A DNA stretch of 64,000 bases, taken from contig JAFTVF010000002.1 of the NCBI GenBank assembly GCA_017465865.1, forward strand, positions 26,622-90,621, read 5' to 3'. How positions within the stretch are numbered: position 1 is the first letter of the stretch; every line of letters begins with the position of its first letter. The DNA is from Clostridia bacterium. GTDB taxonomy: Bacteria; Bacillota; Clostridia; Christensenellales; Borkfalkiaceae. Under the pieces are notes generated by a model, which made no database searches, was not told the DNA's origin, and was given only the letters and a program-made list of their open reading frames with translations. Of the stretch, positions 1-64,000 are shown one piece after another. The position numbers were made by a program, and so were the translations under genes.

Positions 1-2
1 GC

Positions 3-1226
3 TGTTGCGTTATCGAGGACGCTTGCAAAAAATGCGCGCACTTTGCCGAGTGCCGAAAAAAAGGTCTGGACGGGGCTTTGGACAAGCTGATCGAGGTAGG
101 CTGTCTGAAAGGCAAAACCAACCTGATCGATATCCCCCGCGCGCTTGCGGATATCTGTGCGAACCAAAGCGGTATCTTATACGCCGTCAACCGACAACTG
201 ACCGAGTATCGGAAATATATGCTGGAAACGGAAAACGCGGCGAACGGACGGGCGTTGCTTGCCAGCCAAGCGCAGGGCGTGAGCGAGATCTTGAAAAATC
301 TTGCCTTGGAACAAAGCGAGCCGTTACATATCTATACGGACAAAGAACGCGCGCTGAATATCGCGCTGCTTGGCGCAGGGATCGTCTGTTCGGAAGTGCT
401 CGTATACGGCGACGAGGATAACCCTACCCTATCGCTCATCACGTTCGGCAGGGCAGACGTTAAACAAATCGCCGCCGTCGCTTCGCATTTGTTCGGCGCG
501 CCGATGATCATTTCCGAACGACTGACGTTAAGCCAAGATAAATTTTGCTGTATCTTACGCAAAAAGCCGTATTTCGACGCGGCGTTCGGAGTGGCGACCC
601 TTTCGAAATCAGGAGAAAGCGCGAGCGGCGACACCCATTCCGTGATCAAGATCGACGAGCGGAAATTCCTCGTCGCACTCTCCGACGGTATGGGCAGCGG
701 CGAATACGCGCGACGGATCTCCGAAAGCACCATTTCCCTACTCGAAAGTTTTTACCGCGCGAAAATGAACTCCAACCTCGTTCTATCCACCATCAACAAG
801 CTGTTGACCTTTAATAAGGAAGAAAGTTTCGCCTGTGTGGATATCGCGGTCGTGGATCTCGACAGCGGCAGCGCGGATATCGTGAAGATCGGCTCGCCAT
901 CGGGCTTTATCCTTTCGGGAAACACCGTCAAGGTATTGGAAAGCACTTCCTTGCCTTTGGGTATTTTGGACAATCTCCGACCCGACGGGGCGAGCTATAA
1001 TCTGCTTGAAAATGATATTCTATTGTTTTTAAGCGACGGGATCGCCGACGCGTTCGGGTCTGCCGCCGACTTATACGAGGTTTTACGTTCCATTCCTCTG
1101 CACAATCCCCAACAGCTTGCGGATAACTTACTCGACGCGGCGCTGAAAGCCTACGGCGGCGTAGCGAAAGACGATATGACTGCCGTTGCCGTGAGGCTGT
1201 TTAAGAGCGAGCCCGCCGTCGCATAA
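3..1226 (+). CDS. spoIIE: Stage II sporulation protein E, C-terminal part (5' truncated)
   Basis: SpoIIE is the septum-bound PP2C-type phosphatase that dephosphorylates the anti-anti-sigma factor SpoIIAA and so releases sigma-F in the forespore. The reading frame is open from base 3, so the N-terminal membrane part lies left of the window; the TTG at 78 is not taken as the start. The first codons carry a Cys-rich stretch (C-C then CxxC with further Cys), as at the end of the SpoIIE central region. The PP2C domain follows, with the Asp motifs LSDGMGSGEYAR, LFLSDGIADAF and KDDMTAVAVRL that place the metal ligands. The gene ends at a strong bidirectional terminator shared with the convergent ABC ATPase gene. 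Identification is firm; a generic PP2C phosphatase is the only alternative. Confidence 0.93.
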   Translation, partial: CCVIEDACKKCAHFAECRKKGLDGALDKLIEVGCLKGKTNLIDIPRALADICANQSGILYAVNRQLTEYRKYMLETENAANGRALLASQAQGVSEILKNLALEQSEPLHIYTDKERALNIALLGAGIVCSEVLVYGDEDNPTLSLITFGRADVKQIAAVASHLFGAPMIISERLTLSQDKFCCILRKKPYFDAAFGVATLSKSGESASGDTHSVIKIDERKFLVALSDGMGSGEYARRISESTISLLESFYRAKMNSNLVLSTINKLLTFNKEESFACVDIAVVDLDSGSADIVKIGSPSGFILSGNTVKVLESTSLPLGILDNLRPDGASYNLLENDILLFLSDGIADAFGSAADLYEVLRSIPLHNPQQLADNLLDAALKAYGGVAKDDMTAVAVRLFKSEPAVA

Positions 1227-1241
1227 AAACAACGCGAAAAA

Positions 1242-1275
1242 ACAGCTCTTTGCGGTTTGCAAAGAGCTGTTTGAT
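1242..1275. terminator. Bidirectional terminator between spoIIE and the ABC ATPase gene
   Basis: A 12-bp perfect inverted repeat (ACAGCTCTTTGC / GCAAAGAGCTGT) with a 5-nt loop. An A-rich run lies on the left and a T-rich run on the right, so it can serve both converging genes. Confidence 0.85.
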
Positions 1276-1294
1276 TTACTCGATCAGCCGAGAA

Positions 1295-2692
1295 TTATTC
1301 TTCGGTCTTTTCTTCTTCCGCGGGAGCTTCGTCTGCAACGATTTCGTCGTTAGCGGAAGTAGCCTGTTTCGCAGCAACGCGTTTTGCCATTCTTGCGTCC
1401 TTTCTTGCCTGCGCTTTCATTTCTTTCGTAATGATACGCGCCGCGTCGATACGGGAACGCATTTCCTGAGGTGTAGGAGGTACGAACGCCGAACCTTCTG
1501 CATTCTCTTCGATAACTTCGTAGCCCTCGTCTCTTTCAAGGATCGAAGCTTCCGTTTCGCCGTCGAACATGTGGATATGATGCGCGTCGAATGCAAGCTC
1601 GATAATGTCGTTGAGCGCAACGACTGCACGGCTGGAAATCTTCGCGATCATCTGCGTGGAGTTGTCGATAACCGAGCTTTCCTTGCCTTCGTGGTCAAGT
1701 TCGCAGTAGATCTGCGTTTCAGCACCGAGTTTTTCGATAACTTCGATACGCGCTTTTACAACGGTGTCGGGCGAGTTGGAAATGAACATCTGATCCTGAT
1801 GGATATCTTCGGGACGAACGCCGAGCGTGATCTGTTTACCGGTGTCGAGGTATTCGTTGATGTTCTTAATTCTTGCCGCAACGCTCTTAGGAAGCAAAAT
1901 CTTGTTGCCGCCCGTGAAGTTGACGTAGATCTTACCGCCCTCGCTCGTAAGCGTGGATTCTTTGAAGAAGTTCATCTGAGGCGTACCGATGAAGCTTGCA
2001 ACGAACAGGTTTACGGGATAGTCGTAAAGGTTCTGCGGGGTATCAACCTGCTGCATGAAACCGTCTTTCATAACGACGATACGCGTACCCATCGTCATAG
2101 CCTCGATCTGGTCGTGCGTAACGTAGATGAACGTCGTAGCAAGACGAGCGTGAAGCTTGGAAATTTCCGTTCTCATCGAAGCACGGAGCTTTGCGTCGAG
2201 GTTGGACAAAGGTTCGTCGAGCAAGAATACCTTGGGTTCGCGAACGATCGTACGGCCGAGCGCGACACGTTGTCTTTGACCGCCGGACAAAGCCTTGGGT
2301 TTACGGGACAGATAGTCGGTGATACCGAGGATCTCAGCCGCCGCTTTTACCTTTTGGTCAATGATTTCCTTGGGTACTTTACGGAGTTTCAAACCGAACG
2401 CCATGTTGTCGTATACGGACATATGAGGATACAACGCGTAGTTCTGGAATACCATCGCGATGTCTCTGTCCTTGGGAACGACGTCGTTTACGAGTTTGCC
2501 GTCGATATAGAGTTCGCCCGAGGAGATTTCTTCCAAACCTGCGATCATACGAAGGGTCGTGGATTTACCGCAACCGGAAGGTCCTACGAGTACGATGAAT
2601 TCTTTATCTCTGATATCGAGACAGAAATCGAATACTGCTTGTACACCCGAGGGGTATACTTTGTTAATGCCTTTCAGCAAAAGTCCTGACAT
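1295..2692 (-). CDS. Sugar ABC transporter ATP-binding protein, UgpC/MsmK/MalK family
   Basis: This ATPase energises carbohydrate ABC importers at the inner face of the membrane; in Firmicutes one such ATPase (MsmX/MsmK) often serves several transporters. Visible motifs are Walker A GPSGCGKST (residues 37-45), Q-loop, signature LSGGQRQRVALGR, Walker B VFLLDEP with D-loop SNLDAKLR, and the H-loop VTHDQIEAMTM. A C-terminal TOBE regulatory region contains LGVRPEDI. At 465 aa it is about 80-90 residues longer than the usual 370; the extra C-terminus is rich in Glu, Ala and Lys and looks disordered. No permease or binding-protein gene is adjacent, which fits a stand-alone shared ATPase. The ATG follows AGGAAAAAGATT and a good promoter. 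Confidence 0.93.
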   Translation of the reverse strand: MSGLLLKGINKVYPSGVQAVFDFCLDIRDKEFIVLVGPSGCGKSTTLRMIAGLEEISSGELYIDGKLVNDVVPKDRDIAMVFQNYALYPHMSVYDNMAFGLKLRKVPKEIIDQKVKAAAEILGITDYLSRKPKALSGGQRQRVALGRTIVREPKVFLLDEPLSNLDAKLRASMRTEISKLHARLATTFIYVTHDQIEAMTMGTRIVVMKDGFMQQVDTPQNLYDYPVNLFVASFIGTPQMNFFKESTLTSEGGKIYVNFTGGNKILLPKSVAARIKNINEYLDTGKQITLGVRPEDIHQDQMFISNSPDTVVKARIEVIEKLGAETQIYCELDHEGKESSVIDNSTQMIAKISSRAVVALNDIIELAFDAHHIHMFDGETEASILERDEGYEVIEENAEGSAFVPPTPQEMRSRIDAARIITKEMKAQARKDARMAKRVAAKQATSANDEIVADEAPAEEEKTEE

Positions 2693-2734
2693 AATCTTTT
2701 TCCTCCAAATGGATTATCAATTTTCATTACTACT

Positions 2735-2763
2735 ATTTTACTATACTTTGCAAAAAATTACAA
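2735..2763 (-). promoter_or_regulatory. Sigma-A-type promoter for the ABC ATPase gene
   Basis: On the minus strand, TTGTAA (-35, 2758-2763), 17-bp spacer, TAAAAT (-10, 2735-2740), about 35 bp before the ATG. The spacer contains one of two copies of TGCAAAGTATA (2742-2752; the other at 2798-2808), a candidate operator. Confidence 0.6.
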
Positions 2764-2821
2764 TAGGCAAAATCACCAAAGTTGTCCTTTTCCTTTGTAT
2801 ACTTTGCACAACTTCCGCTAT

Positions 2822-3748
2822 TTACGGCAGTATTTTGCCCGTAGACATATACAAACCGTACCATTCTTCGCGCGTAAGCTCGATATCCCCCGCCTTGCAC
2901 AGCGCGCGCATACGCTCGGGCGAGGTCGTGCCCGTGATCACCTGCTTGAACGCGGGATGACGGAGTGTCCACGCAAGCGCGATCGCTTCGGGCGCGCAGT
3001 CGTATTGCTCTGCGAGACGGTTGAGCTCTTTATTCAGCTCGGGGAATTTCTCGTTGCCGATAAACACGCCCTCGAAAAAGCCGTATTGCAAGGGCGACCA
3101 AGCCTGTAACGCGATCCCGCTTGCACGCGCGTATTCTAAGGCGTTGCCCGCGCGCGTAACCGACTCGTCTTTGTACATATTGACGTTCAGCCCCGCGTCT
3201 ACGGGCAGGGTATGCCCGAGCGAAAACTGCATCTGATTTGCGACGATCTCCACCCCGAACGCCCTGAAAAGCCGCATCTGCTCGGCAGAAAAATTACTCA
3301 CGCCGAACGCGCGGACCTTGCCCTGCGCGCGGAGTTTTTCAAAGGCTTCCGCCACTTCCTCCGGCTCGACGAGGGTATCGGGACGGTGCAACAACAGAAT
3401 ATCGATATACTCCACGTTCAGGCGTTTGAGACTACCCTCTACGGACGACAGGATATAGTCTTTTGAAAAATCGAAACGGTTGATCCTGCCGTTCTCGTCC
3501 TTGCGGATACCGCATTTCGTCTGTAAAATGTAGTCTTTGCGCGGAATTTCGAGATCGCGCATCGCAACGCCAAACACCTTTTCGCTGTTCCCGCCGCCGT
3601 AAACGTCCGCGAGGTCGAACATATTCACGCCCGCGCGCAACGCCTCGACGATGACTTCTTCCGTCTGGCGCAAGGGCTTATCCGCGATCCGCATACAGCC
3701 CATTACGATCCCCGACGCGTTCACGCCGTGTAAATTACAGTACTTCAT
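2822..3748 (-). CDS. Aldo/keto reductase family oxidoreductase
   Basis: NADPH-dependent TIM-barrel reductase of carbonyl substrates, most like the YdhF/Tas branch. The catalytic tetrad is readable: Asp45 and Tyr50 in FDLADVYGGGNS, Lys78 in QTKCG and His121 in LLLHRPD. The NADP phosphate-binding end has the usual TGTTSPERMRA-type segment. Length (308 aa) is normal. It lies downstream of yigZ on the same strand but is separated from it by a 220-bp hairpin-array repeat (3771-3992), so joint expression is uncertain. The ATG is preceded by AAGGAGGACAG. The substrate cannot be told from sequence. Confidence 0.9.
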   Translation of the reverse strand: MKYCNLHGVNASGIVMGCMRIADKPLRQTEEVIVEALRAGVNMFDLADVYGGGNSEKVFGVAMRDLEIPRKDYILQTKCGIRKDENGRINRFDFSKDYILSSVEGSLKRLNVEYIDILLLHRPDTLVEPEEVAEAFEKLRAQGKVRAFGVSNFSAEQMRLFRAFGVEIVANQMQFSLGHTLPVDAGLNVNMYKDESVTRAGNALEYARASGIALQAWSPLQYGFFEGVFIGNEKFPELNKELNRLAEQYDCAPEAIALAWTLRHPAFKQVITGTTSPERMRALCKAGDIELTREEWYGLYMSTGKILP

Positions 3749-3770
3749 ACTCTGTCCTCCTTGATATTTT

Positions 3771-3992
3771 CAGTGAATTGAATTGCTTAGCAATTCGTGA
3801 ATTTTCGCTAACGCTCAGTGAATTGGGCTTCGCCCGTGAATTGCGTTGCCACAGCAACGCGTTATTGGATTATTCCATAACGCAACGCTTTGCGTTGCAT
3901 TTCACGAAAAACGAAGTTTTTCATTTCACGCGCCGATAGGCGCATTTCACGCAATGCAACGCCTTGCATTTCACTGCAAAGCTCTGCTTTGC
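3771..3992. repeat. Hairpin-array interspersed repeat, copy A
   Basis: Intergenic element made of about ten small inverted repeats, each 4-8 bp per arm with 3-5 nt loops. They are separated by GTGAATT in the left half and ATTTCAC in the right half, so the whole element is a loose inverted repeat around 3861-3885. Examples are GGGC-ttc-GCCC (3825-3835), GCGTTGC-caca-GCAACGC (3843-3860), GAAAAAC-gaa-GTTTTTC (3906-3922) and GCAAAGC-tct-GCTTTGC (3976-3992). Related copies lie at 60971, 62886 and 63737. It fills the gap between the yigZ stop codon and the aldo/keto reductase gene and has no ORF of its own. Confidence 0.9.
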
Positions 3993-3993
3993 C

Positions 3994-4626
3994 TTATTCC
4001 TTAAACGGCGCGTAATATTCGCCCCGCTTTTCCAGCTTAACTCTGCCTTGCATATAATCGATAAACCCGTCGCAAAACGCCTGTTCTTCCGTTTGCTTGA
4101 CCGCCGCGCGGAACACCACCTTTTCCCCGTAGTCCGTCGAAAGCAACGAACAGGGGGTTGCCGAAAGATATTTCTGCGCGCCGTCGATGCCCGTGTACTC
4201 GACCTCGACCTCGTATTCCGAGCACATCTCCAACACCCGAATATCCGCGCCGTCGAGGTTCTCCGCGGCGGACGAGGAATACGCCCGCACCAGACCGCCC
4301 GCGCCCAGCTTTATCCCCCCGAAATACCGTACGACCGCCACCGCCGTTTCGTATAATTTCTTGGCTTTGAGCACTTCGAGGATAGGCACGCCCGCCGTGC
4401 CCTGCGGCTCGCCGTCGTCCGAAAAGCGTTGTAAATTCCCCGTTTTATCCGCGACGAACGCGTAGCAAACGTGGGTAGCGAGCGAGTGCGCCGAACGGAT
4501 CTCCGCGATAAACGCGCGCGCCTCTTCCTCGCTCTCTACGTGCGCGGAATAGGTGATAAAACGCGATCTTTCGATAATTTTTTCACTCTCGTAACGGCTG
4601 AACACCGTGCGGACGGGCTTTGACAT
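3994..4626 (-). CDS. yigZ: YigZ/IMPACT family protein (UPF0029)
   Basis: Conserved two-domain protein of the IMPACT/YigZ family, implicated in translation-stress responses in eukaryotes; the bacterial role is unclear. The N-terminal UPF0029 domain holds the family core around residues 50-110 (HVCYAFV, FSDDGEPQGTAG, VVRYFGGIKLGAGGLVRAY). The C-terminal ferredoxin-like domain (DUF1949) covers about residues 135-205. At 210 aa the length is typical. It lies just downstream of tyrS, whose terminator is at 4646-4671, and its stop codon abuts repeat copy A. Confidence 0.9.
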   Translation of the reverse strand: MSKPVRTVFSRYESEKIIERSRFITYSAHVESEEEARAFIAEIRSAHSLATHVCYAFVADKTGNLQRFSDDGEPQGTAGVPILEVLKAKKLYETAVAVVRYFGGIKLGAGGLVRAYSSSAAENLDGADIRVLEMCSEYEVEVEYTGIDGAQKYLSATPCSLLSTDYGEKVVFRAAVKQTEEQAFCDGFIDYMQGRVKLEKRGEYYAPFKE

Positions 4627-4645
4627 AACGCTCCTTGCTGTTTGT

Positions 4646-4671
4646 AAAAAAGGACGGTATATACCCGTCCT
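4646..4671 (-). terminator. Terminator of tyrS
   Basis: Read on the minus strand: GGACGG, 7-nt loop, CCGTCC, then TTTTTT, directly after the tyrS stop codon. Confidence 0.8.
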
Positions 4672-4676
4672 CTTAT

Positions 4677-5873
4677 TTATTTTACGATAATTTTCAAATG
4701 AACTTTTTTGCCTTTATGCAACACGAATTCGCTTGCAGGTACGGGCATATTCGGGTCGGTTACTTTCGTTTCGTCTACGGAAACGCCGCCCTGCTCGATG
4801 AGTCTGCGCGCTTCGCCCTTGGACTTTGCAACGCCCGCCGCTACCATCGCGTCTACGACCGTCTGCACGCGCTCGACTTCTTTCGTCAAAAGCTCGGTAT
4901 CCGCGCCGCCGAACGCCGCTTTGGCTTGGCTTTGCGCGAGGTTCGCCTTTTCTTCGCCGTGTACCTCTTTCGTCAGCTCGTACGCGAGCACTTCTTTCGC
5001 TTTATTGATGCGCTCGTCGCGGTGCGCGCACAGCGCCGCGATCTCGTCAAGCGACAGGAAAGTGAGGAGCTTCATACACTTCTCCACGTCCTCGTCCGCG
5101 ATATTTCTCCAATACTGATAAAATTCGTACGGCGTCGTCTTGTTCTCGTCCAGCCACACCGCGCCTTTCGCCGTTTTGCCCATCTTCTTACCGTCGGAGG
5201 TCGTGAGCAGAGTAAAGGTCATTGCGTACGCGGGTTTTTGTTCTTTTACGCGGATCAGGTTCGCGCCCGCAAGGATATTGCTCCACTGATCGTCCCCGCC
5301 AAGCTCTAACTGACAGCCGTATTTTCTGTACAGAACCAGGAAATCGTAGCCCTGCATCAGCATATAGTTGAATTCAAGGAAGGAAAGTCCGCGCTCTAAA
5401 CGCTGTTTGAAACATTCCGCCGTGAGCATCTTATTGACGGAGAAATGCGTACCGATCTCGCGCAGGAAATCGATATAGTTGAGGTCAAGCAGCCAATCCC
5501 CGTTATCCACGACGATCGCGGCGTTCTCGCCCTCGAAATCGATAAATCTCGACATTTGTTTTTTGAAACATTCCACGTTATGACGGATGGTTTCTTTCGT
5601 CATCATCGAACGCATATCCGTTCTGCCCGAGGGATCGCCTACCATCGCCGTACCGCCGCCGATAAGGATAATCGGCTTATGCCCCGCTTTTTGCATGTGG
5701 TGCATCGCGATCAGCTGCATAAAATGCCCGACGTGCAAAGAATCCGCCGTGGGATCGAACCCGATATAAAAAGGCACGCTCTCCTTGCCGAGTTTTTCGT
5801 ACAGCTCTTCCTCGTACACCGTTTGTTTTACGAAACCTCTCGCGCGGAGGGTGTCCATTACGTTCGTTGCCAT
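4677..5873 (-). CDS. tyrS: Tyrosyl-tRNA synthetase
   Basis: Class I aminoacyl-tRNA synthetase that charges tRNA-Tyr. The HIGH-type motif is HVGHF in [13 protein letters not shown], and the KMSKS-type loop reads KMGKT in [11 protein letters not shown]. The tyrosine and ATP pockets ([26 protein letters not shown]) are intact. The last 60 residues form an S4 RNA-binding domain ([21 protein letters not shown]). At 398 aa the length is normal for the bacterial enzyme. The leader is only about 40 nt, so there is no room for the tyrosine T-box that often precedes this gene in Firmicutes. The gene has its own promoter and terminator. Confidence 0.97.
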
Positions 5874-5917
5874 CAGTAAAATTCTCCTTATGATAAAACC
5901 TGAAAATCTTACCTTAC

Positions 5918-5946
5918 AATTTACACTTTTTTTCCGTAATTGTCAA
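5918..5946 (-). promoter_or_regulatory. Promoter of tyrS
   Basis: Minus strand: TTGACA (-35, 5941-5946), 17-bp A-rich spacer, TAAATT (-10, 5918-5923), about 45 bp before the start codon. Confidence 0.65.
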
Positions 5947-5985
5947 GCGTTTTTCCCGTTTTTTCACGCCACAAAGCGCAAAATC

Positions 5986-6198
5986 TCAAAAAGCCGTCTG
6001 CAAACGCTTGCTTTGCGCCGTTTCCGTAAGAATATCCGACACCCCGCCGATAAAGGTCAGCCCCGCAAACAACGCCTCTACCGCCTCCGCGTGCGTGCGC
6101 TCTTTCAAGCCCCGCGCAAGCTCCGCGTTCAAACGCTCCGCGCGCTCTTTCGCCCTGCGCCGTATCATACTCTCGATATATTCGTCAAAATTTTTCAT
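5986..6198 (-). CDS. Small hypothetical protein, helical
   Basis: A 70-residue ORF of unknown function. The chosen ATG has AAAGAGGG about 9 nt upstream; an in-frame ATG 57 bp further upstream lacks a ribosome-binding site and would overlap the divergent promoter. The sequence is strongly helical and charged (KNFDEYIESMIRRRAKERAERLNAE...), then a short Gly-rich hydrophobic stretch (LFAGLTFIGGVSDIL). It is divergent from the WYL regulator and could share its control region. No family is recognised. Confidence 0.45.
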   Translation of the reverse strand: MKNFDEYIESMIRRRAKERAERLNAELARGLKERTHAEAVEALFAGLTFIGGVSDILTETAQSKRLQTAF

Positions 6199-6247
6199 AT
6201 TTTTTCGCCCTCTTTCCGTTTTTCTACGCCTATTGTAGCACAGAAAA

Positions 6248-6266
6248 CTTGACAATATCTGTCAAG
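6248..6266. promoter_or_regulatory. Candidate operator overlapping the WYL regulator -35
   Basis: Perfect inverted repeat CTTGACA-ATATC-TGTCAAG whose left arm contains the -35 hexamer of the regulator's own promoter. Its position suggests autoregulation and control of the divergent small gene. Confidence 0.5.
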
Positions 6267-6277
6267 TATGTTAAAAT
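6249..6277 (+). promoter_or_regulatory. Promoter of the WYL-domain regulator
   Basis: TTGACA (6249-6254), 17-bp spacer, TAAAAT (6272-6277), about 45 bp before the start codon. Confidence 0.8.
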
Positions 6278-6322
6278 ATTTTTATAAAATACAAAAAAAA
6301 ATTTTTGGAGAGGAAAGAAAGT

Positions 6323-7249
6323 ATGAAATTTTCCATTCTTCTGGCGATTTTGTTCGAGCTACTCGCAAAACGCAAGCTCACCGCGCCCTATCTTGCGGAA
6401 AAGCACGAGATCTCCACGCGCACGGTGTATCGGTACGTCGATCTTTTATCCGCGACCGTGCCCGTGTACGTAAAACAGGGCAGAAACGGCGGGATCTGTA
6501 TTTCGGACAATTACAAGCTCCCCGTCGGGTTTATGACGACGGAGGAATACGAGGCGGCGATCGAAGCGCTCAGCGCGATGTATTCCCAGCTCCCGCAAGA
6601 ACGGTTTTTGGCGGCGAAGCGCAAGCTGTCCGCGCAGGTGAAGTCGGAAGCGCGAGAGCTTACCCTTTCGGGCGAGATCGGGAATATCCTCGTAGACGGC
6701 GGGACTTGGGGGGATACGCGGAATTTCTCCGAAAAAATACGGCTCGTTGAAGAATGTCTGCGGGAAAAGCTCGTTTTGGAAATCGAGTATCATTCCCGCA
6801 CAGGCGAAAAAACGCAACGCAAGATCGAGCCGCACGTACTCGTTTTTAAGCAGAGCGTTTGGTATATCTATGCGTTCTGCCACAAGCAGCGGGATTTTCG
6901 TCTGTTCCGTTTGGGGCGTATCTTTTCGGCTCTGAAAACGGAAGAAACGTTCCGAAAACGCCCCTTTGCCCGCGAGGATATCCCGCTTAGTTACTGGACG
7001 AGCGAACGCTCGGTAGACGCACGGTTTGAGATATCGGAAAGCGCGTTCGCCGACGCGCAGGACTGGTTGGGCGTGGAAAATATGCAATTAAAGAACGGGA
7101 AATGGTACGCCGAAGTAACCCTGCCCGACGACGAAACGCTGGTACGCAAGATCGTCAGCCTCGGCGCGGGAATGAAAGTACTTTCCCCCGAAGCCTTACA
7201 AACGCGGGTCGCGCAAGCCGCACGAGAAGTCGCCTTGCTCTATCGATAA
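6323..7249 (+). CDS. HTH/WYL-domain transcriptional regulator (YafY type)
   Basis: DNA-binding regulator with an N-terminal winged HTH (residues about 5-60, with LLAKRKLTAPYLAEKHEIS and a TVYRYVDLLS recognition helix). A WYL ligand-sensing domain follows (about 130-215, including VLEIEYHS, EPHVLVFKQSVWYIYAFC and FRLFRLGRI) and a C-terminal WCX extension. At 308 aa it is typical of the DeoR-like YafY group. The ATG at 6323 is chosen because GGAGAGGAAAG precedes it; a TTG six codons upstream lies inside that ribosome site. The ligand and targets are unknown; an inverted repeat over its -35 suggests autoregulation. Confidence 0.9.
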   Translation: MKFSILLAILFELLAKRKLTAPYLAEKHEISTRTVYRYVDLLSATVPVYVKQGRNGGICISDNYKLPVGFMTTEEYEAAIEALSAMYSQLPQERFLAAKRKLSAQVKSEARELTLSGEIGNILVDGGTWGDTRNFSEKIRLVEECLREKLVLEIEYHSRTGEKTQRKIEPHVLVFKQSVWYIYAFCHKQRDFRLFRLGRIFSALKTEETFRKRPFAREDIPLSYWTSERSVDARFEISESAFADAQDWLGVENMQLKNGKWYAEVTLPDDETLVRKIVSLGAGMKVLSPEALQTRVAQAAREVALLYR

Positions 7250-7256
7250 TCTCTTT

Positions 7257-7287
7257 CCCTTTCGCCGCCGCGAAAGGGATTTTTTTC
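7257..7287 (+). terminator. Terminator after the WYL regulator
   Basis: CCCTTTCGC-cgcc-GCGAAAGGG followed by a run of seven T. Confidence 0.88.
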
Positions 7288-7347
7288 GGAATATCCGCGC
7301 TTTTCGCCGTCTATAATATATAGAAAGAAACTTTGCGGGGGTATGCG

Positions 7348-8400
7348 ATGAAAAAGATTTTATTCACGGGCGGCGGCAGCGCGGGGCACGTGATTCCGAA
7401 TATTGCCTTGATCGAGGAAATTTTATCGACGGGCGAAGCGGATATTTGTTATATGGGCACGGACGGGATCGAAAAAAGCCTGATCGCCGAATGGAAACTG
7501 CCCTATTATCAAATCGATTGTCCAAAGCTCGTACGCGGCGGCGGTTGGCGGGGTTTGAAAAATAATTTGAAAATTCCGTCGGCGTTTTTGCGCGCCAAAA
7601 AACAGGCGGAAGAAGGGCTACGCGCCTTTCAGCCCGATCTCGTGTTCTCCAAAGGCGGATACGTGGCTTTGCCCGTCGTGTTCGCAGCGCGGAAATTAAA
7701 AATTCCCTGCCTCGCCCACGAAAGTGATCTTTCCATCGGGCTTGCCAACCGTCTTTCGGCGGGCAAATGCGAAAATCTTTTGACCTCGTTTCCCGAAACG
7801 GCGGAAAAGACGCGCCGCGGCAAATACACGGGCGCGCCCTTGCGGCGGTCGGTACTGTCGGCAACAAAAGCGGAGGCACGGAAAAAATTCGGTATCCCGT
7901 TTAACGAAAAGGTCTTGCTGGTATTCGGCGGGGGAAGTGGCAGCAGGGCTTTGAACGAGGCGCTCAGAAAAAACCTGAAAAGACTGACGAAAAGCTATTA
8001 CGTTTTGCATCTTTGCGGGAAAGGCAACACCGTAGAAAGCAACCTAAAAAATTACCGTCAGATCGAATTCGCCTTAGACATGGGTGAGATTTACGCCTGC
8101 GCCGACCTCGTAATCTCCCGCGCCGGCGCAGGCACGGTATTTGAAATCCTCGCCCTGAAAAAGCCCGCGATCCTCGTCCCCTTGGCAGGCGCAACGCGGG
8201 GCGATCAGAAGCAAAACGCCAAGTATTTCCAGCGCAAAGGACTTTGCCGCGTGCTCCCGCAATCGGAGCTTGACAGGCTCGCGGAAGAGATTGATAGCGC
8301 GTTTTTAGACGAGGGGCTCAAAGACAGGCTCGCGGTGGGAAGTTTCGGGCAAGGCAACGAAAATATCCTGCGCGAAATACGGAGCTATCTCCGAAAATGA
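7348..8400 (+). CDS. murG: UDP-GlcNAc--undecaprenyl-PP-MurNAc-pentapeptide transferase
   Basis: MurG adds GlcNAc to lipid I to make lipid II at the inner face of the membrane. It is a GT-B glycosyltransferase: the N-terminal glycine-rich loop FTGGGSAGHV (residues 5-14), the lipid-side loop with FSKGGYVALP, the second G-loop VFGGGSGSRALN, and the donor site AGAGTVFEIL with the loop GATRGDQKQNAKYF. At 350 aa it is of usual length. The ATG at 7348 has GGGGG six bases upstream; the TTG five codons earlier is not used. A tiny ORF (ATG CGA TGA) overlaps this start. The gene overlaps the next by 4 bp (ATGA), so it is translationally coupled to yunB. It stands outside a dcw cluster, and may be a second, sporulation-linked copy. 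Confidence 0.9.
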   Translation: MKKILFTGGGSAGHVIPNIALIEEILSTGEADICYMGTDGIEKSLIAEWKLPYYQIDCPKLVRGGGWRGLKNNLKIPSAFLRAKKQAEEGLRAFQPDLVFSKGGYVALPVVFAARKLKIPCLAHESDLSIGLANRLSAGKCENLLTSFPETAEKTRRGKYTGAPLRRSVLSATKAEARKKFGIPFNEKVLLVFGGGSGSRALNEALRKNLKRLTKSYYVLHLCGKGNTVESNLKNYRQIEFALDMGEIYACADLVISRAGAGTVFEILALKKPAILVPLAGATRGDQKQNAKYFQRKGLCRVLPQSELDRLAEEIDSAFLDEGLKDRLAVGSFGQGNENILREIRSYLRK

Positions 8401-9107
8401 GCCGTTTCGGAGAATATGCGATCCCCGCCTACAAAGCCCCGCAGAAGAAAAAGGAGAAAAGAAAAAAAGCAAGGAAAAGAATACTCTTTATCCTGCTTTT
8501 CCTTTTGATCGGGATTTTGCTCGTTTTTCTGTATTTCCAACGGAACGTTACGCGGGTGCTGATTTCCATTAGCGAAGCGACCATGCGCGCGAGCACGACC
8601 GTCGCCGTCAACGACGCCGTGTATTATACGCTGAGCGATGAAATGCGCTACGAGGACCTCGTAACCGTCAGCCGCGACGAGGCGGGCAATATCGTCGCCG
8701 TCGCCGCAAACCCGTTGAAAGTGAATAAGATCGCGCGCGACACCGCGTCTATCTCGCAGTCCAACCTCAAAAATCTGAGTTTGAACGGTATTCCCGTACC
8801 GCTCGGCGCGCTCACGGGCATTGAAGCGCTCGCAGGCGTCGGACCGAGTATTCATTTTCGGATCATACCCGTCAGCAGTGTTTCCTGCGATTTTTCGTCC
8901 ACGTTCGAGAGCGTGGGGATCAACCAAACGAAACATTCCATTTACTTAAACGTGATCGCGGACATCAGTATCGTCATGCCCTCGAAAACGAAAAATTTCG
9001 CCGTTACGACGGAGATCCTCGTTGGAGAATCGGTCATCGTCGGCACTGTCCCCGACACCTTTTTGCAATCGGATATTTTCGGCAGTAAGCCTAATTTATC
9101 GCCGTAA
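8397..9107 (+). CDS. yunB: Sporulation protein YunB
   Basis: YunB is a sigma-E-dependent protein required for normal spore formation in Bacillus; its biochemical role is not known. The sequence shows a Lys/Arg-rich cytoplasmic N-terminus (residues 12-32), one transmembrane segment (about 33-50), and an extracytoplasmic domain with the family pattern (VNDAVYYTLS, YEDLVTVSRDEAGNIVAV, NLSLNGIPVPLGALTG). At 236 aa the length matches the family. The start codon overlaps the murG stop by 4 bp, linking the two in one transcript and hinting that this murG is expressed during sporulation. Confidence 0.9.
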   Translation: MSRFGEYAIPAYKAPQKKKEKRKKARKRILFILLFLLIGILLVFLYFQRNVTRVLISISEATMRASTTVAVNDAVYYTLSDEMRYEDLVTVSRDEAGNIVAVAANPLKVNKIARDTASISQSNLKNLSLNGIPVPLGALTGIEALAGVGPSIHFRIIPVSSVSCDFSSTFESVGINQTKHSIYLNVIADISIVMPSKTKNFAVTTEILVGESVIVGTVPDTFLQSDIFGSKPNLSP

Positions 9108-9114
9108 ACGCATA

Positions 9115-9149
9115 CCTGCCCTTTTCAAAACGCGAAAAGGGCAGGTTTT
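9115..9149. terminator. Terminator between yunB and the XRE regulator gene
   Basis: A 12-bp perfect stem, CCTGCCCTTTTC / GAAAAGGGCAGG, followed on the plus strand by TTTTAAT. It touches the stop codon of the convergent XRE gene. Confidence 0.85.
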
Positions 9150-9369
9150 AATCGTCTTCAATCCCCAAAATATAATCCGCCGAAACGCCGAAATATTGCG
9201 CTAGCTTATAAATCGCTTGCGCCGAAGGCTCTTGTTTGGCATTTTCCCAATAACTGATCGACGCGTTACTCACGTCTATCTCCTTCGCCAAAAGATTTTG
9301 CCCGATATTCCGTTCCGTACGCAACGTTTTTATCCGTTCCGCTACCGTTCTCATACTAAATTCTTTCAT
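9148..9369 (-). CDS. Small XRE-family transcriptional regulator
   Basis: A 73-aa single-domain Cro/C1-type HTH protein covering residues about 8-62 (IKTLRTERNIGQNLLAKEIDVSNASISYWENAKQEPSA split over helices 1-4), ending in FGVSADYILGIEDD. There is no ligand or dimerisation domain. It is transcribed away from the Ser-rich lipoprotein gene; two CTAA-N6-TTAG sites between the two genes are candidate binding sites. The first ATG has no clear ribosome-binding site, and an in-frame ATG five codons in is possible. The paralogue at 34250 has the same size and ends in the same VSTDYILGL pattern. Confidence 0.88.
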   Translation of the reverse strand: MKEFSMRTVAERIKTLRTERNIGQNLLAKEIDVSNASISYWENAKQEPSAQAIYKLAQYFGVSADYILGIEDD

Positions 9370-9378
9370 AATTTTATT

Positions 9379-9392
9379 CTAACAATAATTAG
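9379..9392. promoter_or_regulatory. Candidate XRE operator site 1
   Basis: CTAACAATAATTAG, the same CTAA-N6-TTAG pattern as site 2 and 31 bp from it centre to centre (about three helical turns). Confidence 0.45.
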
Positions 9393-9402
9393 TAAAAATT
9401 GC

Positions 9403-9431
9403 TTGACTTCTAATTATAATTAGAGTATACT
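9403..9431 (+). promoter_or_regulatory. Promoter of the lipoprotein gene
   Basis: TTGACT (9403-9408), 17-bp spacer, TATACT (9426-9431), about 35 bp before the ATG. Confidence 0.8.
9410..9423. promoter_or_regulatory. Candidate XRE operator site 2
   Basis: Perfect 14-bp palindrome CTAATTATAATTAG lying between the -35 and -10 of the lipoprotein promoter, where a bound repressor would block RNA polymerase. Confidence 0.5.
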
Positions 9432-9465
9432 CTATTTAGTCATCTTTCAATCAAGGAGAAAATTT

Positions 9466-10743
9466 ATGAAAGCGAAAATATTCATTTTAAGCCTTTTAAG
9501 CGTATGCACGGCAATTTGTACGGTTAGCCTGTCCGCTTGCGACGAAACGGAAAGCTCGTCCTCCTCTCCCAGCTCTTCCTCGTCTTCTTCCAGCTCTTCA
9601 AGCAGCTCCGAAGAAACGGAAGAGGCTGTTTCAACGACGGTAAACGAAACGGAATGGAGCAACGCATTGTCGCCGACGGCATTCGCAAATTATACGGCAA
9701 GCGGTATGGTAAAGGAGCAATCTACGGAATTCGGCACGGACGAATATACAGTGCTTCTGAAAGTGGGAGGCAATACCGCGTTTACAGAAAGCAGTGGTAA
9801 TTTCTCCCAAACGATATACTATACTTTAGAAAACGAAACGCTATATTATTACACGAATGAAAGCGGCGCATATAAAAAGTCCGCAATCCTTGACCCGTCT
9901 TTGAATACAATCCTCGACTGCGCTTCCGTTTCTTCGTATCAATTATATTACGCAGAGCGTTATTCGTCTTTCACATACGACGAAGCCAAGAAAACGTATA
10001 CGGCAACCAATCTCGTAGTAGACGAATATACACGTATTGATAAGATTGTCCTCGGCTTTACGAACGGAAAACTCACATACATACAAGAGAGCGAAACGTA
10101 TTCTTATGACGGAACGGACGAAACAAGCTCCGTTACCGAACTGACAATTTCCGCTTACGGCAACACTACCGTAGTCTTGCCCCAAGCGGCGCAAAATGCC
10201 AATTGTAAAGGCGACGGGATTATTACCGAAAACGAATGGCGCACGGCACTTTCGGAAAGCTCGTTTACGAACGTAAAAATGGTTATCAGCGGGGATAGCA
10301 ACTATACCTGTTGGCTCGATGGTAATATAATCAAAATAACAATGTCTACCACCTCTACCGACCCTGACACAGGTGCCCCCATTACACTCAATACGACCCA
10401 ATATTATGTGCGCAATAACGATACAATCACCTCCTACGTATCAAACAACGGAAGCGATTATTTCGTTTCCCCCTCCGACCTGCAAAGGTGGGAAGTGTTT
10501 TACAACAATTTCTTTGAATTTGGTGCATTAAAAGATATGTACGCTATGTTTAGCTTTAACGGTTATACGGCAATTTGGACAGTAGAAGGGATCAGCTCTT
10601 TTGAAGTGCACTTCGACGAGCAAGAACGCTTGACTTTCTACGCGCAAGCTATATCGGGAGACACTCTCTCCTATGTCTCAAAAGCCTATTCTTCCTACGG
10701 ACAAGTATCGCTTACTCTGCCTACGAATATCATCGTCCAATAA
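9466..10743 (+). CDS. Ser-rich lipoprotein with an internal duplication
   Basis: A secreted lipoprotein of unknown function. The signal peptide (residues 1-24) ends at the lipobox LSAC, with Cys25 as the lipidation site. A linker of about 20 residues almost wholly Ser follows (residues 30-48). Two related domains each begin with the pattern EW..ALS...F.N (EWSNALSPTAFANY near residue 63, EWRTALSESSFTNV near residue 257), showing an internal duplication; both are rich in Tyr, Thr and beta-type sequence. The gene is preceded by AAGGAG and a good promoter holding a candidate XRE operator. No binding partner can be named. Confidence 0.75.
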   Translation: MKAKIFILSLLSVCTAICTVSLSACDETESSSSSPSSSSSSSSSSSSSEETEEAVSTTVNETEWSNALSPTAFANYTASGMVKEQSTEFGTDEYTVLLKVGGNTAFTESSGNFSQTIYYTLENETLYYYTNESGAYKKSAILDPSLNTILDCASVSSYQLYYAERYSSFTYDEAKKTYTATNLVVDEYTRIDKIVLGFTNGKLTYIQESETYSYDGTDETSSVTELTISAYGNTTVVLPQAAQNANCKGDGIITENEWRTALSESSFTNVKMVISGDSNYTCWLDGNIIKITMSTTSTDPDTGAPITLNTTQYYVRNNDTITSYVSNNGSDYFVSPSDLQRWEVFYNNFFEFGALKDMYAMFSFNGYTAIWTVEGISSFEVHFDEQERLTFYAQAISGDTLSYVSKAYSSYGQVSLTLPTNIIVQ

Positions 10744-10774
10744 GAAATACTAAAGCAATAACTCACCTTACGAT

Positions 10775-10805
10775 AAAAGCCGTCCTATGCAAAGGACGGC
10801 TTTTT
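10775..10805. terminator. Terminator between the lipoprotein gene and spoVAE
   Basis: AAAAGCCGTCC / GGACGGCTTTT with an 8-nt loop and T-run; usable from both sides. Confidence 0.85.
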
Positions 10806-10810
10806 GCTTT

Positions 10811-11194
10811 TTAGTTCTTCTTACTGCGCGATTTGAAAATCATCGCCATAATAAACGAGAAAATCACCGCCGCGGAAACGCCTGCGCTCGCCGCGGACAG
10901 CGCGCCCGTCGCCGCGCCGAAAAAGCCTTTCTGCGCGCCTTTGATCGCGCCGTTTGCAAGCAGGTACCCAAACCCCGAAATGGGTACGGTCGCGCCCGCG
11001 CCCGCGAATTCGACGAGATACTGATACAGTCCCAGCCCCTGCAATACCACGCCCGCGAGCATGAACAGCACGAGTATTTTTCCCGCCGTGAGATCGGTAA
11101 AATTGATTACGATCTGCGCGATCATACAGATCAGACCGCCGACGGCAAACGCTTTGACAAAGCCCCAAATGATTTCTAAATACGGTTCAAACAT
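10811..11194 (-). CDS. spoVAE: Stage V sporulation protein AE
   Basis: SpoVAE is an integral membrane part of the SpoVA channel that moves dipicolinic acid into the spore core and out during germination. The 127-aa protein has about four hydrophobic segments with the family pattern (VGGLICMIAQ, GAGATVPISGFGYLLANGAIKGA, GFFGAATGALSAASAGVSAAVIFSFI) and a basic C-terminus. It is the last gene of a spoVAC-spoVAD-spoVAE set, the minimal clostridial version. In Bacillus the operon is under sigma-G; no clear sigma-G promoter was recognised here. Confidence 0.95.
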   Translation of the reverse strand: MFEPYLEIIWGFVKAFAVGGLICMIAQIVINFTDLTAGKILVLFMLAGVVLQGLGLYQYLVEFAGAGATVPISGFGYLLANGAIKGAQKGFFGAATGALSAASAGVSAAVIFSFIMAMIFKSRSKKN

Positions 11195-11204
11195 AGTTCC
11201 CCTC

Positions 11205-12194
11205 TCATAAATTTTCTATTGCTACCGCGTGGCAGATACAAGGGATACTCTCCCCCTGCCCGCTCGACACGGTGGAAAGGAGCGCGCCCGTCGCCGCGAG
11301 CAATACGCGATTCAGCTCCCTGCGTTTCAATTTCTCGTAAATATACGAATTGAACACGACCGCGCTACACCCCGCGCCGCTCCCGCCCTGAAATTCGTCC
11401 TCGATGACCTTGTAGATAATTTCCCCGCAGTCCACGTGGTTATTTTGGATATCCACGCCTTTTTCCCAAACGAGGTCTTTGAGGATACGGCTGCCCAGCG
11501 CGCCCAAATCCCCCGTGATGATCAGATCGTAATAGTCCGCGTTTCTGCCCGTTTCTTTGAGATGTGCGAGTATGGTATCCGCCGCCGCAGGCGCCATTGC
11601 CGCGCCCATGTTATTCACGTCCGTGATCCCGAAGTCTACCACTTTCCCAAACGTCGCGCTCGTGATCGCCGTGGGACTGCCCTCGCTTGCTATCACCGCG
11701 CCACCTGCGCCCGTTACCGTCCATTGCGACTGCGGAGGCCTTGTATTGCCAAGCTCCAAAGGATAGCGGTACTGCCGCTCCGCGGACGAGAAATGACTGC
11801 CCGTCGCCGCAACGATTTTTTTATAATACCCCGCGTTCAGAAGGGCGGCGGCGATTGCGTACGACTCGGCAAGCGTCGAACACGCCCCGTATACGCCGAG
11901 GAACGGAAAATCGAAATCCCGTGCGGCAAAGCTCGCGGAAATGATTTGATTGAGCAGATCGCCCGAAATCAGCATATCGATATTCGACTGTTCCTCGCCC
12001 GCGTTTTCAATGGCTTTCGTAATGGCGTAAGAGAGCATTTTACACTCAGCTTTTTCGTAGGTGCTTTCCCCGAACATATCGTCCGTCAGCGTTTTATCCA
12101 CGCATTTCCCGACGACGCCCGCACATTCTTTCGGACCTGCGATCGTACCCGTTGCGATAATCCGCGGCGTATTCTCAAAAAATATCGTTTGCAT
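11205..12194 (-). CDS. spoVAD: Stage V sporulation protein AD
   Basis: SpoVAD is the soluble dipicolinate-binding subunit of the SpoVA complex, with a thiolase-like (FabH-type) fold. It carries the family's N-terminal motif (GPKECAGVVG, DDMFGESTYEKAECKML), the central segment VYGACSTLAESY with a Cys at the thiolase nucleophile position, and SAERQYRYPLELGNTRPPQSQ, which is highly conserved in SpoVAD. At 329 aa the length is normal. It sits 10 bp downstream of spoVAC and 10 bp upstream of spoVAE in the direction of transcription. Confidence 0.97.
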   Translation of the reverse strand: MQTIFFENTPRIIATGTIAGPKECAGVVGKCVDKTLTDDMFGESTYEKAECKMLSYAITKAIENAGEEQSNIDMLISGDLLNQIISASFAARDFDFPFLGVYGACSTLAESYAIAAALLNAGYYKKIVAATGSHFSSAERQYRYPLELGNTRPPQSQWTVTGAGGAVIASEGSPTAITSATFGKVVDFGITDVNNMGAAMAPAAADTILAHLKETGRNADYYDLIITGDLGALGSRILKDLVWEKGVDIQNNHVDCGEIIYKVIEDEFQGGSGAGCSAVVFNSYIYEKLKRRELNRVLLAATGALLSTVSSGQGESIPCICHAVAIENL

Positions 12195-12203
12195 ACATAC
12201 CCC

Positions 12204-12656
12204 TCACAAAAACAGATAAATCAGCCCAACGGCAGTGCCCGCAAGCACGCCGTAGACGATGATCGGACCTGCGACGATAAACATTTTCGCCGCCATACCG
12301 TAGACCAAGCCTTCCGTTTTGAATTCGATCGCAGGCGAAGCCACGCTGTTGGCAAAGCCCGTGATCGGCACGATCGAGCCTGCGCCCGCGTATCTGCCGA
12401 TACGGTCGTACACGCCGAAGCCCGTCAAGAGCGTACCTAGGAAAATGAGCAGGATACTCACCGCCGCAGAAAGCTCGTCGCCGTTCAGCCCGATCACTTT
12501 TTCAAAGATTTCTCGCATAAACTGTCCTATACAGCAGATCAAGCCCCCGACCAAAAACGCCCGCAGGCAGTTTTTGAAATGCTGGGTAGGCGGGTCGAAA
12601 GAATTGACGTACGCAATATAATTTTTATTGTAATTTTCCCTATTTTTACCCGTCAT
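12204..12656 (-). CDS. spoVAC: Stage V sporulation protein AC
   Basis: SpoVAC is a membrane subunit of the SpoVA dipicolinate channel, and in Bacillus acts as a mechanosensitive channel. About four transmembrane segments are seen, with the family pattern FLVGGLICCIGQ, AGAGSIVPITGFANSVASPAIEFKTEG split across the core and GMAAKMFIVAGPIIVYGV. The ATG at 12656 is preferred: GGGGG lies 10 bases upstream, whereas an in-frame ATG three codons earlier (12665) is only one base from it. The protein is then 150 aa. A 34-codon ORF with its own good ribosome site overlaps this start. Confidence 0.93.
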   Translation of the reverse strand: MTGKNRENYNKNYIAYVNSFDPPTQHFKNCLRAFLVGGLICCIGQFMREIFEKVIGLNGDELSAAVSILLIFLGTLLTGFGVYDRIGRYAGAGSIVPITGFANSVASPAIEFKTEGLVYGMAAKMFIVAGPIIVYGVLAGTAVGLIYLFL

Positions 12657-12757
12657 CGCATACATACCCCCTTATTTTTATCTTTCGGCGCAGGAAAACA
12701 GGTCTCGCGCTCGTCCCGCGTTTTTCCGTCGCCGTCGAAAATTTTCACTCTTTTCAT
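12653..12757 (-). CDS. Candidate 34-aa leader ORF upstream of spoVAC
   Basis: A short ORF (MKRVKIFDGDGKTRDERETC..., 34 codons) whose ATG is preceded by GGAGGGG at ideal spacing. It ends in ATG CGA TGA, overlapping the spoVAC start, so the two would be translationally coupled. It is charged, has one Cys pair and matches no family I know. It may be a small sporulation protein or a coupling leader; conservation is untested. Confidence 0.4.
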   Translation of the reverse strand: MKRVKIFDGDGKTRDERETCFPAPKDKNKGVCMR

Positions 12758-12861
12758 AGCCCCTCCGTTTCTTTCTTAATTTGCGGAAACCAAGAAGAAA
12801 TTATACGGCGACGAGTAAAACCCCAAACAGAAAATTTTCCAAGACAGCTATTGCAAATGCG

Positions 12862-12890
12862 TTGACTTTTTCGCGCGCGTGCGCTATACT
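12862..12890 (+). promoter_or_regulatory. Promoter of the 497-aa membrane protein gene
   Basis: TTGACT (12862-12867), 17-bp GC-rich spacer, TATACT (12885-12890), 37 bp before the ATG. Confidence 0.8.
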
Positions 12891-12927
12891 TATTATAATA
12901 CACGAATAAATTTTTTCGAGGCGGTAT

Positions 12928-14421
12928 ATGGCAACACTGAAAAGTACGCGCTCTCACGTACATATTTGTAATTTTATTATTTCCTTGCTCTGCGTACTCT
13001 CCATCGCGGCGTATTTTTTCATGCCACTCTGGAAAGTAGATCTCAAATTGAAACTCACCGCGGAGACCCTTGAAGAAATTCTTCCGAAGCAAGAAGAAAG
13101 CTCGGAAACGACGGACGGCACGGACGAGGAGAACGGCGACGGCAATTCCGATTTAACGCTCGGCGAAAGCGACCATTTCGAGCTTGACCTCAACAAAGTA
13201 CTCGGCGAGGACGGCGTTGACTTGCATTTGTCCTTGACGTTAAAGACCGCGGACGTACTCGCTTCTCTTTCCTCCGATGCAACGAAAACGGTGGAAACCG
13301 TGCTCGGCGGACTGGTCAACGATATGGTAGATCAGATTATCGAACCGATGAACGAGGTCGCGAGAAAAGTAGCGCGGTCGGCTTCGCAACAGGTTTTGCA
13401 CGAGGAGATACGCAACTATATCAAAAACGGCTACGGCGGTAAGAGCGAGGAAGAAATCGAGGGTATTCTCGACAACGCGGGCGTTACCGACGACTACATA
13501 GACAAAAAGGTAGACGGGATCATCGACTCCCTTTATGAAGACGGCGCAAGCGTCGGCAGCGTTTCCCACGAAGTGATCGGCGCGATCGACGAAGCGTTGT
13601 TAAAGGTACACCAAAGCGATCCCGATACTTTCAAAAAGACCAACCTTTCCTCCGACGAAAGAGTGAAAGTGCAGGAAAACGTAGAAGAAGCGCTGAGTTT
13701 GCTTGCAAAGGACGACGGCACGATCGACGTAAACAACTTGATCGCGGACATGGTCCTCGAAGCGCTCGGCACGAGCGCTTCCGACGACACGACGAACGAA
13801 GAGAGCGCTACGGACGACACGGCTTCGGCAAACGCGTTCGCGCCCCTTTCCGCCTCCACCGAAACGAGCGGTAGCTCCGTCGAAGAGGTCAAAGCGGAAT
13901 TGCAGCGGTTATTGATGGAAAACCTTGACAAACACACGAAAACCATCGCGGACGTTCTCAAATACGTCAGCTACGTATTGCTGTTTACTTTCTTTACTTG
14001 GGCGTATTTGATTATTAAAATCCTTTGCAAAATCAACAAGAAAAACAACGCGATCAAGCTGAAATTGCCGATTTGGCTGGGCACGCTACCCGCGCTGATC
14101 CTCTGGCTGATCCCCACCGTGGCGATGAGCGCGGTGAAAGACCTGCTGGCGGGAACGGAAAACGCAGGTATTTTTGCAAACCTCAGCCTTGCCTTTACTT
14201 CGGGCGCGTGCGTATCTTTCTTCGTCGCGGTATTCTTGATCTTCTTCTCCCTGTTCTATTACGGAGGTCTCCGCAGAAGATTAAGAAGATATAAAAAAGG
14301 TCTGCTTTCCGACGACAAAACCACGGAAAAAGTCAAAAAGGAAAAGCCAAATCCTTATCAGAACGATCTGGAATTCGTACGCGGCAGCGATTACGCCGAC
14401 GACGTGTGCGTAGGCGATTAA
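12928..14421 (+). CDS. Membrane protein of unknown function
   Basis: A 497-aa protein not assigned to a family. It begins with a transmembrane helix (about residues 12-33) followed by a long, acidic, mostly helical extracytoplasmic region (about 35-345, rich in Glu, Asp, Ser and Thr, with a low-complexity Ser/Thr/Asp stretch near 285-310). Three hydrophobic segments near the C-terminus (about 350-370, 385-405, 430-455) and a basic cytoplasmic tail follow. It is a single-gene unit with its own promoter, AGG-type ribosome site and strong terminator. The topology suggests a cell-envelope or septum-associated protein, but nothing in the neighbourhood fixes a role. Confidence 0.7.
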   Translation: MATLKSTRSHVHICNFIISLLCVLSIAAYFFMPLWKVDLKLKLTAETLEEILPKQEESSETTDGTDEENGDGNSDLTLGESDHFELDLNKVLGEDGVDLHLSLTLKTADVLASLSSDATKTVETVLGGLVNDMVDQIIEPMNEVARKVARSASQQVLHEEIRNYIKNGYGGKSEEEIEGILDNAGVTDDYIDKKVDGIIDSLYEDGASVGSVSHEVIGAIDEALLKVHQSDPDTFKKTNLSSDERVKVQENVEEALSLLAKDDGTIDVNNLIADMVLEALGTSASDDTTNEESATDDTASANAFAPLSASTETSGSSVEEVKAELQRLLMENLDKHTKTIADVLKYVSYVLLFTFFTWAYLIIKILCKINKKNNAIKLKLPIWLGTLPALILWLIPTVAMSAVKDLLAGTENAGIFANLSLAFTSGACVSFFVAVFLIFFSLFYYGGLRRRLRRYKKGLLSDDKTTEKVKKEKPNPYQNDLEFVRGSDYADDVCVGD

Positions 14422-14438
14422 TACTAACCTTGCATATG

Positions 14439-14480
14439 AAACCGACCCTTGCTTAACAAGCAAGGGTCGGTTTGTTTTTC
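14439..14480. terminator. Terminator between the membrane protein gene and gpsA
   Basis: A 16-bp stem (AAACCGACCCTTGCTT / AAGCAAGGGTCGGTTT) with a 3-nt loop, then GTTTTTC. Its A-rich left side could also end gpsA transcription. Confidence 0.88.
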
Positions 14481-14487
14481 ATTGAAA

Positions 14488-15471
14488 TTAAGAATAGAAT
14501 TCCGATTTGGTGTCGCGCGCGAACATTTTCGCGAGCATCTTATCGCATCTTTCGCGGTAAGGCTCTGCGCTTTCGCTGTAACAGATCTCGTATACCGCGT
14601 TCGTCAACGGCAATTCCACGCCGTACTTTTCGCCCAGCTTTTTCATCGCCGCCGCCGTCGCTACGCCCTCGGCGAGCTTCCCAAATTTCTCGTCTTTCAC
14701 CAGCATTTCGCCGTACATTCTGTTATGCGAAAATTCACTGAACAGCGTTGCCTCGTAATCGCCGAGATGCGCAAGCCCGTACGCGGAAAGCTCGTTCCCG
14801 CCCATCGCTTTGATCAGCCTTGCGACTTCCCGCGCGCCGCGGGACATCAGCGAGCCTTTCAAGGACGCGTAACCGCAGCCGTCGAGCACGCCCGCTACGA
14901 TACCCATAACGTTCTTCGCCGCCGCGCCAAGCTCCGTTCCGATCAAATCTTCGCCGTAATAGAAACGGATCAGATCGCTCTTGAACTCGTCCGCGAGCTT
15001 CTTTTTTAAGGCAGGGTTTGCGGAATCGATGACCATACAGTTGGGGATACCCGCCGTAAACGCCTGAATATGCCCGGGACCGACCCAAACGGCAATGCGC
15101 TCGGACGAGATCCCGCTCTGGGTAAGTACTTCGGACAAACGGCAGCCCGTGTCCACTTCGATACCTTTCATGCAAAGCACGAAATTTTTATCCGATACGT
15201 CGTACGCGGTGATGCGTTTCATAAACCCGCGCAAACCCTGCGAGGAGATAGAAATAATAATCGTTTCCGCATGCGATACCGCCTCTTCAAGATCGCAGGT
15301 GAGATGGATACGCTTGTCCAAGGCAACGTATTCGTTTTTGCCCGTTTCTTTGAGCACTTTATACGAATAATCGTCCTCAGGTCCCCACGAATACACGTCG
15401 TGGCCGTGATTGCAAAGATACCAAGCGATGAACGAGCCCCAACGCCCGCAACCGAGTACTGAAATTTTCAT
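14488..15471 (-). CDS. gpsA: Glycerol-3-phosphate dehydrogenase [NAD(P)+]
   Basis: Reduces dihydroxyacetone phosphate to sn-glycerol-3-phosphate for phospholipid synthesis; cytosolic. The N-terminal dinucleotide loop is VLGCGRWGSF (residues 4-13, an unusual Cys-Gly-Arg in place of the common GAGSWG). The catalytic Lys lies in LGAAAKNVMGIVAGVLDG and the substrate loop includes SRGAREVARLI. At 327 aa the length is normal. It is the last gene of the mrnC-rlmB-sigH-dnaX-ybaB-recR-gpsA run and ends at the shared terminator at 14439. Confidence 0.95.
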   Translation of the reverse strand: MKISVLGCGRWGSFIAWYLCNHGHDVYSWGPEDDYSYKVLKETGKNEYVALDKRIHLTCDLEEAVSHAETIIISISSQGLRGFMKRITAYDVSDKNFVLCMKGIEVDTGCRLSEVLTQSGISSERIAVWVGPGHIQAFTAGIPNCMVIDSANPALKKKLADEFKSDLIRFYYGEDLIGTELGAAAKNVMGIVAGVLDGCGYASLKGSLMSRGAREVARLIKAMGGNELSAYGLAHLGDYEATLFSEFSHNRMYGEMLVKDEKFGKLAEGVATAAAMKKLGEKYGVELPLTNAVYEICYSESAEPYRERCDKMLAKMFARDTKSEFYS

Positions 15472-15497
15472 AAAATAGGATATTCCTCCTTATTGAT

Positions 15498-16091
15498 TTA
15501 CATTTTATTCCGTTCTACGAACGCGCGGGCGAGCGTTACGTCGTCCGTGTATTCGATTTCCGAGCCGATGGGGATACCGTGCGCCAACCGCGTTACCGTG
15601 ATCTCGAAAGGCTTGATGAGTTTTGCGATATACATCGCCGTTGCGTCGCCCGAAACGTCGGGATTGGTCGCAACGATGACTTCCTTTACCTCGCCCTCTT
15701 GCAAACGGGCAAGCAGTTCGCGGATACGGATATCGTTCGGACCGACCCCCGCAAGCGGATCGATCACCCCGTGTAATACGTGATATACGCCCTTGAATTC
15801 GTGCAGTTTTTCGATCGCCGCCACGTCTTTCGGCTCTTTCACCACGCAGATCACCGACTTATCCCGCGTACGGCATACCGCGCAGGTGTCCTCTTCCGTG
15901 AAATTACCGCAAACCTTGCAGTATTTCACTTTCCGTTTCACACCCAAAATCGCGTCCGCAAACGCGCGCGCCTCCGATTCGGGCATATCGATAATCTTAT
16001 AGGCGTACCGTTGCGCCGTTTTTTTGCCCACGCCGGGGAGTTTGGAAAACTCGTTGACGAGCTTGCCGATGGGTTCGATAAAAATTTCCAT
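15498..16091 (-). CDS. recR: Recombination protein RecR
   Basis: RecR acts with RecO and RecF in loading RecA at single-strand gaps. The 197-aa protein shows the helix-hairpin-helix (PGVGKKTAQRYAY, residues 19-31), the four-Cys zinc finger (CKVCGNFTEEDTCAVC), and the Toprim domain (ICVVKEPKDVAAIEK and the ATNPDVSGDATA metal-site region). It follows ybaB with three bases between them, as in most Firmicutes where dnaX-ybaB-recR form an operon. Confidence 0.97.
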   Translation of the reverse strand: MEIFIEPIGKLVNEFSKLPGVGKKTAQRYAYKIIDMPESEARAFADAILGVKRKVKYCKVCGNFTEEDTCAVCRTRDKSVICVVKEPKDVAAIEKLHEFKGVYHVLHGVIDPLAGVGPNDIRIRELLARLQEGEVKEVIVATNPDVSGDATAMYIAKLIKPFEITVTRLAHGIPIGSEIEYTDDVTLARAFVERNKM

Positions 16092-16094
16092 GCG

Positions 16095-16427
16095 TTAGAT
16101 CATGCCTCCGAGCGCGCCCATGTTGCCGTATTTGCCCATTTTCTCTTCGTAGACTTTATCCGCTTTCGCGTACCCGTCGTTGATCGCCGCCATGATCAAA
16201 TCTTCCAGCATCTCCACGTCCGTAGGGTCTACCACACTCTCGTCCAGCTCGATACCGTTGATGATCTTTTTCGCGTTCATGTATACGACGACCGCTTCGC
16301 CCGCCGCCGTGCCCACGACTTCCCAATCGTCGAGAAGTTCCGCAGTCTTTTCCATCTCTTCCTGCATCTTCTGCGCTTGGCGCATCAGATTTTGCATATT
16401 GTTGTTGCCACCCTTAAATCCAGCCAT
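16095..16427 (-). CDS. YbaB/EbfC family nucleoid-associated protein
   Basis: Small DNA-binding protein (110 aa) of the YbaB family, thought to coat or bend DNA as a dimer. Typical features are the Met/Gln-rich N-terminal helix (NNMQNLMRQAQKMQEEMEKT), the strand with VGTAAGEAVVVYMN, and VDPTDVEMLEDLIMAAINDGYAKA. It lies between dnaX and recR, the conserved position of this gene. Confidence 0.95.
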   Translation of the reverse strand: MAGFKGGNNNMQNLMRQAQKMQEEMEKTAELLDDWEVVGTAAGEAVVVYMNAKKIINGIELDESVVDPTDVEMLEDLIMAAINDGYAKADKVYEEKMGKYGNMGALGGMI

Positions 16428-16454
16428 GATCTTTTCCTCCGATTTTTTGCCTGT

Positions 16455-18143
16455 TTATTTGATTTCGATCTTTACGCCGCCGAACGTATCTTTCAAGTCG
16501 TCCATGCGTTTGTTGAACTCGTCCGACTGCTTGCCCCGCAAACGGATCTCGAACCCGTCCGCGCTTATCCCCACCGCCTCAAACGCCTGCGTTATGAGCG
16601 CGTAATGGTCTTCCTTTTTCAAGGAACGGAAAATCGTTTCGCTTTCCGTGTACAGTATGAATTTATCGCCGTCGTACCCGCCGTCAAGGTCCATACACAG
16701 CGTTAAAAGCACCCCGCTTCTCGCGATTTTCCGAATACTCCGTAAAAAGCTCCCGAACGTCGCTTTTGCGTCCCCTTTCGGCGCGGGCTTCATCTCGCGC
16801 GGTTTTGTGGGCGCAGGCTCGGGCTTTGTTTCCACGGGCTTTATCGGCTCGTCGAAATACACGCCGCCCAGCGGAACTTCCTCGTCGGGCGGGATATACC
16901 CCGAATCATATTCCTCCTCGGGGTCTTCCTCTTTCGGCGCAGGTACACTCTCTACGCGCTCTACGCTCGGCGTTTCCGCTCGCACCGTAACCCCGTTTGC
17001 AATACGCTTTTCCAGCTCCGCGATCCGTGCGATCAGAGCTTCGATATCGTAATCGGACTGCGGCATACTCGCTTTCAGCACCGCCGTTTCAAACAAGATC
17101 CGAGGCGAAGCGGAGTATTTCAAATCCGTTTCCACCGCCGCGAAAATTTCCGTTACCCGAAGCAATCTGTGCCCGTCCGTCGCCTTTGCGATCGCGGACA
17201 CTTCCGCATACATATCGTCGGGCAGGGAGAGTATCGATTTCCCGTCCCGACAGGTCTTTGCCACGGCGCACGCGTTAAGGAAATTGAGTGCATCTTTTAA
17301 GAGCATACCCACGCTCTTGCCCGCGGATAAAAAGGCTTCCGCGCGTTCAAACGCGTCGCCCGCATTCCCGCAAAGGATCGCCCCGCACAGCTTTGCCACC
17401 GCCGAAAAATCAGCGTTGCCGAGCACGGCGTTGACGTCGGCGTAGGTGAGCTTCCCGCTCGTATACGAAACGCAGGTATCCGCTACGGAAAGCATATCGC
17501 GCACGCTGCCCGCCCCCGCTCTTGCGATCGCGGAGATCGCCTCGTCGTCGTAGGCTTTGCCGATTTTATCGAATACGAATTTCAAACGCGCTTCCAAATC
17601 GGCTTGCGGTATTAGTTTGAAATCAAACCGCATACAGCGGGAAAGAATGGTCGCGGGGATTTTCTGCGCTTCCGTCGTCGCGAGGATAAACACCGCGTGC
17701 GCAGGCGGTTCTTCCAAGGTTTTAAGAAGCGCGTTGAACGCACCCGCCGACAGCATATGCACCTCGTCGATGATATATACTTTATACCGACCCGCTACGG
17801 GCGGGTATTGCACCTTTTCGCGAAGATCGCGCATCTCGTCCACGCCGTTGTTCGAAGCGGCGTCTATTTCCGTAATATCGAGGTTGGACGGGTCTTTGAG
17901 CGCTTTGCAACACTCGCATTTTCCGCAGGGCGAGCCGTCCGCGGGCGTTTCGCAGTTGATCGCCGCGGCGAAGATTTTCGCAATACTCGTTTTGCCCGTA
18001 CCGCGCGGACCGCAAAACAAATACGCGTGTCCGATCCTGCCCGTCGAGATCTGATTTTTGAGTACCGTTACGATATGTTCTTGGCGCACGACGTCGTTTA
18101 AGCTCGTCGGGCGGAACATACGGTATAATGCCAGATACGCCAT
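16455..18143 (-). CDS. dnaX: DNA polymerase III subunits gamma and tau
   Basis: The clamp-loader ATPase that assembles the replicase. Motifs: Walker A GPRGTGKTS (residues about 45-53), the zinc module CETPADGSPCGKCECC, Walker B IIDEVHMLS and the SRC motif (LSRCMRFDF). From about residue 370 comes a coiled and Pro/Glu-rich linker, then a tau-like C-terminal domain (about 460-562). At 562 aa it fits the usual Firmicute size. It lies directly downstream of sigH and upstream of ybaB on the same strand. Confidence 0.96.
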   Translation of the reverse strand: MAYLALYRMFRPTSLNDVVRQEHIVTVLKNQISTGRIGHAYLFCGPRGTGKTSIAKIFAAAINCETPADGSPCGKCECCKALKDPSNLDITEIDAASNNGVDEMRDLREKVQYPPVAGRYKVYIIDEVHMLSAGAFNALLKTLEEPPAHAVFILATTEAQKIPATILSRCMRFDFKLIPQADLEARLKFVFDKIGKAYDDEAISAIARAGAGSVRDMLSVADTCVSYTSGKLTYADVNAVLGNADFSAVAKLCGAILCGNAGDAFERAEAFLSAGKSVGMLLKDALNFLNACAVAKTCRDGKSILSLPDDMYAEVSAIAKATDGHRLLRVTEIFAAVETDLKYSASPRILFETAVLKASMPQSDYDIEALIARIAELEKRIANGVTVRAETPSVERVESVPAPKEEDPEEEYDSGYIPPDEEVPLGGVYFDEPIKPVETKPEPAPTKPREMKPAPKGDAKATFGSFLRSIRKIARSGVLLTLCMDLDGGYDGDKFILYTESETIFRSLKKEDHYALITQAFEAVGISADGFEIRLRGKQSDEFNKRMDDLKDTFGGVKIEIK

Positions 18144-18157
18144 CCTTTCCTCCTTGG

Positions 18158-18733
18158 TTATTTTTTCAGTAATTGCTGTAATTTTCTCTTGCTTCTCTGC
18201 AACGCGTTGTCCACGCTCTTCGCCGTTTTCCCCGTCGCGTCGCAGATCTCTCTACTGCTCATGCCCTCGACGTACATCGTCGTTACCTTGAACTCGAAAT
18301 CCGACAACGCTTTGCTCATTTCTTCGCTAAACGCTTTTCTTTCGTCTTCTAATATCAACAAGTCCTCGGGGTTTAAGCCCGACCCCGCCGTTTCATAGGG
18401 GAGTGCGGACAAAAAATACTGCGCGGGCGCGTTTTTCTTGTTGGTAGCGGAGCGCACCGCGTCGATGATCCGCCTCGAAACGCAAAGATAGGCAAAATTC
18501 TTAAAACTGCTGCTATCTTCGCCCCGTTTATAGTCCTGTATCGCGTGGTACAGCCCAATCATACCCTCTTGGATCAGATCTTCCGTTTCCCCGCCGACGA
18601 GGAAAAAACCGCGCGCACAGCTACGCACCAGCCCCGAATGTCGGAGCATCAGCTCGTCCAGCGCTTGCCTGTCGCCGTTTTGGTACAGAGAAACCAATTC
18701 CTCGTCCGATTTTTTTATTTCGTCGGTCTTCAT
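18158..18733 (-). CDS. sigH: RNA polymerase sigma-H factor
   Basis: Sigma-H (Spo0H) directs early stationary-phase and sporulation transcription. The 191-aa protein has region 2 with LIQEGMIGLYHAIQDY (core binding and -10 recognition, about residues 50-95) and SFKNFAYLCVSRRIIDAV, and region 4 HTH (about 135-185, MYVEGMSSREICDATGKTAKSVDNAL). It is somewhat shorter than Bacillus SigH (about 218 aa). The gene order mrnC-rlmB-sigH matches Bacillus (with yacP missing), which supports sigH over another sigma-70 member. Its start overlaps the end of rlmB by 4 bp. Confidence 0.88.
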   Translation of the reverse strand: MKTDEIKKSDEELVSLYQNGDRQALDELMLRHSGLVRSCARGFFLVGGETEDLIQEGMIGLYHAIQDYKRGEDSSSFKNFAYLCVSRRIIDAVRSATNKKNAPAQYFLSALPYETAGSGLNPEDLLILEDERKAFSEEMSKALSDFEFKVTTMYVEGMSSREICDATGKTAKSVDNALQRSKRKLQQLLKK

Positions 18734-19452
18734 ATACCCTTCCTGTTTCTAACGACTTCGTACGCCGCGATCCCGAGCGCAACCGAAGCGTTGAGCGAAT
18801 TTACTTTCCCCTGCAAGGGTATGGACAGTATCTTATCGCATTTCTCTTTCGTAAGCCGTTTCACGCCGCTGTCCTCGCCGCCGACGACGAGCGCGATATT
18901 CCCGTCGAAGTTTTCGCGGTAGATATCTTCCCCGCCTGCCTCCAACGCATATACCCAATACCCCGATTTTTGGAGCTTTTCCACCGCTTGGTTGAGGTTG
19001 GGGACTTTCGCCACTTTGATATGCTCCGCCGCGCCTGCGGAGATACGGATCACGCTTTCCGTTACCGACGCGCTGCCCGATTTGGGGATCACCACGCCGT
19101 CCGCACCCGCACATTCCGCCACACGCAGGATACTGCCGAGGTTATGCACGTCCTCGATCCCGTCGCAGAGCACGATAAACCCGCCTTTTTCGCTCTTTTT
19201 CTCCGCGATAATATCGTCGAGTTCGTAATATTCGTAGTCCGTCGTAAAGGCGATCACGCCCTGATGCCGACGAGTCTCGCTCTCTTTATCGAGCACCTGT
19301 CTGTCCACGAACTGCACGCGGATATTCTTCTTTCTCGCCTCCGCAAAGATCATCGAGATAGAACCCTGCGCGCCCTTTTCCAATAACAGCTTATCGATAT
19401 TTTTACCCGTTTTCAGCAGTTCGATGACCGCGTTTCTTCCTTCCGTTTTCAC
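18730..19452 (-). CDS. rlmB: 23S rRNA 2'-O-ribose methyltransferase, RlmB/TrmH (SpoU) family
   Basis: SAM-dependent 2'-O-methyltransferase for a guanosine in 23S rRNA, with a SPOUT trefoil-knot fold. An N-terminal substrate-binding domain (about residues 1-75) is followed by motif 1 (DGIEDVHNLGSILRVAE), motif 2 (LVVGGEDSGV) and motif 3 (ILSIPLQGKVNSLNASVALGIAAYE). At 240 aa it is of normal length. It lies 12 bp downstream of mrnC and overlaps sigH by 4 bp. Confidence 0.93.
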   Translation of the reverse strand: MKTEGRNAVIELLKTGKNIDKLLLEKGAQGSISMIFAEARKKNIRVQFVDRQVLDKESETRRHQGVIAFTTDYEYYELDDIIAEKKSEKGGFIVLCDGIEDVHNLGSILRVAECAGADGVVIPKSGSASVTESVIRISAGAAEHIKVAKVPNLNQAVEKLQKSGYWVYALEAGGEDIYRENFDGNIALVVGGEDSGVKRLTKEKCDKILSIPLQGKVNSLNASVALGIAAYEVVRNRKGI

Positions 19453-19464
19453 TCTGTTCTCCTC

Positions 19465-19902
19465 TTAGCGTATCGGCTTGAACGGCGTTACTTTTTCTTC
19501 CGTTTCAAACTCTCCGTAAACCGATAACAATTCTCGAATCCGCGCGTCCCGTCCCGTCAGATATAAATACCCCAGCACCGCCTCAAAGCCCGTGGAACGG
19601 CTGTATTCGAGATGGCTCGCGCTCTTGCTTTTCGTCGCCTTTTTCGCGTTTTTTCCGCGACGGAACACCCCTTCTTCCTCTTCGCTGAGCAAAGGCAACA
19701 GCCTGTCCAAAAACGCGCTTTGTCCCCGCGCGGAAACGACTTTCGTCGCTACGCGTTGTAGCTCCGCGGCTTTCCCGCCGACTTCAAGCGTCAACTGCTC
19801 GCGCACGAACAGCGAATACACCGCGTCGCCTACGAACGCCAAGGTTACGGGGGGGATTTGCAGAGCTTCCGTTGTCGATAGTATCTTGCGTTCCGTCTGC
19901 AT
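19465..19902 (-). CDS. mrnC: Mini-ribonuclease 3
   Basis: Mini-III is an RNase III-like enzyme without a dsRNA-binding domain that matures 23S rRNA ends in Firmicutes. The 145-aa protein contains the catalytic signature LAFVGDAVYSLFVRE and a second acidic region near the C-terminus (STGFEAVLGYLYLTGRD). The ATG at 19902 follows GGAGG; an upstream in-frame ATG would place the promoter inside the gene. It heads the run leading to sigH, dnaX and gpsA. Confidence 0.94.
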   Translation of the reverse strand: MQTERKILSTTEALQIPPVTLAFVGDAVYSLFVREQLTLEVGGKAAELQRVATKVVSARGQSAFLDRLLPLLSEEEEGVFRRGKNAKKATKSKSASHLEYSRSTGFEAVLGYLYLTGRDARIRELLSVYGEFETEEKVTPFKPIR

Positions 19903-19918
19903 TTTTCGCCTCCGAAAA

Positions 19919-19955
19919 TTTTCCGTCGTTTTATTATAACACAAACGACGGAAAA
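19919..19955. promoter_or_regulatory. Perfect 13-bp inverted repeat embracing the mrnC -10 box
   Basis: TTTTCCGTCGTTT / AAACGACGGAAAA with an 11-nt loop. The right arm fills the spacer of the mrnC promoter and the loop carries its -10. It could act as an operator, or as an RNA terminator for read-through from cwlD on the minus strand (the stem is followed by TTTTC). Confidence 0.6.
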
Positions 19956-19961
19956 TGACAA
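19933..19961 (-). promoter_or_regulatory. Promoter of the mrnC-rlmB-sigH-dnaX run
   Basis: Minus strand: TTGTCA (19956-19961), 17-bp spacer, TATAAT (19933-19938), about 30 bp before the mrnC ATG. Confidence 0.8.
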
Positions 19962-20024
19962 GCGATTGACGGGTATTTTTCACGCCGTACAACGGATTTT
20001 CCTACCCAACTTCCTCTTTTTTCG

Positions 20025-20738
20025 CTACGCCGTCGTATCTGAAAGATACGAAACCACCCCCAAAGCGATCGCCTGCGCGATTTTTCTTTGGAAGTCCGCG
20101 TTAGAAAGCAGCGCTTCGTCCGCGGCGTTGGATAAGAACCCGCATTCGACGATCACCGACGGACAGTCCGCGCAATCGAGCATAAAATAATCCCCCGCAG
20201 CGATCTTTCGACCCTTTACCCCCTCGTCCGTATACAATTCGTTGAGTTTGCCTTGTATCACGCTCGCAAATTTCTGCGAGCGTTCGTTGGTTTTTTTATA
20301 GAACACCTGCGCCCCGCGGGAGCTCTTTGACGGATAAAAATTTTGATGCACGGATACGACGAGCGCAGGATCGGCTTTTTGGATAATTTCTTTGCGTGTT
20401 TGCATATCCCGCTTTTTGAAGCCTTTTGCCGTCGTGTCGTACAGCCCCGCTTCCGTCTTACGGGTCAGCGTAACCTCAAATCCCATATCCGTCAATATTT
20501 CCCTCAGCCTATGGGTAATGGCAAGATTCAGATCGCTTTCCTTTACCTCCGTATTCACGCCCGTTACCCCGCCGTCGATCCCGCCGTGCCCCGCGTCGAG
20601 AACGATTCTCATTCCGTCGCTTGAAAACGCCGCTACCGATTGCGCCGTATTCAATGCCCGAACGCAAAGCGCCACCGCCGTTAAAAACGCGAATACCACC
20701 GCCATTCCTATCGTTATCATGCTTTTCCGTATCTTCAT
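20025..20738 (-). CDS. cwlD: N-acetylmuramoyl-L-alanine amidase CwlD (spore cortex)
   Basis: CwlD removes peptide side chains from spore cortex murein so that muramic delta-lactam can form. It is an Amidase_3 zinc enzyme: IVLDAGHGGIDGG (first His), the Glu in TEVKESDLNLAI, VVSVHQNFY (second His) and the catalytic VIVECGFLSNAADEALL. A membrane anchor or signal sequence covers about residues 7-30. The ATG at 20738 puts this anchor at the N-terminus as in other CwlD proteins; an in-frame ATG 19 codons upstream is possible, and neither has a strong ribosome site. Length 237 aa, as in the family. Confidence 0.9.
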   Translation of the reverse strand: MKIRKSMITIGMAVVFAFLTAVALCVRALNTAQSVAAFSSDGMRIVLDAGHGGIDGGVTGVNTEVKESDLNLAITHRLREILTDMGFEVTLTRKTEAGLYDTTAKGFKKRDMQTRKEIIQKADPALVVSVHQNFYPSKSSRGAQVFYKKTNERSQKFASVIQGKLNELYTDEGVKGRKIAAGDYFMLDCADCPSVIVECGFLSNAADEALLSNADFQRKIAQAIALGVVSYLSDTTA

Positions 20739-20812
20739 ATCTTTATTGTATGCGCCACCTATTTGGAATATGTTTTCCCGTTTCGTCGCATACACGGGTC
20801 GTCATTTTATAA

Positions 20813-20839
20813 AAATCGCCCACGGCTCGTGAGCGATTT
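20813..20839 (-). terminator. Terminator of the DeoC-like gene
   Basis: Minus strand: AAATCGCTCACG, 3-nt loop, CGTGGGCGATTT (one G-U pair), then TT, just after the stop codon at 20846. Confidence 0.75.
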
Positions 20840-20845
20840 CTCGGT

Positions 20846-21841
20846 TTATAAAAATTTCAATTCCGAGCCCTCCAACCGACAGCGGTAATCCGTTTCGGGG
20901 TTGGGCGTTTTTTTCTCCTGTAACGCAGACGGGGTAGACGGTGGTAGAAGTAGCGTCGCGCGGGGCGATACCGTAGGCAAAGGCTCGGAAATGGGTGGCG
21001 TAGGCAAGACGGGCTTTTTTTCTTCTTTCACCTCTTGCTTGCTCGGTTCTTTCTCCTGCGCCTCTTTTACAGGCGTTGCTTTTTTAGCGGGAAAGGTGAT
21101 TTTTTCTGCTTCTTTCAGCCATTCGGCGTTGATTTCGGAAATGCGTTCGCTGACGATCCGTCCCACGCCTGCTAAGGTCAGGCGTTGAAAGGTTTCCAAG
21201 TCGTCCACGCCTGAAACCTCCAACTGACAGCCCCCCGTCAGATCCATACGCAGGCTTTCACAGCCGACAAAGTAGGGCACGGAGAAATATTTTGCTCCCA
21301 CCTCGCAAGCGATCCGCGCTACACGGGTGAGCGTAGTATGCGAAAAGGTATTGTTCACCCATACCTTTACCGTCGTTTTTCCCGCCGCACGGCATACCCG
21401 CCGAAGCTCTTTTTTTATCTCCGCGTAACGGCAATTCGCAATCAGCGACGGCGTTACAACGACGGTCAATTCCTGCGCTCGAAGTCGCCGAACCGCACGC
21501 GCCTCGCACGCCTTTACTTTAGGTAGCGTTTCCCCCGTTCCGCCGACGATACAATCGACGGGCACGCCACTGCGCAAGAATATATCCCCGTTCCGAAGTA
21601 AGCGCGAGGGTGGCATTTTCACTGCCGCAAGACGGAGTTTTACCGCCCGTTCGCAAGCCCTGTGCGCATCCTCGTTATCCCCGAGCGCAAACGACGCACG
21701 CGATACCGCAGAGGTGATCTCCGAGATCTTTTTCTGCCTTTTATACGCGCAATATTCTTCCGCTTCTTTGGAAGTGATCGTGAGCGACGGCTCGGAATTT
21801 GCCTTGGTGAGTTCCTGATTTTGTTGCGTTTGCTTTTCCAT
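20846..21841 (-). CDS. DeoC-like TIM-barrel protein without the aldolase catalytic residues
   Basis: The central part (about residues 40-240) resembles 2-deoxyribose-5-phosphate aldolase (DeoC) in the order of strands and loops. The three residues needed for Schiff-base chemistry are not seen: the segment matching EIDMVIN reads ELTVVVT (124-130), the one matching VKTSTG reads FSVPYF (186-191), and the one matching VKASGGIRT reads LEVSGVDDL. The C-terminal 90 residues are a Pro/Glu/Lys-rich tail ending in a short ordered stretch (DYRCRLEGSELKFL). The ATG at 21841 is chosen to avoid overlap with the divergent gene; an upstream ATG at 21949 cannot be excluded. A binding or regulatory role is inferred, not shown. 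Confidence 0.55.
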   Translation of the reverse strand: MEKQTQQNQELTKANSEPSLTITSKEAEEYCAYKRQKKISEITSAVSRASFALGDNEDAHRACERAVKLRLAAVKMPPSRLLRNGDIFLRSGVPVDCIVGGTGETLPKVKACEARAVRRLRAQELTVVVTPSLIANCRYAEIKKELRRVCRAAGKTTVKVWVNNTFSHTTLTRVARIACEVGAKYFSVPYFVGCESLRMDLTGGCQLEVSGVDDLETFQRLTLAGVGRIVSERISEINAEWLKEAEKITFPAKKATPVKEAQEKEPSKQEVKEEKKPVLPTPPISEPLPTVSPRATLLLPPSTPSALQEKKTPNPETDYRCRLEGSELKFL

Positions 21842-21922
21842 ACCATGAGTATGCGACAATCCTTGCCCGTTTATTCCGATTTTTTCCAATTTATGACAAA
21901 AATACAGCGGTATACTATCCTT

Positions 21923-22219
21923 ATGGCTACACTTTTCCTTTTTAATCAAACAAACTTATTACTCCCGCGTGGCGTCGTCGGGATCTTTTGGTCTATCCTT
22001 TTATTTGCGCTCTGCTTTTTCGGCGTACATATCGCAAAGCTCGCCCGCTTAGGTCAGCTTTACCGCACGGAAAAGACAGAAAAACCCGCCCCGCCCCCTG
22101 CCGAGCCCGAAAAAAAAGCTCCCGCGCCTACGCAAGAGCCTGTTTATTATATTGTCGAGCGCAAAAAGAAACGTGCTAAAGCGCAATACGGCGAGCCGAA
22201 AGAGATCCGTTTTAAGTAG
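21923..22219 (+). CDS. Small single-pass membrane protein
   Basis: A 98-aa protein of unknown function with one hydrophobic segment (about residues 14-38, GVVGIFWSILLFALCFFGVHIA). A basic segment follows, then a Pro/Glu/Lys-rich tail (PPPAEPEKKAPAPTQEP) and a basic C-terminus (ERKKKRAKAQYGEPKEIRFK). An in-frame ATG ten codons upstream is also possible. It is divergent from the DeoC-like gene, whose product also ends in a Pro/Glu/Lys-rich tail, so the two may act together; this is only context. Confidence 0.55.
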   Translation: MATLFLFNQTNLLLPRGVVGIFWSILLFALCFFGVHIAKLARLGQLYRTEKTEKPAPPPAEPEKKAPAPTQEPVYYIVERKKKRAKAQYGEPKEIRFK

Positions 22220-22254
22220 CTTTCGGCTGTTTCAACGCATACCTGCTCCGTATT

Positions 22255-22653
22255 TTATGCTTTTTGACCGTTCGAGGGAACGAGTTCCCCGTTTTCCTCG
22301 TTGAATTTTTCGAGGTTACCGCCGTCTGTCCAGAGCCGTTCGAGGTGATAGAACAGTCTCGTCTCGTCATTGAAGATATGCACGATCACGTCGCCGTAAT
22401 CGATAACCGCCCAACGCCCGTCGCGCACGCCTTCGGTTCGGGAGGGGACGAGCCCGAGGTCTTTTTCGACAAGCTCCTCCACTCTTTCGCCCATAGCGCG
22501 GATCTGCGGTGCATTCGAACCGCTCGCGATCACAAAATAATCGCAAAGGTCGGTTTTTTCGCGCACGTACAGCGCTACGATATCCTTACCGCGTTTGTCC
22601 GCAAGCGCTTTGCAGACGGACACTGCTAATTGTTTACTCGTTACTTTTTCCAT
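22255..22653 (-). CDS. rsfS: Ribosomal silencing factor RsfS
   Basis: RsfS binds ribosomal protein L14 and blocks subunit joining when nutrients run low. The 132-aa protein has the family core (KDIVALYVREKTDLCDYFVIASGSNAPQ split over strands, then SRTEGVRDGRWAVIDYGDVIVHIF). The ATG at 22653 is preceded by GGAGG, 17 bp after the nadD-yqeK stop codon, the conserved neighbour order in Firmicutes. Confidence 0.96.
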   Translation of the reverse strand: MEKVTSKQLAVSVCKALADKRGKDIVALYVREKTDLCDYFVIASGSNAPQIRAMGERVEELVEKDLGLVPSRTEGVRDGRWAVIDYGDVIVHIFNDETRLFYHLERLWTDGGNLEKFNEENGELVPSNGQKA

Positions 22654-22669
22654 AATTGCCTCCGTGTTT

Positions 22670-23815
22670 TTATGCTTTGTCGGCGTAAAAATCATACGCC
22701 GTTTTCGTCAGGGGATAAATATCCCCGCCTTTTTTTTCTAAAAATTTCAAAGTTTCGCTCAAAGCCGTTTTCAAGCACTCGTCAAGGCTATCGCCTTTCC
22801 AAAACAAACGCCGAAGTTCGTCCACGCCCTCGTAGTTTCTCCCCTCTTCCAGCATATCGGCAAGAAAAATCAGCTTTTCCAACTCGCTCATATTCGGTCT
22901 TGCGCTCGTGTGATAGGCGATCGCGGACAACACCTCCTCGTCCTTTACGCCAAAGCTCTGCCTTGCTACGAATGCCCCCGCGAATTGATGCACGACCTTA
23001 CTCGGCACTTCCCCCCACGCCGTCGGAGGGGAAAATCCGTCGAGGTATTTCGACCTATCGGGCAAATTTTTCGCGCAGTCGTGAAAGAGCGCGGCGGTAA
23101 TCGCTTTCTTTTCAGGAATTTTCAAAGACAGCGCGCGCGACGCCGCAAGCTGTGCCACGCGGATACTGTGTGCCCTGCGCTCGGGCTTTTCCAAAGCCAA
23201 CGCCTCTTTTGCACGCGGGATCTCGTACCAGCCCTTTTCCTCGATATACTCCGCGGCGTTATCGGGCACAAGCTCGGTTAAACGCATACCTGCCCCCGCC
23301 AGAACGCGTATTTTGGTAGAGGATACGTCCGCCCCGTTATAGGGCAGAACGGCAAACTCTTTCCCAAAAAGCGTAGTGAACGCCACGCGTTCGTTTTCCA
23401 ACCAATCCGCACGCTCGTTCCGCGCGCACACGGCAAGCGTTACGATTTCCAAGATCTCTCGCGGGTTTTTCCAAGTAGGAAAATCCCGTAACATATCCGT
23501 ACCCACCAACCAAAAGATCTCCGCGTCGGGGTATACCTTACGAAAATGCCGACAGGTCAGGTAGGTATAACTCGTTCCGCCCTGCGATATTTCGTAATCG
23601 CTAACTTCCGCTTTTGGGATCTCCGCAAACGCCAAACGGCACGCCTCCAAACGCATGCTATCGGGCGCAAGCACTCTCCAAGGCTTATGCGGAGGAGTGT
23701 GCGCGGGCATCACGAACAGCTTATCCAAGCCCAAGCCGTCGATCGCGACTTGGGCAAGACGGGTATGCTCGACGTGTACGGGGTCGAACGACCCGCCGAA
23801 TACTCCAATCCTCAT
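22670..23815 (-). CDS. nadD: Fused nicotinate-nucleotide adenylyltransferase and YqeK HD hydrolase
   Basis: Two enzymes in one 381-aa chain. Residues 1-200 are NadD, which makes deamido-NAD from NaMN and ATP: GVFGGSFDPVHVEH (nucleotidyltransferase H-x-x-H-type loop), PHKPW and the late ISSTKIR-like segment VSSTKIR. Residues about 205-381 are a YqeK HD-domain protein, a family now known to hydrolyse Ap4A symmetrically: HSIRVAQLA, ALFHDCAKNLP and AIAYHTSARPNMSELEKLIFLADMLE. In Bacillus these are separate adjacent genes (nadD, yqeK, then yqeL/rsfS); here no stop separates them. The frame is open through the junction. Confidence 0.94.
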   Translation of the reverse strand: MRIGVFGGSFDPVHVEHTRLAQVAIDGLGLDKLFVMPAHTPPHKPWRVLAPDSMRLEACRLAFAEIPKAEVSDYEISQGGTSYTYLTCRHFRKVYPDAEIFWLVGTDMLRDFPTWKNPREILEIVTLAVCARNERADWLENERVAFTTLFGKEFAVLPYNGADVSSTKIRVLAGAGMRLTELVPDNAAEYIEEKGWYEIPRAKEALALEKPERRAHSIRVAQLAASRALSLKIPEKKAITAALFHDCAKNLPDRSKYLDGFSPPTAWGEVPSKVVHQFAGAFVARQSFGVKDEEVLSAIAYHTSARPNMSELEKLIFLADMLEEGRNYEGVDELRRLFWKGDSLDECLKTALSETLKFLEKKGGDIYPLTKTAYDFYADKA

Positions 23816-23897
23816 AATCTCTCCTTTTTATCCATTATACTATATATTTTTCCGTTTTTCAAGTTTAGAAAGCAAAAAATCCGTCAAAAATTTTATC

Positions 23898-24647
23898 ATG
23901 AAAAAATCCGCTTATATTTCCGACCTTATTTTCACCTTTTTCCTCGGCTCGCTCGTATTCTTGTGCCTGTTCCGTTACTTAAAAATCGAGCTGTGGCTCG
24001 CGTTCACGCTCTCGTTACTTTGCGGAGGGTTTCTTTCTGCAATGCTCGGCGCGGTATTGCGGGTCAAGCGCAAAAACAGTTTTCTCAAAAAATCCGACGA
24101 AACGCAAAAACAAAAACTGCTTTTGCATCTTGCTCTGCTTAGCGACAACGAAAAGACGGAATATTTTCGAAAATTCCTCGCGCAAAAGGGTACGGTGCAA
24201 CGGTTTGGACCTCTGCGCTTGTTCACGAAAACGGAATTTTGTTTTCTCAATTTCAATTTAACCCCGGTCAGCCCCGACGATATTGCTAAATATGCACGAC
24301 TGAAAACAGGCAAACAAAAGGTCGTGCTGTGCTCGCAAATCGAAGACTCCGCATACGCGCTCTGTCAAAGATTGAATATCGAGGTCAAGACGGGTGAACA
24401 GATTTATTCCCTGCTCAAAAAGGAGAACGGACTGCCCCAGACCTTTTTAGGCGAGGAAAACGGCGAAAGCAAACGTAGTCGTCGCATGAAATTATGGTTT
24501 TCTCGGCGCAACGCAAGGCATTTCCTCACCGCCGCCGCGCTCATCCTTTTGTCCTCGCTCTGGACGCCGTTCTCTTATTATTATCTTTCGTTTGGAGTTT
24601 GCCTTTTACTTACCGCCGTCTTCGTACGTGTTTTCGGTAAGGATTAA
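23898..24647 (+). CDS. Membrane protein of unknown function
   Basis: A 249-aa protein with two N-terminal transmembrane segments (about residues 8-28 and 33-53), a soluble middle domain (about 60-205) with a predicted alpha/beta pattern, including KQKVVLCSQIEDSAYALCQRLNIEVKTG in parts, and two C-terminal membrane segments (about 212-245). The middle part could be a degenerate nuclease-like or restriction-like fold (NERD/Mrr-type proteins also sit between membrane helices), but no catalytic signature is clear. The ATG at 23898 is the first after the nadD promoter region. The last four bases overlap the convergent nnr gene. Confidence 0.6.
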   Translation: MKKSAYISDLIFTFFLGSLVFLCLFRYLKIELWLAFTLSLLCGGFLSAMLGAVLRVKRKNSFLKKSDETQKQKLLLHLALLSDNEKTEYFRKFLAQKGTVQRFGPLRLFTKTEFCFLNFNLTPVSPDDIAKYARLKTGKQKVVLCSQIEDSAYALCQRLNIEVKTGEQIYSLLKKENGLPQTFLGEENGESKRSRRMKLWFSRRNARHFLTAAALILLSSLWTPFSYYYLSFGVCLLLTAVFVRVFGKD

Positions 24648-26116
24648 CGCATAGTCAAAAACGCCCTACCCAGGTATGCGACGACGTCGCTTGCCGTCAG
24701 GGAATATTCCCCGATATCCACACTAGCAAGCTCCGCGGCGATACCGCTAAGATACGCGCCCAGCTTTGCACCCTCGAACACGGAAAGCCCCGTCGCGCAA
24801 AGCCCTGCGATCAAGCCCGAGAGCACGTCGCCGCTCCCGCCCTTGGCTTGCCCCGAATTGCCTGCGGTATTCACCGCAATCCGCACGCCGTCCGTAACGA
24901 TCGTGGCGGCGTTTTTCAAGAGCACGGTAACGCCGTGCTCGCTTGCAAACGCTTTCGCCGCCGTCAAGCCCTCTTCCAAAATATCCTGTATCTCTTTCCC
25001 TGAAAGCCTTGAAAATTCTTTGAGATGCGGAGTGATCGCCACTTCGCATTTTTTATTTGCAAACAGCCCCGATAAGTTCTCCTTTTCGTATACGGCAAGG
25101 CTATTCAGCCCGTCCGCGTCCAAAATCAGCCGACCCGCGTACCGTTTTAACAGCCACACCGCGCCGTCTGCGACCTCGCGCGAGATACCCATGCCCATAC
25201 CGTACGCCACGCTGTCGTAGCCGAGCAATTCTTCCAGCGTTTCTTTCTTCAACGGTCTTAAAAGCAGTTCAGGCGTTTTCAGATAATAATAAGGCAAAAT
25301 ATTTTCGGGCACGAACAACGCCGTATATCCCGCACCCGAACGCAAGCACGCCGTCGCCGCAAGATACGCCGCGCCCGTGTACCGCTCGCTCCCGCCGACG
25401 ATCGCCGCTTTCCCGTAACTGCCCTTATGTGAATTGCGTTTCCTTGTCGGCAACGAAACGGAAGTTTTGTCTATCCAGGTTGCATACCCCCGTTCAGGCA
25501 ACGAAATCCCGATATCCGCGCGCGTTACCTTTCCCGCATAGTCCAAGCCGTCGCAGAGCACCGCGCCCGCCTTGATCTCGCCGATACACAAAGTTTTATC
25601 CGCCCGTACCGCCGCGCCCGATACGATGCCGTTGTCGCCGTTGACCCCCGACGGGATATCCGCGGATAAGATCTTCGCGCCCGTTTCTTTCAATTCGTTC
25701 ATTTGCAAAACCGTTTCGGCGTTTTTGCCGTCAAGACTCCCTCTAAAACCCGTGCCGAACAGACAATCGATTACGAGCGCGTATTTTTTATCCCGCGGTA
25801 TTTCGGAATAAATTTTACCGCCTTGCTCTATCCATTTTTCTTTATTGATACGGCAATCCTCGGAAAACCGCTCGGCAAAGCACACGGTATCCACGTTACG
25901 CCCGCCCGTTTTCAGCACCCGAGCGCATACGAACCCGTCCCCGCCGTTGTTTCCGCCCCCGCAAACGCAAAGGATATCGCCGCTATAAACCAGCTCTTCC
26001 GCCGTTTGCGCAAGCGCTCTGCCCGCGCGATCCATCAACGCCCGCGAGGGCGTTTTTAAGTCTTTGATCGTATAGCCGTCCGCCTCGCGCATTTGTCCGT
26101 TGGTAAGAATATACAT
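24644..26116 (-). CDS. nnr: Bifunctional NAD(P)H-hydrate epimerase / ADP-dependent NAD(P)H-hydrate dehydratase
   Basis: Repairs hydrated NAD(P)H. The N-terminal YjeF_N half (about residues 1-210) has the epimerase pattern (CVCGGGNNGGDGFVCARVL, DCLFGTGFRGSL, SADIPSGVNGDNG). The C-terminal half (about 220-490) is a ribokinase-like dehydratase with KAAIVGGSERYTGAAYLAA, AITPHLKEFSRLSG and the GNSGQAKGGSGDVLSGLI nucleotide site. At 490 aa this is the standard fused form. It is the third gene of recX-birA-nnr. Confidence 0.96.
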   Translation of the reverse strand: MYILTNGQMREADGYTIKDLKTPSRALMDRAGRALAQTAEELVYSGDILCVCGGGNNGGDGFVCARVLKTGGRNVDTVCFAERFSEDCRINKEKWIEQGGKIYSEIPRDKKYALVIDCLFGTGFRGSLDGKNAETVLQMNELKETGAKILSADIPSGVNGDNGIVSGAAVRADKTLCIGEIKAGAVLCDGLDYAGKVTRADIGISLPERGYATWIDKTSVSLPTRKRNSHKGSYGKAAIVGGSERYTGAAYLAATACLRSGAGYTALFVPENILPYYYLKTPELLLRPLKKETLEELLGYDSVAYGMGMGISREVADGAVWLLKRYAGRLILDADGLNSLAVYEKENLSGLFANKKCEVAITPHLKEFSRLSGKEIQDILEEGLTAAKAFASEHGVTVLLKNAATIVTDGVRIAVNTAGNSGQAKGGSGDVLSGLIAGLCATGLSVFEGAKLGAYLSGIAAELASVDIGEYSLTASDVVAYLGRAFLTMR

Positions 26117-26133
26117 AATCGCTCCTTTATAAG

Positions 26134-26823
26134 CTATACGCGCAATGAAACTTCCGCCGACGAAAACAGCCGTTCGCCTTTCTCCGTTTCCACACGCAAT
26201 TTTCCGTCCTTTTCCACCGAAATCAGGGTAGCAGGTATGCGTTCATCGCCTAAAATAAGGGTTATCCGACTCCCCAGATACCCGATATACGACAGATACT
26301 CGTCCATCGTATGCGGCTTTTGCAATTCTTCGATCAGCCGCTCCCGCACCTCTTCCACGGAAAACGCCCATCCTGTCGCTTGCGCCATCGTAATGGCAAT
26401 ATCGGCAAGCTCCGTTTCCAAGGGATTGCACACGTTCAGCCCGATCCCGACGACGGACGAGGCGATCTTATCCCCCGAAAAGGTATTTTCGATCAAAATT
26501 CCGCATATTTTTTTATCGTTGACAAAAATATCGTTCGGCCATTTGACGACGGGCTGTATTCCGTAAAAACGGAGCGTTTTACACACCGCCGTCGCCGCGC
26601 GCGCCATGATCTGAAACGCTTCCCTTGCCGAAAAATCCTCGTAAAAACGGAGCTCGGAAAGATACACGCCCCCCTTTTGCGAGGAAAACGATCTGCCTTT
26701 CGTGCCTCTGCCGCCCGTCTGCATATCCGCCGTTACGATCAAATCAACGCCCGCAGCGCGCTTGGTTTTTATATAATCGTTCGTAGAGGTCAGCGTTTCG
26801 AAATGTTCTCTTTGCATATTCAT
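26134..26823 (-). CDS. birA: Biotin--[acetyl-CoA-carboxylase] ligase (no HTH domain)
   Basis: Attaches biotin to carrier proteins such as the acetyl-CoA carboxylase BCCP subunit. The 229-aa protein has the catalytic domain (TSTNDYIK, the GGRGTKGRSF biotinyl-AMP loop at about 37-46, VKWPNDIFVNDKKICGILIE) and the small C-terminal SH3-like domain. It has no N-terminal HTH, so it is a class I ligase without repressor function. The start is preceded by GGGGCAGG and overlaps a minimal ATG CGA TGA ORF. Confidence 0.94.
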   Translation of the reverse strand: MNMQREHFETLTSTNDYIKTKRAAGVDLIVTADMQTGGRGTKGRSFSSQKGGVYLSELRFYEDFSAREAFQIMARAATAVCKTLRFYGIQPVVKWPNDIFVNDKKICGILIENTFSGDKIASSVVGIGLNVCNPLETELADIAITMAQATGWAFSVEEVRERLIEELQKPHTMDEYLSYIGYLGSRITLILGDERIPATLISVEKDGKLRVETEKGERLFSSAEVSLRV

Positions 26824-26839
26824 CGCATACCTGCCCCGT

Positions 26840-27463
26840 TTATTCCTCGTCGTAATCGCAAAGCGCGGACAACGCCGCTCTTGCCGTATCGTAATCGTAG
26901 CCCTTGCTCATAAGATGCCGATACGCCTTTTGCAAGGTTTCCCTGTCGTAGCTTTTACCGCGCATATATTTTTGCAAAATCGCCGTCGCCGTCCGAAGCT
27001 CCGTTTCCCCGTCGAGGTTGTCAAGCGCCTCGTCGATCTCCGTTTCGCTTATGCCTTTGCTTTTCAGCTCCATACGGATAAGCCTACCGCCCTTGCGTTT
27101 TGCCGCCTGCTCGACGTACGCCTCCGCGTATTCCCCGTCGTTGAGAAAACCGTAGGAGCGTAACTTCTCGACCGTGTATTCGATCACTGCGGATAAATAT
27201 CCCTTGCCCTCTAAAAAGGTACGGATCTGTTTTTCCGTTTTCCGCGTTGCGGAAAGATGGGTAAGCGCCTTGTCCAGCGCCGTCGCTTGCTCGCTTTCAA
27301 GCTGGATCTCCGCAAGCCGCTCCGGCAAAACGGTCTGCCCGACTTTCAAGCGGTTTTTGACCGCCGCTTCCAAAGTCAGTCCGCAGTAAAACCGACCGTC
27401 GATATAGATATTGCAACGGGTCTTGTCTTTGACCTGCGGCATAATAGCGGTAATCTCGTTCAA
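26840..27463 (-). CDS. recX: Regulatory protein RecX
   Basis: RecX binds RecA filaments and tunes recombination. The 207-aa protein is built of repeated three-helix modules (ALTHLSATRKTEKQIRTFLEGKGYL, FLNDGEYAEAYVEQAAKRKGGRLIRMELKSKGIS, and LMSKGYDYDTARAAL in segments). The start codon is TTG at 27463, chosen because GGAGG lies eight bases upstream; the next in-frame ATG is seven codons later without such a site. First gene of the recX-birA-nnr run. Confidence 0.92.
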   Translation of the reverse strand: MNEITAIMPQVKDKTRCNIYIDGRFYCGLTLEAAVKNRLKVGQTVLPERLAEIQLESEQATALDKALTHLSATRKTEKQIRTFLEGKGYLSAVIEYTVEKLRSYGFLNDGEYAEAYVEQAAKRKGGRLIRMELKSKGISETEIDEALDNLDGETELRTATAILQKYMRGKSYDRETLQKAYRHLMSKGYDYDTARAALSALCDYDEE

Positions 27464-27540
27464 AAGCGCGTCCTCCTTGTCCTTAAAAATATTGTACCAC
27501 TTCCGAAAAAAAAAGTCAAAAGAAAAATCCTTTCAATCCG

Positions 27541-27569
27541 TTTACTTTTCGCGCGAAATATGATACAAT
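27541..27569 (+). promoter_or_regulatory. Promoter of the phosphoribosyltransferase gene
   Basis: TTTACT (27541-27546), 17-bp spacer, TACAAT (27564-27569), about 40 bp before the ATG. Confidence 0.65.
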
Positions 27570-27611
27570 AATTACGGAAGCGGAAAACCGCGCGAGAAAA
27601 GGAGAAAAGTT

Positions 27612-28151
27612 ATGAAATATCATACCGTAGACATCAACGGTTTCAAAGCCGAATTACCCATCTTGTCCCTGTCCAGCGGGATCGGTATCGCGTTCTTCAA
27701 TTTACACGGCGACAGCGAGCTGACCGAGCATTGCGGAAAAGAGCTTGCAAAACTGTTAACCGATTGCGATATCATCATTACGGCGGAATCCAAGGGCTTA
27801 CAGCTTGCGCATTGTATCGCAAGAGAGCTTGGGCACAGATACTACGCCGTAGCGCGGAAATCCAAAAAGCTGTATATGCAAGACGGGATCGAGATCACCA
27901 TTCAGTCCTCTATCACTACGGGAAAGGTGCAAAAGCTGTATCTGTCCAAGCACGACGCGGAGCTTTTGAAAGGCAAAAAAGTAGGTATCGTAGACGACGT
28001 GGTGTCCACGGGCGCGTCGCTGCACGGCTTGGAGGATCTCGTAAATACCGCAGGCGGGACGATCCATAAAAAGGCGTTCGTGCTTGCCGAGGGCGAAGCG
28101 GCGGACCGCGAGGACGTGATCTATCTTGCGAAGATCCCCTTATTCGAATAA
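27612..28151 (+). CDS. Adenine/purine phosphoribosyltransferase family protein
   Basis: Type I phosphoribosyltransferase, 179 aa, transferring a base to PRPP. The PRPP loop is VGIVDDVVSTGAS (about residues 121-133). The pyrophosphate loop region AESKGLQLAHCIA resembles Apt (ESRGF-type, here ESKGL). YYAVARKSKKLYMQD matches the flexible-loop area of adenine phosphoribosyltransferase. Substrate could be adenine or another purine. It is monocistronic, with its own promoter and terminator. Confidence 0.85.
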   Translation: MKYHTVDINGFKAELPILSLSSGIGIAFFNLHGDSELTEHCGKELAKLLTDCDIIITAESKGLQLAHCIARELGHRYYAVARKSKKLYMQDGIEITIQSSITTGKVQKLYLSKHDAELLKGKKVGIVDDVVSTGASLHGLEDLVNTAGGTIHKKAFVLAEGEAADREDVIYLAKIPLFE

Positions 28152-28184
28152 TCCAAAATACGGAAAAATCGGTGAGTTTTTGAC

Positions 28185-28222
28185 AAAAACGGCAACAATT
28201 TAAGGCTTGCCGTTTTATTTTT
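28185..28222 (+). terminator. Terminator of the phosphoribosyltransferase gene
   Basis: AAAACGGCAA / TTGCCGTTTT with an 11-nt loop, then ATTTTTC. Confidence 0.8.
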
Positions 28223-28236
28223 CATTCCCCAAACGC

Positions 28237-28265
28237 TTGTGTTTTCCGCGCCGATATTTTATAAT
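28237..28265 (+). promoter_or_regulatory. Promoter of the 809-aa repeat protein gene
   Basis: Weak -35 TTGTGT (28237-28242), 17-bp spacer, consensus TATAAT (28260-28265), 32 bp before the ATG. Confidence 0.55.
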
Positions 28266-28297
28266 GTATATAAGAAATAGCATAAGGAGTACATAGT

Positions 28298-30727
28298 ATG
28301 AGCGAAGCTCAGACCAGAGAAGAATACGAATACGAAAAAGAACGCAAGAAAAAGCGGAAACCCGTCCGCAAAAAGAGCGGCGTTTTCGGGAAGATACTCT
28401 GCCTGTTTCTCGGGCTGGTCCTCGGCATTGTCGCAACGCTCGGCGGGATCGTCGGCGTGGGGTATTGGCTGTATACCCGTCCTTTGGATAAGACCGTGTA
28501 CACGATCGATAAGTTCGTGGACGCCGATTTGTACGCGATGCTGTTCGGCTCGACAGACGAAGACGGCAACGTAACCTACGGGTATCTCAACGAATCTTAC
28601 GCCGAAAAGACGGTAAAAGCCCTTATCGGCGACGTTGAAAAAGCTACCAAAGCCTTGAAAGGGGATAACGGTACGCTTGCCGCACTCAACGACATTTCCC
28701 CCAAAGTCGGTTCTACCATTGACAGTTTGCTCAAAGATTTTGAAAAATATAATATTCCGATCACGCGCGAGGGGCTTTTGAACGCGCCCTTGAAAAGCAG
28801 CGAGGGCAAAGAAACTCTGCAACAGTATTTCGAAAACGCGATCATGGCTACCCCCGCAGGCGATTTCTTCCAAGCGTTCAGCGGCGAGTTATCCCCTCTG
28901 CTGTTGGCGCTCTGCTACGGCGAAGAGGATACCGATTATATCAAGAACGACGACGGCACGATCGTAATGCTCGGCAATTCCGAAAAAACCAAGCTGGGCG
29001 ATCTGTTGGGCAAGGATATGAGCAAGGTGCTCGACAAAGTCCCCGTCGAAGCCGTTTTGAAAGTCAAGACGGACGACGCTATGCTTTGCACGCTTGCCTA
29101 CGGCGCGGAATACCGTTACACGATCAAAAGGAACAAAACCGTAGTCATGAACCCTGTCGTTTACAGCTACGTAATCACCGACGGCGCAGTGAAATTCTAC
29201 GACTATGAGGGCGAGGAGATCTCCTGCACGGCAAAAGAGGTGATCCCCTCGTTATACGCCCTGTCCGTTCCGACGGGCGAAAAAGACGAAAACGGCGCGC
29301 CGATTTTCGAAACGCAATACGCGGAGCTTGGCAAAAACGGCAACGCACCCGTGTACAAGGACGCGTTAAAAACGGAGGTTTTGCGCTATAAGAAAACGAC
29401 GGTCGGCGAACTGCAAGACAATTCCAAAGCGATTATAGACGATATCTACTTAAAAGACGCGCTGGACGTCACCGCAAAATCGCATAAAGTGTTGATCTCG
29501 CTCGCGTACGGCGAATACGGCGTGGATTATACCATCGTCGGCGAGGGCGACAACGCCGTCATTCAGCCCAAAGCGGGCGGTAAAGCGCCCCGCACGATCG
29601 GAGAGCTTCGAAACGACAGCAACGGACTGATCAACGGCGTACAGCTTTCCGACGTGATCAGCGAAAAACAGGACGATAAGGTGATCATGTATCTGCTCTA
29701 CGGCAGAGAAAACGTACACTATAAGATCGATTCCATAACGAAAAAAGCGAAAATGCTGCAACGCCGTATCGCCATTCTCGACGGGCAGGTATACAACGAA
29801 TACGGCGAAGCCCTGACGGAAAAGACGGAAACGGCGAACGGTTACGTCCTCGACGAAACGGCGGGCGTATTCAAAGACGAAAACGGCGTAACGTATCGCT
29901 ACGACCCTACCGCCTCTTTCGGTACGCTCGACGTGAAAGTTAGCGAAACGAAGAAAACGGCAAATCTTTTCCATCTCAGAGACGAAGCGGGTAATAAGGT
30001 CTATTACGAAAAAACCACCCTCGGCGATATGTCGGGGAGCAATACACTCCTTTCCAAACTCACTAAAAGACTGACGGCAAGCGAGGTACTCGGAAAAGAC
30101 CTCAGCGGACATACTTTTTTCAAGCACGTACAAAACGAAACGATTGCCGACCTGCCCGACGCCGTGGAAAAACTCACGATACAACAGGTGTTCGCTACGG
30201 ACGTTTTCAAATCGGACGAAGACGGGAATTTCCTCGATAAAGACGGAAATATTACGACTGATCCGAGCGAACGCGTACTCAACCGCGAATGGTGGTATCT
30301 TCTGCATAACGAGGAGTCGTGCCACGCGGCAGGGCATACGGCCTCGCCGTGCGATTGTATCAACGATTTCAAATTGACGGAAATGAGCAAGCTGATTGCG
30401 GATATGAAAGAGAACGTACATCTTGCCACCCTGCAACAGCTTTCCGACGACGGAATGATGAAATTTACCGACGGTACGCTAGTTTCCGAATTAAAGAGCG
30501 AGCTACGCTACGGCAAGGGCGAGGGCAAATCCGTGCCCATTCGTATCAAAGTCAAAACGGAAAGCGGTACGGAATATAAAACGGCGGCGGAAGTTTTCCA
30601 AGACCGCAACAAGGACGGCGTGCTGACAGTCGGCGAAATAACGGTAGAAGAGATGATCTCGTACGTAGACGGCGTGATTACGGCGATCAATACCTTGGAT
30701 GCAATGGTAGAAAGCGGAGAGATTTAA
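28298..30727 (+). CDS. Large membrane-anchored repeat protein with an EF-hand-like loop
   Basis: An 809-aa protein of no recognised family. A basic cytoplasmic N-terminus (KKKRKPVRKKSG) leads to one transmembrane helix (about residues 32-55); the rest is extracytoplasmic. The core is a series of diverged modules of about 90-110 residues with the recurring pattern T.GEL....I...(V/L)...L.V....L..LAYG, for example KLGDLLGKDMSKVLDKV, TVGELQDNSKAIIDDI, TIGELRNDSNGLINGV and TLGDMSGSNTLLSKL. Near the C-terminus DRNKDGVLTVGE matches a canonical EF-hand calcium loop (D-x-N-x-D-G-x-L-T-x-x-E). It is upstream of rpsF but separated by that operon's promoter. A surface or envelope role is inferred from topology only. 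Confidence 0.75.
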   Translation: MSEAQTREEYEYEKERKKKRKPVRKKSGVFGKILCLFLGLVLGIVATLGGIVGVGYWLYTRPLDKTVYTIDKFVDADLYAMLFGSTDEDGNVTYGYLNESYAEKTVKALIGDVEKATKALKGDNGTLAALNDISPKVGSTIDSLLKDFEKYNIPITREGLLNAPLKSSEGKETLQQYFENAIMATPAGDFFQAFSGELSPLLLALCYGEEDTDYIKNDDGTIVMLGNSEKTKLGDLLGKDMSKVLDKVPVEAVLKVKTDDAMLCTLAYGAEYRYTIKRNKTVVMNPVVYSYVITDGAVKFYDYEGEEISCTAKEVIPSLYALSVPTGEKDENGAPIFETQYAELGKNGNAPVYKDALKTEVLRYKKTTVGELQDNSKAIIDDIYLKDALDVTAKSHKVLISLAYGEYGVDYTIVGEGDNAVIQPKAGGKAPRTIGELRNDSNGLINGVQLSDVISEKQDDKVIMYLLYGRENVHYKIDSITKKAKMLQRRIAILDGQVYNEYGEALTEKTETANGYVLDETAGVFKDENGVTYRYDPTASFGTLDVKVSETKKTANLFHLRDEAGNKVYYEKTTLGDMSGSNTLLSKLTKRLTASEVLGKDLSGHTFFKHVQNETIADLPDAVEKLTIQQVFATDVFKSDEDGNFLDKDGNITTDPSERVLNREWWYLLHNEESCHAAGHTASPCDCINDFKLTEMSKLIADMKENVHLATLQQLSDDGMMKFTDGTLVSELKSELRYGKGEGKSVPIRIKVKTESGTEYKTAAEVFQDRNKDGVLTVGEITVEEMISYVDGVITAINTLDAMVESGEI

Positions 30728-30778
30728 CAAAAAAGTATTTTTTCGGCAAAATAAATTAAAATTCCCGTAAAAAATCGA

Positions 30779-30807
30779 TTGACTATTTTTTGGAAATCGT
30801 CTATAAT
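30779..30807 (+). promoter_or_regulatory. Promoter of rpsF-ssb-rpsR
   Basis: TTGACT (30779-30784), 17-bp spacer, TATAAT (30802-30807). Confidence 0.85.
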
Positions 30808-30813
30808 ACTTCT

Positions 30814-30884
30814 ATACGGCTATGCGGATAGCCGTTAAAACCTTGCACGTCGGGGCAGACGTGCCGAATAAGACCAGGAGGTGA
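30814..30884 (+). promoter_or_regulatory. rpsF leader with two hairpins (candidate S6:S18 autoregulation site)
   Basis: The leader holds ACGGCTAT-gcgg-ATAGCCGT (30816-30835) and GCACGTC-ggggca-GACGTGC (30845-30864) followed by CGAA, then the ribosome site AGGAGGTG. rpsF operons in many bacteria carry a leader RNA bound by the S6:S18 complex. Position and shape fit, but I have not matched the consensus base by base. Confidence 0.5.
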
Positions 30885-30890
30885 AAAAAT

Positions 30891-31175
30891 ATGGCTAAAT
30901 ACGAAATGCTTTATTTGCTCAACAATGATTTGACCGACGAAGCAAAAGACGCCAAGATCGAAAAATACGAAAACGTCGTAAAATCGATGGGCGGCGCTGT
31001 TGCATCCTCGGACAAGTGGGGTACGAAGAAAACCGCTTACCCTATCAATTTCAAAAGCGAAGCGTATTACGTGCTTATGACGTTTGAAGCTGACGGCAAA
31101 GTCGTTGAAGAACTCAAACGTGTTGCCGGCATCGACGCCGACGTTGTAAGACGTTTGATCACGAAGCTCAACTAA
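30891..31175 (+). CDS. rpsF: 30S ribosomal protein S6
   Basis: S6 binds S18 in the platform of the small subunit. The 94-aa protein matches the family (YEMLYLLNNDLTDEAKDAKIE in parts, WGTKKTAYPINFKSEAYYVLM, VAGIDADVVRRLITK). It heads the conserved rpsF-ssb-rpsR operon, with AGGAGGTG before the ATG. Confidence 0.98.
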   Translation: MAKYEMLYLLNNDLTDEAKDAKIEKYENVVKSMGGAVASSDKWGTKKTAYPINFKSEAYYVLMTFEADGKVVEELKRVAGIDADVVRRLITKLN

Positions 31176-31192
31176 GTTAAGAGGGAAAATTC

Positions 31193-31615
31193 ATGAACAA
31201 AGTATTTTTAATCGGAAACTTAACGCGCGACCCCGAGCTGACGGAGACCTCTTCGGGTATCCCCGTTTGCCATTTTGCCATTGCCGTTAATCGGAACTAT
31301 GCTTCCGGCGACAGCGAACGCCAGACGGACTTTTTCAACTGCACCGCATGGCGCGGACAGGCAGAAACGATCGCTCGTTACACCAAAAAGGGCAACAAGG
31401 TTGCCGTAAGCGGCAGCATTCAGCTCCGTAACTACGAAGACAACCAAGGCGTAAAACGTACCGCTGTGGATATCATCGTGCAGGACGTTGAGTTCCTCAC
31501 GCCGAAAACGAGCGGCGATTCGTTTGACGAAGCCCCTGAAACGCCCCGCGCTTCCGCGCCCAGAAAGAAACCTACTCTGCAAGCGATGGACGACGACGGC
31601 GACATTCCTTTCTGA
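31193..31615 (+). CDS. ssb: Single-stranded DNA-binding protein
   Basis: OB-fold protein that coats ssDNA at forks and repair sites. N-terminal MNKVFLIGNLTRDPELTET and the central FNCTAWRGQAETIARYTKKG are diagnostic. A short flexible linker leads to the acidic tail DDDGDIPF that recruits partner proteins. At 140 aa, with usual placement between rpsF and rpsR. Confidence 0.98.
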   Translation: MNKVFLIGNLTRDPELTETSSGIPVCHFAIAVNRNYASGDSERQTDFFNCTAWRGQAETIARYTKKGNKVAVSGSIQLRNYEDNQGVKRTAVDIIVQDVEFLTPKTSGDSFDEAPETPRASAPRKKPTLQAMDDDGDIPF

Positions 31616-31656
31616 TTTTTTCGGAAAGAAGAAAATAATTAAAGGAGTTACAGATC

Positions 31657-31905
31657 ATGGAAGAAAAAGCACCTGTTAAAAAGGTATATAAGAAAGCGCC
31701 CCGCAAAAAGGTATGCGCGTTCTGCCAGGAAAAGCTCGAAGCGATCGATTACAAGGACGTTAACCGTTTGAAGAAATTCGTTACGGAAGGCGGTAAGATC
31801 ATTCCCCGCAGAATGAGCGGTACTTGCGCTGCTCACCAAAGACTTCTTGCAACCGCGATCAAGCGCGCAAGAATCGTGGCTCTTCTCCCCTTCAAAGGCG
31901 AGTAA
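31657..31905 (+). CDS. rpsR: 30S ribosomal protein S18
   Basis: S18 pairs with S6 on the 30S platform. The 82-aa protein has [26 protein letters not shown] in parts, then [35 protein letters not shown] in parts. It keeps two N-terminal Cys (CAFC), the zinc-binding C+ type pattern, along with a Cys in SGTCAAHQ. Confidence 0.98.
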
Positions 31906-31920
31906 TCAGCTTAGAACTTC

Positions 31921-31950
31921 AAAAGCCTTGCTTTCACAGCAAGGCTTTTT
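31921..31950 (+). terminator. Terminator of the rpsF operon
   Basis: AAAAGCCTTGCT-ttcac-AGCAAGGCTTTT plus T-run. A second perfect 12-bp hairpin (31960-31989, GCGCCGTTTGCA / TGCAAACGGCGC) follows without a T-run and may serve the convergent minus-strand gene. Confidence 0.88.
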
Positions 31951-32009
31951 GTTATTCCCGCGCCGTTTGCAATGAAATGCAAACGGCGCGTTTGGTATTG
32001 GGCAAAATC

Positions 32010-33122
32010 TTATTCCAAGGTGATAGCCTCGTTCGGCTCTTCCTCTGTTTCGGCTTTTTCCTGTATTTCAGGAACGCTTATGGTTTCAACCGTTTCCTTT
32101 TTATATTTTGGAAAACCGGGGAAGCGGAACGTGGTACGACCCGCAACCACAAGCAAGAAGATCGGCAATACCGTCGTTCGACCGATCTCGAAATACCCGC
32201 TCAGCATCGCCATAATATTCATTTCCCCTGCGCCGTACGACGTTGCCAAAAACAACGCCGCATCTATGGCGAGATACACGCAAGCCGTCTTAAACAGGTG
32301 CACCCAAAGGTATTTTCCAGCCATATACTGGCTTACCCAGTGATTATTTTCTTCGCTCCCCGCCGAACACAACTCATCGGATAAAATACGGACAAGTTGA
32401 ACGAGTAACACCGTATGGATAACGTATACGCCTAAAACTTGATAAATACTATATAACGTATATGCTCCCGCTTTCCAGTTGACCGTAGTAAAAACAGCAA
32501 CGATACCGTCAAGCAAACCGCCAACTACGTCTTTTGCGATAAACGCGCCCAGCGCGCCGAGAATAATGCCTTTTACAACCATATATCCAGCCGTGGCTGT
32601 AAGATATTGCCAAGTATATTTCTTTTCCGTTGCCAATAGATTGAGAACTCTACCGCCCGCCACTACCAATAATCCAATTACCATTAGCGCAATACCACCA
32701 CTCGACAGCCTCGCTTCGTAAAGCGTATTGGAAAGTAATACGTAAAGTATGCAATAATAAAAGGTTTGAAAAAATTCGTCGCGCAAGAAACCGTTGCGAT
32801 TAGGTTCTGCTTTATTCTTAAAATACTTAAACGAGCGAAATAAAGATTTTACTATCGCCACCATCACAGCAACGTACAAGAATGCCTGTGCTAATGATGA
32901 AAGATAATAATACCACAACGTAGTACTGCAAGAGAAAAAATCCAGCACTCGAAAAACCACCGTGAGCGCAGAAATATCGTCGTTCATTCCCGAAAAACCG
33001 CCCAAAAGATATGCTACGCAAAATCCCGCCTGCGCCACAAACCATACCAAACAGGAGATCGTACCGAACGACCACTTCTTTTCTTTATTTTCCTCTGAAA
33101 TTACTTCCATTTCTTCCGTCAT
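32010..33122 (-). CDS. Polytopic membrane protein of unknown function
   Basis: A 370-aa protein with about eight hydrophobic segments between residues 20 and 335, including FGTISCLVWFVAQAGFCVAYLLG in parts, YYYLSSLAQAFLYVAVMVAIV, LMVIGLLVVAGGRVLNLLA and IFLLVVAGRTTFRF. The cytoplasmic C-terminus is acidic. No transporter signature is seen. It is the second gene after a secreted protein gene (33137-34114), 14 bp away, both read from a consensus promoter controlled by a candidate XRE operator. A role together with the secreted protein is inferred from this pairing. Confidence 0.65.
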   Translation of the reverse strand: MTEEMEVISEENKEKKWSFGTISCLVWFVAQAGFCVAYLLGGFSGMNDDISALTVVFRVLDFFSCSTTLWYYYLSSLAQAFLYVAVMVAIVKSLFRSFKYFKNKAEPNRNGFLRDEFFQTFYYCILYVLLSNTLYEARLSSGGIALMVIGLLVVAGGRVLNLLATEKKYTWQYLTATAGYMVVKGIILGALGAFIAKDVVGGLLDGIVAVFTTVNWKAGAYTLYSIYQVLGVYVIHTVLLVQLVRILSDELCSAGSEENNHWVSQYMAGKYLWVHLFKTACVYLAIDAALFLATSYGAGEMNIMAMLSGYFEIGRTTVLPIFLLVVAGRTTFRFPGFPKYKKETVETISVPEIQEKAETEEEPNEAITLE

Positions 33123-33136
33123 CGTCCTTTCCCTCC

Positions 33137-34114
33137 TTACTCAAAATCCGAAATACTGTATTCCGTTTCGGGAGCTTTGAATTTGATTACCGTATTGTTG
33201 ATATTCTTCAAACGCAAATCTAACGTTAATCCCGATTTCATCGTATACTCGTAATCCCCATATTTTTCCGTATTTTTTGCCGTATACGATAATTGCATAA
33301 ACGGACTTGTTTTATTATTGAGATTTACCGAGAATGCAGCATTCTTAAAATGCTGTAGGTCAATACTATCCACCCCGCTCACCGCTAAACATTTATTACA
33401 AAGTTCTTTAGCCCAGTAGTCTTTCAAAACGTAATTATTTCCCGTTTTATCAAAGTCTTTACTTTCGCAATTCAGGATATAATCCCCCAAAATTCCCATA
33501 ACTTGATAATTTGAATCATCACTCGAATCAAAGGGATTAGAATCTTCAATCAGCCATTTATTTAATGCACTTTCAGGGATTGCATTATCGCCTATATCAT
33601 ATTCATAGTATACAAAACAGCCTTTTTCCCCTAAATAGTACTTCACAGCAAGAGACCTGGCAACATTATTATCCTCTTGCTCAGAACCTTTCATTACTTT
33701 TGATTTCGCCCTAAGCGTTGCTCTTATTTCATAAAAAGCCTCATTCTCGGTAAAATAGCAAGTCATAGTCCTATCCAGATAACTTGAGCTTGAAATTTCA
33801 GACGAATTGACACTTTGTTTCTTTGAAGCACTATTAGTTACTTTTACTTCTATCGTTACGCTCGTGTATTCTTTGTCCGAATCCGAAGCAAACTGCTTTC
33901 CGAGAGGAGCTATTTTTCCTCCCTGCTCGCTCGTCGCATTCACCGTCTGCAAATCGCCGCGAAACGCGTTCAACACCTCGCCTACCTCTTGCACGGTCGT
34001 TACCTTTTCGCTTCTTCCGTTGCCTTTCCCCGCTACGGCTGTACCCGTATTCGGAAAAATCAAGGCACAAAGCACCAAAAACCCGCACGCTATCCATGAA
34101 AAATATTTCTTCAT
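33137..34114 (-). CDS. Secreted or membrane-anchored protein of unknown function
   Basis: A 325-aa protein with a hydrophobic N-terminus (residues 5-27, FSWIACGFLVLCALIFPNTG) acting as signal peptide or anchor; no lipobox Cys follows at a usable spacing. The rest is extracytoplasmic, beta-rich, with many Tyr, Asn and Ser (TSVTIEVKVTNSASKKQ, YYEYDIGDNAIPESALNKWL). No family is recognised. Codon use is more AT-rich than in neighbouring genes. It heads a two-gene unit with the membrane protein at 32010 and is divergent from an XRE regulator. Confidence 0.65.
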   Translation of the reverse strand: MKKYFSWIACGFLVLCALIFPNTGTAVAGKGNGRSEKVTTVQEVGEVLNAFRGDLQTVNATSEQGGKIAPLGKQFASDSDKEYTSVTIEVKVTNSASKKQSVNSSEISSSSYLDRTMTCYFTENEAFYEIRATLRAKSKVMKGSEQEDNNVARSLAVKYYLGEKGCFVYYEYDIGDNAIPESALNKWLIEDSNPFDSSDDSNYQVMGILGDYILNCESKDFDKTGNNYVLKDYWAKELCNKCLAVSGVDSIDLQHFKNAAFSVNLNNKTSPFMQLSYTAKNTEKYGDYEYTMKSGLTLDLRLKNINNTVIKFKAPETEYSISDFE

Positions 34115-34161
34115 TTCGTCCTCCTGTAACTTTTTTAGAAATTTTTCATTTCTTTTGGCAT

Positions 34162-34190
34162 ATTATATCACAATTTGAGATGAATGTCAA
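34162..34190 (-). promoter_or_regulatory. Consensus promoter of the secreted/membrane protein pair
   Basis: Minus strand: TTGACA (34185-34190), 17-bp spacer, TATAAT (34162-34167); both hexamers are exact consensus. Confidence 0.88.
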
Positions 34191-34205
34191 TATCTCATAC
34201 TGTGA
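34168..34205. promoter_or_regulatory. Candidate operator for the small XRE regulator
   Basis: Imperfect inverted repeat TCACAATTTGAGAT (34168-34181) and ATCTCATACTGTGA (34192-34205), 12 of 14 positions symmetric, 10-bp spacer. The left arm lies entirely between -10 and -35 of the promoter above. It also lies just upstream of the XRE gene at 34250. Confidence 0.55.
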
Positions 34206-34249
34206 TTTATATAATTAAAATACAAAATATTTTTCAAGTTGGGAATTTT

Positions 34250-34474
34250 ATGCCTGTATTACGGTTAAAAGAATTGCGAGAGGAGTTTCAAGTTACACAG
34301 AAACGGCTTTCGGAATATCTGCATATAAAACAGAATACTTATTCGCAATACGAAAACGAACAACGCCAATTACCTTTGGAAGCGTTGATCGCTCTTGCGG
34401 AATATTACGACGTATCAACCGATTACATTCTCGGACTTACGGACGTAGACGCTCCCTATCCCCGAAAAAAATAA
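34250..34474 (+). CDS. Small XRE-family transcriptional regulator
   Basis: A 74-aa single-domain HTH protein: RLKELREEFQVTQKRLSEYL (helices 1-2), IKQNTYSQYENEQRQLP (recognition helix region), then LIALAEYYDVSTDYILGLTD. The ATG at 34250 is chosen because the HTH begins there; an upstream ATG would run through the operator. The layout, with a small XRE gene divergent from an extracytoplasmic protein gene with a dyad inside its promoter, repeats that at 9148-9466. It ends at its own terminator. Confidence 0.88.
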   Translation: MPVLRLKELREEFQVTQKRLSEYLHIKQNTYSQYENEQRQLPLEALIALAEYYDVSTDYILGLTDVDAPYPRKK

Positions 34475-34479
34475 ACCCC

Positions 34480-34507
34480 ACCGAGGCTTAAATGCCTCGG
34501 TTTTATT
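34480..34507 (+). terminator. Terminator of the XRE gene
   Basis: ACCGAGGC-ttaaat-GCCTCGGT followed by TTTATT. Confidence 0.82.
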
Positions 34508-34545
34508 CTGTTCCTCCAAAATACCCAAACACCCCCGAATTTCCG

Positions 34546-34574
34546 TTGACATTCCCCGAATATTATGGTATTAT
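34546..34574 (+). promoter_or_regulatory. Promoter of the MarR-DegV operon
   Basis: TTGACA (34546-34551), 17-bp spacer, TATTAT (34569-34574). Confidence 0.82.
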
Positions 34575-34578
34575 ATAT

Positions 34579-34596
34579 TTGTTGATTTTACAACAA
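34579..34596. promoter_or_regulatory. Candidate MarR operator over the transcription start
   Basis: TTGTTG-atttta-CAACAA, a perfect 6-bp dyad of the size MarR proteins bind, lying at about -2 to +16 of the predicted transcript. Confidence 0.6.
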
Positions 34597-34607
34597 GAGG
34601 AGGTATT

Positions 34608-35054
34608 ATGGAAGAACGGTTTAAGACTTTTACGGTATTGATCGCAAAAATCAGCCGTAATATACGAAAGATCAAGACGGAAGAAATGTCTGAAATGAAC
34701 TTAAAAAGCCCGCACGTTTCCTGTCTTTATTATCTTTTCAAAGCAGGAGCGTTGACGGCGAAAGAGCTCAGCGACGTGTGCGAGGAGGATAAAGCGGCGA
34801 TCTCGCGTTCTATCGATTATTTGGAAAAGGAAGGGTATCTGCAATGCGACAGTCAGGCGAAAAAGCGGTATCGCGCGCATCTTTCCTTGACGGAAAAAGG
34901 CGAAAAGGTCGGGCGGTTTATCGCGGATAAGATCGATAATATACTCGCGCTGGCAAGCGAGGGCTTGACGGAGGAAAATCGAACGATTTTTTATCAGAGC
35001 CTTACGCTGATCAGCGACAATCTGCAAAAAATATGTAATGAATACGGAGAATAA
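34608..35054 (+). CDS. MarR-family transcriptional regulator
   Basis: A 148-aa winged-helix regulator: dimer helices at both ends and the wHTH at about residues 45-100 (CLYYLFKAGALTAKELSDVCEEDKAAISRSIDYLEKEGYL in segments, then the wing KKRYRAHLSLTEKG). AGGAGG precedes the ATG. It lies 3 bp upstream of a DegV-family gene. In streptococci the MarR protein FabT controls fatty acid synthesis and DegV-type FakB proteins carry fatty acids, so a lipid-linked role is plausible but not proven. Confidence 0.9.
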   Translation: MEERFKTFTVLIAKISRNIRKIKTEEMSEMNLKSPHVSCLYYLFKAGALTAKELSDVCEEDKAAISRSIDYLEKEGYLQCDSQAKKRYRAHLSLTEKGEKVGRFIADKIDNILALASEGLTEENRTIFYQSLTLISDNLQKICNEYGE

Positions 35055-35057
35055 ATC

Positions 35058-35903
35058 ATGGTAAAAATAGTCATCGATTCCGCGGCGGATATCGGCAAGG
35101 AAGAAGCGGAAAAGCTCGGCATCGTTATGGTCCCGATGGTGATCACGTTCGGCGCGGAGGAATACTACGACGGGGTAAACATTACCCCTTTGCAATTTTA
35201 TGAAAAGCTCATCGAGGGCGACGAGTTGCCCAAAACAAGTCAGGTAAGCCCCTACCGCTTTGAAGAAGCGTTTGAAAAAATAACGGCAAACGGCGACGAA
35301 GCGGTGGTTATCACGATCTCGTCCAAGCTGTCGGGCACGCACGCAAGCGCGGTGCAGGCGGCGGAGAAATTCGGCGATAAAGTGTTCGTCGTAGACAGCC
35401 TGAACGCTTGTATCGGCGAAAGATTGCTGTGCCAATATGCCCTGCGTTTGGTCGAACAGGGTCTATCCGCAAAAACGATTGCGGAAAAGCTGAACGAGGT
35501 AAAATCCAAGATCAACGTAATGGCGATGATCAACACCCTCGAATACCTGAAAAAAGGCGGTAGAATTTCCGCCGCGGCGGCGTTTGCGGGCAGTATGCTG
35601 TCGTTAAAGCCCGTCGTTGCGATCATCGACGGCGAAGTAAAGGTAATCGGCAAAGCGTTAGGCTCGAAGAAAGGCAATAACTTGCTGAACGGGCTGGTAG
35701 AGAAAAAAGGCGGTATCGATTTCTCGATGCCCTACGGGGTTATCTGGTCGGGACTTAACGACACGCTGTTGCAAAAATACGTGAAAGACAGCGCGCATTT
35801 GTGGGAAAGCGAAACGGACAGCGTACCCGCGTATATGCTCGGCGGCACGATCGGCACGCATATCGGCCCCGGCGCGATCGGCGTAGCGTTCTTTGAAAAA
35901 TAA
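35058..35903 (+). CDS. DegV family (FakB-type) fatty-acid-binding protein
   Basis: DegV/FakB proteins bind a fatty acid and present it to the kinase FakA for phosphorylation. The 281-aa protein has the family N-terminus (VKIVIDSAADIGKEEAEKLG in parts), the carboxylate-binding pattern TSQVSPYRFEEAFEK, ISSKLSGTHASAVQAA, and the later ALGSKKGNNLL and GGTIGTHIGPGAIGVAFF. It is co-transcribed with the MarR regulator, 3 bp away, and ends at a strong terminator. No fakA gene is in the window. Confidence 0.93.
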   Translation: MVKIVIDSAADIGKEEAEKLGIVMVPMVITFGAEEYYDGVNITPLQFYEKLIEGDELPKTSQVSPYRFEEAFEKITANGDEAVVITISSKLSGTHASAVQAAEKFGDKVFVVDSLNACIGERLLCQYALRLVEQGLSAKTIAEKLNEVKSKINVMAMINTLEYLKKGGRISAAAAFAGSMLSLKPVVAIIDGEVKVIGKALGSKKGNNLLNGLVEKKGGIDFSMPYGVIWSGLNDTLLQKYVKDSAHLWESETDSVPAYMLGGTIGTHIGPGAIGVAFFEK

Positions 35904-35914
35904 TAAGAAAACCC

Positions 35915-35952
35915 AACCGACCTGTGGCAATGTGCCACAGGTCGGTTATTTT
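35915..35952 (+). terminator. Terminator of the MarR-DegV operon
   Basis: A 15-bp perfect stem (AACCGACCTGTGGCA / TGCCACAGGTCGGTT), 3-nt loop, then ATTTTAT. Confidence 0.88.
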
Positions 35953-35986
35953 ATGAAAAGAAATTAACGCTTTATCGTATTTCGTA

Positions 35987-36015
35987 TTGACTTTCTTCTA
36001 AAAAACGGGTATAAT
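35987..36015 (+). promoter_or_regulatory. Strong promoter of the structured RNA
   Basis: TTGACT (35987-35992), 17-bp spacer, TATAAT (36010-36015); predicted start about 36022. Confidence 0.85.
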
Positions 36016-36021
36016 AAATAT

Positions 36022-36208
36022 GCTACCCCCCGAATTTCACTTGAAATTCTCACATCTTAATAGCTCATAATGGATATAATTCTGGTGGAATTATATCCTA
36101 CTCGTGTTTACAAACTCCATTATGGGTGATGTGAACGGGGTGTAGCAACTTTTACGGGAAAGATATATTCTACGGTGTCGTTCTCGTAAGGGAGCGGCAC
36201 TCTTTTTT
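36022..36208 (+). ncRNA. Unidentified structured non-coding RNA (about 187 nt)
   Basis: No ORF fits, but the region starts 7 nt after a strong promoter and folds well. A closing stem joins GCTACCCCCCG (36022) to CGGGGTGTAGC (36136-36146), 10 of 11 paired. Inside are GAATTTC-actt-GAAATTC (36032-36049), CACATC with GATGTG (36051-36056 / 36128-36133), CATAATGGA with TCCATTATG (36066-36074 / 36116-36124) and GGATATAATTC-tggtg-GAATTATATCC (36072-36098). The last two compete for GGA. A terminator (36175-36200, 11 bp with three G-U pairs, then TCTTTTTT) ends it. The remaining bases up to 36261 show nothing else. Size and the paired ends recall 6S RNA, but the branched fold differs and I do not recognise the family. 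Confidence 0.65.
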
Positions 36209-36261
36209 ATAGTACGAAAATGAAAAGCTGTTCATTTTATTAAAAATTATAAATAAACGGT

Positions 36262-36808
36262 ATGGGGTATATGCAAAACAAGATATGTTGTTTTATCGGG
36301 CATAGAAAGCTCGTCGTATCTTCCGAGCTATGCGAGAAATTGAAGAAAACGATCGTTTGGCTGATCGAGAAAAAAGGCGTGAACTGGTTTCTGTTCGGAA
36401 GTGCCAGTAAATTCGACGAGCTGTGCTTGAAAACGGTAACGGAGCTACAAAAAAGTTATCCTGAAATCAAGCGCACGTACGTGCGTTCGAATTGTCCGTA
36501 TATTCGTAATTCGCATAGAAAGCAGCTATTAAAATCGTATGACGATACTTTGATACCGAGCAAAGTTAAAAACGCAGGTCGCGCGGCTTACGTGGAGCGA
36601 AACCAAGAAATGATAGACGCGAGCGATTTTTGCGTATTTTATTACAACCCCGAATACAAACCGCCTATACGGAAGCCGTCTAAGGGGGCGCTTACAAGCG
36701 AACGACCCAACAGCGGAACAAAGCTCGCTTACGAATACGCCGTTCGCAAAAGCAAGGACGGTTCAAAAACGGTTATCAATATACGGGAAGACGACTTCCT
36801 CATTATAT

Positions 36809-36810
<2 letters not shown>
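36262..36810 (+). CDS. SLOG-like (DUF1273-type) nucleotide-binding family protein
   Basis: A 182-aa protein resembling the SLOG superfamily, whose members bind nucleotides or nucleotide-derived ligands. Seen are the N-terminal strand and loop ICCFIGHRKL (residues 7-16), FLFGSASKFDELC (a glycine-containing second loop), YVERNQEMIDASDFCVFYYNP, and the late SGTKLAYEYAVRKS helix. There is no strong ribosome site; ATG at 36262 or three codons later is possible. It lies 54 bp after the structured RNA's terminator. Its stop codon sits at the edge of a sequence that repeats the tRNA-Arg 3' end in inverted orientation. A link to the RNA is possible but unproven. Confidence 0.6.
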
Positions 36811-36944
<134 letters not shown>

Positions 36945-37047
36945 TTATATAAACGCTCTCTCATCAAAGCGCTTATATAGTATAGAATTTTTTTTCGGTT
37001 TTGTCAACTGTTTTTCGTCGCTTTTCCAAGTTTTATCAAAAAAAGTT

Positions 37048-38901
37048 TTATTTCATCAAAAGCGCCGCCGCGCCGAGAAGTCCTGCCGAGTTTCCAAGCT
37101 CCGCAATACGGATCTTGACCTGCGGGCCTAATTCTCCTGCGAAAATATCCTTATCCAGCAACGCTTGCAAGGGCTTGACAAGCTCGTCGCCCTGCGCGCA
37201 CACGCCGCCGCCGAGCAATACCGTTTCGGGGCGGAAAATGTTCGCAAAATTCGTGATCCCGCAAGCGAGGTGATAGATATAATCCTCTACCACTTTTTTT
37301 GCGTACGGGTCGCTGTTTTTATAATCGAACGCCGTTTTGCCCGTTACCTTATCGATCGAGCCGATCTCCCACATTTTACTGTCCTTGTGCGCGGTCATCG
37401 CTTCTTTCGTATCGCGGATGAGCGCCGTAGCCGAGGCGTACGCTTCCAAGCAGCCCTTTCTCCCGCAGGTACACTGCTTTCCGCCTGCGACGATCGCGGA
37501 ATGTCCAAGCTCCGCGCCCGCGGATTTGTTGCCCTCGATCAGCATACCCTCCGCAACCACGCCGCCGCCTACGCCCGTACCGAGCGTGAGCATTACCGCG
37601 TTTTCACAGCCTTTCGCCGCGCCGAATTTGACCTCGCCGAGCGCCGCTACGTTCGCGTCGTTGGCGATCTTTACGCGCAAGCCCGTAAGCGCAGATACCT
37701 TTTCTCCGATACGGAAATCTTTCCAATTCAGGTTGTTCGAATAAATGACCGTGCCGTTTTTGCTGTCGATCATACCGGGTACGCCCATACCCAAGCCCTC
37801 GATATCGTCTTTGGTCAGCCCGACTTTTTTCATCAGCGATTTCGCGAGCGAGGCGATATTGCTTGCCACGCCGTCTGCGCCCTTTTCGCTCTCCGTCGGG
37901 GTCTTATCCTGACACACGATATTGCCGAGATCGTCCACGATACCGCCTTTGATAAACGTACCGCCGAGGTCTATTCCTACGTAATATTTTCTTACTTCCG
38001 CCATAATCAATTCTACCTTGCCTTGAATTTTGAACGCGCCCTTGCCTGCCGGTACGAACCAGCTATCCCCGAGCGCAAGAGGTTTTCCGTCGATCGTCCC
38101 ACCGCCGTTTACGCAGGTAAGGCACTTAAAAGAATTACCGTCGGAGGTCAAAATCTTTTCCCCGTCCACGCGCACTGCCGTCGTCGTGAAATACTTACTC
38201 AGCCCCAACAATTCGCCCTGTTCCGTCTGCAAGCCGAGCGGCGTATATTCGTATTTCCCGAGGTTGGTTACTTTCAGCGCTTTCTCCACGTGCAGTTCGC
38301 GCTCGTTGCCGTTTTTGTCCTTTCTGCCGTAATCGTAAACGCGGTAAGTCAGGTTGCTGTTTTGCTGGATCTCGCAGATCAAGCACCCTTTCCCGATCGC
38401 GTGGATCGTGCCCGACGGGATAAAATAACATTCGCCCGCTTTCACTTCGAAGAAATTCAAAAGCTCCGTCAGCGTATGCTCCGCGATCGCCTTTTCGTAC
38501 TCCGCTTTGGTTACGGCTCGCTTGAACCCAAGATAGATCCCCGCGCCTTTCTCCGCCTCGACGATATACCACATTTCCGTTTTTCCGAAAGAATTTTCGT
38601 TTGTCAAAGCGTATTCGTCCGAGGGATGTACCTGCACGGACAGGTCCTGTTTCGCATCGATAAATTTCGTGAGCATCGGGAAGAACGGAAAACCCTCGCA
38701 ATTCTTGCCCAGCTCCGCCGCCGTTGCCGTTTCTTGCAAGGTTTCGCCGTTTTCAAGACGGGTCGGGCCGTCTTTATGGAAAGACAGCTCCCAGCTCTCC
38801 GCGACGGGCGATTTGTCCGTTTGTTTGCCGTATTTGTCTTTGAGTTTCGTACCGCCCCAGATGATCTCTTTACATTCGGGGTATAATTTTACGATTTCCA
38901 T
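37048..38901 (-). CDS. Fusion of mannose-6-phosphate isomerase (ManA) and a ROK-family sugar kinase
   Basis: One 617-aa chain with two enzymes. Residues 1 to about 300 are a class I ManA cupin enzyme interconverting mannose-6-P and fructose-6-P: IIWGGTKLKDKYGK, LSVQVHPSDEYA (metal ligands), KTEMWYIVEA and CYFIPSGTIHAIGKG. From about residue 303 comes a ROK glucokinase-like domain: VGIDLGGTFIKGGIVDD (ATP loop), LGMGVPGMID, TLGTGVGGGVV and the zinc motif CTCGRKGCLEAY. The frame is open across the junction, though an internal ATG (MAEVRKYY) marks the ROK start and could allow separate initiation. The ATG at 38901 follows GGAG. Together it could take mannose or glucose through phosphorylation and isomerisation. 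Confidence 0.93.
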   Translation of the reverse strand: MEIVKLYPECKEIIWGGTKLKDKYGKQTDKSPVAESWELSFHKDGPTRLENGETLQETATAAELGKNCEGFPFFPMLTKFIDAKQDLSVQVHPSDEYALTNENSFGKTEMWYIVEAEKGAGIYLGFKRAVTKAEYEKAIAEHTLTELLNFFEVKAGECYFIPSGTIHAIGKGCLICEIQQNSNLTYRVYDYGRKDKNGNERELHVEKALKVTNLGKYEYTPLGLQTEQGELLGLSKYFTTTAVRVDGEKILTSDGNSFKCLTCVNGGGTIDGKPLALGDSWFVPAGKGAFKIQGKVELIMAEVRKYYVGIDLGGTFIKGGIVDDLGNIVCQDKTPTESEKGADGVASNIASLAKSLMKKVGLTKDDIEGLGMGVPGMIDSKNGTVIYSNNLNWKDFRIGEKVSALTGLRVKIANDANVAALGEVKFGAAKGCENAVMLTLGTGVGGGVVAEGMLIEGNKSAGAELGHSAIVAGGKQCTCGRKGCLEAYASATALIRDTKEAMTAHKDSKMWEIGSIDKVTGKTAFDYKNSDPYAKKVVEDYIYHLACGITNFANIFRPETVLLGGGVCAQGDELVKPLQALLDKDIFAGELGPQVKIRIAELGNSAGLLGAAALLMK

Positions 38902-38905
38902 ATCC

Positions 38906-39907
38906 TTACTCCTTTCCGTATTCTTCGCTATATCCGTCGCGGTTATAACCGCTCGTATCCTGCGGGATTTCCCGCGTCTTTTCCAGCTCCGACAGCCGTT
39001 TTTCAAACCGTACGGAATTGATAATCATATAAATCCCCAGCCCGACGATATACCCGCACACGAGTATCCCCGCCGCGGCGTTGATCACCGAGGGATCGAA
39101 CGAGGGCGGATACACGGCAAACACCGCCGTAAGCAAGGTCAGCGCGGACACGAGCGCCGAGGTCATATTGATATTTCTGGAAGCTCGCACGGCGAAATCG
39201 TCGTATTTTTTCGCTTTGACGATATTATACGCCGCCATGGCGATCCGATACACGGCGAACGCCGCAAACAGAACGATTGCGAATTTCGGCACGCGGAAGC
39301 CCTCGCCTTTGACGACCATTTCCACGACGGACACGGCGAGCGCGAGTGTCAGCACCAAAATCATGATCCCGCAATAGCGATACCCGCCCGCTTTTGCTTT
39401 TTGCAGGCGTATTCCGTCGTTTTTGTATTTGCGTTCGTCCTTGTGGTTTTGTATGAGCACGCCGCCGCGCGCCGCCACGAGCAGGATACTGTACACCGCG
39501 AGCGCGCCGTACCACACCGAACGGGTACGCAACGCCATTACGCACAAAAATACGGTGTAGCCGATATTAAAAAGCAGGGTACACGCGCCGAACACGATGG
39601 TACGGAACGCGTAATTTTTCCGCAAATTCCGCGTAAAGGTATATTTATCCGCAACGTTCATCAGGCGTTTTCGAAGCCGATACAGCGAGGCGATAGACAT
39701 ATACACGGTGTACAAAAAAATCAACCCGCAGACGATATACGCCACGACCGCGAGCACGCCGTGCCCGTAGCCCATTAAAATCGTCAGCACCGCCAGAGGA
39801 CAAACGACGAGCGTGGTCGCGTACATGATGAGCGCGACCCAATTCGGCGGATTATGCAGTTTTTTCAAAAATCTCTTAAAAAGAGGCTCTTTCTGCCGAT
39901 TCGCCAT
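38906..39907 (-). CDS. Polytopic membrane protein of unknown function
   Basis: A 333-aa protein with about eight transmembrane segments arranged in pairs (WVALIMYATTLVVCPLAVLTI, GVLAVVAYIVCGLIFLYTVY, IVFGACTLLFNIGYTVFLCV, and MILVLTLALAVSVVEMVV among them). Short basic loops and a cytoplasmic C-terminal helix follow. The ATG at 39907 has GAGGAG nine bases upstream; an ATG seven codons earlier touches the stop of the upstream gene. It lies between a PAS-PP2C phosphatase gene and the ManA-ROK gene, all on one strand. No family is recognised. Confidence 0.65.
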   Translation of the reverse strand: MANRQKEPLFKRFLKKLHNPPNWVALIMYATTLVVCPLAVLTILMGYGHGVLAVVAYIVCGLIFLYTVYMSIASLYRLRKRLMNVADKYTFTRNLRKNYAFRTIVFGACTLLFNIGYTVFLCVMALRTRSVWYGALAVYSILLVAARGGVLIQNHKDERKYKNDGIRLQKAKAGGYRYCGIMILVLTLALAVSVVEMVVKGEGFRVPKFAIVLFAAFAVYRIAMAAYNIVKAKKYDDFAVRASRNINMTSALVSALTLLTAVFAVYPPSFDPSVINAAAGILVCGYIVGLGIYMIINSVRFEKRLSELEKTREIPQDTSGYNRDGYSEEYGKE

Positions 39908-39928
39908 GCCTTTTTGCTCCTCTATCAT

Positions 39929-41014
39929 TTACAAATCAAACGCCACCGCCGTAATATCGTCGGTGAACTTCCCGCCGCAGAACACGTTCAAAGCCGAACG
40001 CAGTTTCCCGATAAAATCTTCCGCGCTATGCGATTGCATCAGCACGTTTTCCGCGCGCTCGATACCGAACAGCTCGCCTTTCGCGTTCGCACATTCCGTA
40101 ACCCCGTCGGTAAGCAGAGCCAAAATATCCCCGTGCTCGAACGGCAATTCCCGTTCCGTGTACTTGAAATCGGGTATCCAATTCGAAATGGGCGGCGCGG
40201 GGGATTCGATCTCGTTGATCCCGTACGCGTTTTTCAAAAGTATGGGCGCGTTATGCCCCGCCACGGCATAGCCGATCCGCATCTGCCGTTTGTCGATCCG
40301 CACAGCCGATACCGTGATATACGACCGCTCGTCTTGGTCAAGCTCGTTAAATTTCGCGCTCAGCCCCGACAACGCCAACGCAAGGTCGGGCTGTTTCCGA
40401 TCGAGCCCCGCCTTTACGAACGCCGCAAGCATACCCGCCGAGATCCCTTTCCCCGACACGTCGGAGAGTATGCCGTAGGTCTGACCGTCCAGCTCGTACA
40501 CGTCGGGCAGATCCCCGCCCACACCGTGGCAAGGGATATACATATACGCGTACGAAACCCCGCCTACGCTCTTACCCGCGGGCAGAAGCCGTCGTTGCAT
40601 TTGCTGCGCGGAAAGCATTTCGCGTTCGATCTCCGTTTCGTAAGTACCGTCCGTGAGCCCTATAAACAGCTTGCCTTTTTCGTCCGCAGGCAGGATACGG
40701 ATACGCAAGGACAGCTTGTCCGTATGCCCGTTACGGCGCACTTTCGTATGCACCGTTTCCGTCTTTTCCGTATTCTCTGTAACCGCCGCGCGCATCGCGC
40801 GGTAGAAGGTACAGTATTCGCAAGAGCCGCCCTCGCCGCAGTTCGCGCTTTCCCCGCAGGCAAGCGTTTGGCGGAGATTGCCCTTGGGCTTTGCGCCGTC
40901 CGAGCAGGAACGCCGAAACGCCGCGTTCGTGAATTTCACGCGCAGCTTATCGTCGAATACGAATACCCCTTCGGGCAGTCGGTCGAGTATTTTTTTATAC
41001 GTTCCGCTTGGCAT
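39929..41014 (-). CDS. PAS-domain PP2C (SpoIIE/RsbU-type) phosphatase with a Cys cluster
   Basis: A 361-aa soluble protein. Residues about 5-115 are a PAS-like sensor with a cluster of Cys (CGESANCGEGGSCEYC, C-x6-C-x5-C-x2-C), suggesting a bound metal or iron-sulfur cluster. A short linker helix (EREMLSAQQMQRRLLP) joins it to a SpoIIE-type PP2C domain (about 150-361): GVGGDLPDVYELDG, GILSDVSGKGISAGML, LALLTDGVTE and KFTDDITAVAFDL give the metal-binding Asp. Such proteins dephosphorylate STAS anti-anti-sigma factors; the partner is not in the window. The ATG at 41014 follows GGAG and avoids overlap with the upstream gene. Confidence 0.88.
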   Translation of the reverse strand: MPSGTYKKILDRLPEGVFVFDDKLRVKFTNAAFRRSCSDGAKPKGNLRQTLACGESANCGEGGSCEYCTFYRAMRAAVTENTEKTETVHTKVRRNGHTDKLSLRIRILPADEKGKLFIGLTDGTYETEIEREMLSAQQMQRRLLPAGKSVGGVSYAYMYIPCHGVGGDLPDVYELDGQTYGILSDVSGKGISAGMLAAFVKAGLDRKQPDLALALSGLSAKFNELDQDERSYITVSAVRIDKRQMRIGYAVAGHNAPILLKNAYGINEIESPAPPISNWIPDFKYTERELPFEHGDILALLTDGVTECANAKGELFGIERAENVLMQSHSAEDFIGKLRSALNVFCGGKFTDDITAVAFDL

Positions 41015-41028
41015 ACGACAACTCCGTA

Positions 41029-41892
41029 TTATCTGAAAAATTTCAAGCCCTGACAAATTTTGGCTTCAAAGGTCAAATCCTGATACAATTCCCCGTCGAG
41101 CTGTACGGTACAGGGATTTTTGGGCGTAAACCGCACCTTATCGCAAAGAAAATGCGTGGTGAGGGGGTATTGTAATACTTTCCCTTTCATCAGCCAAATA
41201 AAGGCTTTTATAATCTTCCACGCCCCGCCGATACAATCGACGATGACGACGTTTATTTTCCCGTCGGTGATATCCGCCGTAGGACAGATCGAGATCCCGC
41301 CGCCGAATTGCGACCCGTTACACGCCGCCGCGATGAGGACGTCCCTTTTTTCCGTCCGTCCCTCCGTTTCGATCTCCACGGAATACCCCTTATAGGCGAA
41401 TAGGCTTCGGATCAGGCTGAATAGGTATTTCAGCTTCCCTTTCATTTTACCCCTTTGACAGCGTTCTAAAACGTCCACGTCGATCCCCATACCCGCAACG
41501 TTCATACTCCGCACCCCGCCGACTTCGAGATAGTCCACGGGCTTTGCTACGCCGTCCAAGATCGCAAGGGTCGCTTTTTCCGCGTCCTTGGGCACGCCGA
41601 GCTTTTCCGCAAAATCGTTGCCGGTGCCCGAGGGGATCAGCCCGAGCGTACAAACGGCGGGATCGACCAGCCCGTTCAGGACTTCGTGCAACGTCCCGTC
41701 GCCGCCGAGTACGATAATTTCCCTTTCGCCCTGCTCGGTCAGCCGTCTTGCGATGACTTCCGCATCTCGCACGGCTTGCGATCTGTGTACCTCGTACGCC
41801 ACGCCGCGCTCTGAAAACAACCGCTCGACAACGCGGAGGTTTTTCAGGGCTTTCTTTTTCCCCGAAACGGGGTTGAGAATGATATGATACAT
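41029..41892 (-). CDS. Diacylglycerol/lipid kinase family protein (YegS/DagK-like)
   Basis: A 287-aa lipid kinase of the DAGK catalytic fold, acting at the inner membrane face on diacylglycerol or a related lipid. It shows the N-terminal nucleotide motif ILNPVSGKKKA, the catalytic GGDGTLHEVLNGL (residues about 58-70), PSGTGNDFAEKLGV and the late ICPTADITDGKINVVIVD. Length fits DagK/YegS. It is upstream of the PAS-PP2C gene on the same strand. Confidence 0.92.
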   Translation of the reverse strand: MYHIILNPVSGKKKALKNLRVVERLFSERGVAYEVHRSQAVRDAEVIARRLTEQGEREIIVLGGDGTLHEVLNGLVDPAVCTLGLIPSGTGNDFAEKLGVPKDAEKATLAILDGVAKPVDYLEVGGVRSMNVAGMGIDVDVLERCQRGKMKGKLKYLFSLIRSLFAYKGYSVEIETEGRTEKRDVLIAAACNGSQFGGGISICPTADITDGKINVVIVDCIGGAWKIIKAFIWLMKGKVLQYPLTTHFLCDKVRFTPKNPCTVQLDGELYQDLTFEAKICQGLKFFR

Positions 41893-41974
41893 GATTTACC
41901 TTTTGTAAAAACTGCGCGGAAAACGGGTTTTTGGAATTTTTCCACAAATATATTATATAACACTTTGCCGAGAA

Positions 41975-42003
41975 TTGCAATTTATTTTCGAATTTGATAT
42001 ACT
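41975..42003 (+). promoter_or_regulatory. Promoter of cca
   Basis: TTGCAA (41975-41980), 17-bp spacer, TATACT (41998-42003), 33 bp before the ATG. Confidence 0.6.
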
Positions 42004-42036
42004 ATAATCGTAAAAAATTTTTCAAAAGGCAGTAGT

Positions 42037-43380
42037 ATGCGCGCGATTTTACCCGAAAACTTAATAAAACTCGCCAACTCGCTCCCCGTTTCCCTGTACG
42101 TAGTGGGCGGTAGCGTGCGCGATTTTTTAGCGGGACTTTATTCCGCTTCGCACGACTGGGATATCTGCGCCCCCCTTTCCGCCGAAACTTTCGCCTCGAT
42201 CGCAGAGCAAAACGGCTTTTCCGTCAAATCCGTATATAAGAACACGGGCACGGTAAAAGTAAAAGACGGTCAAGGCGTAGACTACGAATATTCCTGTTTC
42301 CGTTCGGATAAATATACCCGCGGTATCCATACCCCGACGGAGATCTTTTTTACCGCCGACATCGCGCTCGACGCCCGCCGTCGGGATTTTACCTGCAACG
42401 CCGTGTATTACGATATCCGAAATTCCGCGTTCGTCGATCCCCTTGGCGGTATCCCCGCAATCCAAGAAAAACGCCTGACGACGGTCGCGGACGCGCGAAA
42501 GGTATTCGGCGAGGACGGCTTACGGCTCATGCGGCTTGCAAGACAAGCCGCGCAGTTGGGTTTTTCCCCTGACGAAAACTGCCTTACAGGCGCAGAGGAA
42601 AACGCCGCGCTTATCCAAGATATCACCCCCGAACGCATTTTCACGGAACTCTCGGCTCTGCTTACCGCCGATAAAAAATACGGCGTAAAGGACGGGCATT
42701 ATCACGGCTTGCGCCTGCTCGATACGACGGGCGTGCTTGGGTATATCCTGCCCGAGCTTGCTTTGGGCAAGGGTATGGTCCAGCGCGCGGATTTCCATAA
42801 ATACGACGTTTTAGAACATTCTTTCCGTGCGGTAAAATACGCCGACGAGCGGGTGCGTTTTGCGGCGCTGTTGCACGATATCGGCAAACCGTTCTGCCAA
42901 AACCGCGACGGCAATTCTTACGCCCACCCCGAAGAGGGCGAACGGCTCGCGCGCGAGATACTCCACCGCCTGAAAGCGCCGAAAAAGCTGACGGAACAGG
43001 TATCCGCGCTCGTCAAACGGCACATGTACGATTTCGACTGCCAAACCCGCGAAAACAAGCTCCGCCGTTTCTTCGTTGCACATCACGAGCTGTTGCCCGC
43101 ATTATTACTCGTAAAACAAGCGGATTTTTCGGCTTGCACGGACGATCTTTCCGTCGCGCCTACCGTGGTTAAATGGACGCGGCTTCTTGAAAAAATGCAA
43201 AGCGAGGGCGTGCCGTTCACCTTAAAACAGCTCTCAATCGGGGGCAGAGAACTGCTTGCAATCGGCATACCGCCCCACCGCATTTCAAGCGTTTTGGACG
43301 CGCTGTTAAAGCATACGGCAACAAATCCCGCAGACAATACCAAAGAACGATTATTACGGCTTGCGCCGACGATTATTTAA
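42037..43380 (+). CDS. cca: CCA tRNA nucleotidyltransferase with HD domain
   Basis: Adds or repairs the 3' CCA of tRNA. The class II nucleotidyltransferase head has YVVGGSVRDFLAG (residues about 20-32), HDWDICAP (metal Asp pair) and RRDFTCNAVYYD. RNA-binding helices follow, then an HD domain (about 265-370) with ALLHDIGKPF and VSALVKRHMYDF. At 447 aa it fits the Firmicute cca-HD form. The only tRNA in the window already encodes its CCA, so repair may be the main task. Confidence 0.94.
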   Translation: MRAILPENLIKLANSLPVSLYVVGGSVRDFLAGLYSASHDWDICAPLSAETFASIAEQNGFSVKSVYKNTGTVKVKDGQGVDYEYSCFRSDKYTRGIHTPTEIFFTADIALDARRRDFTCNAVYYDIRNSAFVDPLGGIPAIQEKRLTTVADARKVFGEDGLRLMRLARQAAQLGFSPDENCLTGAEENAALIQDITPERIFTELSALLTADKKYGVKDGHYHGLRLLDTTGVLGYILPELALGKGMVQRADFHKYDVLEHSFRAVKYADERVRFAALLHDIGKPFCQNRDGNSYAHPEEGERLAREILHRLKAPKKLTEQVSALVKRHMYDFDCQTRENKLRRFFVAHHELLPALLLVKQADFSACTDDLSVAPTVVKWTRLLEKMQSEGVPFTLKQLSIGGRELLAIGIPPHRISSVLDALLKHTATNPADNTKERLLRLAPTII

Positions 43381-43382
43381 CA

Positions 43383-43425
43383 AAAAACTCCGACCGTCCT
43401 TTCGGGCGATCGGAGTTTGTTCAAT
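43383..43425. terminator. Terminator between cca and galK
   Basis: AAACTCCGA stem with imperfect inner pairs (CCGTCC / GGGCGA) around TTTC, closing with TCGGAGTTTGTT. It can end both convergent genes. Confidence 0.75.
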
Positions 43426-43428
43426 TTT

Positions 43429-44586
43429 TCAAAGTTTTTCTACCGTAATACCGTCCTCGATCGAGGTTTCGTAAAAGCTCGCCTTATAACCGATGCTGTC
43501 CTGATACGCTTTGCCGACCCGACGGATAAAGCCGTCCACCGCCGTCTTTTTGACGATGGAAATGGTGCACCCGCCAAATCCCGCGCCGATCATGCGCGAA
43601 CCCAAACAATCCGTTTCCTTTCTGGCTAGCGCGCTGAGGGTATCCAGCTCTTTCCCCGTTACCTCGTACAAATCGCGTAAGCTGTAATGGCTTTCGTTGA
43701 GTAGCGCGCCCAGCTCTACGAGATCGCCCGCTTTGAGCGCCTCGACCGCCTTATTCACGCGGTCGCATTCCATAACGACGTGTTCCGCGCGCTTTGCAAC
43801 CACGCCCGAAAGCAGGTATTTATTCTCCATAAATTGCTTGGGTGTTACTTCCGCAAGGCAGCTGATGGGTAATACCGTTTGCAGGGCTTTCAGCGCAGTT
43901 TCCACTTCCTGACGGCGTACGTTGTACTTGCTCTCCACAAGATTATGCGGTTTGTTGCAGTTGGCGACGACCAAACAGTACGCGCCGAGCTGTAAGGGTA
44001 CGTATTCGTATTCCAAGGTAGCGCAGTTCAAAAGCACCGCGTGGTCCTTTTTGCCCATTGCGGAAGCGAACTGGTCCATAATCCCGCAGTTCACGCCCGC
44101 GTACTCGTTTTCCGCGCGTTGGGAAATGAGCGCGAGTTTTACCTTATCGTACGCTACGCCCGCGTACTCGCAAAACGCGACGGAGGTTGCCACCTCGATC
44201 GCCGCCGAGGAGGAAAGCCCGCTGCCGAACGGCACGGTGCAATCGTAATACAGATCGCAGCCGACGATCTCCACGCCCGTTTGCTGTAAAAAGTACGCGA
44301 CTCCCGCCTGATAATTGCCGATTTTGAGTTCTCTGTAATCGTTAAGACGGGTTGTATCCACTTCCACGATCCCGTCGATACCGCGGAACGCCATACGGAT
44401 TTTGTTACCGCCCGTTTTCCTGCCGTAGATATTACAGCGCAGATTGAGCGCCGCGGGGAATACCTTACCCCCGCAATAGTCCACGTGTTCGCCGATGACG
44501 TTGATACGCCCCGCCGCCGTAAATAGATCTTCCGCTTTCGCCTTAAATACGCTTTCAAACGCCTGTATCGCTTCCGTTCTTTCCAT
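43429..44586 (-). CDS. galK: Galactokinase
   Basis: Phosphorylates alpha-D-galactose at C1 in the Leloir pathway. It is a GHMP kinase: substrate motif GRINVIGEHVDYCGGKVFPAA in parts (residues about 24-44), ATP motif PFGSGLSSSAAIEVA (about 118-132) and the third motif GSRMIGAGFGGCTISIV. At 385 aa the length is standard. The ATG at 44586 follows AGAGAGGAAA. No galT or galE gene is next to it. Confidence 0.96.
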   Translation of the reverse strand: MERTEAIQAFESVFKAKAEDLFTAAGRINVIGEHVDYCGGKVFPAALNLRCNIYGRKTGGNKIRMAFRGIDGIVEVDTTRLNDYRELKIGNYQAGVAYFLQQTGVEIVGCDLYYDCTVPFGSGLSSSAAIEVATSVAFCEYAGVAYDKVKLALISQRAENEYAGVNCGIMDQFASAMGKKDHAVLLNCATLEYEYVPLQLGAYCLVVANCNKPHNLVESKYNVRRQEVETALKALQTVLPISCLAEVTPKQFMENKYLLSGVVAKRAEHVVMECDRVNKAVEALKAGDLVELGALLNESHYSLRDLYEVTGKELDTLSALARKETDCLGSRMIGAGFGGCTISIVKKTAVDGFIRRVGKAYQDSIGYKASFYETSIEDGITVEKL

Positions 44587-44716
44587 CTTTTTATTTCCTC
44601 TCTGTAAAAATCCAAAATCGCAACGATTTTTATCTCTTTGATTATACACTACGCCAGCGTTTTTGTCAATCTTGTAAAGGAAATATTTTCATAAAAAATA
44701 TTTATACCGTAAAAAT

Positions 44717-44750
44717 GACAAGCCGCGTCGCAGTTGCGACGCGGCTTGTC
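44717..44750 (-). terminator. Terminator of the cold-shock gene
   Basis: A 16-bp perfect stem (GACAAGCCGCGTCGCA and its complement) with a 2-nt gap; on the minus strand it is followed by ATTTTTA. Confidence 0.88.
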
Positions 44751-44765
44751 CACGTAAAAACTTTT

Positions 44766-44978
44766 TTACAGCGCCTGTACGTTGACAGCGCGAAGTTTTT
44801 CGGGGTTCTTCGGATCGGGCTCGACTTCGTAAGAAACCTTTTGCCCTTCTTTCAACCTTCTGTAACCCTCTGCTACAATCGCGGAGAAATGCACGAAGAC
44901 GTCATCGCCGCCTTCATCGCCTGCAATAAAGCCGTAGCCTTTTTCCGCGTTGAACCACTTCACAGTACCCTGACTCAT
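44766..44978 (-). CDS. Cold-shock domain protein
   Basis: A 70-aa CSD RNA chaperone of the CspA family that melts RNA secondary structure. RNP1 is KGYGFI and RNP2 is VFVHF, with the N-terminal [11 protein letters not shown]. The ATG at 44978 follows GGGGG and matches the family N-terminus. The transcript has a leader of about 75 nt, as is common for csp genes. Confidence 0.96.
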
Positions 44979-45058
44979 TTTCGGTACCCCCTTCATAAGA
45001 TTTTTTACCAATAGGAACTGCAACGAACCCCCAACGCATTTTCTATCTGTACTCTTTT

Positions 45059-45087
45059 ATTATATCATACTTTTTTTTCGATTGCAA
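45059..45087 (-). promoter_or_regulatory. Promoter of the cold-shock gene
   Basis: Minus strand: TTGCAA (45082-45087), 17-bp A-rich spacer, TATAAT (45059-45064). Confidence 0.7.
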
Positions 45088-45210
45088 TATATCTTCGCCA
45101 AATTTCTTGCAAATTTACGGATTTTTTCGTTTTTTTTCGCAAAATAATGGACTTTTTACGCATTTTAATGGTATAATTTAGTAAATACGCATACACTAAC
45201 GGTAGTTATT

Positions 45211-46083
45211 ATGAAATTCATTGAAATTCTCAAAGTCATATTACTCGGCATCGTCGAGGGCATCACCGAATGGCTGCCCATTTCCAGCACGGGACACATG
45301 CTCCTCGTAGACGAAATTTGCCCCCTGCGCCTTTCCGAGGCGTTCAAGGAAATGTTTTTCGTCGTTATTCAGCTCGGCGCGATCCTCGCCGTGCTCGTCC
45401 TGTTTTGGAAAAAGCTCTTCCCGTTCAAGCGCGAACGGATAAACGACGGCGAAAACGGGCGTACGGCTAATAAAATCGTTGCCGACAAAGCCATCTTCAA
45501 TCTTTGGGGTAAGGTGCTCGTTGCGTGCGTTCCTGCCGCGGTGATCGGCATCGCTTTCGACGATCTTTTGGAAAAATATCTGCACACCCCCTTAATTATC
45601 TCGTTGATGCTCATTCTCTACGGCATCGGCTTTATCCTCATCGAAAACCGCAATAAAACGCGGGAATTGCCCATAAAAACGACGGCGGAGATCTCCTATA
45701 AACACGCCTTTATCATCGGCGCGTTTCAGGTCCTTTCCTTAATCCCCGGCACTTCCCGTTCGGGCGCGACCATTTTAGGCGCGCTTCTTATCGGCGTTGC
45801 CCGTCCTGCGGGCGCGGAGTTCACCTTTTTCCTCGCGATCCCCGTTATGCTCGGCGCGAGCGCGATCAAGCTCTTGAAATTCTTTTTGGAAAGCGGCGCG
45901 CTCTCGGGCGCGGAGCTTGGGTATCTCGCGATCGGCGCGGTCGTGGCGTTCGCGGTGTCCTTGGCGGCAATCAAATTCTTAATGGATTTCGTCAAAAAAC
46001 ACGATTTCAAGGTTTTCGGTTGGTACAGGATCGTACTCGGCGCGGTCGTGATCGCCGCACTCGTCCTGCCCGCTATCTTCTAA
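45211..46083 (+). CDS. uppP: Undecaprenyl-diphosphatase
   Basis: Membrane phosphatase (BacA type) that recycles undecaprenyl pyrophosphate for peptidoglycan synthesis and gives bacitracin tolerance. The 290-aa protein has eight predicted membrane segments and both signatures: GIVEGITEWLPISSTGHMLL (residues about 12-31) and LIPGTSRSGATILGALL (about 177-193). A TATAAT at 45172-45177 suggests a promoter with a poor -35. It ends at its own terminator. Confidence 0.96.
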   Translation: MKFIEILKVILLGIVEGITEWLPISSTGHMLLVDEICPLRLSEAFKEMFFVVIQLGAILAVLVLFWKKLFPFKRERINDGENGRTANKIVADKAIFNLWGKVLVACVPAAVIGIAFDDLLEKYLHTPLIISLMLILYGIGFILIENRNKTRELPIKTTAEISYKHAFIIGAFQVLSLIPGTSRSGATILGALLIGVARPAGAEFTFFLAIPVMLGASAIKLLKFFLESGALSGAELGYLAIGAVVAFAVSLAAIKFLMDFVKKHDFKVFGWYRIVLGAVVIAALVLPAIF

Positions 46084-46103
46084 AAAATTCGTAAGAACAG
46101 CCA

Positions 46104-46145
46104 AACGCGGCGACGGTTACAAAACCGTCGCCGCGTTCTTTTCGT
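46104..46145. terminator. Terminator between uppP and the ACT-domain gene
   Basis: AACGCGGCGACGGTT-acaa-AACCGTCGCCGCGTT then CTTTTCGTTCTT; serves uppP and possibly the convergent operon. Confidence 0.85.
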
Positions 46146-46147
46146 TC

Positions 46148-46549
46148 TTAAATGATTTTCGCGCCCTTGCTCTGTAAGATCGCGATTGCCTTTTCGGGCG
46201 TAGCCGTCTTAAAGGCGATCTTCGCGTGCCCGTCCGCTTCTGCGTAGGAATACATATATTCCACGTTCACGCCGCCGTCGCCAAGATCGATCAACAGCTC
46301 GGACAGTGCGCCCGCTTTGTGCGGAACTTCCAAGCCGACGAGCTCTACCATCGAGGAAAGGAAACCCGCGTTTTTCAGCACCTGCAACGCCTTTTCGTTG
46401 TCGTCGGTGATCAAGCGCAAGATCCCGAACTCTTTCGTGTCCGCAATCGACAGCGCGTAAAGGTTGATATCCGCTTCTTTCAGCACCTTACAGCACGCGC
46501 TCGCTTTGCCTTCCTTGTTTTCCAAAAATACCGCTATCTGTTTAATCAT
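46148..46549 (-). CDS. ACT-domain protein (tandem ACT)
   Basis: A 133-aa protein of two ACT-like amino-acid-binding modules (about residues 3-65: QIAVFLENKEGKASACCKVL, LYALSIADTKEFGILRLI; about 70-133: VVGLEVPHKAGALSELLIDLGDGGVNVEYMYSY in parts). It is the last gene of the aryl-2-oxoacid operon, 16 bp after paaK. Proteins of this type regularly follow phenylacetate-CoA ligase in anaerobes and probably sense aromatic amino acids. Confidence 0.9.
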   Translation of the reverse strand: MIKQIAVFLENKEGKASACCKVLKEADINLYALSIADTKEFGILRLITDDNEKALQVLKNAGFLSSMVELVGLEVPHKAGALSELLIDLGDGGVNVEYMYSYAEADGHAKIAFKTATPEKAIAILQSKGAKII

Positions 46550-46565
46550 GATTTTCCCCTCCTGA

Positions 46566-47870
46566 TTATAATTTTCTCTTATCCGTGATACGCTTTGCTT
46601 TCCCCTCGCTGCGCGCTACCGTACCCGGCGAAACCAAGGTGATCTTCGCGCTTACCGACAGCGCGGAGGTCATATCCGAGCTTAATTTCTTGCGGATCTC
46701 CTCCACGTGCCCGATCTCGTCAATGGAGATATTCGGCGACAATTCAACGACGATCTCCATCGTATCCAAATTATTCACGCGGTCTACGTTGATATGGTAG
46801 TGCGGCTGAATATCGGGGTTCTTTAAGAGTACGCTCTCGATCTGGGACGGGAATACGTTCACCCCGCGAATGATCAGCATATCGTCGCTTCTGCCCGTGA
46901 TCTTATTCAGTTTCACCGTCGTTCTGCCGCAAGGACAGGGATCGGCGTTCAAGCTCGCGATATCCCGCGTTCTGTACCGAAGCAAGGGCATTCCCTCTTT
47001 CGTCAACGTAGTAATCACCAGCTCGCCCGATTCCCCGTAAGGCAGGGGTTCAAGCGTATCCACGTCCACGATCTCGGGATAGAAATGGTCGTCTTGGAAA
47101 TGCATACCCGTCTTAAACTCGCAATCGCACGCAACGCCCGGTCCTGCAATTTCGCTCAAACCGTAAATGTCGCAAGCACGGATACCCAAGCGTTTTTCGA
47201 TATCGTTGCGCATACCCTCCGACCAAGCCTCCGCACCGAACACGCCGCCTTTGAGCTTGATATCCACGCCCGGTTTCAAGCCCAGCTTTTCGATTTCTTC
47301 CGCCAAATAAATGATATACGACGGCGTACAGCAGATGATATCCGCGCCGAAATCGGTAATCAGCTGGATCTGTTTTTGCGTATTGCCAGCCGAAGCGGGA
47401 ACAACGCACGCGCCCAGCTTTTCACCGCCGTAGTGCATACCCAGCCCGCCCGTAAACAGACCGTAGCCGTACGCGACGTGTATAATACTTTCCTCGTCCG
47501 CGCCCGCCATCACAAGCGACCGCGCCGCACATTCCGCCCAAACGTCGATGTCGTTCATGGTATAACCCGCCACCGTGAGCTTACCCGTCGTCGCGCTGGA
47601 AGCGTGCAAACGCACCAGATCTTTGCGGGGGCGCGCCATCATACCGAACGGGTACGCGTCGCGCAGGTCCTGTTTTACGGTATACGGCAATTTATAAATA
47701 TCGTCTATCGATTTGATATCGTCGGGCTTCAATTTCATCGCGTCCATTTTCTCGCGATAGGGTTTCTGGTTTTCGTATACGTACTTGACCATTTTCACCA
47801 AACGCTCCGATTGAAGCACCCGCTTTTGGTCCGCGCTCATCGTTTCTAATTCTTTCTGAAAGTATTGCAT
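46566..47870 (-). CDS. paaK: Phenylacetate-CoA ligase
   Basis: Adenylate-forming ligase that links arylacetates to CoA, or works in reverse to make ATP from aryl-acetyl-CoA. The 434-aa chain has the AMP-binding loop SSATTGKLTVAGY, the YGLSEIAGPGVACDC A5-type motif, LRYRTRDIAS and the C-terminal GRSDDMLIIRGVNVFPSQIE hinge with the late catalytic Lys in the KRITDKRKL tail. It is transcribed with indolepyruvate oxidoreductase genes, which points to energy gain from Phe, Tyr or Trp. Confidence 0.95.
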   Translation of the reverse strand: MQYFQKELETMSADQKRVLQSERLVKMVKYVYENQKPYREKMDAMKLKPDDIKSIDDIYKLPYTVKQDLRDAYPFGMMARPRKDLVRLHASSATTGKLTVAGYTMNDIDVWAECAARSLVMAGADEESIIHVAYGYGLFTGGLGMHYGGEKLGACVVPASAGNTQKQIQLITDFGADIICCTPSYIIYLAEEIEKLGLKPGVDIKLKGGVFGAEAWSEGMRNDIEKRLGIRACDIYGLSEIAGPGVACDCEFKTGMHFQDDHFYPEIVDVDTLEPLPYGESGELVITTLTKEGMPLLRYRTRDIASLNADPCPCGRTTVKLNKITGRSDDMLIIRGVNVFPSQIESVLLKNPDIQPHYHINVDRVNNLDTMEIVVELSPNISIDEIGHVEEIRKKLSSDMTSALSVSAKITLVSPGTVARSEGKAKRITDKRKL

Positions 47871-47899
47871 ATCATTTTACCTCGTTATATATTTTTTAT

Positions 47900-48469
47900 T
47901 CAAACCCGCTCGAAGCCCAGCTCGAACGCTTTCAAATTCACTTCCGCAAACTTTTCAGGTACGCAAGCGGACACCGCTTCCCGCATCACCTGTTTGTCAA
48001 ACCCCAACAGCTTACACATCGCGCCGAGCATAACGATATTCGTCGCTTTCGCGTTCCCGACGCTCAGCGCCAACTCCTGCGCGCTAACGAAATAGGTTTT
48101 TTCGTGCTCGTTTTCGAGCCTCTCTTTGATCCCCTCGGGATAGCTTGTAGCCCCCGTAATACATGGCATGGGCAGTATTTTTTCGTCGTTGACGAGCAAA
48201 ACGCCGTCGGCTTTGAGATAATGCTTTACGCGCACCGCTTCCAAAGCCTCGAACGCGACCACGATATCCGCGCCGCCTTCCCACACGACGGGGGAATAGA
48301 TCTTTTCCCCGATCCGCACGTGCGTAACGACGCTCCCGCCGCGCTGGCTCATACCGTGTATCTCGCTGAGCTTGCAATCCTTACCGCTGAGCATTGCGTA
48401 CTTGCCCAGCACTCGGCTGGCAAGCAGCGTGCCCTGTCCGCCGACGCCTGCTATCAGAATATTCATCAT
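47900..48469 (-). CDS. iorB: Indolepyruvate:ferredoxin oxidoreductase, beta subunit
   Basis: The gamma-domain subunit of the 2-oxoacid oxidoreductase that decarboxylates aryl pyruvates to aryl-acetyl-CoA with ferredoxin. The 189-aa protein shows ILIAGVGGQGTLLASRVLG (residues about 4-22), EIHGMSQRGGSVVTHVRIG and PVVWEGGADIVVAFEALEA, diagnostic for IorB. Its start overlaps the stop of iorA (ATGATGA), so the two are coupled. Confidence 0.95.
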   Translation of the reverse strand: MMNILIAGVGGQGTLLASRVLGKYAMLSGKDCKLSEIHGMSQRGGSVVTHVRIGEKIYSPVVWEGGADIVVAFEALEAVRVKHYLKADGVLLVNDEKILPMPCITGATSYPEGIKERLENEHEKTYFVSAQELALSVGNAKATNIVMLGAMCKLLGFDKQVMREAVSACVPEKFAEVNLKAFELGFERV

Positions 48470-50190
48470 ACCTGCGCTTCCTCCTTTACCAGACACCCGA
48501 ACGGGCAGACCTTGCTGCAAACCTCGCAGCCCACGCATTGTATCCGATCGATCACGATCCCGTGTTCGCCTTGGCTGATCGCGGGACAGCCCAGCTTTTT
48601 ACACACACCGCAATTTTTACAGTCCTTTACCGTTACTTTTGCCTTGGGGGTCTTATCCAGCAACGCGCAAGCCCGTTGCGCGATAATCACGCTCACTTCG
48701 TCCGTTGCCGTTGCCGCGCGCACCGCCTTTTCCACCGCCTTGACGTCGTACGCGTCTACGATTTGCAAATCCTTTACCCCGCACGCCCTGCAAAGCTCGT
48801 CTAAAAACACGGTCGGCGCAGGCTCGCCTTTGAGATTTTTACCCGTTGCGGGGTGCTGTTGATGCCCCGTCATGCCCGTCGTGGAATTGTCGAGAATGAG
48901 CAAGGTGATCCCGCTGCGGTTATACACGGCGTTGATCAGCCCCGTTACGCCGCTATGTAAAAAGGTGGAATCCCCGATCACGGAAACGCATTTGCTTTCC
49001 CCGTCCGTCGCTTTTTTCATACCGTGCGACATGCCCACCGACGCGCCCATACAAATACAGGTATCCACCGCCGACAGCGGAGGCACTGCCCCGAGCGTAT
49101 AACAGCCGATATCGCCGTTGACCGTAAGTTTGAGTTTATTCAGCACGTAAAACACGCCGCGATGCGGACAGCCCGCGCACATCACGGGCGGGCGCGACGG
49201 CACTTTTTCCGCCGTGGGCGCAGCCGCGCCGTTGAATTTTTCCAAAATCGTGAGCACGGAAATTTCGCCCTGCAAAGAGAACAACTCCTTGCCCTTGCAA
49301 GCAATCCCCGCCGCTTTCAACGCGTCCTCCATATACGGTTCAAGCTCTTCAATTACGTACAACTGCTTGACCTTTTTCGAAAACGCCTCAATCGCTTTTA
49401 TCGGCAACGGATACGGCGTTCCCACCTTAAACACGTTGGCGCTGGGCAACGCCTCTTTCACGTATTCGTAGACCACGCCCGAGCAAACCACACCGATCTC
49501 GGTTTCCGCGGTGTATTCCGCACGGTTTATTTCGCACCCGTTCACGTACTCTTTAAGCGCCTCGTCCCGCGCCTCCACCGCCACGTGGCGACGAATGGCG
49601 TTCGACGGCATCATGACGTATTTCTCCGCCGATTTTTGATAGGGTTTCAAAGCTCTTTCGTCCCGTTCGCAAAGCTCCACGATCCCGTGCGAATGGGCTA
49701 CGCGAGTCGTTTCCCGAACGAGCACGGGGGTATCAAACTGCTCGCTGATCTCGTACGCGAGCTTTACAAACTCCTTTGCTTCCTGTGCGGAAGAGGGTTC
49801 TAACATAGGCACGTGCGCGCTACGCGCATAATAACGGCTGTCCTGCTCGTTCTGCGAGGAATGCATACCCGGGTCGTCGGCAACGACGATCACAAGTCCC
49901 GCGTTCACGCCCGTATACGCTACGGTAAACAGCGGGTCAGCCGCCACGTTCAAGCCCACGTGTTTCATACACGCCATTGCCCGCGCGCCGGCAAGCGACG
50001 CGCCGATCGCGACCTCGACCGCGACTTTTTCGTTTGGTGCCCATTCCGCGTATACGTTATCGTGTTTTACAAAATTTTCCGCGATCTCCGTACTCGGCGT
50101 ACCGGGATACGCAGATAAGACCTTCACGCCCGCCTCGTAAGCCCCGCGCGCGATCGCTTTATTCGTCAGCATCAATTCTTTATTTTCCAT
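48466..50190 (-). CDS. iorA: Indolepyruvate:ferredoxin oxidoreductase, alpha subunit
   Basis: The thiamine-diphosphate subunit. At 574 aa it has the pyruvate-binding N-terminal domain (GVKVLSAYPGTPSTEIAE), the TPP domain with GDIGCYTLG, CMGASVGMSHGMKKA and GDSTFLHSGVTGLINAVYN, and the CPHRG motif CAGCPHRG. The C-terminus carries two 4Fe-4S ferredoxin clusters (CKNCGVCKKLGCPA and CVGCEVCSKVCP; the first is slightly irregular). Located in the cytosol, it passes electrons to ferredoxin. Operon: thioesterase, iorA, iorB, paaK, ACT protein. Confidence 0.96.
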   Translation of the reverse strand: MENKELMLTNKAIARGAYEAGVKVLSAYPGTPSTEIAENFVKHDNVYAEWAPNEKVAVEVAIGASLAGARAMACMKHVGLNVAADPLFTVAYTGVNAGLVIVVADDPGMHSSQNEQDSRYYARSAHVPMLEPSSAQEAKEFVKLAYEISEQFDTPVLVRETTRVAHSHGIVELCERDERALKPYQKSAEKYVMMPSNAIRRHVAVEARDEALKEYVNGCEINRAEYTAETEIGVVCSGVVYEYVKEALPSANVFKVGTPYPLPIKAIEAFSKKVKQLYVIEELEPYMEDALKAAGIACKGKELFSLQGEISVLTILEKFNGAAAPTAEKVPSRPPVMCAGCPHRGVFYVLNKLKLTVNGDIGCYTLGAVPPLSAVDTCICMGASVGMSHGMKKATDGESKCVSVIGDSTFLHSGVTGLINAVYNRSGITLLILDNSTTGMTGHQQHPATGKNLKGEPAPTVFLDELCRACGVKDLQIVDAYDVKAVEKAVRAATATDEVSVIIAQRACALLDKTPKAKVTVKDCKNCGVCKKLGCPAISQGEHGIVIDRIQCVGCEVCSKVCPFGCLVKEEAQV

Positions 50191-50205
50191 TTCCTTTTTT
50201 CCCGT

Positions 50206-50631
50206 TTATTCGTATTTCTTCCGTAAAATTTCTTTATCTATATCCTTAACGAAGCCGTTAAAATTGCACACGCAAACGATCTCGTCTTTGTCGTCGCGAA
50301 TGATAACCTCGCTGATCGTATTATGCCCCGCGCGTACGGTTTCTTTCGCCGTTGCCGTGATCTCGCTCGTGATCGCCGCGCGAATGTATTGAATGTGTCC
50401 GCCCTGCGTTACCGTCGCAGGGTGCAAAAAATTCGCGTGCACGGCAAACGCAAAATCCGCAAGCGTATACAGCATACCGCCCTGTACGCTACCGTTGGCG
50501 TTCAAATGCTCCTTGCCGATCTTTGCTGAAGCGACCGCTTTTTCTTTGGTCAGCTCTACCAGCGTGATCCCCGATAATTTTACGTACCCGTCGTTTTCAA
50601 AATGCTTGATAATCAGTTCTTCGTCCGTCAT
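50206..50631 (-). CDS. PaaI-type hotdog thioesterase
   Basis: A 141-aa hotdog-fold protein of the PaaI family that hydrolyses aryl- or acyl-CoA thioesters. The motif LNANGSVQGGMLYTLADFAFAVHAN contains the G-G-M-L-x-x-L-A-D core (about residues 42-66), with ATVTQGGHIQYIRAA and later beta strands. First gene of the iorA-iorB-paaK operon; it may release free arylacetate or protect the CoA pool. Confidence 0.9.
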   Translation of the reverse strand: MTDEELIIKHFENDGYVKLSGITLVELTKEKAVASAKIGKEHLNANGSVQGGMLYTLADFAFAVHANFLHPATVTQGGHIQYIRAAITSEITATAKETVRAGHNTISEVIIRDDKDEIVCVCNFNGFVKDIDKEILRKKYE

Positions 50632-50710
50632 TCTTCCTCTCTCCGCTCTTAAAATACCATTATACGTTTATTATATACTTTTCCGCTGTAAATGTCAATA
50701 TTTTGTAATA

Positions 50711-50749
50711 AAAAAACGGTCTGTTTGCAAAGCAAACAGACCGTTTTTT
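50711..50749. terminator. Terminator after the GH106-like gene
   Basis: AAAAAACGGTCTGTTTGC-aaa-GCAAACAGACCGTTTTTT, symmetrical, so active for either direction. Confidence 0.92.
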
Positions 50750-50752
50750 TCG

Positions 50753-53557
50753 TTAAAGTATCGTTTTCACAAACGCGTAGCTTTCGCGCAAAATCCCGCT
50801 CTTACCGTTTACCCACGTATTCGGTCTTTCGAAGGTCGCAGGTCCAACGCCTATATTCTCCTGTTCCTGCGTATGGAAAGGCCCTAAAAGATTGCGGTTG
50901 CCCACCGTCAGCGTAATTTCCAGCTCGTTTTCGCCCTTTTTCAGCGCGCCCGATAAATCGAGCCTCTTGCCGAACATCAGTCTGCCGACTTCCTTGCCGT
51001 TCACCTTTACGTCCAAAAGCTGGAAGCGTTTATCGATTACAAGCTCGCAAGCCGTATCGTCCACGACAAGCGTCTGTTTCAGCGTAATATCCCCCGCAAA
51101 GAACGGATACCCCTCCTCGATCAGCGACGAGATCTCCCGTTTTTGTTTGCCGAGACGGAAATTTTCGCCAAGCACGATATTTTCGTCTTTACCCTGCTTC
51201 AAATCCCCGTATACGCCGAACGAGCCTTTGAGGTATACCGCTTCGATATCCGTATCGTACGCAAGACAGTTTTTCAAGCTCTCCGTTACGTTCTCGCCGA
51301 ACAGCGCGTAATACACCTGCTCGCTCTGATAATAATCGATCGCGACCACGATTTCGTTCAAGCCCTTGCGGAGCGTTTTCGCGATATCGTACGCGTACAA
51401 CGCTTTTTCCACCGCCGACGAGCCGCAACGCTCTACCTTTTCGCCATTGACTTCCACGCACAGCGTGTTCGTGTCCTCCGCAAGCAGAATACATTTTTCA
51501 GGAATTTCGTCTACCGTAAATTCGTATTTGAGATACAGCTTACCCTGATATCTCTTTTTCAGCATTTCGTTGAAAACGCCCATATGATGCAACGGCTCGC
51601 TGTACGCCTTGCCGTCCGTCGAATAACGGATAAAATCGAGCGTGATATAGTTATCCGCTTCCCCGCAAACGGTGAATTTATTCCCCAAACGAACGGGTTT
51701 AAGCGTTTTTTGCGCCTTGGGCGTTTCCCCGCCGATATACAGGATACGGGATTGATTTTCGTCGAAATGCACGCTCGTACCCAGCGCCGTATATTCGTCT
51801 TTCATAATATCGTACGCCGTGAACGTCTTACCCTTTTCCAGCGTAAAATCCACCGTCATCTCTTTGCCGAGATTGACCGCGTAGATAAACTCTCTGCCCG
51901 TTTCGTCCTTGCGGATCACCGAACGGAAACCCTTACCGCAAACCGCCTTGTACGGCTGTGCGTTTTCGATTTCTTCCCAGCTCGTATTCGTGTTGAGATA
52001 TCCGTAGTCGTATTCCTCGCCCTCTAAATAGGTCGGCTTTTCGTCCGTCAGCAACACCTTACCGCCCGCTTTTACGAACTCGCGGAGCAGTTTTTCGGTG
52101 GTTTTGTCCATGGTGTAGATTTTCGGGAATACGATATACTCGTACGAGCATTTGCCCATCACGAGCTTGTTGCCCTCAACCCTGCCGTATTTCGCAAGCA
52201 GAGTTTCGTCTAAATAGTGGTACTGAATTTGTTTTTGCGACAGTTCCTCGGTAAGCCCCTGCCACGAGCTCTGCAATTCGGCTACGCCGTTGCCCGTATC
52301 GTTCTGATCCCGCTTATAATTGAAATACGCACTGCGAATGGGGTGTAGCATAGCCACGCGCACTTCCTCCTCGCTTTCGGCAAGGAGCTTGCCCAAAACG
52401 GAGAAATAGTCGTTAAAATCCTTAAAGCCCTTTTTCACCCAAGGATTGACTTCGGAGAAATGTGCGGGATAGTCGCGCTTTCTCTGACCGTGTTCGGTAA
52501 ACGGCAACAGATGCTGACACATCAAATTCACGCCGTCCACGTATTGATATTCGGCGATCCGTTTCAGCTCGTCGGGCGTAACGTCCCAACCGCAACAGCC
52601 GTAGGTTTCCGTGATCACCTGCTTTTTTCCAAGCTGCGCCGCAACGCTGGATACCTGCTTTGCCGCAACGCTTGCGCCAACGTTTCTGCCCAGTTTATCG
52701 ATCCCGGGGATATGCTCGAATTCATAGAACGGCATACACCCGCCGCAGCACCACATTTGACCTGCAAGTATCGTTTCTTCTACGTAATGCCCCGTGAGCT
52801 TGTAGCCGTTTTTATCGCACCAGGTATACACCTTTTCCGCGAAATTTTTCAGCATCAGCTGCTGCATTGCTTTCCAATACTTATAACGGAACGCGCGGTA
52901 GCCTTTCTTTTCCACGAACAACAGCCCGATCCCGTCGCGGATATCCTCGCCGTATTCCTCGCGGAAATATTTCTCCACCATCTTCGTGTACGCCGTACCC
53001 CAACGGTAATATTGCGGTTCGTCGGTGAAAAAGCCTTTCAGCTCGTAATCGTCCCGTTTTTTGTATTCCTCGTGCGTTTGCGCCAAGAACTGATCGACAA
53101 CCTCGGGATTGAGAATGTCCGCCGTACACGCCGAATAATGCCAATATACGTTGAGGCAGTTTTCGCCTGCCGTAACCCGTTTCAACGCCTCGCCGTTCAT
53201 ATCGTAGGACGCGAACGCCTTTTCGTCGTACGCGCCGAGCGTATAAGTCAAATATCTGTCGTGATTTTCGATATCGTCGAGCAGTTTTCCGCCGACAAAC
53301 CCGCTGGGCCAGCCGTTTTCGTCGTATGCGTACGCTTCCATACCCAGTTCCTGCGCTTTGCGGGAACAAGCGTCGATACAGTCAAACCATTTCTTACCAA
53401 GGTATTCCGTTTTCAAGCCCCCGCGAGCGTGCATGAAAAACCCGCCCACGCCGTTTTCGTTCATCCATTCGATTTGCTTTATCAATCCCTCTTCGTCCAA
53501 CTCGTCGTTCCACGACCAAAAAGGAATACACTGATACTTCTTTTCCGTTTCTCTCAT
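50753..53557 (-). CDS. Glycoside hydrolase, GH106-like (alpha-L-rhamnosidase-type)
   Basis: A 934-aa protein without signal peptide, so cytoplasmic. The N-terminal TIM-barrel part has the pattern of GH106-like enzymes (IPFWSWNDELDEEGLIKQIEW in parts, NGVGGFFMHARGGLKTEYLG, YAYDENGWPSGFVGGKL, FTDEPQYYRWG, ITETYGCCGWDVTPDELKRI), with candidate acidic catalytic residues in DENGW and TDEP. The C-terminus has beta-sandwich, carbohydrate-binding-like domains (CILLAEDTNTLCVEVNGEKV, YPFFAGDITLKQTLVVDD). Substrate is not proven. Being next to a propanediol microcompartment operon suggests release of rhamnose, a source of 1,2-propanediol. Confidence 0.7.
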   Translation of the reverse strand: MRETEKKYQCIPFWSWNDELDEEGLIKQIEWMNENGVGGFFMHARGGLKTEYLGKKWFDCIDACSRKAQELGMEAYAYDENGWPSGFVGGKLLDDIENHDRYLTYTLGAYDEKAFASYDMNGEALKRVTAGENCLNVYWHYSACTADILNPEVVDQFLAQTHEEYKKRDDYELKGFFTDEPQYYRWGTAYTKMVEKYFREEYGEDIRDGIGLLFVEKKGYRAFRYKYWKAMQQLMLKNFAEKVYTWCDKNGYKLTGHYVEETILAGQMWCCGGCMPFYEFEHIPGIDKLGRNVGASVAAKQVSSVAAQLGKKQVITETYGCCGWDVTPDELKRIAEYQYVDGVNLMCQHLLPFTEHGQRKRDYPAHFSEVNPWVKKGFKDFNDYFSVLGKLLAESEEEVRVAMLHPIRSAYFNYKRDQNDTGNGVAELQSSWQGLTEELSQKQIQYHYLDETLLAKYGRVEGNKLVMGKCSYEYIVFPKIYTMDKTTEKLLREFVKAGGKVLLTDEKPTYLEGEEYDYGYLNTNTSWEEIENAQPYKAVCGKGFRSVIRKDETGREFIYAVNLGKEMTVDFTLEKGKTFTAYDIMKDEYTALGTSVHFDENQSRILYIGGETPKAQKTLKPVRLGNKFTVCGEADNYITLDFIRYSTDGKAYSEPLHHMGVFNEMLKKRYQGKLYLKYEFTVDEIPEKCILLAEDTNTLCVEVNGEKVERCGSSAVEKALYAYDIAKTLRKGLNEIVVAIDYYQSEQVYYALFGENVTESLKNCLAYDTDIEAVYLKGSFGVYGDLKQGKDENIVLGENFRLGKQKREISSLIEEGYPFFAGDITLKQTLVVDDTACELVIDKRFQLLDVKVNGKEVGRLMFGKRLDLSGALKKGENELEITLTVGNRNLLGPFHTQEQENIGVGPATFERPNTWVNGKSGILRESYAFVKTIL

Positions 53558-53591
53558 TGCGAAAGCTCCTTGCCCTTTTATAATAAATAAA

Positions 53592-53644
53592 ATCGGTCTT
53601 ACTCTACACGATACCCGCGTTTGGTCAGACCGATCCTACCGTGT
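53592..53644. promoter_or_regulatory. Dyad in the leader of the GH106-like gene
   Basis: ATCGGTCT (53592-53599) and AGACCGAT (53637-53644), an 8-bp perfect inverted repeat 35-88 bp before the start codon; candidate operator. The rest of 53558-53740 is AT-rich and shows no ORF; no clear terminator for the BMC operon was found there. Confidence 0.4.
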
Positions 53645-53740
53645 GCATATACTTATTTTACCACGGTTTCGCTTTGATTGTCTACTCTTTTAACGAAATT
53701 TTTTTACAATTTTGAAAAATCAGCCGAATACAGCAAATTT

Positions 53741-54031
53741 TTACAATAAATAGTAAGGCATATCCGCGCCAAGCCCTACGCGTACGAACCCGTCCTTACC
53801 CGTCGCGGGCTTTGCAACCGTCTTTTTTACGGTCGTTTTCTTTGCCGCGGGCTTTTTCGCAGTCGATTTTTTTACCGCGCTTGCCGTTTCCACGGGCGCG
53901 ATCAATTTCTCCGTTACCTGCGGATCGGGATTTGCGATCACGTGGCTGTTTTCCATATCGGGCGCAGCCGTTTTTACGTTCGAATAGCCGTTGTTTTCCA
54001 CTCTTTTAATTGCGTTTTTGCCGATTGCCAT
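53741..54031 (-). CDS. Small basic protein paired with the BMC ParA ATPase
   Basis: A 96-aa protein of unknown family. The N-terminal third is a short conserved-looking module (MAIGKNAIKRVENNGYSN, then VKTAAPDMENSHVIAN). Residues about 53-82 are a histone-H1-like Lys/Ala/Thr-rich stretch (KKSTAKKPAAKKTTVKKT), and the C-terminus ends GADMPYYLL. The start (ATG at 54031, after GAGGAG) lies inside the end of parA, so the two are translationally coupled. ParA partners are often small basic proteins; in the McdAB carboxysome-positioning system McdB is such a partner. By this analogy it may link ParA to the compartment. Confidence 0.65.
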   Translation of the reverse strand: MAIGKNAIKRVENNGYSNVKTAAPDMENSHVIANPDPQVTEKLIAPVETASAVKKSTAKKPAAKKTTVKKTVAKPATGKDGFVRVGLGADMPYYLL

Positions 54032-54809
54032 AATACATAATCTCCTCTGCAAGTTTCGTATATTCCACCGCGCTGCGGCTGGTTTTTTTGTACGCTACGA
54101 CGGGCTTGCTGTTGTCCTGCGCCCATTCCACTGCGCTGTCCACGCGGATATAATTGTCGAACAGTCTTGCCCCGTCCGTCGCTTTCAGCGTTTCCAACGT
54201 CTGTTTGAAATATTTCTTCCGCTCGTCCGCTTTCGTTACCGCGATCCCCAGCACCTCGAGCTTGGGCGCGAGCGTTTTTACCTGATTGAAAAATTCGAAC
54301 ATATTCGCGATCCCGAACAATCCCCAAGGGCTTGCCTCGACGGGGATCACCACGTAATCGGACGCGCACATAATGTTCATTACCCAGCCCCCGAGCGTAG
54401 GCGGCGAATCGATCAGGATATAATCGTAATACCCCCGCGCGCGCACGGGTTCAAGGCATTTTTTCAGGATAAATTCTCTCTGCCATTTGGTGAACAGGTC
54501 AAACTCGATCGAGCTCATAAGCGACGAGGACGGCACGATATCCAAGCCCTCGTATTCCGTGGGTACGATACACGCCGAAAGGTCCTTTTCTTCCTTGATC
54601 GCCGTGTAGATATTCTTGCCCGTCTGCGCGTATTCGAGCGCGGTTTCCTCGTCGAAATAAGAAATGGTAAGATTCAGCTGCATATCGCCGTCGATCATCA
54701 GTACTTTTTTCCCCGCAAGCGCCATCGCGCAAGCGATATTCGAACAGGAAGTCGTTTTTCCGCTGCCGCCCTTGTTGTTAGCAAAGGCGATTACCGTCGT
54801 TTTACTCAT
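54006..54809 (-). CDS. ParA/MinD-family ATPase in the BMC operon
   Basis: A 267-aa deviant Walker ATPase. The loop KGGSGKTT (residues 13-20) has the signature Lys13 needed for dimerisation; the A' motif is VLMIDGDMQLNLT and the Walker B region is YILIDSPPTLGG. Such ATPases make gradients on the nucleoid to segregate plasmids or space cargo. There is no ParB or parS-like cluster nearby; the gene is the next-to-last of the BMC operon, behind eutP and overlapping a small basic protein gene. This favours a role in spacing microcompartments over DNA partition. The ATG at 54809 follows GAAAGGAG. Confidence 0.9.
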   Translation of the reverse strand: MSKTTVIAFANNKGGSGKTTSCSNIACAMALAGKKVLMIDGDMQLNLTISYFDEETALEYAQTGKNIYTAIKEEKDLSACIVPTEYEGLDIVPSSSLMSSIEFDLFTKWQREFILKKCLEPVRARGYYDYILIDSPPTLGGWVMNIMCASDYVVIPVEASPWGLFGIANMFEFFNQVKTLAPKLEVLGIAVTKADERKKYFKQTLETLKATDGARLFDNYIRVDSAVEWAQDNSKPVVAYKKTSRSAVEYTKLAEEIMYYGNRQKRN

Positions 54810-54829
54810 TTGTGCTCCTTTCGCCGTTC

Positions 54830-55348
54830 TTACAACAGCCAAGTATCCAGCCCGTCCGTTTTCTCCGTCTTTTTCGGGGTATACGTCGGCTTTTTAACGG
54901 CTTTTTTCTTCTTGATATCCCCGTCGTCGTTCAAAAACGCCGCCAGCTCCGCGATCCCCTCGCCCGTGATCGAGCTGACGGGGAACACCTTTTTACAGCC
55001 CGCAAGCCGCAGCCAACGGGTTACCCTCTCGACGTTCGCGTCGGGCTTGTCGATGCCCGTAACGATCCCGATCGTTTCGCGGTTTACCATACTCGTAAGA
55101 CAGGGCGAGAAAATGGAATACGGCTCGTTTGCCGAAAGCACCAACCCAACCACGTCCGCCTCGTACGCGTATAAGGCTAACGCACCGCTCGTTTCCCTGC
55201 GCTCGGTATATTCGCCAGGCGTGTCGATCACGGTGTCGAGATAATTCACGTACTGCGTTTTGTAATATTTGATTTCTTCACCGCGCAGAGCCTGCGTGAG
55301 CGTCGTTTTGCCCGCCGCCACCCTGCCGAATAGCATGATCTTTTTCAT
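54830..55348 (-). CDS. eutP: EutP/PduV-family GTPase with a basic C-terminal tail
   Basis: Small Ras-like GTPase found with ethanolamine, propanediol and glycyl-radical microcompartments; PduV has been linked to compartment movement. G1 is GRVAAGKTT (residues 8-16), G3 is DTPGEY (42-47) and G4 reads GIDK. The G domain ends near residue 143. The last 28 residues are an added tail, KKKKAVKKPTYTPKKTEKTD then GLDTWLL, which resembles the Lys-rich region and aromatic-Leu-Leu end of the neighbouring 96-aa protein. No Shine-Dalgarno site is evident. It lies between the PduU/EutS shell gene and parA. Confidence 0.92.
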   Translation of the reverse strand: MKKIMLFGRVAAGKTTLTQALRGEEIKYYKTQYVNYLDTVIDTPGEYTERRETSGALALYAYEADVVGLVLSANEPYSIFSPCLTSMVNRETIGIVTGIDKPDANVERVTRWLRLAGCKKVFPVSSITGEGIAELAAFLNDDGDIKKKKAVKKPTYTPKKTEKTDGLDTWLL

Positions 55349-55361
55349 TTTTTGTTTTTTA

Positions 55362-55721
55362 TCAGGTTTTCGTCAGCTCGCAGCAAATATAATCGAGCTT
55401 ATTGATAAAGTATTCGCGGATCGCCGTGAACGCCGCTTCCACCGAAGATACCGTGCCCGTAATGATCAGCGTACCCGTAAATCTGTCCACGAACCCGATG
55501 TCCGCGCCCGAGGACTTCATCGCGATATCCGCCGCAATCACCGCGCTTTCGTAAGGAATGACTGTCAATACGCCGATCGCGCTCTTGGTATAATCCGTTT
55601 GGGGGTCTAACCCGAGCTTGGTGTACAGCGTTTCCCCGGGGTTTGCAATGATATGGCAAAGGGTGATCTGCTTACCGGGAACGAATTCCTGTATAATTCT
55701 CATTTTGTCTTGAAGTTCCAT
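55362..55721 (-). CDS. BMC shell protein, EutS/PduU type (circularly permuted)
   Basis: A 119-aa hexameric shell protein of the permuted BMC fold. N-terminal RIIQEFVPGKQITLCHIIAN matches the beta-barrel-forming EutS/PduU start, and the core is AIGVLTVIPYESAVIAADIAMK, GADIGFVDRFTGTLIITGTVSSVEAAF in segments. It forms a facet tile whose pore is capped by a small barrel. The ATG at 55721 follows AGGAGAAAG. It is placed after the activase gene and before eutP. Confidence 0.93.
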   Translation of the reverse strand: MELQDKMRIIQEFVPGKQITLCHIIANPGETLYTKLGLDPQTDYTKSAIGVLTVIPYESAVIAADIAMKSSGADIGFVDRFTGTLIITGTVSSVEAAFTAIREYFINKLDYICCELTKT

Positions 55722-55750
55722 ACTCTTTCTCCTGTTGTTTCTGCGCTTAC

Positions 55751-56536
55751 TCAGCCGCCGATCTGGCATTTCAAGCCGCTTTCCTCGGCGACAGACAAAA
55801 GATATTCCATTTTTTCCTTGGACGGAGGCTCTATGCCCTGCAAGGCGTAATTCCGATCCAGCCCCGCGTATTTGTCCTGCCCCAAACGGTGATAGGGCAG
55901 CAAATGATGCTCCTGAACTCCCGATAAACTCGCCGCGAATTTGGAAATCGCTCTAATCTCCTCCGCCGTGTCGTTAAAGCCGGGAACGACGGGGGTGCGG
56001 ATAATCAGCTCCACGTCGCTGCTTGCCAGCTTTTTCGCGTTTTCCAAGATCCGCTGATTGTCCGCACAGGTGTATTCCTTGTGCTTTTGCCCGTCCATGT
56101 GCTTGATATCCATCAAATACAGATCGAGATACGGCAGTATCTTTTCAATGCTTTCAAACGGCGCGTTCGCCGTCGATTCCACCGCCGTATGCAAGCCGTT
56201 TTGCTTGCAGGCGCGGAGCAGATCGCGCGCGAACTCGGGCTGACCTAAAATTTCCCCGCCCGACAGGGTAATTCCCCCGCCGCTGCGGCGGTAATAGTTG
56301 CTATCCGCGAGTAGCTCAGGCAGGATCTCCGCGACGGTTACGTCCCGACCGACGGTCTTTTCCTTGCCGTTTTCGATCATCGTCTGGATCTCGTATTTTT
56401 GGGATTCGGGGTTACAGCACCACGCGCAACGCATAAAACAGCCCTTGAAAAAGACGATGGTACGAATCCCCGGTCCGTCGTGGATCGAGAATCGTTGAAT
56501 ATTGAATATTCTGCCTTTGGTGCTGTAAAAATCCAT
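55751..56536 (-). CDS. Glycyl-radical enzyme activase (radical SAM)
   Basis: Generates the glycyl radical on the adjacent diol dehydratase by SAM cleavage. The 261-aa protein has IQRFSIHDGPGIRTIVFFKGC leading into the radical-SAM motif C-x3-C-x2-C (CFMRCAWC, residues about 32-39), and GGGITLSGGEILGQPEFARDLL. It lacks the extra 8-Cys ferredoxin-like insert found in many glycyl-radical activases, so it is a short PflA-like form. It follows the radical enzyme gene by 13 bp. Confidence 0.93.
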   Translation of the reverse strand: MDFYSTKGRIFNIQRFSIHDGPGIRTIVFFKGCFMRCAWCCNPESQKYEIQTMIENGKEKTVGRDVTVAEILPELLADSNYYRRSGGGITLSGGEILGQPEFARDLLRACKQNGLHTAVESTANAPFESIEKILPYLDLYLMDIKHMDGQKHKEYTCADNQRILENAKKLASSDVELIIRTPVVPGFNDTAEEIRAISKFAASLSGVQEHHLLPYHRLGQDKYAGLDRNYALQGIEPPSKEKMEYLLSVAEESGLKCQIGG

Positions 56537-56549
56537 TGTTATTCCTTAC

Positions 56550-59081
56550 TTAAAATCCCTGCTCCGTACGGTTGATGATATCGTCCTGTAACGAGCGCGA
56601 CAGCGTTGTAAACAGCGCGCTGTAACCCGCCACGCGAACGACCAGAGTTTTGTATTTTTCGGGGTTCTTCTGCGCGTCGAGCAGCGTTTCGCGCGTAACC
56701 ACGTTAAATTGCATATGCATACCCTTTTGATCGAAATACGAACGGATCAGGGCTACGAATTTGGTCAATCCCGACATTCCCGCAAGCGCGGAAGGGTGGA
56801 ATTTTTGATTGAGCAGCGTACCGTTGCTGGCAACGCCCTGTTCGAGCTTCGCCACCGAGTTCGCCGTTGCCGTCGGGCCTTTCACGTCCCTGCCCGAAGC
56901 AGGTCCGATACCGTCCGCGATCGGCGTAAACGCAAGTCTGCCGTCGGGCGTTGCGCCCGTCTGCGCGCCAAGGGGTACGTTTGCGGAAACGGGATACAAG
57001 CCCGCTTGGAAAATCCCGCCGCGAGGGTTCTTGTATTTCTCCACTTCCTTGGTATAGGTATTCGCCACCGCGCGCGCGAACATATCCGCTTCGTAGATAT
57101 CGTTGCCGTATTTGGGACAGGTCTCGTCGATAAGCCGTTTGATCTCGCGGTATCTTTCGCGCTTAGCAGGCTCGATACCCGCGCCCGAAGTTACTTCCTC
57201 GTAGATCGCGCGGATCACCGCTTCGTTGACCTCGATACCCTCTTCCGCTAAGCTGCAAGCCACTTCGCTCGTTACCCGCTCCGCGGCTTTGCCCGTAAGC
57301 CCGTACCCGAAATTCGCGCGCAACGCGTCGCGCAGCTCGATCATCGTTACTTTCTTTTCCTCGAACACGAGCTGTTTGATCGCAAGCAGACCGTCGGTAT
57401 TGTTGGCAATACCAAAGCCCTGCGGGCCAGTGAAGTTATAGATCGCGCCGCCCTCTTGTAAGGACTTGCCCCTGCCGATACAATCGTCTACCATACACGA
57501 CTGGAAAGGCAACGGACAGCGGGTCGCGTGCGCCGTATCGATCGCGTTGTTCGCGTTGACGAGCAGTTTAATGAAATAGCTCTGTTGGGTCTTGTACGCC
57601 TCGAAAAATTCTTCAAAAGTCTGCATCTGCGCGACGTCGCCCGTTTGCGGACCGATCTGTACGCCCTTATCCATACCGCTCGAAAATACCAGCTCCATAG
57701 GACGGCACATATTAAAGAACGCCGCGTCGTGCCAACCGTCCGTTTTCGCGCCCTTTTGCGGTTCTACGCAACCGATGATACAATAATCTCGCGCGTCTTC
57801 GAGGGTAAGCCCTCTCGCCATAATGGACGGGATAATGATCTCGTCGTTATAATACGCGGGCAAGCCCGTGCCGAGCCGCGTCAACGCCGCCGCTTTTACG
57901 AGAAACGCCTCAGGCGAGCCGTTCCAAACGCGCACGGAAATAGAGGGCTGGGGCAGAGGTACGTGCATCGCCGCTTCCAGACACATATACGACAGATCGT
58001 TCGTCGCGTCCAGTCCGTGGATATCCTGACCGCCGACGATCAGGTTTTGGAACATACCGTAGCCCGCAAACCCGTCCGCAGACACCGCGTCGCGGACCTT
58101 GTTGATATCGTTGAGCTTTACCCAGATACAGTCGATAAGCTCCTGCGCCTGTTCAACCGTAATTTTGCCACTGTCGATATCCTTTTTATAGAATGGATAC
58201 ATATACTGATCGAAACGCCCGGGCGAAATAGAATGTCCGCTCGATTCGATCTGCAACAAGAGCTGTACGAACCAGAACGACTGGCACGCTTCGTGGAAAT
58301 CCGCCGCGGGGAATTCAGGCACGCGCGCGCAAGTTTTCGCGATCTTTTCCAGCTCCGCTTTACGCTCTGCGTTCTTTTCAACGAGCGCCTTTTCTTTCGC
58401 GAGCTTGGCGTATCTGCGCGCGTATTCGACCACCGCTTCGCAGGATTCGATCACCGCTTTCAAGAAATTGTTTCTCTGTACGTATTCGGGATCGGCTACG
58501 TCGAGCTTGTCAAGCGCCGACTGCGCTTCCGCCATGATACCGCGATAGCCTTTTTTGAGGACCTTTTCGTAGTTTACGTTGACGTGTCCGATACCGTTAT
58601 AGAAATAGTTCCCGGGCGTGAAAATGCCGTGGGTTACGAACGCTTCGTACGCCTCGGGCGACATATTCGCCTTGGCAAGATCGCTGTTCGTCTTGCCTTT
58701 CCAATAAGGATACGCGCCGCGAAGCTCTTCTTTCGTCTTTTCGCTGATATAGAACGGGTCAGCCGCACGGGTCGCCACCGTGTCGAATTCCGCTTCTAAC
58801 CATTCGTAGGAATATTCGGGGAAGACCTGACAGCCGCGCGGCGCAACCGTCGCGCTGCCCACGATAAGTTCCCCGTCGCGGATCACGATGGGGAGATTCC
58901 GCAAAATGTGCGCGAACGCCGCGCTTCTGCGGAGAATGATGGGAAGATCTTCCGTCTGCTTATAGCTCTCGGTTACGAGCAATCCGCGTGCGGACTCGAT
59001 CTCGGGCATCTTCTGATACAGATCGTCTATTAACTTGTCAATCCTCGCGCTCTTTTCCAGAACGAATTTGATATTTTCCAT
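56550..59081 (-). CDS. B12-independent glycyl radical diol dehydratase (probably 1,2-propanediol)
   Basis: An 843-aa glycyl radical enzyme of the compartment core. The thiyl Cys438 and Glu440 lie in IIGCVEPQ and the radical Gly819 in RVAGYSA. Further active-site residues fit diol dehydratases: His166 (NGIGHVNVNY), His283-Ser284 (SSGHSISPG) and Asp452 (WHDAAFF). These positions agree, as I recall, with the Roseburia propanediol dehydratase (H166, H283, C438, E440, D452), while choline lyase CutC has other residues at the His166 and Asp452 sites. Product would be propionaldehyde. The N-terminal 20 residues are helical (IKFVLEKSARIDKLIDDLYQ) and may help encapsulation. Glycerol dehydratase is the main alternative. 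Confidence 0.88.
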   Translation of the reverse strand: MENIKFVLEKSARIDKLIDDLYQKMPEIESARGLLVTESYKQTEDLPIILRRSAAFAHILRNLPIVIRDGELIVGSATVAPRGCQVFPEYSYEWLEAEFDTVATRAADPFYISEKTKEELRGAYPYWKGKTNSDLAKANMSPEAYEAFVTHGIFTPGNYFYNGIGHVNVNYEKVLKKGYRGIMAEAQSALDKLDVADPEYVQRNNFLKAVIESCEAVVEYARRYAKLAKEKALVEKNAERKAELEKIAKTCARVPEFPAADFHEACQSFWFVQLLLQIESSGHSISPGRFDQYMYPFYKKDIDSGKITVEQAQELIDCIWVKLNDINKVRDAVSADGFAGYGMFQNLIVGGQDIHGLDATNDLSYMCLEAAMHVPLPQPSISVRVWNGSPEAFLVKAAALTRLGTGLPAYYNDEIIIPSIMARGLTLEDARDYCIIGCVEPQKGAKTDGWHDAAFFNMCRPMELVFSSGMDKGVQIGPQTGDVAQMQTFEEFFEAYKTQQSYFIKLLVNANNAIDTAHATRCPLPFQSCMVDDCIGRGKSLQEGGAIYNFTGPQGFGIANNTDGLLAIKQLVFEEKKVTMIELRDALRANFGYGLTGKAAERVTSEVACSLAEEGIEVNEAVIRAIYEEVTSGAGIEPAKRERYREIKRLIDETCPKYGNDIYEADMFARAVANTYTKEVEKYKNPRGGIFQAGLYPVSANVPLGAQTGATPDGRLAFTPIADGIGPASGRDVKGPTATANSVAKLEQGVASNGTLLNQKFHPSALAGMSGLTKFVALIRSYFDQKGMHMQFNVVTRETLLDAQKNPEKYKTLVVRVAGYSALFTTLSRSLQDDIINRTEQGF

Positions 59082-59092
59082 AATTTATACCC

Positions 59093-59638
59093 TTATAACT
59101 GATTCCAAAGCTCTTCATGGGGCGCAGCGATGATCGAATAGCTGGACAGCTGCCCGCTCGTTTTTGCGTAATTCGAACCCGCTTCTACCGCCGCGGTAAC
59201 GTCGCCGACCTCGCCCGTGATCATAACGACGCCTTTCCCTCCCATACCGCGGGAAACGCGCAGATCGAAAATCTCCACCCTCGCGGTTTTTACCGCGATA
59301 TCCGCCGCTTTGATCGTCGTTGCCGCCGAGAACGTTTCAATCAGCCCCAGCGAGCCTTTCTTTTCCGTTTTCTGCGTACCGAACAATGCCGTGATGACCT
59401 GTTCGTCGATCCGACCCATTACCGAGCTGTCGATGACGTACCCGTCGAATTTGGACAGCACGTGGCTGACCGAAGCGGTTACGTTGGAAATAGAACCCGT
59501 TAAAATGATCTCGTATTTTCCAGGGCACGCAGGATGCGCCGAAACCATTTGCACGCCCGCGCTTTTGAGCGCCGCGTCCGTCGCTTCTACGCCTTTGGGG
59601 ATACTTTTCAGTTCGATAACGCCGATAGACTTAAACAT
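59093..59638 (-). CDS. BMC trimeric shell protein, PduT type
   Basis: A 181-aa tandem-BMC protein forming pseudohexameric trimers. Domain 1 is residues about 3-88 and domain 2 about 95-178 (GSLGLIETFSAATTIKAADIAV). Cys38 in AHPACPGKYE sits where PduT has Cys38, which binds a 4Fe-4S cluster at the pore, so it may pass electrons through the shell. The gene start overlaps the stop of the PduS-like gene (TAATG), an electron-transfer partner in the Pdu system. Confidence 0.92.
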   Translation of the reverse strand: MFKSIGVIELKSIPKGVEATDAALKSAGVQMVSAHPACPGKYEIILTGSISNVTASVSHVLSKFDGYVIDSSVMGRIDEQVITALFGTQKTEKKGSLGLIETFSAATTIKAADIAVKTARVEIFDLRVSRGMGGKGVVMITGEVGDVTAAVEAGSNYAKTSGQLSSYSIIAAPHEELWNQL

Positions 59639-60960
59639 TATTCATTCACCTTGTCAATTACGATTTTTTCTCCGTCGAATACCGTTACTTTGCCCGATAT
59701 CGGCGCGTATTGAGGAAGGGACAGCCCCTCCGCAGCTTCTGCGATCTTGTCGCCCTTTTGTACGAACTCTCCGTCCGAAACGCAAGGCACGCTCGGTGCG
59801 CCGATGTGTTGGCGGAGGAGTATTTCCACTCTCGAATAGCTCTGCTCGCCGACGAATTTCGGCACTTTGTCGAATTTCGCAACGCCCAGCACGCTCGCCC
59901 AACGCTCGGAGGGGATCATACGGTATTCCCGTTCCACCGCGGGCGATACTTCCGTTTTGCCCACGTACCGCATTTTGTTTTTCCCGAGCAACGCCTTGTA
60001 TTCGTTGATCACCGCTTTCGGGGAGATGCCCTGACAGCACGCAAGCGTTTCGCAAACGCCGCAGCCGCAGCAAAGGGTCGCCGAAAGCACCATTTCGGGC
60101 ATTACCGTCGCCGCCTGTTTCGCCGTCCGCACCATCTTATGCGGTTCGAGCGGATACCCGAGTAACGCGCGTGGACACATATCCGTACAACGCGTACACT
60201 GACAACACGCCGTTTCTGCTCTCGCCACCGATTTTTCGCCGTCGATGAACTTGGATATCACCGCTTCGCAATCGTTGGGCAAAACCAGAAGCCCTTTGGT
60301 CGTTTTCGTGATCACCGCGCGTTCGGGATCTATTACTTTCCCCATCGAAGGCCCGCCGTCGAGTACGGTGTAGCCCTCTTCGGGGATTATGATCGAATTT
60401 CTTTCGAAAAGCTCCGCCACGGACGTACCGATAGGAACTTTCACAACGATCGGCTCGGGGATATCCCCTGCGACCGTCAGCCATTTCATGGTAAGGGGTT
60501 CGGATTTTTTCGACATTGCCGCAACGTTGTACATGGTTTCTACGTTGTACACGATCACGCCTGCGGTGATGGGTAAATTCCCGGGCTTTACCACTCTGCC
60601 CGTCGCCTGATAGATCAGGCTGATTTCGTCGCCCATGGGATATACGTCGGGCAACGTTTTTAATATAATCCTTTCTGCAAGTTTGGTATCGTCCGCAAGC
60701 CGCAAACATTTCGCCGTGTGTTCTTTCACGCACAGCAAAGCGCGCGGGATCTTCGCGTAATCCAGCACGGCTTTGATGCCCGCAAGCACCATCGGCAGTT
60801 CCTTTTGCAAAAGGATATAATCGGTATACAAAAGCGGTTCGCATTCCGCGCCGTTAATGACGAGGACGTCCGCGCCGTCGGCAAGCTTGGCATACGAGGG
60901 AAATCCCGCGCCGCCTGCGCCGACGATACCAGCTTCTTTCATAATCTCTTTCAATTCCAT
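59638..60960 (-). CDS. PduS-like RnfC-family flavo/iron-sulfur protein
   Basis: A 440-aa protein of the RnfC/PduS group with an N-terminal Gly-rich FMN/NADH-type loop (GIVGAGGAGFPSYAKLADGA in parts, residues about 12-31), an SLBB domain (about 165-235, YTVLDGGPSMGKVID), and two 4Fe-4S motifs (CCQCTRCTDMCP and CCGCGVCETLACC). A C-terminal barrel-sandwich hybrid domain (about 380-440, APISGKVTVFDGEKIVI) closes it. In Pdu compartments PduS reduces cobalamin; here, with no B12 enzyme, it probably recycles NADH or feeds electrons through the PduT cluster. Confidence 0.92.
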   Translation of the reverse strand: MELKEIMKEAGIVGAGGAGFPSYAKLADGADVLVINGAECEPLLYTDYILLQKELPMVLAGIKAVLDYAKIPRALLCVKEHTAKCLRLADDTKLAERIILKTLPDVYPMGDEISLIYQATGRVVKPGNLPITAGVIVYNVETMYNVAAMSKKSEPLTMKWLTVAGDIPEPIVVKVPIGTSVAELFERNSIIIPEEGYTVLDGGPSMGKVIDPERAVITKTTKGLLVLPNDCEAVISKFIDGEKSVARAETACCQCTRCTDMCPRALLGYPLEPHKMVRTAKQAATVMPEMVLSATLCCGCGVCETLACCQGISPKAVINEYKALLGKNKMRYVGKTEVSPAVEREYRMIPSERWASVLGVAKFDKVPKFVGEQSYSRVEILLRQHIGAPSVPCVSDGEFVQKGDKIAEAAEGLSLPQYAPISGKVTVFDGEKIVIDKVNE

Positions 60961-60970
60961 AATAACCTTT

Positions 60971-61172
60971 TCAGTGAATTGAATTGCTTTGCAATTCGTG
61001 AATTTTCGCTAACGCTCAGTGAATTGGGCTTCGCCCGTGAATTGCGTTTCTATGAAACGCGTTATTGAATTATCCCACAACGCAACGCTATGCGTTGCAT
61101 TTCACGAAAAACGAAGTTTTTCATTTCACGCGCCAAAGGCGCATTTCACGCAACCGCAAGGGTGCATTTCAC
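60971..61172. repeat. Hairpin-array interspersed repeat, copy B
   Basis: Same architecture as copy A, in the gap between the EutN gene stop (61176) and the PduS-like gene start (60960). The fourth hairpin reads GCGTTTC-tat-GAAACGC (61044-61060) where copy A has GCGTTGC / GCAACGC, a paired change in both arms. Spacers are GTGAATT on the left and ATTTCAC on the right. Confidence 0.9.
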
Positions 61173-61175
61173 CTT

Positions 61176-61424
61176 TTAATCCACAATACCGACGATCACC
61201 GCGTCGCAAGGCGCGTTACAGTTGTGCAGAGCAAGACGCGCGGAGCTGCCCGTCGTGATGAGTACCGTTTCGCCGATACCCGCGCCAACGCTGTCCACCG
61301 CGATGAGATATTCGCCCGTCAGCTCGCCGTTTTTCATGATCTCCACTTCCATAAACTTCGACCCGATCAGGGATTCCTGTTTTCTCGTGGAAACGATGTT
61401 TCCTCTGATAATGCCTCTTAACAT
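61176..61424 (-). CDS. eutN: BMC pentameric vertex protein, EutN/CcmL family
   Basis: Forms the pentamers that close compartment vertices. The 82-aa protein matches the family: an N-terminal MLRGIIRGNIVSTRK, then LIGSKFMEVEI, LIAVDSVGAGIGETVLITTGSSAR in parts, and the final DAVIVGIVD strand. It is 4 bp downstream of pduL and is followed by repeat copy B. Confidence 0.95.
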   Translation of the reverse strand: MLRGIIRGNIVSTRKQESLIGSKFMEVEIMKNGELTGEYLIAVDSVGAGIGETVLITTGSSARLALHNCNAPCDAVIVGIVD

Positions 61425-61428
61425 ATCC

Positions 61429-62094
61429 TTACTCCTTTACGACCTTAACTTTTGCGCCGTTACCGATACCCACTGCGTTCGCGTCGTCCGTATCGATATG
61501 CATTTCCAAACGGAAATCGGGATGCACGCGTACCTGTACGTCATACCAACGCGTACGGCGTTTCCCAACGACGTCCACCGTTACGGTATCGCCGTCCTTT
61601 ACGCCGAATGCCGCGCCGTCCGCAGGCGACATATGGATATGTCTGTTTGCCACGATACAGCCCTCTTTGAGCTGTACGACGCCCTTAGGTCCGATAATCG
61701 TTACGGGCGCAGAGCCCGCAATATTCCCCGACTCGCGTACGGGGGGCTTTACTTTGAGAACGTAAGAATCGGTTGCGGAGATCTCCACTTGCGATTTGCT
61801 TCTCAAAGGTCCGAGAACGCGCACGTTCTCGATAGGGCGCATTGCAGGACCGATCAGGGTCAGCGTTTCTTTGCAAGCGTACTGCCCCGGCTGAGAAAGA
61901 TCTTTCATCGGGGTAAGCTCATAGCCTGCGCCGAACAGCGTTTCCATATCCGCTTTCGTCAAATGGATATGTCTGTTCGATACGCCTACGGGCACTTCGC
62001 CGTTCGAGCCTGCCGAAACGGGCGCGTCGCTCCCGTCCATATCCGCCAACACTTTTTTAACCAATTCCGCGATCTGCGCGCTTGAAAATTCCAT
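61429..62094 (-). CDS. pduL: Phosphate propanoyltransferase PduL
   Basis: Converts propionyl-CoA and phosphate to propionyl-phosphate and CoA inside the compartment, recycling CoA. The 221-aa enzyme has the two zinc-site motifs VGVSNRHIHLT and ANRHIHMSPADGAAFG, with the conserved GPKGVVQLKEGCIVA region. The first 18 residues (FSSAQIAELVKKVLADM) form an amphipathic helix and linker typical of an encapsulation peptide. The ATG at 62094 follows GGAAGGAAAG. Next to eutN, as in many BMC loci. Confidence 0.95.
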   Translation of the reverse strand: MEFSSAQIAELVKKVLADMDGSDAPVSAGSNGEVPVGVSNRHIHLTKADMETLFGAGYELTPMKDLSQPGQYACKETLTLIGPAMRPIENVRVLGPLRSKSQVEISATDSYVLKVKPPVRESGNIAGSAPVTIIGPKGVVQLKEGCIVANRHIHMSPADGAAFGVKDGDTVTVDVVGKRRTRWYDVQVRVHPDFRLEMHIDTDDANAVGIGNGAKVKVVKE

Positions 62095-62127
62095 ATTCTT
62101 TCCTTCCAAAACTTTTTGATTTTACGC

Positions 62128-62219
62128 GTGTACGCATAAAGGCGCGCACGCGCGCGTACACATACTCTGTTTTTATTGAAAAACTTCCGTACCGCCCGTC
62201 CGTAAAAACGGGCGGTACG
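62128..62219. other. Hairpins between shell gene and pduL
   Basis: Two stems lie in this 150-bp gap: GTGTACGC / GCGTACAC (62128-62161) and CGTACCGCCCG / CGGGCGGTACG (62188-62219, followed on the plus strand by ATTTTTT). On the transcribed minus strand the second lacks an immediate T-run, so an mRNA-stabilising or attenuating role is more likely than full termination. Confidence 0.45.
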
Positions 62220-62246
62220 ATTTTTTCCGTGTGCTTAAATAAGAAC

Positions 62247-62519
62247 TTATTTAATAGCGGGAAGAAGTTTTTCAACGTCTGCGTGAGGACGAGGGATTAC
62301 GTGCGTAGCGATTACTTCGCCAAGCGCGGTAGCCGCAGCCGTACCTGCTTCCACAGCAGCCTTTACTGCGCCAACGTCGCCGCGAACCATAACGCTTACC
62401 AAACCGCTACCGATCTTTTCGCTGCCGATCAGGATAACGTTTGCAGCCTTTACCATTGCGTCCGCCGCTTCGATCGCCGCTACAAGACCTCTCGTTTCAA
62501 CCATGCCTAATGCTTCCAT
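62247..62519 (-). CDS. BMC hexameric shell protein (PduA/EutM type), copy 1
   Basis: A 90-aa canonical BMC-H tile forming the shell facets: [41 protein letters not shown] with the pore loop KIGSG, then [19 protein letters not shown] and the C-terminal [14 protein letters not shown]. It differs from the tile encoded at 63089-63364 at a single residue (Ile29 versus Val). Preceded by GGAGGATT. Confidence 0.96.
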
Positions 62520-62591
62520 TGTTAAATCCTCCTAAGATTTTTTTGTTTTTGTTTTTTTATTCTTCAAGGCTCGCGCCTTAAATTCGTTGTA

Positions 62592-62864
62592 CTAACCCGT
62601 CGTTAAGAATTTCATAACGTCGGGATGGGGACGTGCGATCACCTCGCACACCTTTACGTTACCGACTTCCGCCGCCGCTTTTGCGCCCGCTTCGAGCGCC
62701 GCTTTGACTGCGGAAACTTCACCCTCGACGACGATCGTTACCAATCTGCCGCCAAGCCGCTTTTCTACGTGTATCAGCTTTACGTCAGCTGCTTTTACCA
62801 TAGCGTCAAGCCCGGTGATTGCGGCAACCATAGCCTGTACTTCGAGTAACGCTATTGCTTTCAT
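62592..62864 (-). CDS. BMC hexameric shell protein, divergent pore
   Basis: A 90-aa BMC-H protein: MKAIALLEVQAMVAAITGLDA, KAADVKLIHVEKRLGGRLVTI and the C-terminal VIARPHPDVMKFLT. The pore loop reads KRLGGR in place of KIGSG, so a more basic pore is expected, suited to anionic substrates such as acyl-phosphates. It sits between repeat copy C and BMC-H copy 1. Confidence 0.95.
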   Translation of the reverse strand: MKAIALLEVQAMVAAITGLDAMVKAADVKLIHVEKRLGGRLVTIVVEGEVSAVKAALEAGAKAAAEVGNVKVCEVIARPHPDVMKFLTTG

Positions 62865-62885
62865 TGAAAATTTCTCCTTTTAATC

Positions 62886-63089
62886 AAGTGAATTGAATTG
62901 CTGTCGCAATTCGTGAATTTTCGCTTGCGCTCAGTGAATTGGGCTTCGCCCGTGAATTGCGTTGCCTCACAACGCGTTATTGAATAATTCCACAACGCAA
63001 CGCTATGCGTTGCATTTCACGAAAAACGAAGTTTTTCATTTCACGCGCCATAAAGCGCATTTCACGCAACCGCAAGGGTGCATTTCACT
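62886..63089. repeat. Hairpin-array interspersed repeat, copy C
   Basis: Same architecture as copies A and B, between two shell protein genes; its right edge touches the stop codon at 63089. The first hairpin loop is tgtc in place of tta or ttt; the second is CGCTTGCGCTCAG where A and B have CGCTAACGCTCAG. Confidence 0.9.
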
Positions 63090-63364
63090 TATTTAATAGC
63101 GGGAAGAAGTTTTTCAACGTCTGCGTGAGGACGAGGGATTACGTGCGTAGCGATTACTTCGCCAAGCGCCGTAGCCGCAGCCGTACCTGCTTCCACAGCA
63201 GCCTTAACCGCGCCAACGTCGCCGCGAACCATAACGCTTACCAAACCGCTACCGATCTTTTCGCTGCCGATAAGAACGACGTTTGCCGCCTTTACCATTG
63301 CATCCGCTGCTTCGATCGCTGCTACGAGACCTCTCGTTTCTACCATGCCCAATGCTTCCATCAT
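63089..63364 (-). CDS. BMC hexameric shell protein (PduA/EutM type), copy 2
   Basis: Nearly identical to the tile at 62247-62519, with Val instead of Ile at position 29 (numbered from the second Met). DNA differences are mostly silent, pointing to a duplication kept similar by selection or gene conversion. Two ATG codons in a row begin the ORF; the first is better spaced from GGAG. The identical pore motif KIGSG implies the same transport property. Confidence 0.96.
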
Positions 63365-63402
63365 AATTGTAATTCTCCTTTTGAATTATATTTTTTTATT
63401 TT

Positions 63403-63720
63403 TTATCTTAATTTGTCTTTGCCGAGGGCGCTCAAACGGGCAAACCATTCGATATCCTCGCTCTGTCTTGCAATTACCTTGTGGGTAATGTACAAATCTC
63501 TCTTTTCGGCTTCGGCTTTGCCTGCCGCGACCGCCGCTTCGACTGCCGCCACACTGCCCTCCACCTTGATCGCCATGACCAGAGGCACACGTGCGGAATC
63601 TCCTGCCGCGGGCTTGTTTTTGTCGATCGCCACGACCTGTACGTCCGCGGCTTTCGCCATAGCGTCCGCGACCACGATCGAGGTTGCGAAACCGAATACT
63701 TCTATCATGCCAAGTGCCAT
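63403..63720 (-). CDS. BMC hexameric shell protein with extended loop and tail
   Basis: A 105-aa BMC-H protein: MALGMIEVFGFATSIVVADA, KAADVQVVAIDKNKPAAGDS with a lengthened pore-side loop (about residues 33-46, NKPAAGDSARVP), then IKVEGSVAAVEAAVAAGKAEA and a tail IARQSEDIEWFARLSALGKDKLR in parts that is about 15 residues longer than in the other tiles. The ATG at 63720 matches the family start. It is the first complete BMC gene of the operon in this window. Confidence 0.93.
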   Translation of the reverse strand: MALGMIEVFGFATSIVVADAMAKAADVQVVAIDKNKPAAGDSARVPLVMAIKVEGSVAAVEAAVAAGKAEAEKRDLYITHKVIARQSEDIEWFARLSALGKDKLR

Positions 63721-63736
63721 AATGTTCTCCTTTCTG

Positions 63737-63925
63737 CTAATTGAATTGCGTTGCAATTCGTGAATTTTCGCTTGCGCTCAATGAATTGGGTTTCACCCGT
63801 GAATTGCGTTTCTACGAACGCGTTATTGAATTATTCCACAACGCAACGCCTTGCGTTGCAATTCACGCCCGTAAGGGCAATTCGCGAAATTTATTTCAAT
63901 TCATGCAAGCAACGCTTGCAATTCA
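63737..63925. repeat. Hairpin-array interspersed repeat, copy D
   Basis: Most diverged copy. The third hairpin is GGGT-ttc-ACCC (63788-63798) where the others have GGGC-ttc-GCCC, a compensatory pair change. The hairpin GAAAAAC-gaa-GTTTTTC is replaced by GCCC-gtaa-GGGC, and the right-half spacers are AATTCAC. It lies between the shell gene start and the stop of the partial gene at 63927. Confidence 0.88.
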
Positions 63926-63926
63926 C

Positions 63927-64000
63927 TCACTTTGCGACGTAGCAGATCTTGATACCCTGCTGCGATACGTTTACTTCCATCGCTTCGTTGAGCTGATCGA
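63927..64000 (-). CDS. C-terminal end of an unidentified gene in the BMC operon (partial)
   Basis: Only 23 codons and the stop lie in the window; the protein ends EAMEVNVSQQGIKICYVAK. The frame is open to the window edge and the stop abuts repeat copy D. Its place at the upstream side of the shell genes suggests another BMC operon product, such as a dehydrogenase or regulator, but the fragment is too short to name. Confidence 0.6.
   Translation of the reverse strand, partial: DQLNEAMEVNVSQQGIKICYVAK

Follow-up and report, generated by a model that had tools for sequence, protein, structure and literature searches.

A putative ParA-type positioning system with a probably ParB-derived small partner at a GRM5-like microcompartment operon

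How catabolic bacterial microcompartments (BMCs) are placed in the cell is an open question (PMC8262871, PMC13052382). The window analysed here, a stretch of 64,000 nucleotides from a Clostridia genome, holds a BMC operon whose terminal genes, all on the minus strand, encode an EutP-type GTPase, a ParA-family ATPase and a Lys/Ala-rich protein of 96 residues. An initial annotation, made from the sequence alone, proposed that these three proteins together position or partition a glycyl-radical compartment. The locus thus raises the question of whether such a system is present, which of the three proteins belong to it, and where the small protein comes from.

Operon layout and compartment type

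Open reading frames and Pfam matches confirm the end of the BMC operon as first described, with eutP, parA and an overlapping gene for the 96-residue protein. Read along the minus strand from the right edge of the window, the genes are four BMC-H, PduL, EutN, a PduS/RnfC-like and a PduT-like protein and the glycyl radical enzyme, followed by its activase, EutS, EutP, ParA, the 96-residue protein and then a GH106-like rhamnosidase. The contig (90,621 bases) stops within the run of BMC-H genes.

62247-62519, 62592-62864, 63089-63364 and 63403-63756, minus strand: four BMC-H shell genes, with the contig end just beyond
61429..62109, minus strand: PduL phosphate propanoyltransferase (family-model matches)
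61176..61424, minus strand: EutN/CcmL pentameric vertex protein (Pfam)
59638..60960, minus strand: PduS/RnfC-like electron-transfer protein (Pfam; RnfC-type models below cut-off)
59093..59638, minus strand: PduT-like shell protein with two BMC domains (PduT model 104.8 bits, below the cut-off of 250)
56550..59081, minus strand: glycyl radical enzyme, PFL2-3/glycerol dehydratase subfamily (family-model matches)
55751..56536, minus strand: glycyl radical enzyme activase, radical SAM (family-model matches)
55362..55724, minus strand: EutS/PduU-type BMC shell protein (BMC domain over cut-off; EutS model 111.1 bits, just below the cut-off of 123)
54830..55348, minus strand: EutP/PduV-type GTPase, 172 aa (Pfam PduV-EutP 172.4 bits; TIGR02528 148.5 bits, cut-off 138.35)
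54833..54922, minus strand: lineage-specific Lys-rich tail of EutP ending LDTWLL, found in part of the close EutPs
54006..54809, minus strand: ParA-family ATPase, 267 aa, of a BMC-linked ParA clade (Pfam AAA_31 182.6 bits)
54750..54779, minus strand: deviant Walker A motif NNKGGSGKTT with signature Lys13 (sequence)
53741..54031, minus strand: 96-aa partner, putative McdB-like adaptor, most likely of ParB type without ParB_N (homologues, motif and profile comparison)
53939..54031, minus strand: conserved partner head, residues 1-31 (MAIGKNAIKRVENNGYSNVKTAAPDMENSHV), of which the first ~15 residues are common to ParB_N-type partners
53795..53893, minus strand: variable Lys/Ala/Pro-rich linker, residues 47-79, differing in length among homologues
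53744..53770, minus strand: C-terminal tail GADMPYYLL, common to ParB_N-type partners (hhalign)
50753..53557, minus strand: GH106-like alpha-L-rhamnosidase downstream of the partner gene (Glyco_hydro_106 48.9 bits, cut-off 29, covering residues 7-84 only)

The compartment is of a GRM5-like type, an assignment that follows from the combined gene content of the window, of contig C11 of the same genome, of genome G049 from the same genus and of the GTDB contig SVIW01000002.1 (L016). Contig C11 carries a sugar kinase, rhamnose isomerase, aldolase, aldehyde dehydrogenase and alcohol dehydrogenase, with a BMC-H gene near its end; the Pfam names of these genes are taken from the copies in genome G277 and from the C11 kinase. 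A single contig of G049 runs from the kinase to the glycyl radical enzyme (L194) and, further along, from EutS to the rhamnosidase (L005); SVIW01000002.1, equal in length to that contig and matched at the same place, is unbroken from BMC-H to the rhamnosidase. Genome G088 has the stretch from kinase to PduS. The GRM5 gene set of class II aldolase, glycyl radical enzyme, activase, PduS, PduL and aldehyde dehydrogenase is thereby found. GRM5 compartments are known for fucose and rhamnose (PMC4207490, PMC8217296), and the ancillary genes named for them in the available text of PMC4207490 are DeoR, PduS, aldolase, hydrolase and DUF336, with ParA not among them. The glycyl radical enzyme is probably a B12-independent 1,2-propanediol dehydratase, judging its substrate from the operon. 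The rhamnosidase downstream of the partner gene favours rhamnose, which is probably the sugar fermented.

The ParA clade and its partners

The ParA reading frame starts at ATG, MSKTTVIAFANNKGGSGKTT, which makes Lys13 the signature lysine; the deviant Walker A motif and the AAA_31 match bear out the original reading of this gene. NNKGGSGK occurs in all 40 collected clade loci, for which it also served as the collecting pattern. A profile built from 12 ParAs of close loci (A2) separates the clade sharply in our order sample of 248 genomes, where nine genomes score at least 350 bits and the next ParA stays below 170 bits. Two further carriers were found in the class sample (391 genomes), and all nine genomes of their family carry the clade ParA; a phylum sample of 299 genomes (E<=1e-50) gave no carrier except the window's own. 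A tree with 40 clade ParAs and 14 Soj-type rows, in which one gene fills two rows, places the two groups apart with support of 100/100 (the GTDB loci and genome G196, whose ParA is cut by a contig end, are omitted). Among solved structures, phmmer places the protein nearest to ParA 8ray (107.7 bits) and Soj (105.6 bits), and at 47.4 bits to McdA 6noo it does not group with the McdA family by sequence.

The partner gene overlaps parA by 26 nucleotides, including the parA stop, and its product contains 14 Lys and 14 Ala, as its initial description as an overlapping Lys/Ala-rich gene implies. The protein has no Pfam family at E<=0.01. A histone-like identity was considered and dropped: the NCBIfam matches lie far under cut-off and are confined to the Lys/Ala stretch. 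The small gene is real, with parA directly upstream in all 45 GTDB loci recovered by a scan with the small protein. The titles of these 45 loci name Clostridia or Clostridiales MAGs, many from deer, sheep, goat, yak and 'Lapin' samples. Within the family sample the small protein occurs in 12 of 101 genomes, and in all 12 the genes for EutS, EutP, ParA and the small protein stand together. Its homologues share a conserved head and a conserved tail, joined by a linker of highly variable length.

The similar C-terminal ends pointed out in EutP (DTWLL) and in the 96-residue protein (PYYLL) are likewise real and far from chance. An ending of the form [YFWH]LL is found in 68 of the 1,705 open reading frames of at least 60 residues in the fetched loci, which are largely mutually homologous; 46 of these are ParA partners, 20 are EutPs and 2 are unrelated; a partner with a wrongly called start and a truncated EutP were placed by eye.

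In 35 of the 40 collected clade loci ParA is followed by a partner that bears the head or the tail motif. Of the five loci without one, that of G094 is cut by a contig end; in the other four genomes (G112, G139, G404 and G704) no motif-bearing partner was found beside the clade ParA or at those of their BMC loci that were examined. The 35 partners comprise 16 small proteins (60-131 aa), all located at BMC loci, and 19 longer ones (138-375 aa). In the sister loci the longer proteins occupy the same place and have the same head and tail, set around a ParB N-terminal domain. The head motif common to both types is M-x-[IV]-G-x-x-[SA]-[ILV]-x-R, with Gly4 and Arg10 in 35/35 and Lys5 in 32/35. Thirty-four partners end in P-x-[YF]-L-L and one in P-V-Y-Y-L, and among the partners from GTDB loci Trp also occurs at the aromatic position.

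Profile comparison links the two types at both ends. The heads of small and longer partners align with an hhalign P of 1.1e-9 (2.1e-12 on trimmed blocks), and the last 12 residues of the tails with a P of 2.9e-10, against 0.02-0.43 for five column permutations. The motifs are short, and we give equal weight to these scores and to the position of the gene after an orthologous ParA. Eleven of the 19 longer partners were scanned with Pfam: ParB_N is over cut-off in six, below it in four and unmatched in one (L095). A profile of 18 of the 19 (alignment A3, which excludes the 375-aa member) matches structures of Noc and ParB across positions 15 to 107 of the profile, at 4e-13. Weak matches of the same profile to coiled-coil viral envelope proteins (E 0.0016 and above) were taken as chance. 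The partner head was also compared with the canonical ParB motif LG[KR]GL; the likeness falls short of significance, with P 0.067 for the small type and 0.04 for the longer one, and permuting the columns of the longer type's head gave an equally good score in 5 of 40 cases. No helix-turn-helix (HTH) family is matched by the 11 scanned longer partners or by the 96-residue protein.

Pfam finds no ParB_N domain in the 96-residue protein itself. We therefore class it as derived from the ParB superfamily and not as a member, because the domain is absent here yet present in relatives at the same position. On this comparison of sequences, the partner is most likely a ParB-type protein minus its ParB_N domain. 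The initial annotation had noted neither ParB nor parS nearby; the parS part stands, with 0 matches to the canonical 16-mer at <=3 mismatches in the window (0.28 expected by chance), while the ParB part gives way to this probable ancestry. ParA/ParB is the more widespread pairing, and for this reason the domain was more probably lost than gained. On the tree the small partner type needs three changes, or two to three in bootstraps, of which the well-supported branches force only one. It is compatible with two losses of ParB_N, in the window's lineage and in f32/g86, without forcing them; G189, a neighbour of f32/g86, retains the longer type.

Co-occurrence with microcompartments and competing explanations

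The presence of the clade ParA follows that of BMC genes closely. With a threshold of E<=1e-55 for the ParA and PF00936 for the BMC, 24 genomes of the family sample (101 genomes) have the ParA and 25 have a BMC, with an overlap of 24; a BMC is found in only 1 of the 77 non-carriers (G100, with a BMC and no clade ParA). The ten genomes of the window's own genus in this sample divide into seven with both and three with neither. Of the 28 BMC-bearing genomes in the order sample, nine are the nine ParA carriers and 19 are among the 239 others. The Fisher values (2e-22 for the family sample, with kinship ignored, and 8e-10 for the order sample) overstate the evidence because the counts share ancestry, but the association recurs in five genera of the family, three further families of the order and one family outside it. 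Overall, BMC genes are present in 40 of 41 carriers. The exception, G703 of lineage f83, has ParA and partner and no detected BMC in a genome that is 76% complete.

Physical linkage is common as well. parA lies at the BMC operon in 29 of the 41 carriers, namely 24 family genomes, G277, G189 and three genomes of f32/g86. In the remaining 12, from lineages f13 and f83, parA and the BMC operon lie on separate contigs, although a BMC is still encoded in 11 of the 12 (3/3 carriers of f13 and 8/9 of f83); in G196, which is on short contigs, the two may nevertheless be linked. A ParA lying mostly away from BMC loci, or accompanied by a parS array, would have spoken against the original proposal; the unlinked genes are a minority, the window contains no parS array, and ParA and its partner track BMC genes as that proposal led one to expect. 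All six genomes read from the 11 of the unlinked lineages encode a BMC-H protein with a Lys-rich N-terminal extension. Such an extension may supplement the adaptor, both being present in G575, or stand in for it in G112, G139, G404 and G704.

Because genomes that carry this ParA almost always encode a BMC, the pair probably spaces organelles. We are fairly confident that ParA and the 96-residue protein form an ATP-driven positioning or partition system, with a ParB-derived partner, for a GRM5-like and probably rhamnose-fermenting microcompartment.

Co-occurrence is unable to separate positioning from assembly, and ParA and its partner could instead serve the biogenesis or regulation of the compartment, through shell assembly, control of compartment number or DeoR signalling. 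A DeoR-family gene does lie between PduT and ParA in 12 loci of g2, g10 and g18, in three loci of f32/g86 and in the f29 locus, a commoner arrangement than the trio with EutP. In the window's lineage, however, parA follows eutP with no DeoR gene between PduT and ParA, and the DeoR-like stretch of G049 and G088, weakly similar at 34-35%, is upstream, past the sugar kinase. The DeoR gene of f13 and f83 keeps its place next to PduT, with parA elsewhere. The ParA type, the basic head and the aromatic C-terminus moreover agree with published positioning adaptors (PMC12204374, PMC11321042), and we consider a role in biogenesis or regulation rather improbable.

Another reading is that EutP works as a third component, with a GTPase and a tail that couple to ParA. 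The gene precedes parA in 12 family loci and in all but one of the 45 GTDB loci; fewer than 200 nucleotides separate the two in 41 of those 44, an additional gene intervenes in L018, L019 and L032, and the single GTDB locus without EutP (L043) is cut by a contig end. Its aromatic-Leu-Leu end matches that of the partner in part of the close loci, and the EutP relative PduV has been suggested to affect the placement of Pdu compartments (PMC8262871). Yet only 21 of the 44 complete EutPs from the window and L015-L059 have the tail, which the EutP of G277 also has; the remaining close EutPs have a Lys-rich end without the aromatic-Leu-Leu tail or no Lys-rich end at all. The g2 and g18 operons carry eutP at their opposite end, far from parA, and no eutP was detected in the loci of f32/g86 and f29, where both ParA and partner occur. 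We therefore reject EutP as a generally conserved third member and find it unlikely to be a functional third component. The trio first proposed is not conserved as a unit; ParA and the small protein are supported, and EutP is the weaker member. EutP may dock at the same site as the partner without being an obligatory part: it has the tail and lacks a partner-like head, which fits docking of the tail on the compartment rather than on ParA.

It is very improbable that the pair is an ordinary chromosomal or plasmid partition cassette lying beside the BMC operon by accident, a view that the proximity of ParA to Soj-type structures and the ParB_N domain of the longer partners would favour, since the scanned partners match no HTH family, the window lacks parS at the mismatch limit given above, some carriers have an additional, separate Soj-type ParA, and ParA and BMC are jointly missing from three genomes of the same genus. 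Repeats around parA are limited to short, weak pairs. A plasmid or phage origin was likewise rejected: the best plasmid match is 39% identical and none reaches 60% among the 5000 plasmid matches listed, and the best match in 171 phage records is 36% identical, again with none at 60% or above.

Proposed mechanism and comparison with known systems

Beyond the operon, the homology, the ParB_N-bearing relatives, the shared ends and the co-occurrence, the binding and movement steps of the positioning system and the direction of the domain change are what we infer. ATP-bound ParA dimers would bind the nucleoid non-specifically. The basic head of the partner, with Arg10 and Lys5, would bind ParA and trigger ATP hydrolysis and release, while the P-x-[YFW]-L-L tail, held at the end of a flexible linker, would dock on the compartment. 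These two proposed binding roles, of the head for ParA and of the tail for the compartment, are drawn by analogy, because the plan of the partner (basic head, low-complexity linker, aromatic tail) matches that of McdB. Compartments would then ride on ParA gradients and so be spaced and shared out at division. Part of the lineage has an EutP tail that appears to copy this docking motif, and EutP may use the same docking site. A ParB-type protein would be the ancestor of the partner itself; in sister lineages a ParB_N-like domain still lies between the two shared ends, and the window's lineage would have lost it.

Some observations count against this explanation. Lys5 is missing in three of the 35 partners, ParA is nearer to solved ParA and Soj proteins than to McdA, and there are genomes in which the parts do not go together: no motif-bearing partner was found in G112, G139, G404 and G704 beside ParA or at the BMC loci read, G703 has no detected BMC, and G100 has no clade ParA.

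In several families a ParA system of this kind goes along with a BMC that is not a carboxysome, and the ancestry of its partner can still be read: it would be a ParB-type protein of which just the two ends are left. This suggests that organelle positioning arose from DNA partition machinery more than once. We know of no account of the origin of McdB-type adaptors, and the present family has a good chance of explaining where they come from. We give about an even chance to a scenario in which a catabolic BMC recruited a ParA/ParB pair independently of McdAB and in which first the DNA-binding part and then ParB_N, perhaps twice, were lost, so that head and tail remain. The short head and tail motifs make direct tests simple.

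Putative McdAB pairs near PDU, EUT and GRM loci have already been published (PMC8262871, PMC4207490, PMC13052382, PMC11321042). The window's pair resembles the alpha and beta McdAB systems in combining a ParA/MinD-family ATPase, encoded with a BMC operon, and a small low-complexity partner that has, at the level of motifs, a basic N-terminus and a C-terminal aromatic residue. In the McdB of H. neapolitanus, the N-terminal 20 residues suffice for McdA binding and a lysine there is critical (PMC12204374), and the C-terminal aromatic residue of McdB, a tryptophan, is required for docking on carboxysomes (PMC11321042). The differences lie in the ParA, which scores far nearer to Soj than to McdA; in the tail, which is P-x-[YFW]-L-L here and R(V/I)WPD in alpha-McdB or a lone Trp in beta-McdB (PMC11321042); in the ParB_N domain of the partner's relatives; and in the cargo, a catabolic GRM5-like compartment. 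The system should work like McdAB, but we do not file it as McdA because phmmer favours ParA and Soj over 6noo. It is best read, from sequence, as a McdAB-like system that would have been recruited from ParA/ParB separately from carboxysomal McdA. In Salmonella the placement of Pdu compartments was unaffected by introduced McdAB and likewise by ParA/MinD (PMC12866334), and therefore not every metabolosome is placed by such a system.

The last five residues of the McdB-like proteins described near PDU and GRM loci include a conserved Tyr or Phe (PMC11321042), and the 96-residue protein fits this description. The available text of that paper mentions neither a relationship to ParB nor co-occurrence without linkage. 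Our search of open-licence papers found none that links BMC partners to ParB, and the words microcompartment, organelle and carboxysome appear nowhere in the main text of a 2025 survey of the ParB fold (PMC12704722).

The window's eutP is a member of the EutP/PduV GTPase family, scoring over the family cut-off, and differs from it in the Lys-rich aromatic-Leu-Leu tail found in part of the lineage. With ParABS and Noc the system shares the ParA fold and, in the longer partners, the ParB_N domain (Noc/ParB profile match as above); it differs in that no HTH and no parS were found by the searches described, in partners of as little as 60 residues and in the genomic link to BMCs. PadC of Myxococcus, likened to the partner by description only, serves another cargo and binds CTP; it is likewise a ParB-like protein, recruits ParA to bactofilins and represents a ParB fold reused as a non-DNA adaptor (PMC12704722).

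Extended and duplicated BMC-H shell genes

Eleven genomes have their parA of the BMC-linked clade at a site separate from that of the BMC operon; in all six of these that were read, a single BMC-H gene carries a Lys-rich N-terminal extension of 50-70 residues (loci L137, L138, L139, L140, L141 and L190). Across the 73 loci surveyed, 17 were without a recognised BMC-H gene and the remaining 50 without a BMC-H extension of at least 25 residues. The extension ends in KEE-x-x-M-like codons, which could contain an internal ribosome-binding site; two protein forms may therefore be produced.

Within one operon of the window, two BMC-H genes form a near-identical pair:

62247-62519 (-), BMC-H gene
63089-63364 (-), BMC-H gene

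The contig breaks of two genomes (G000 and G277) fall in the BMC-H run, probably as an assembly effect of near-identical copies.

A dispersed repeat and other ORFs

Matches to Gut-1 RNA (RF01706), two of which exceed the gathering score, are located both within the BMC operon and outside it:

Window 3894-3976, match
Window 61094-61174, match
Window 63009-63090, match
L100, about 15900-16000, match

They are part of a repeat family, dispersed and about 100-140 bp long with copies 87-94% alike, which also occurs on another contig of the same genome.

Elsewhere in the window, a single ORF (37048-38913, -) joins a mannose-6-phosphate isomerase part to a ROK-family part, and a sub-threshold cspA thermoregulator match (44717-45076, -; 43 bits vs a gathering score of 78) overlies a cold-shock-protein-like ORF.

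Genes beside parA

A lipoprotein-like gene separates eutP from parA in three close relatives:

L018 8380-9113, lipoprotein-like gene
L019 826-1482, lipoprotein-like gene
L032 699-1347, lipoprotein-like gene

Its product starts with MKK, followed by a lipobox-like TAC or SGC. The longest partner, the protein encoded beside the clade ParA, is that of genome G707 (L191 8604-9731; 375 aa in total), in which a very long Lys/Ala/Pro-rich linker separates the head from the ParB_N domain.
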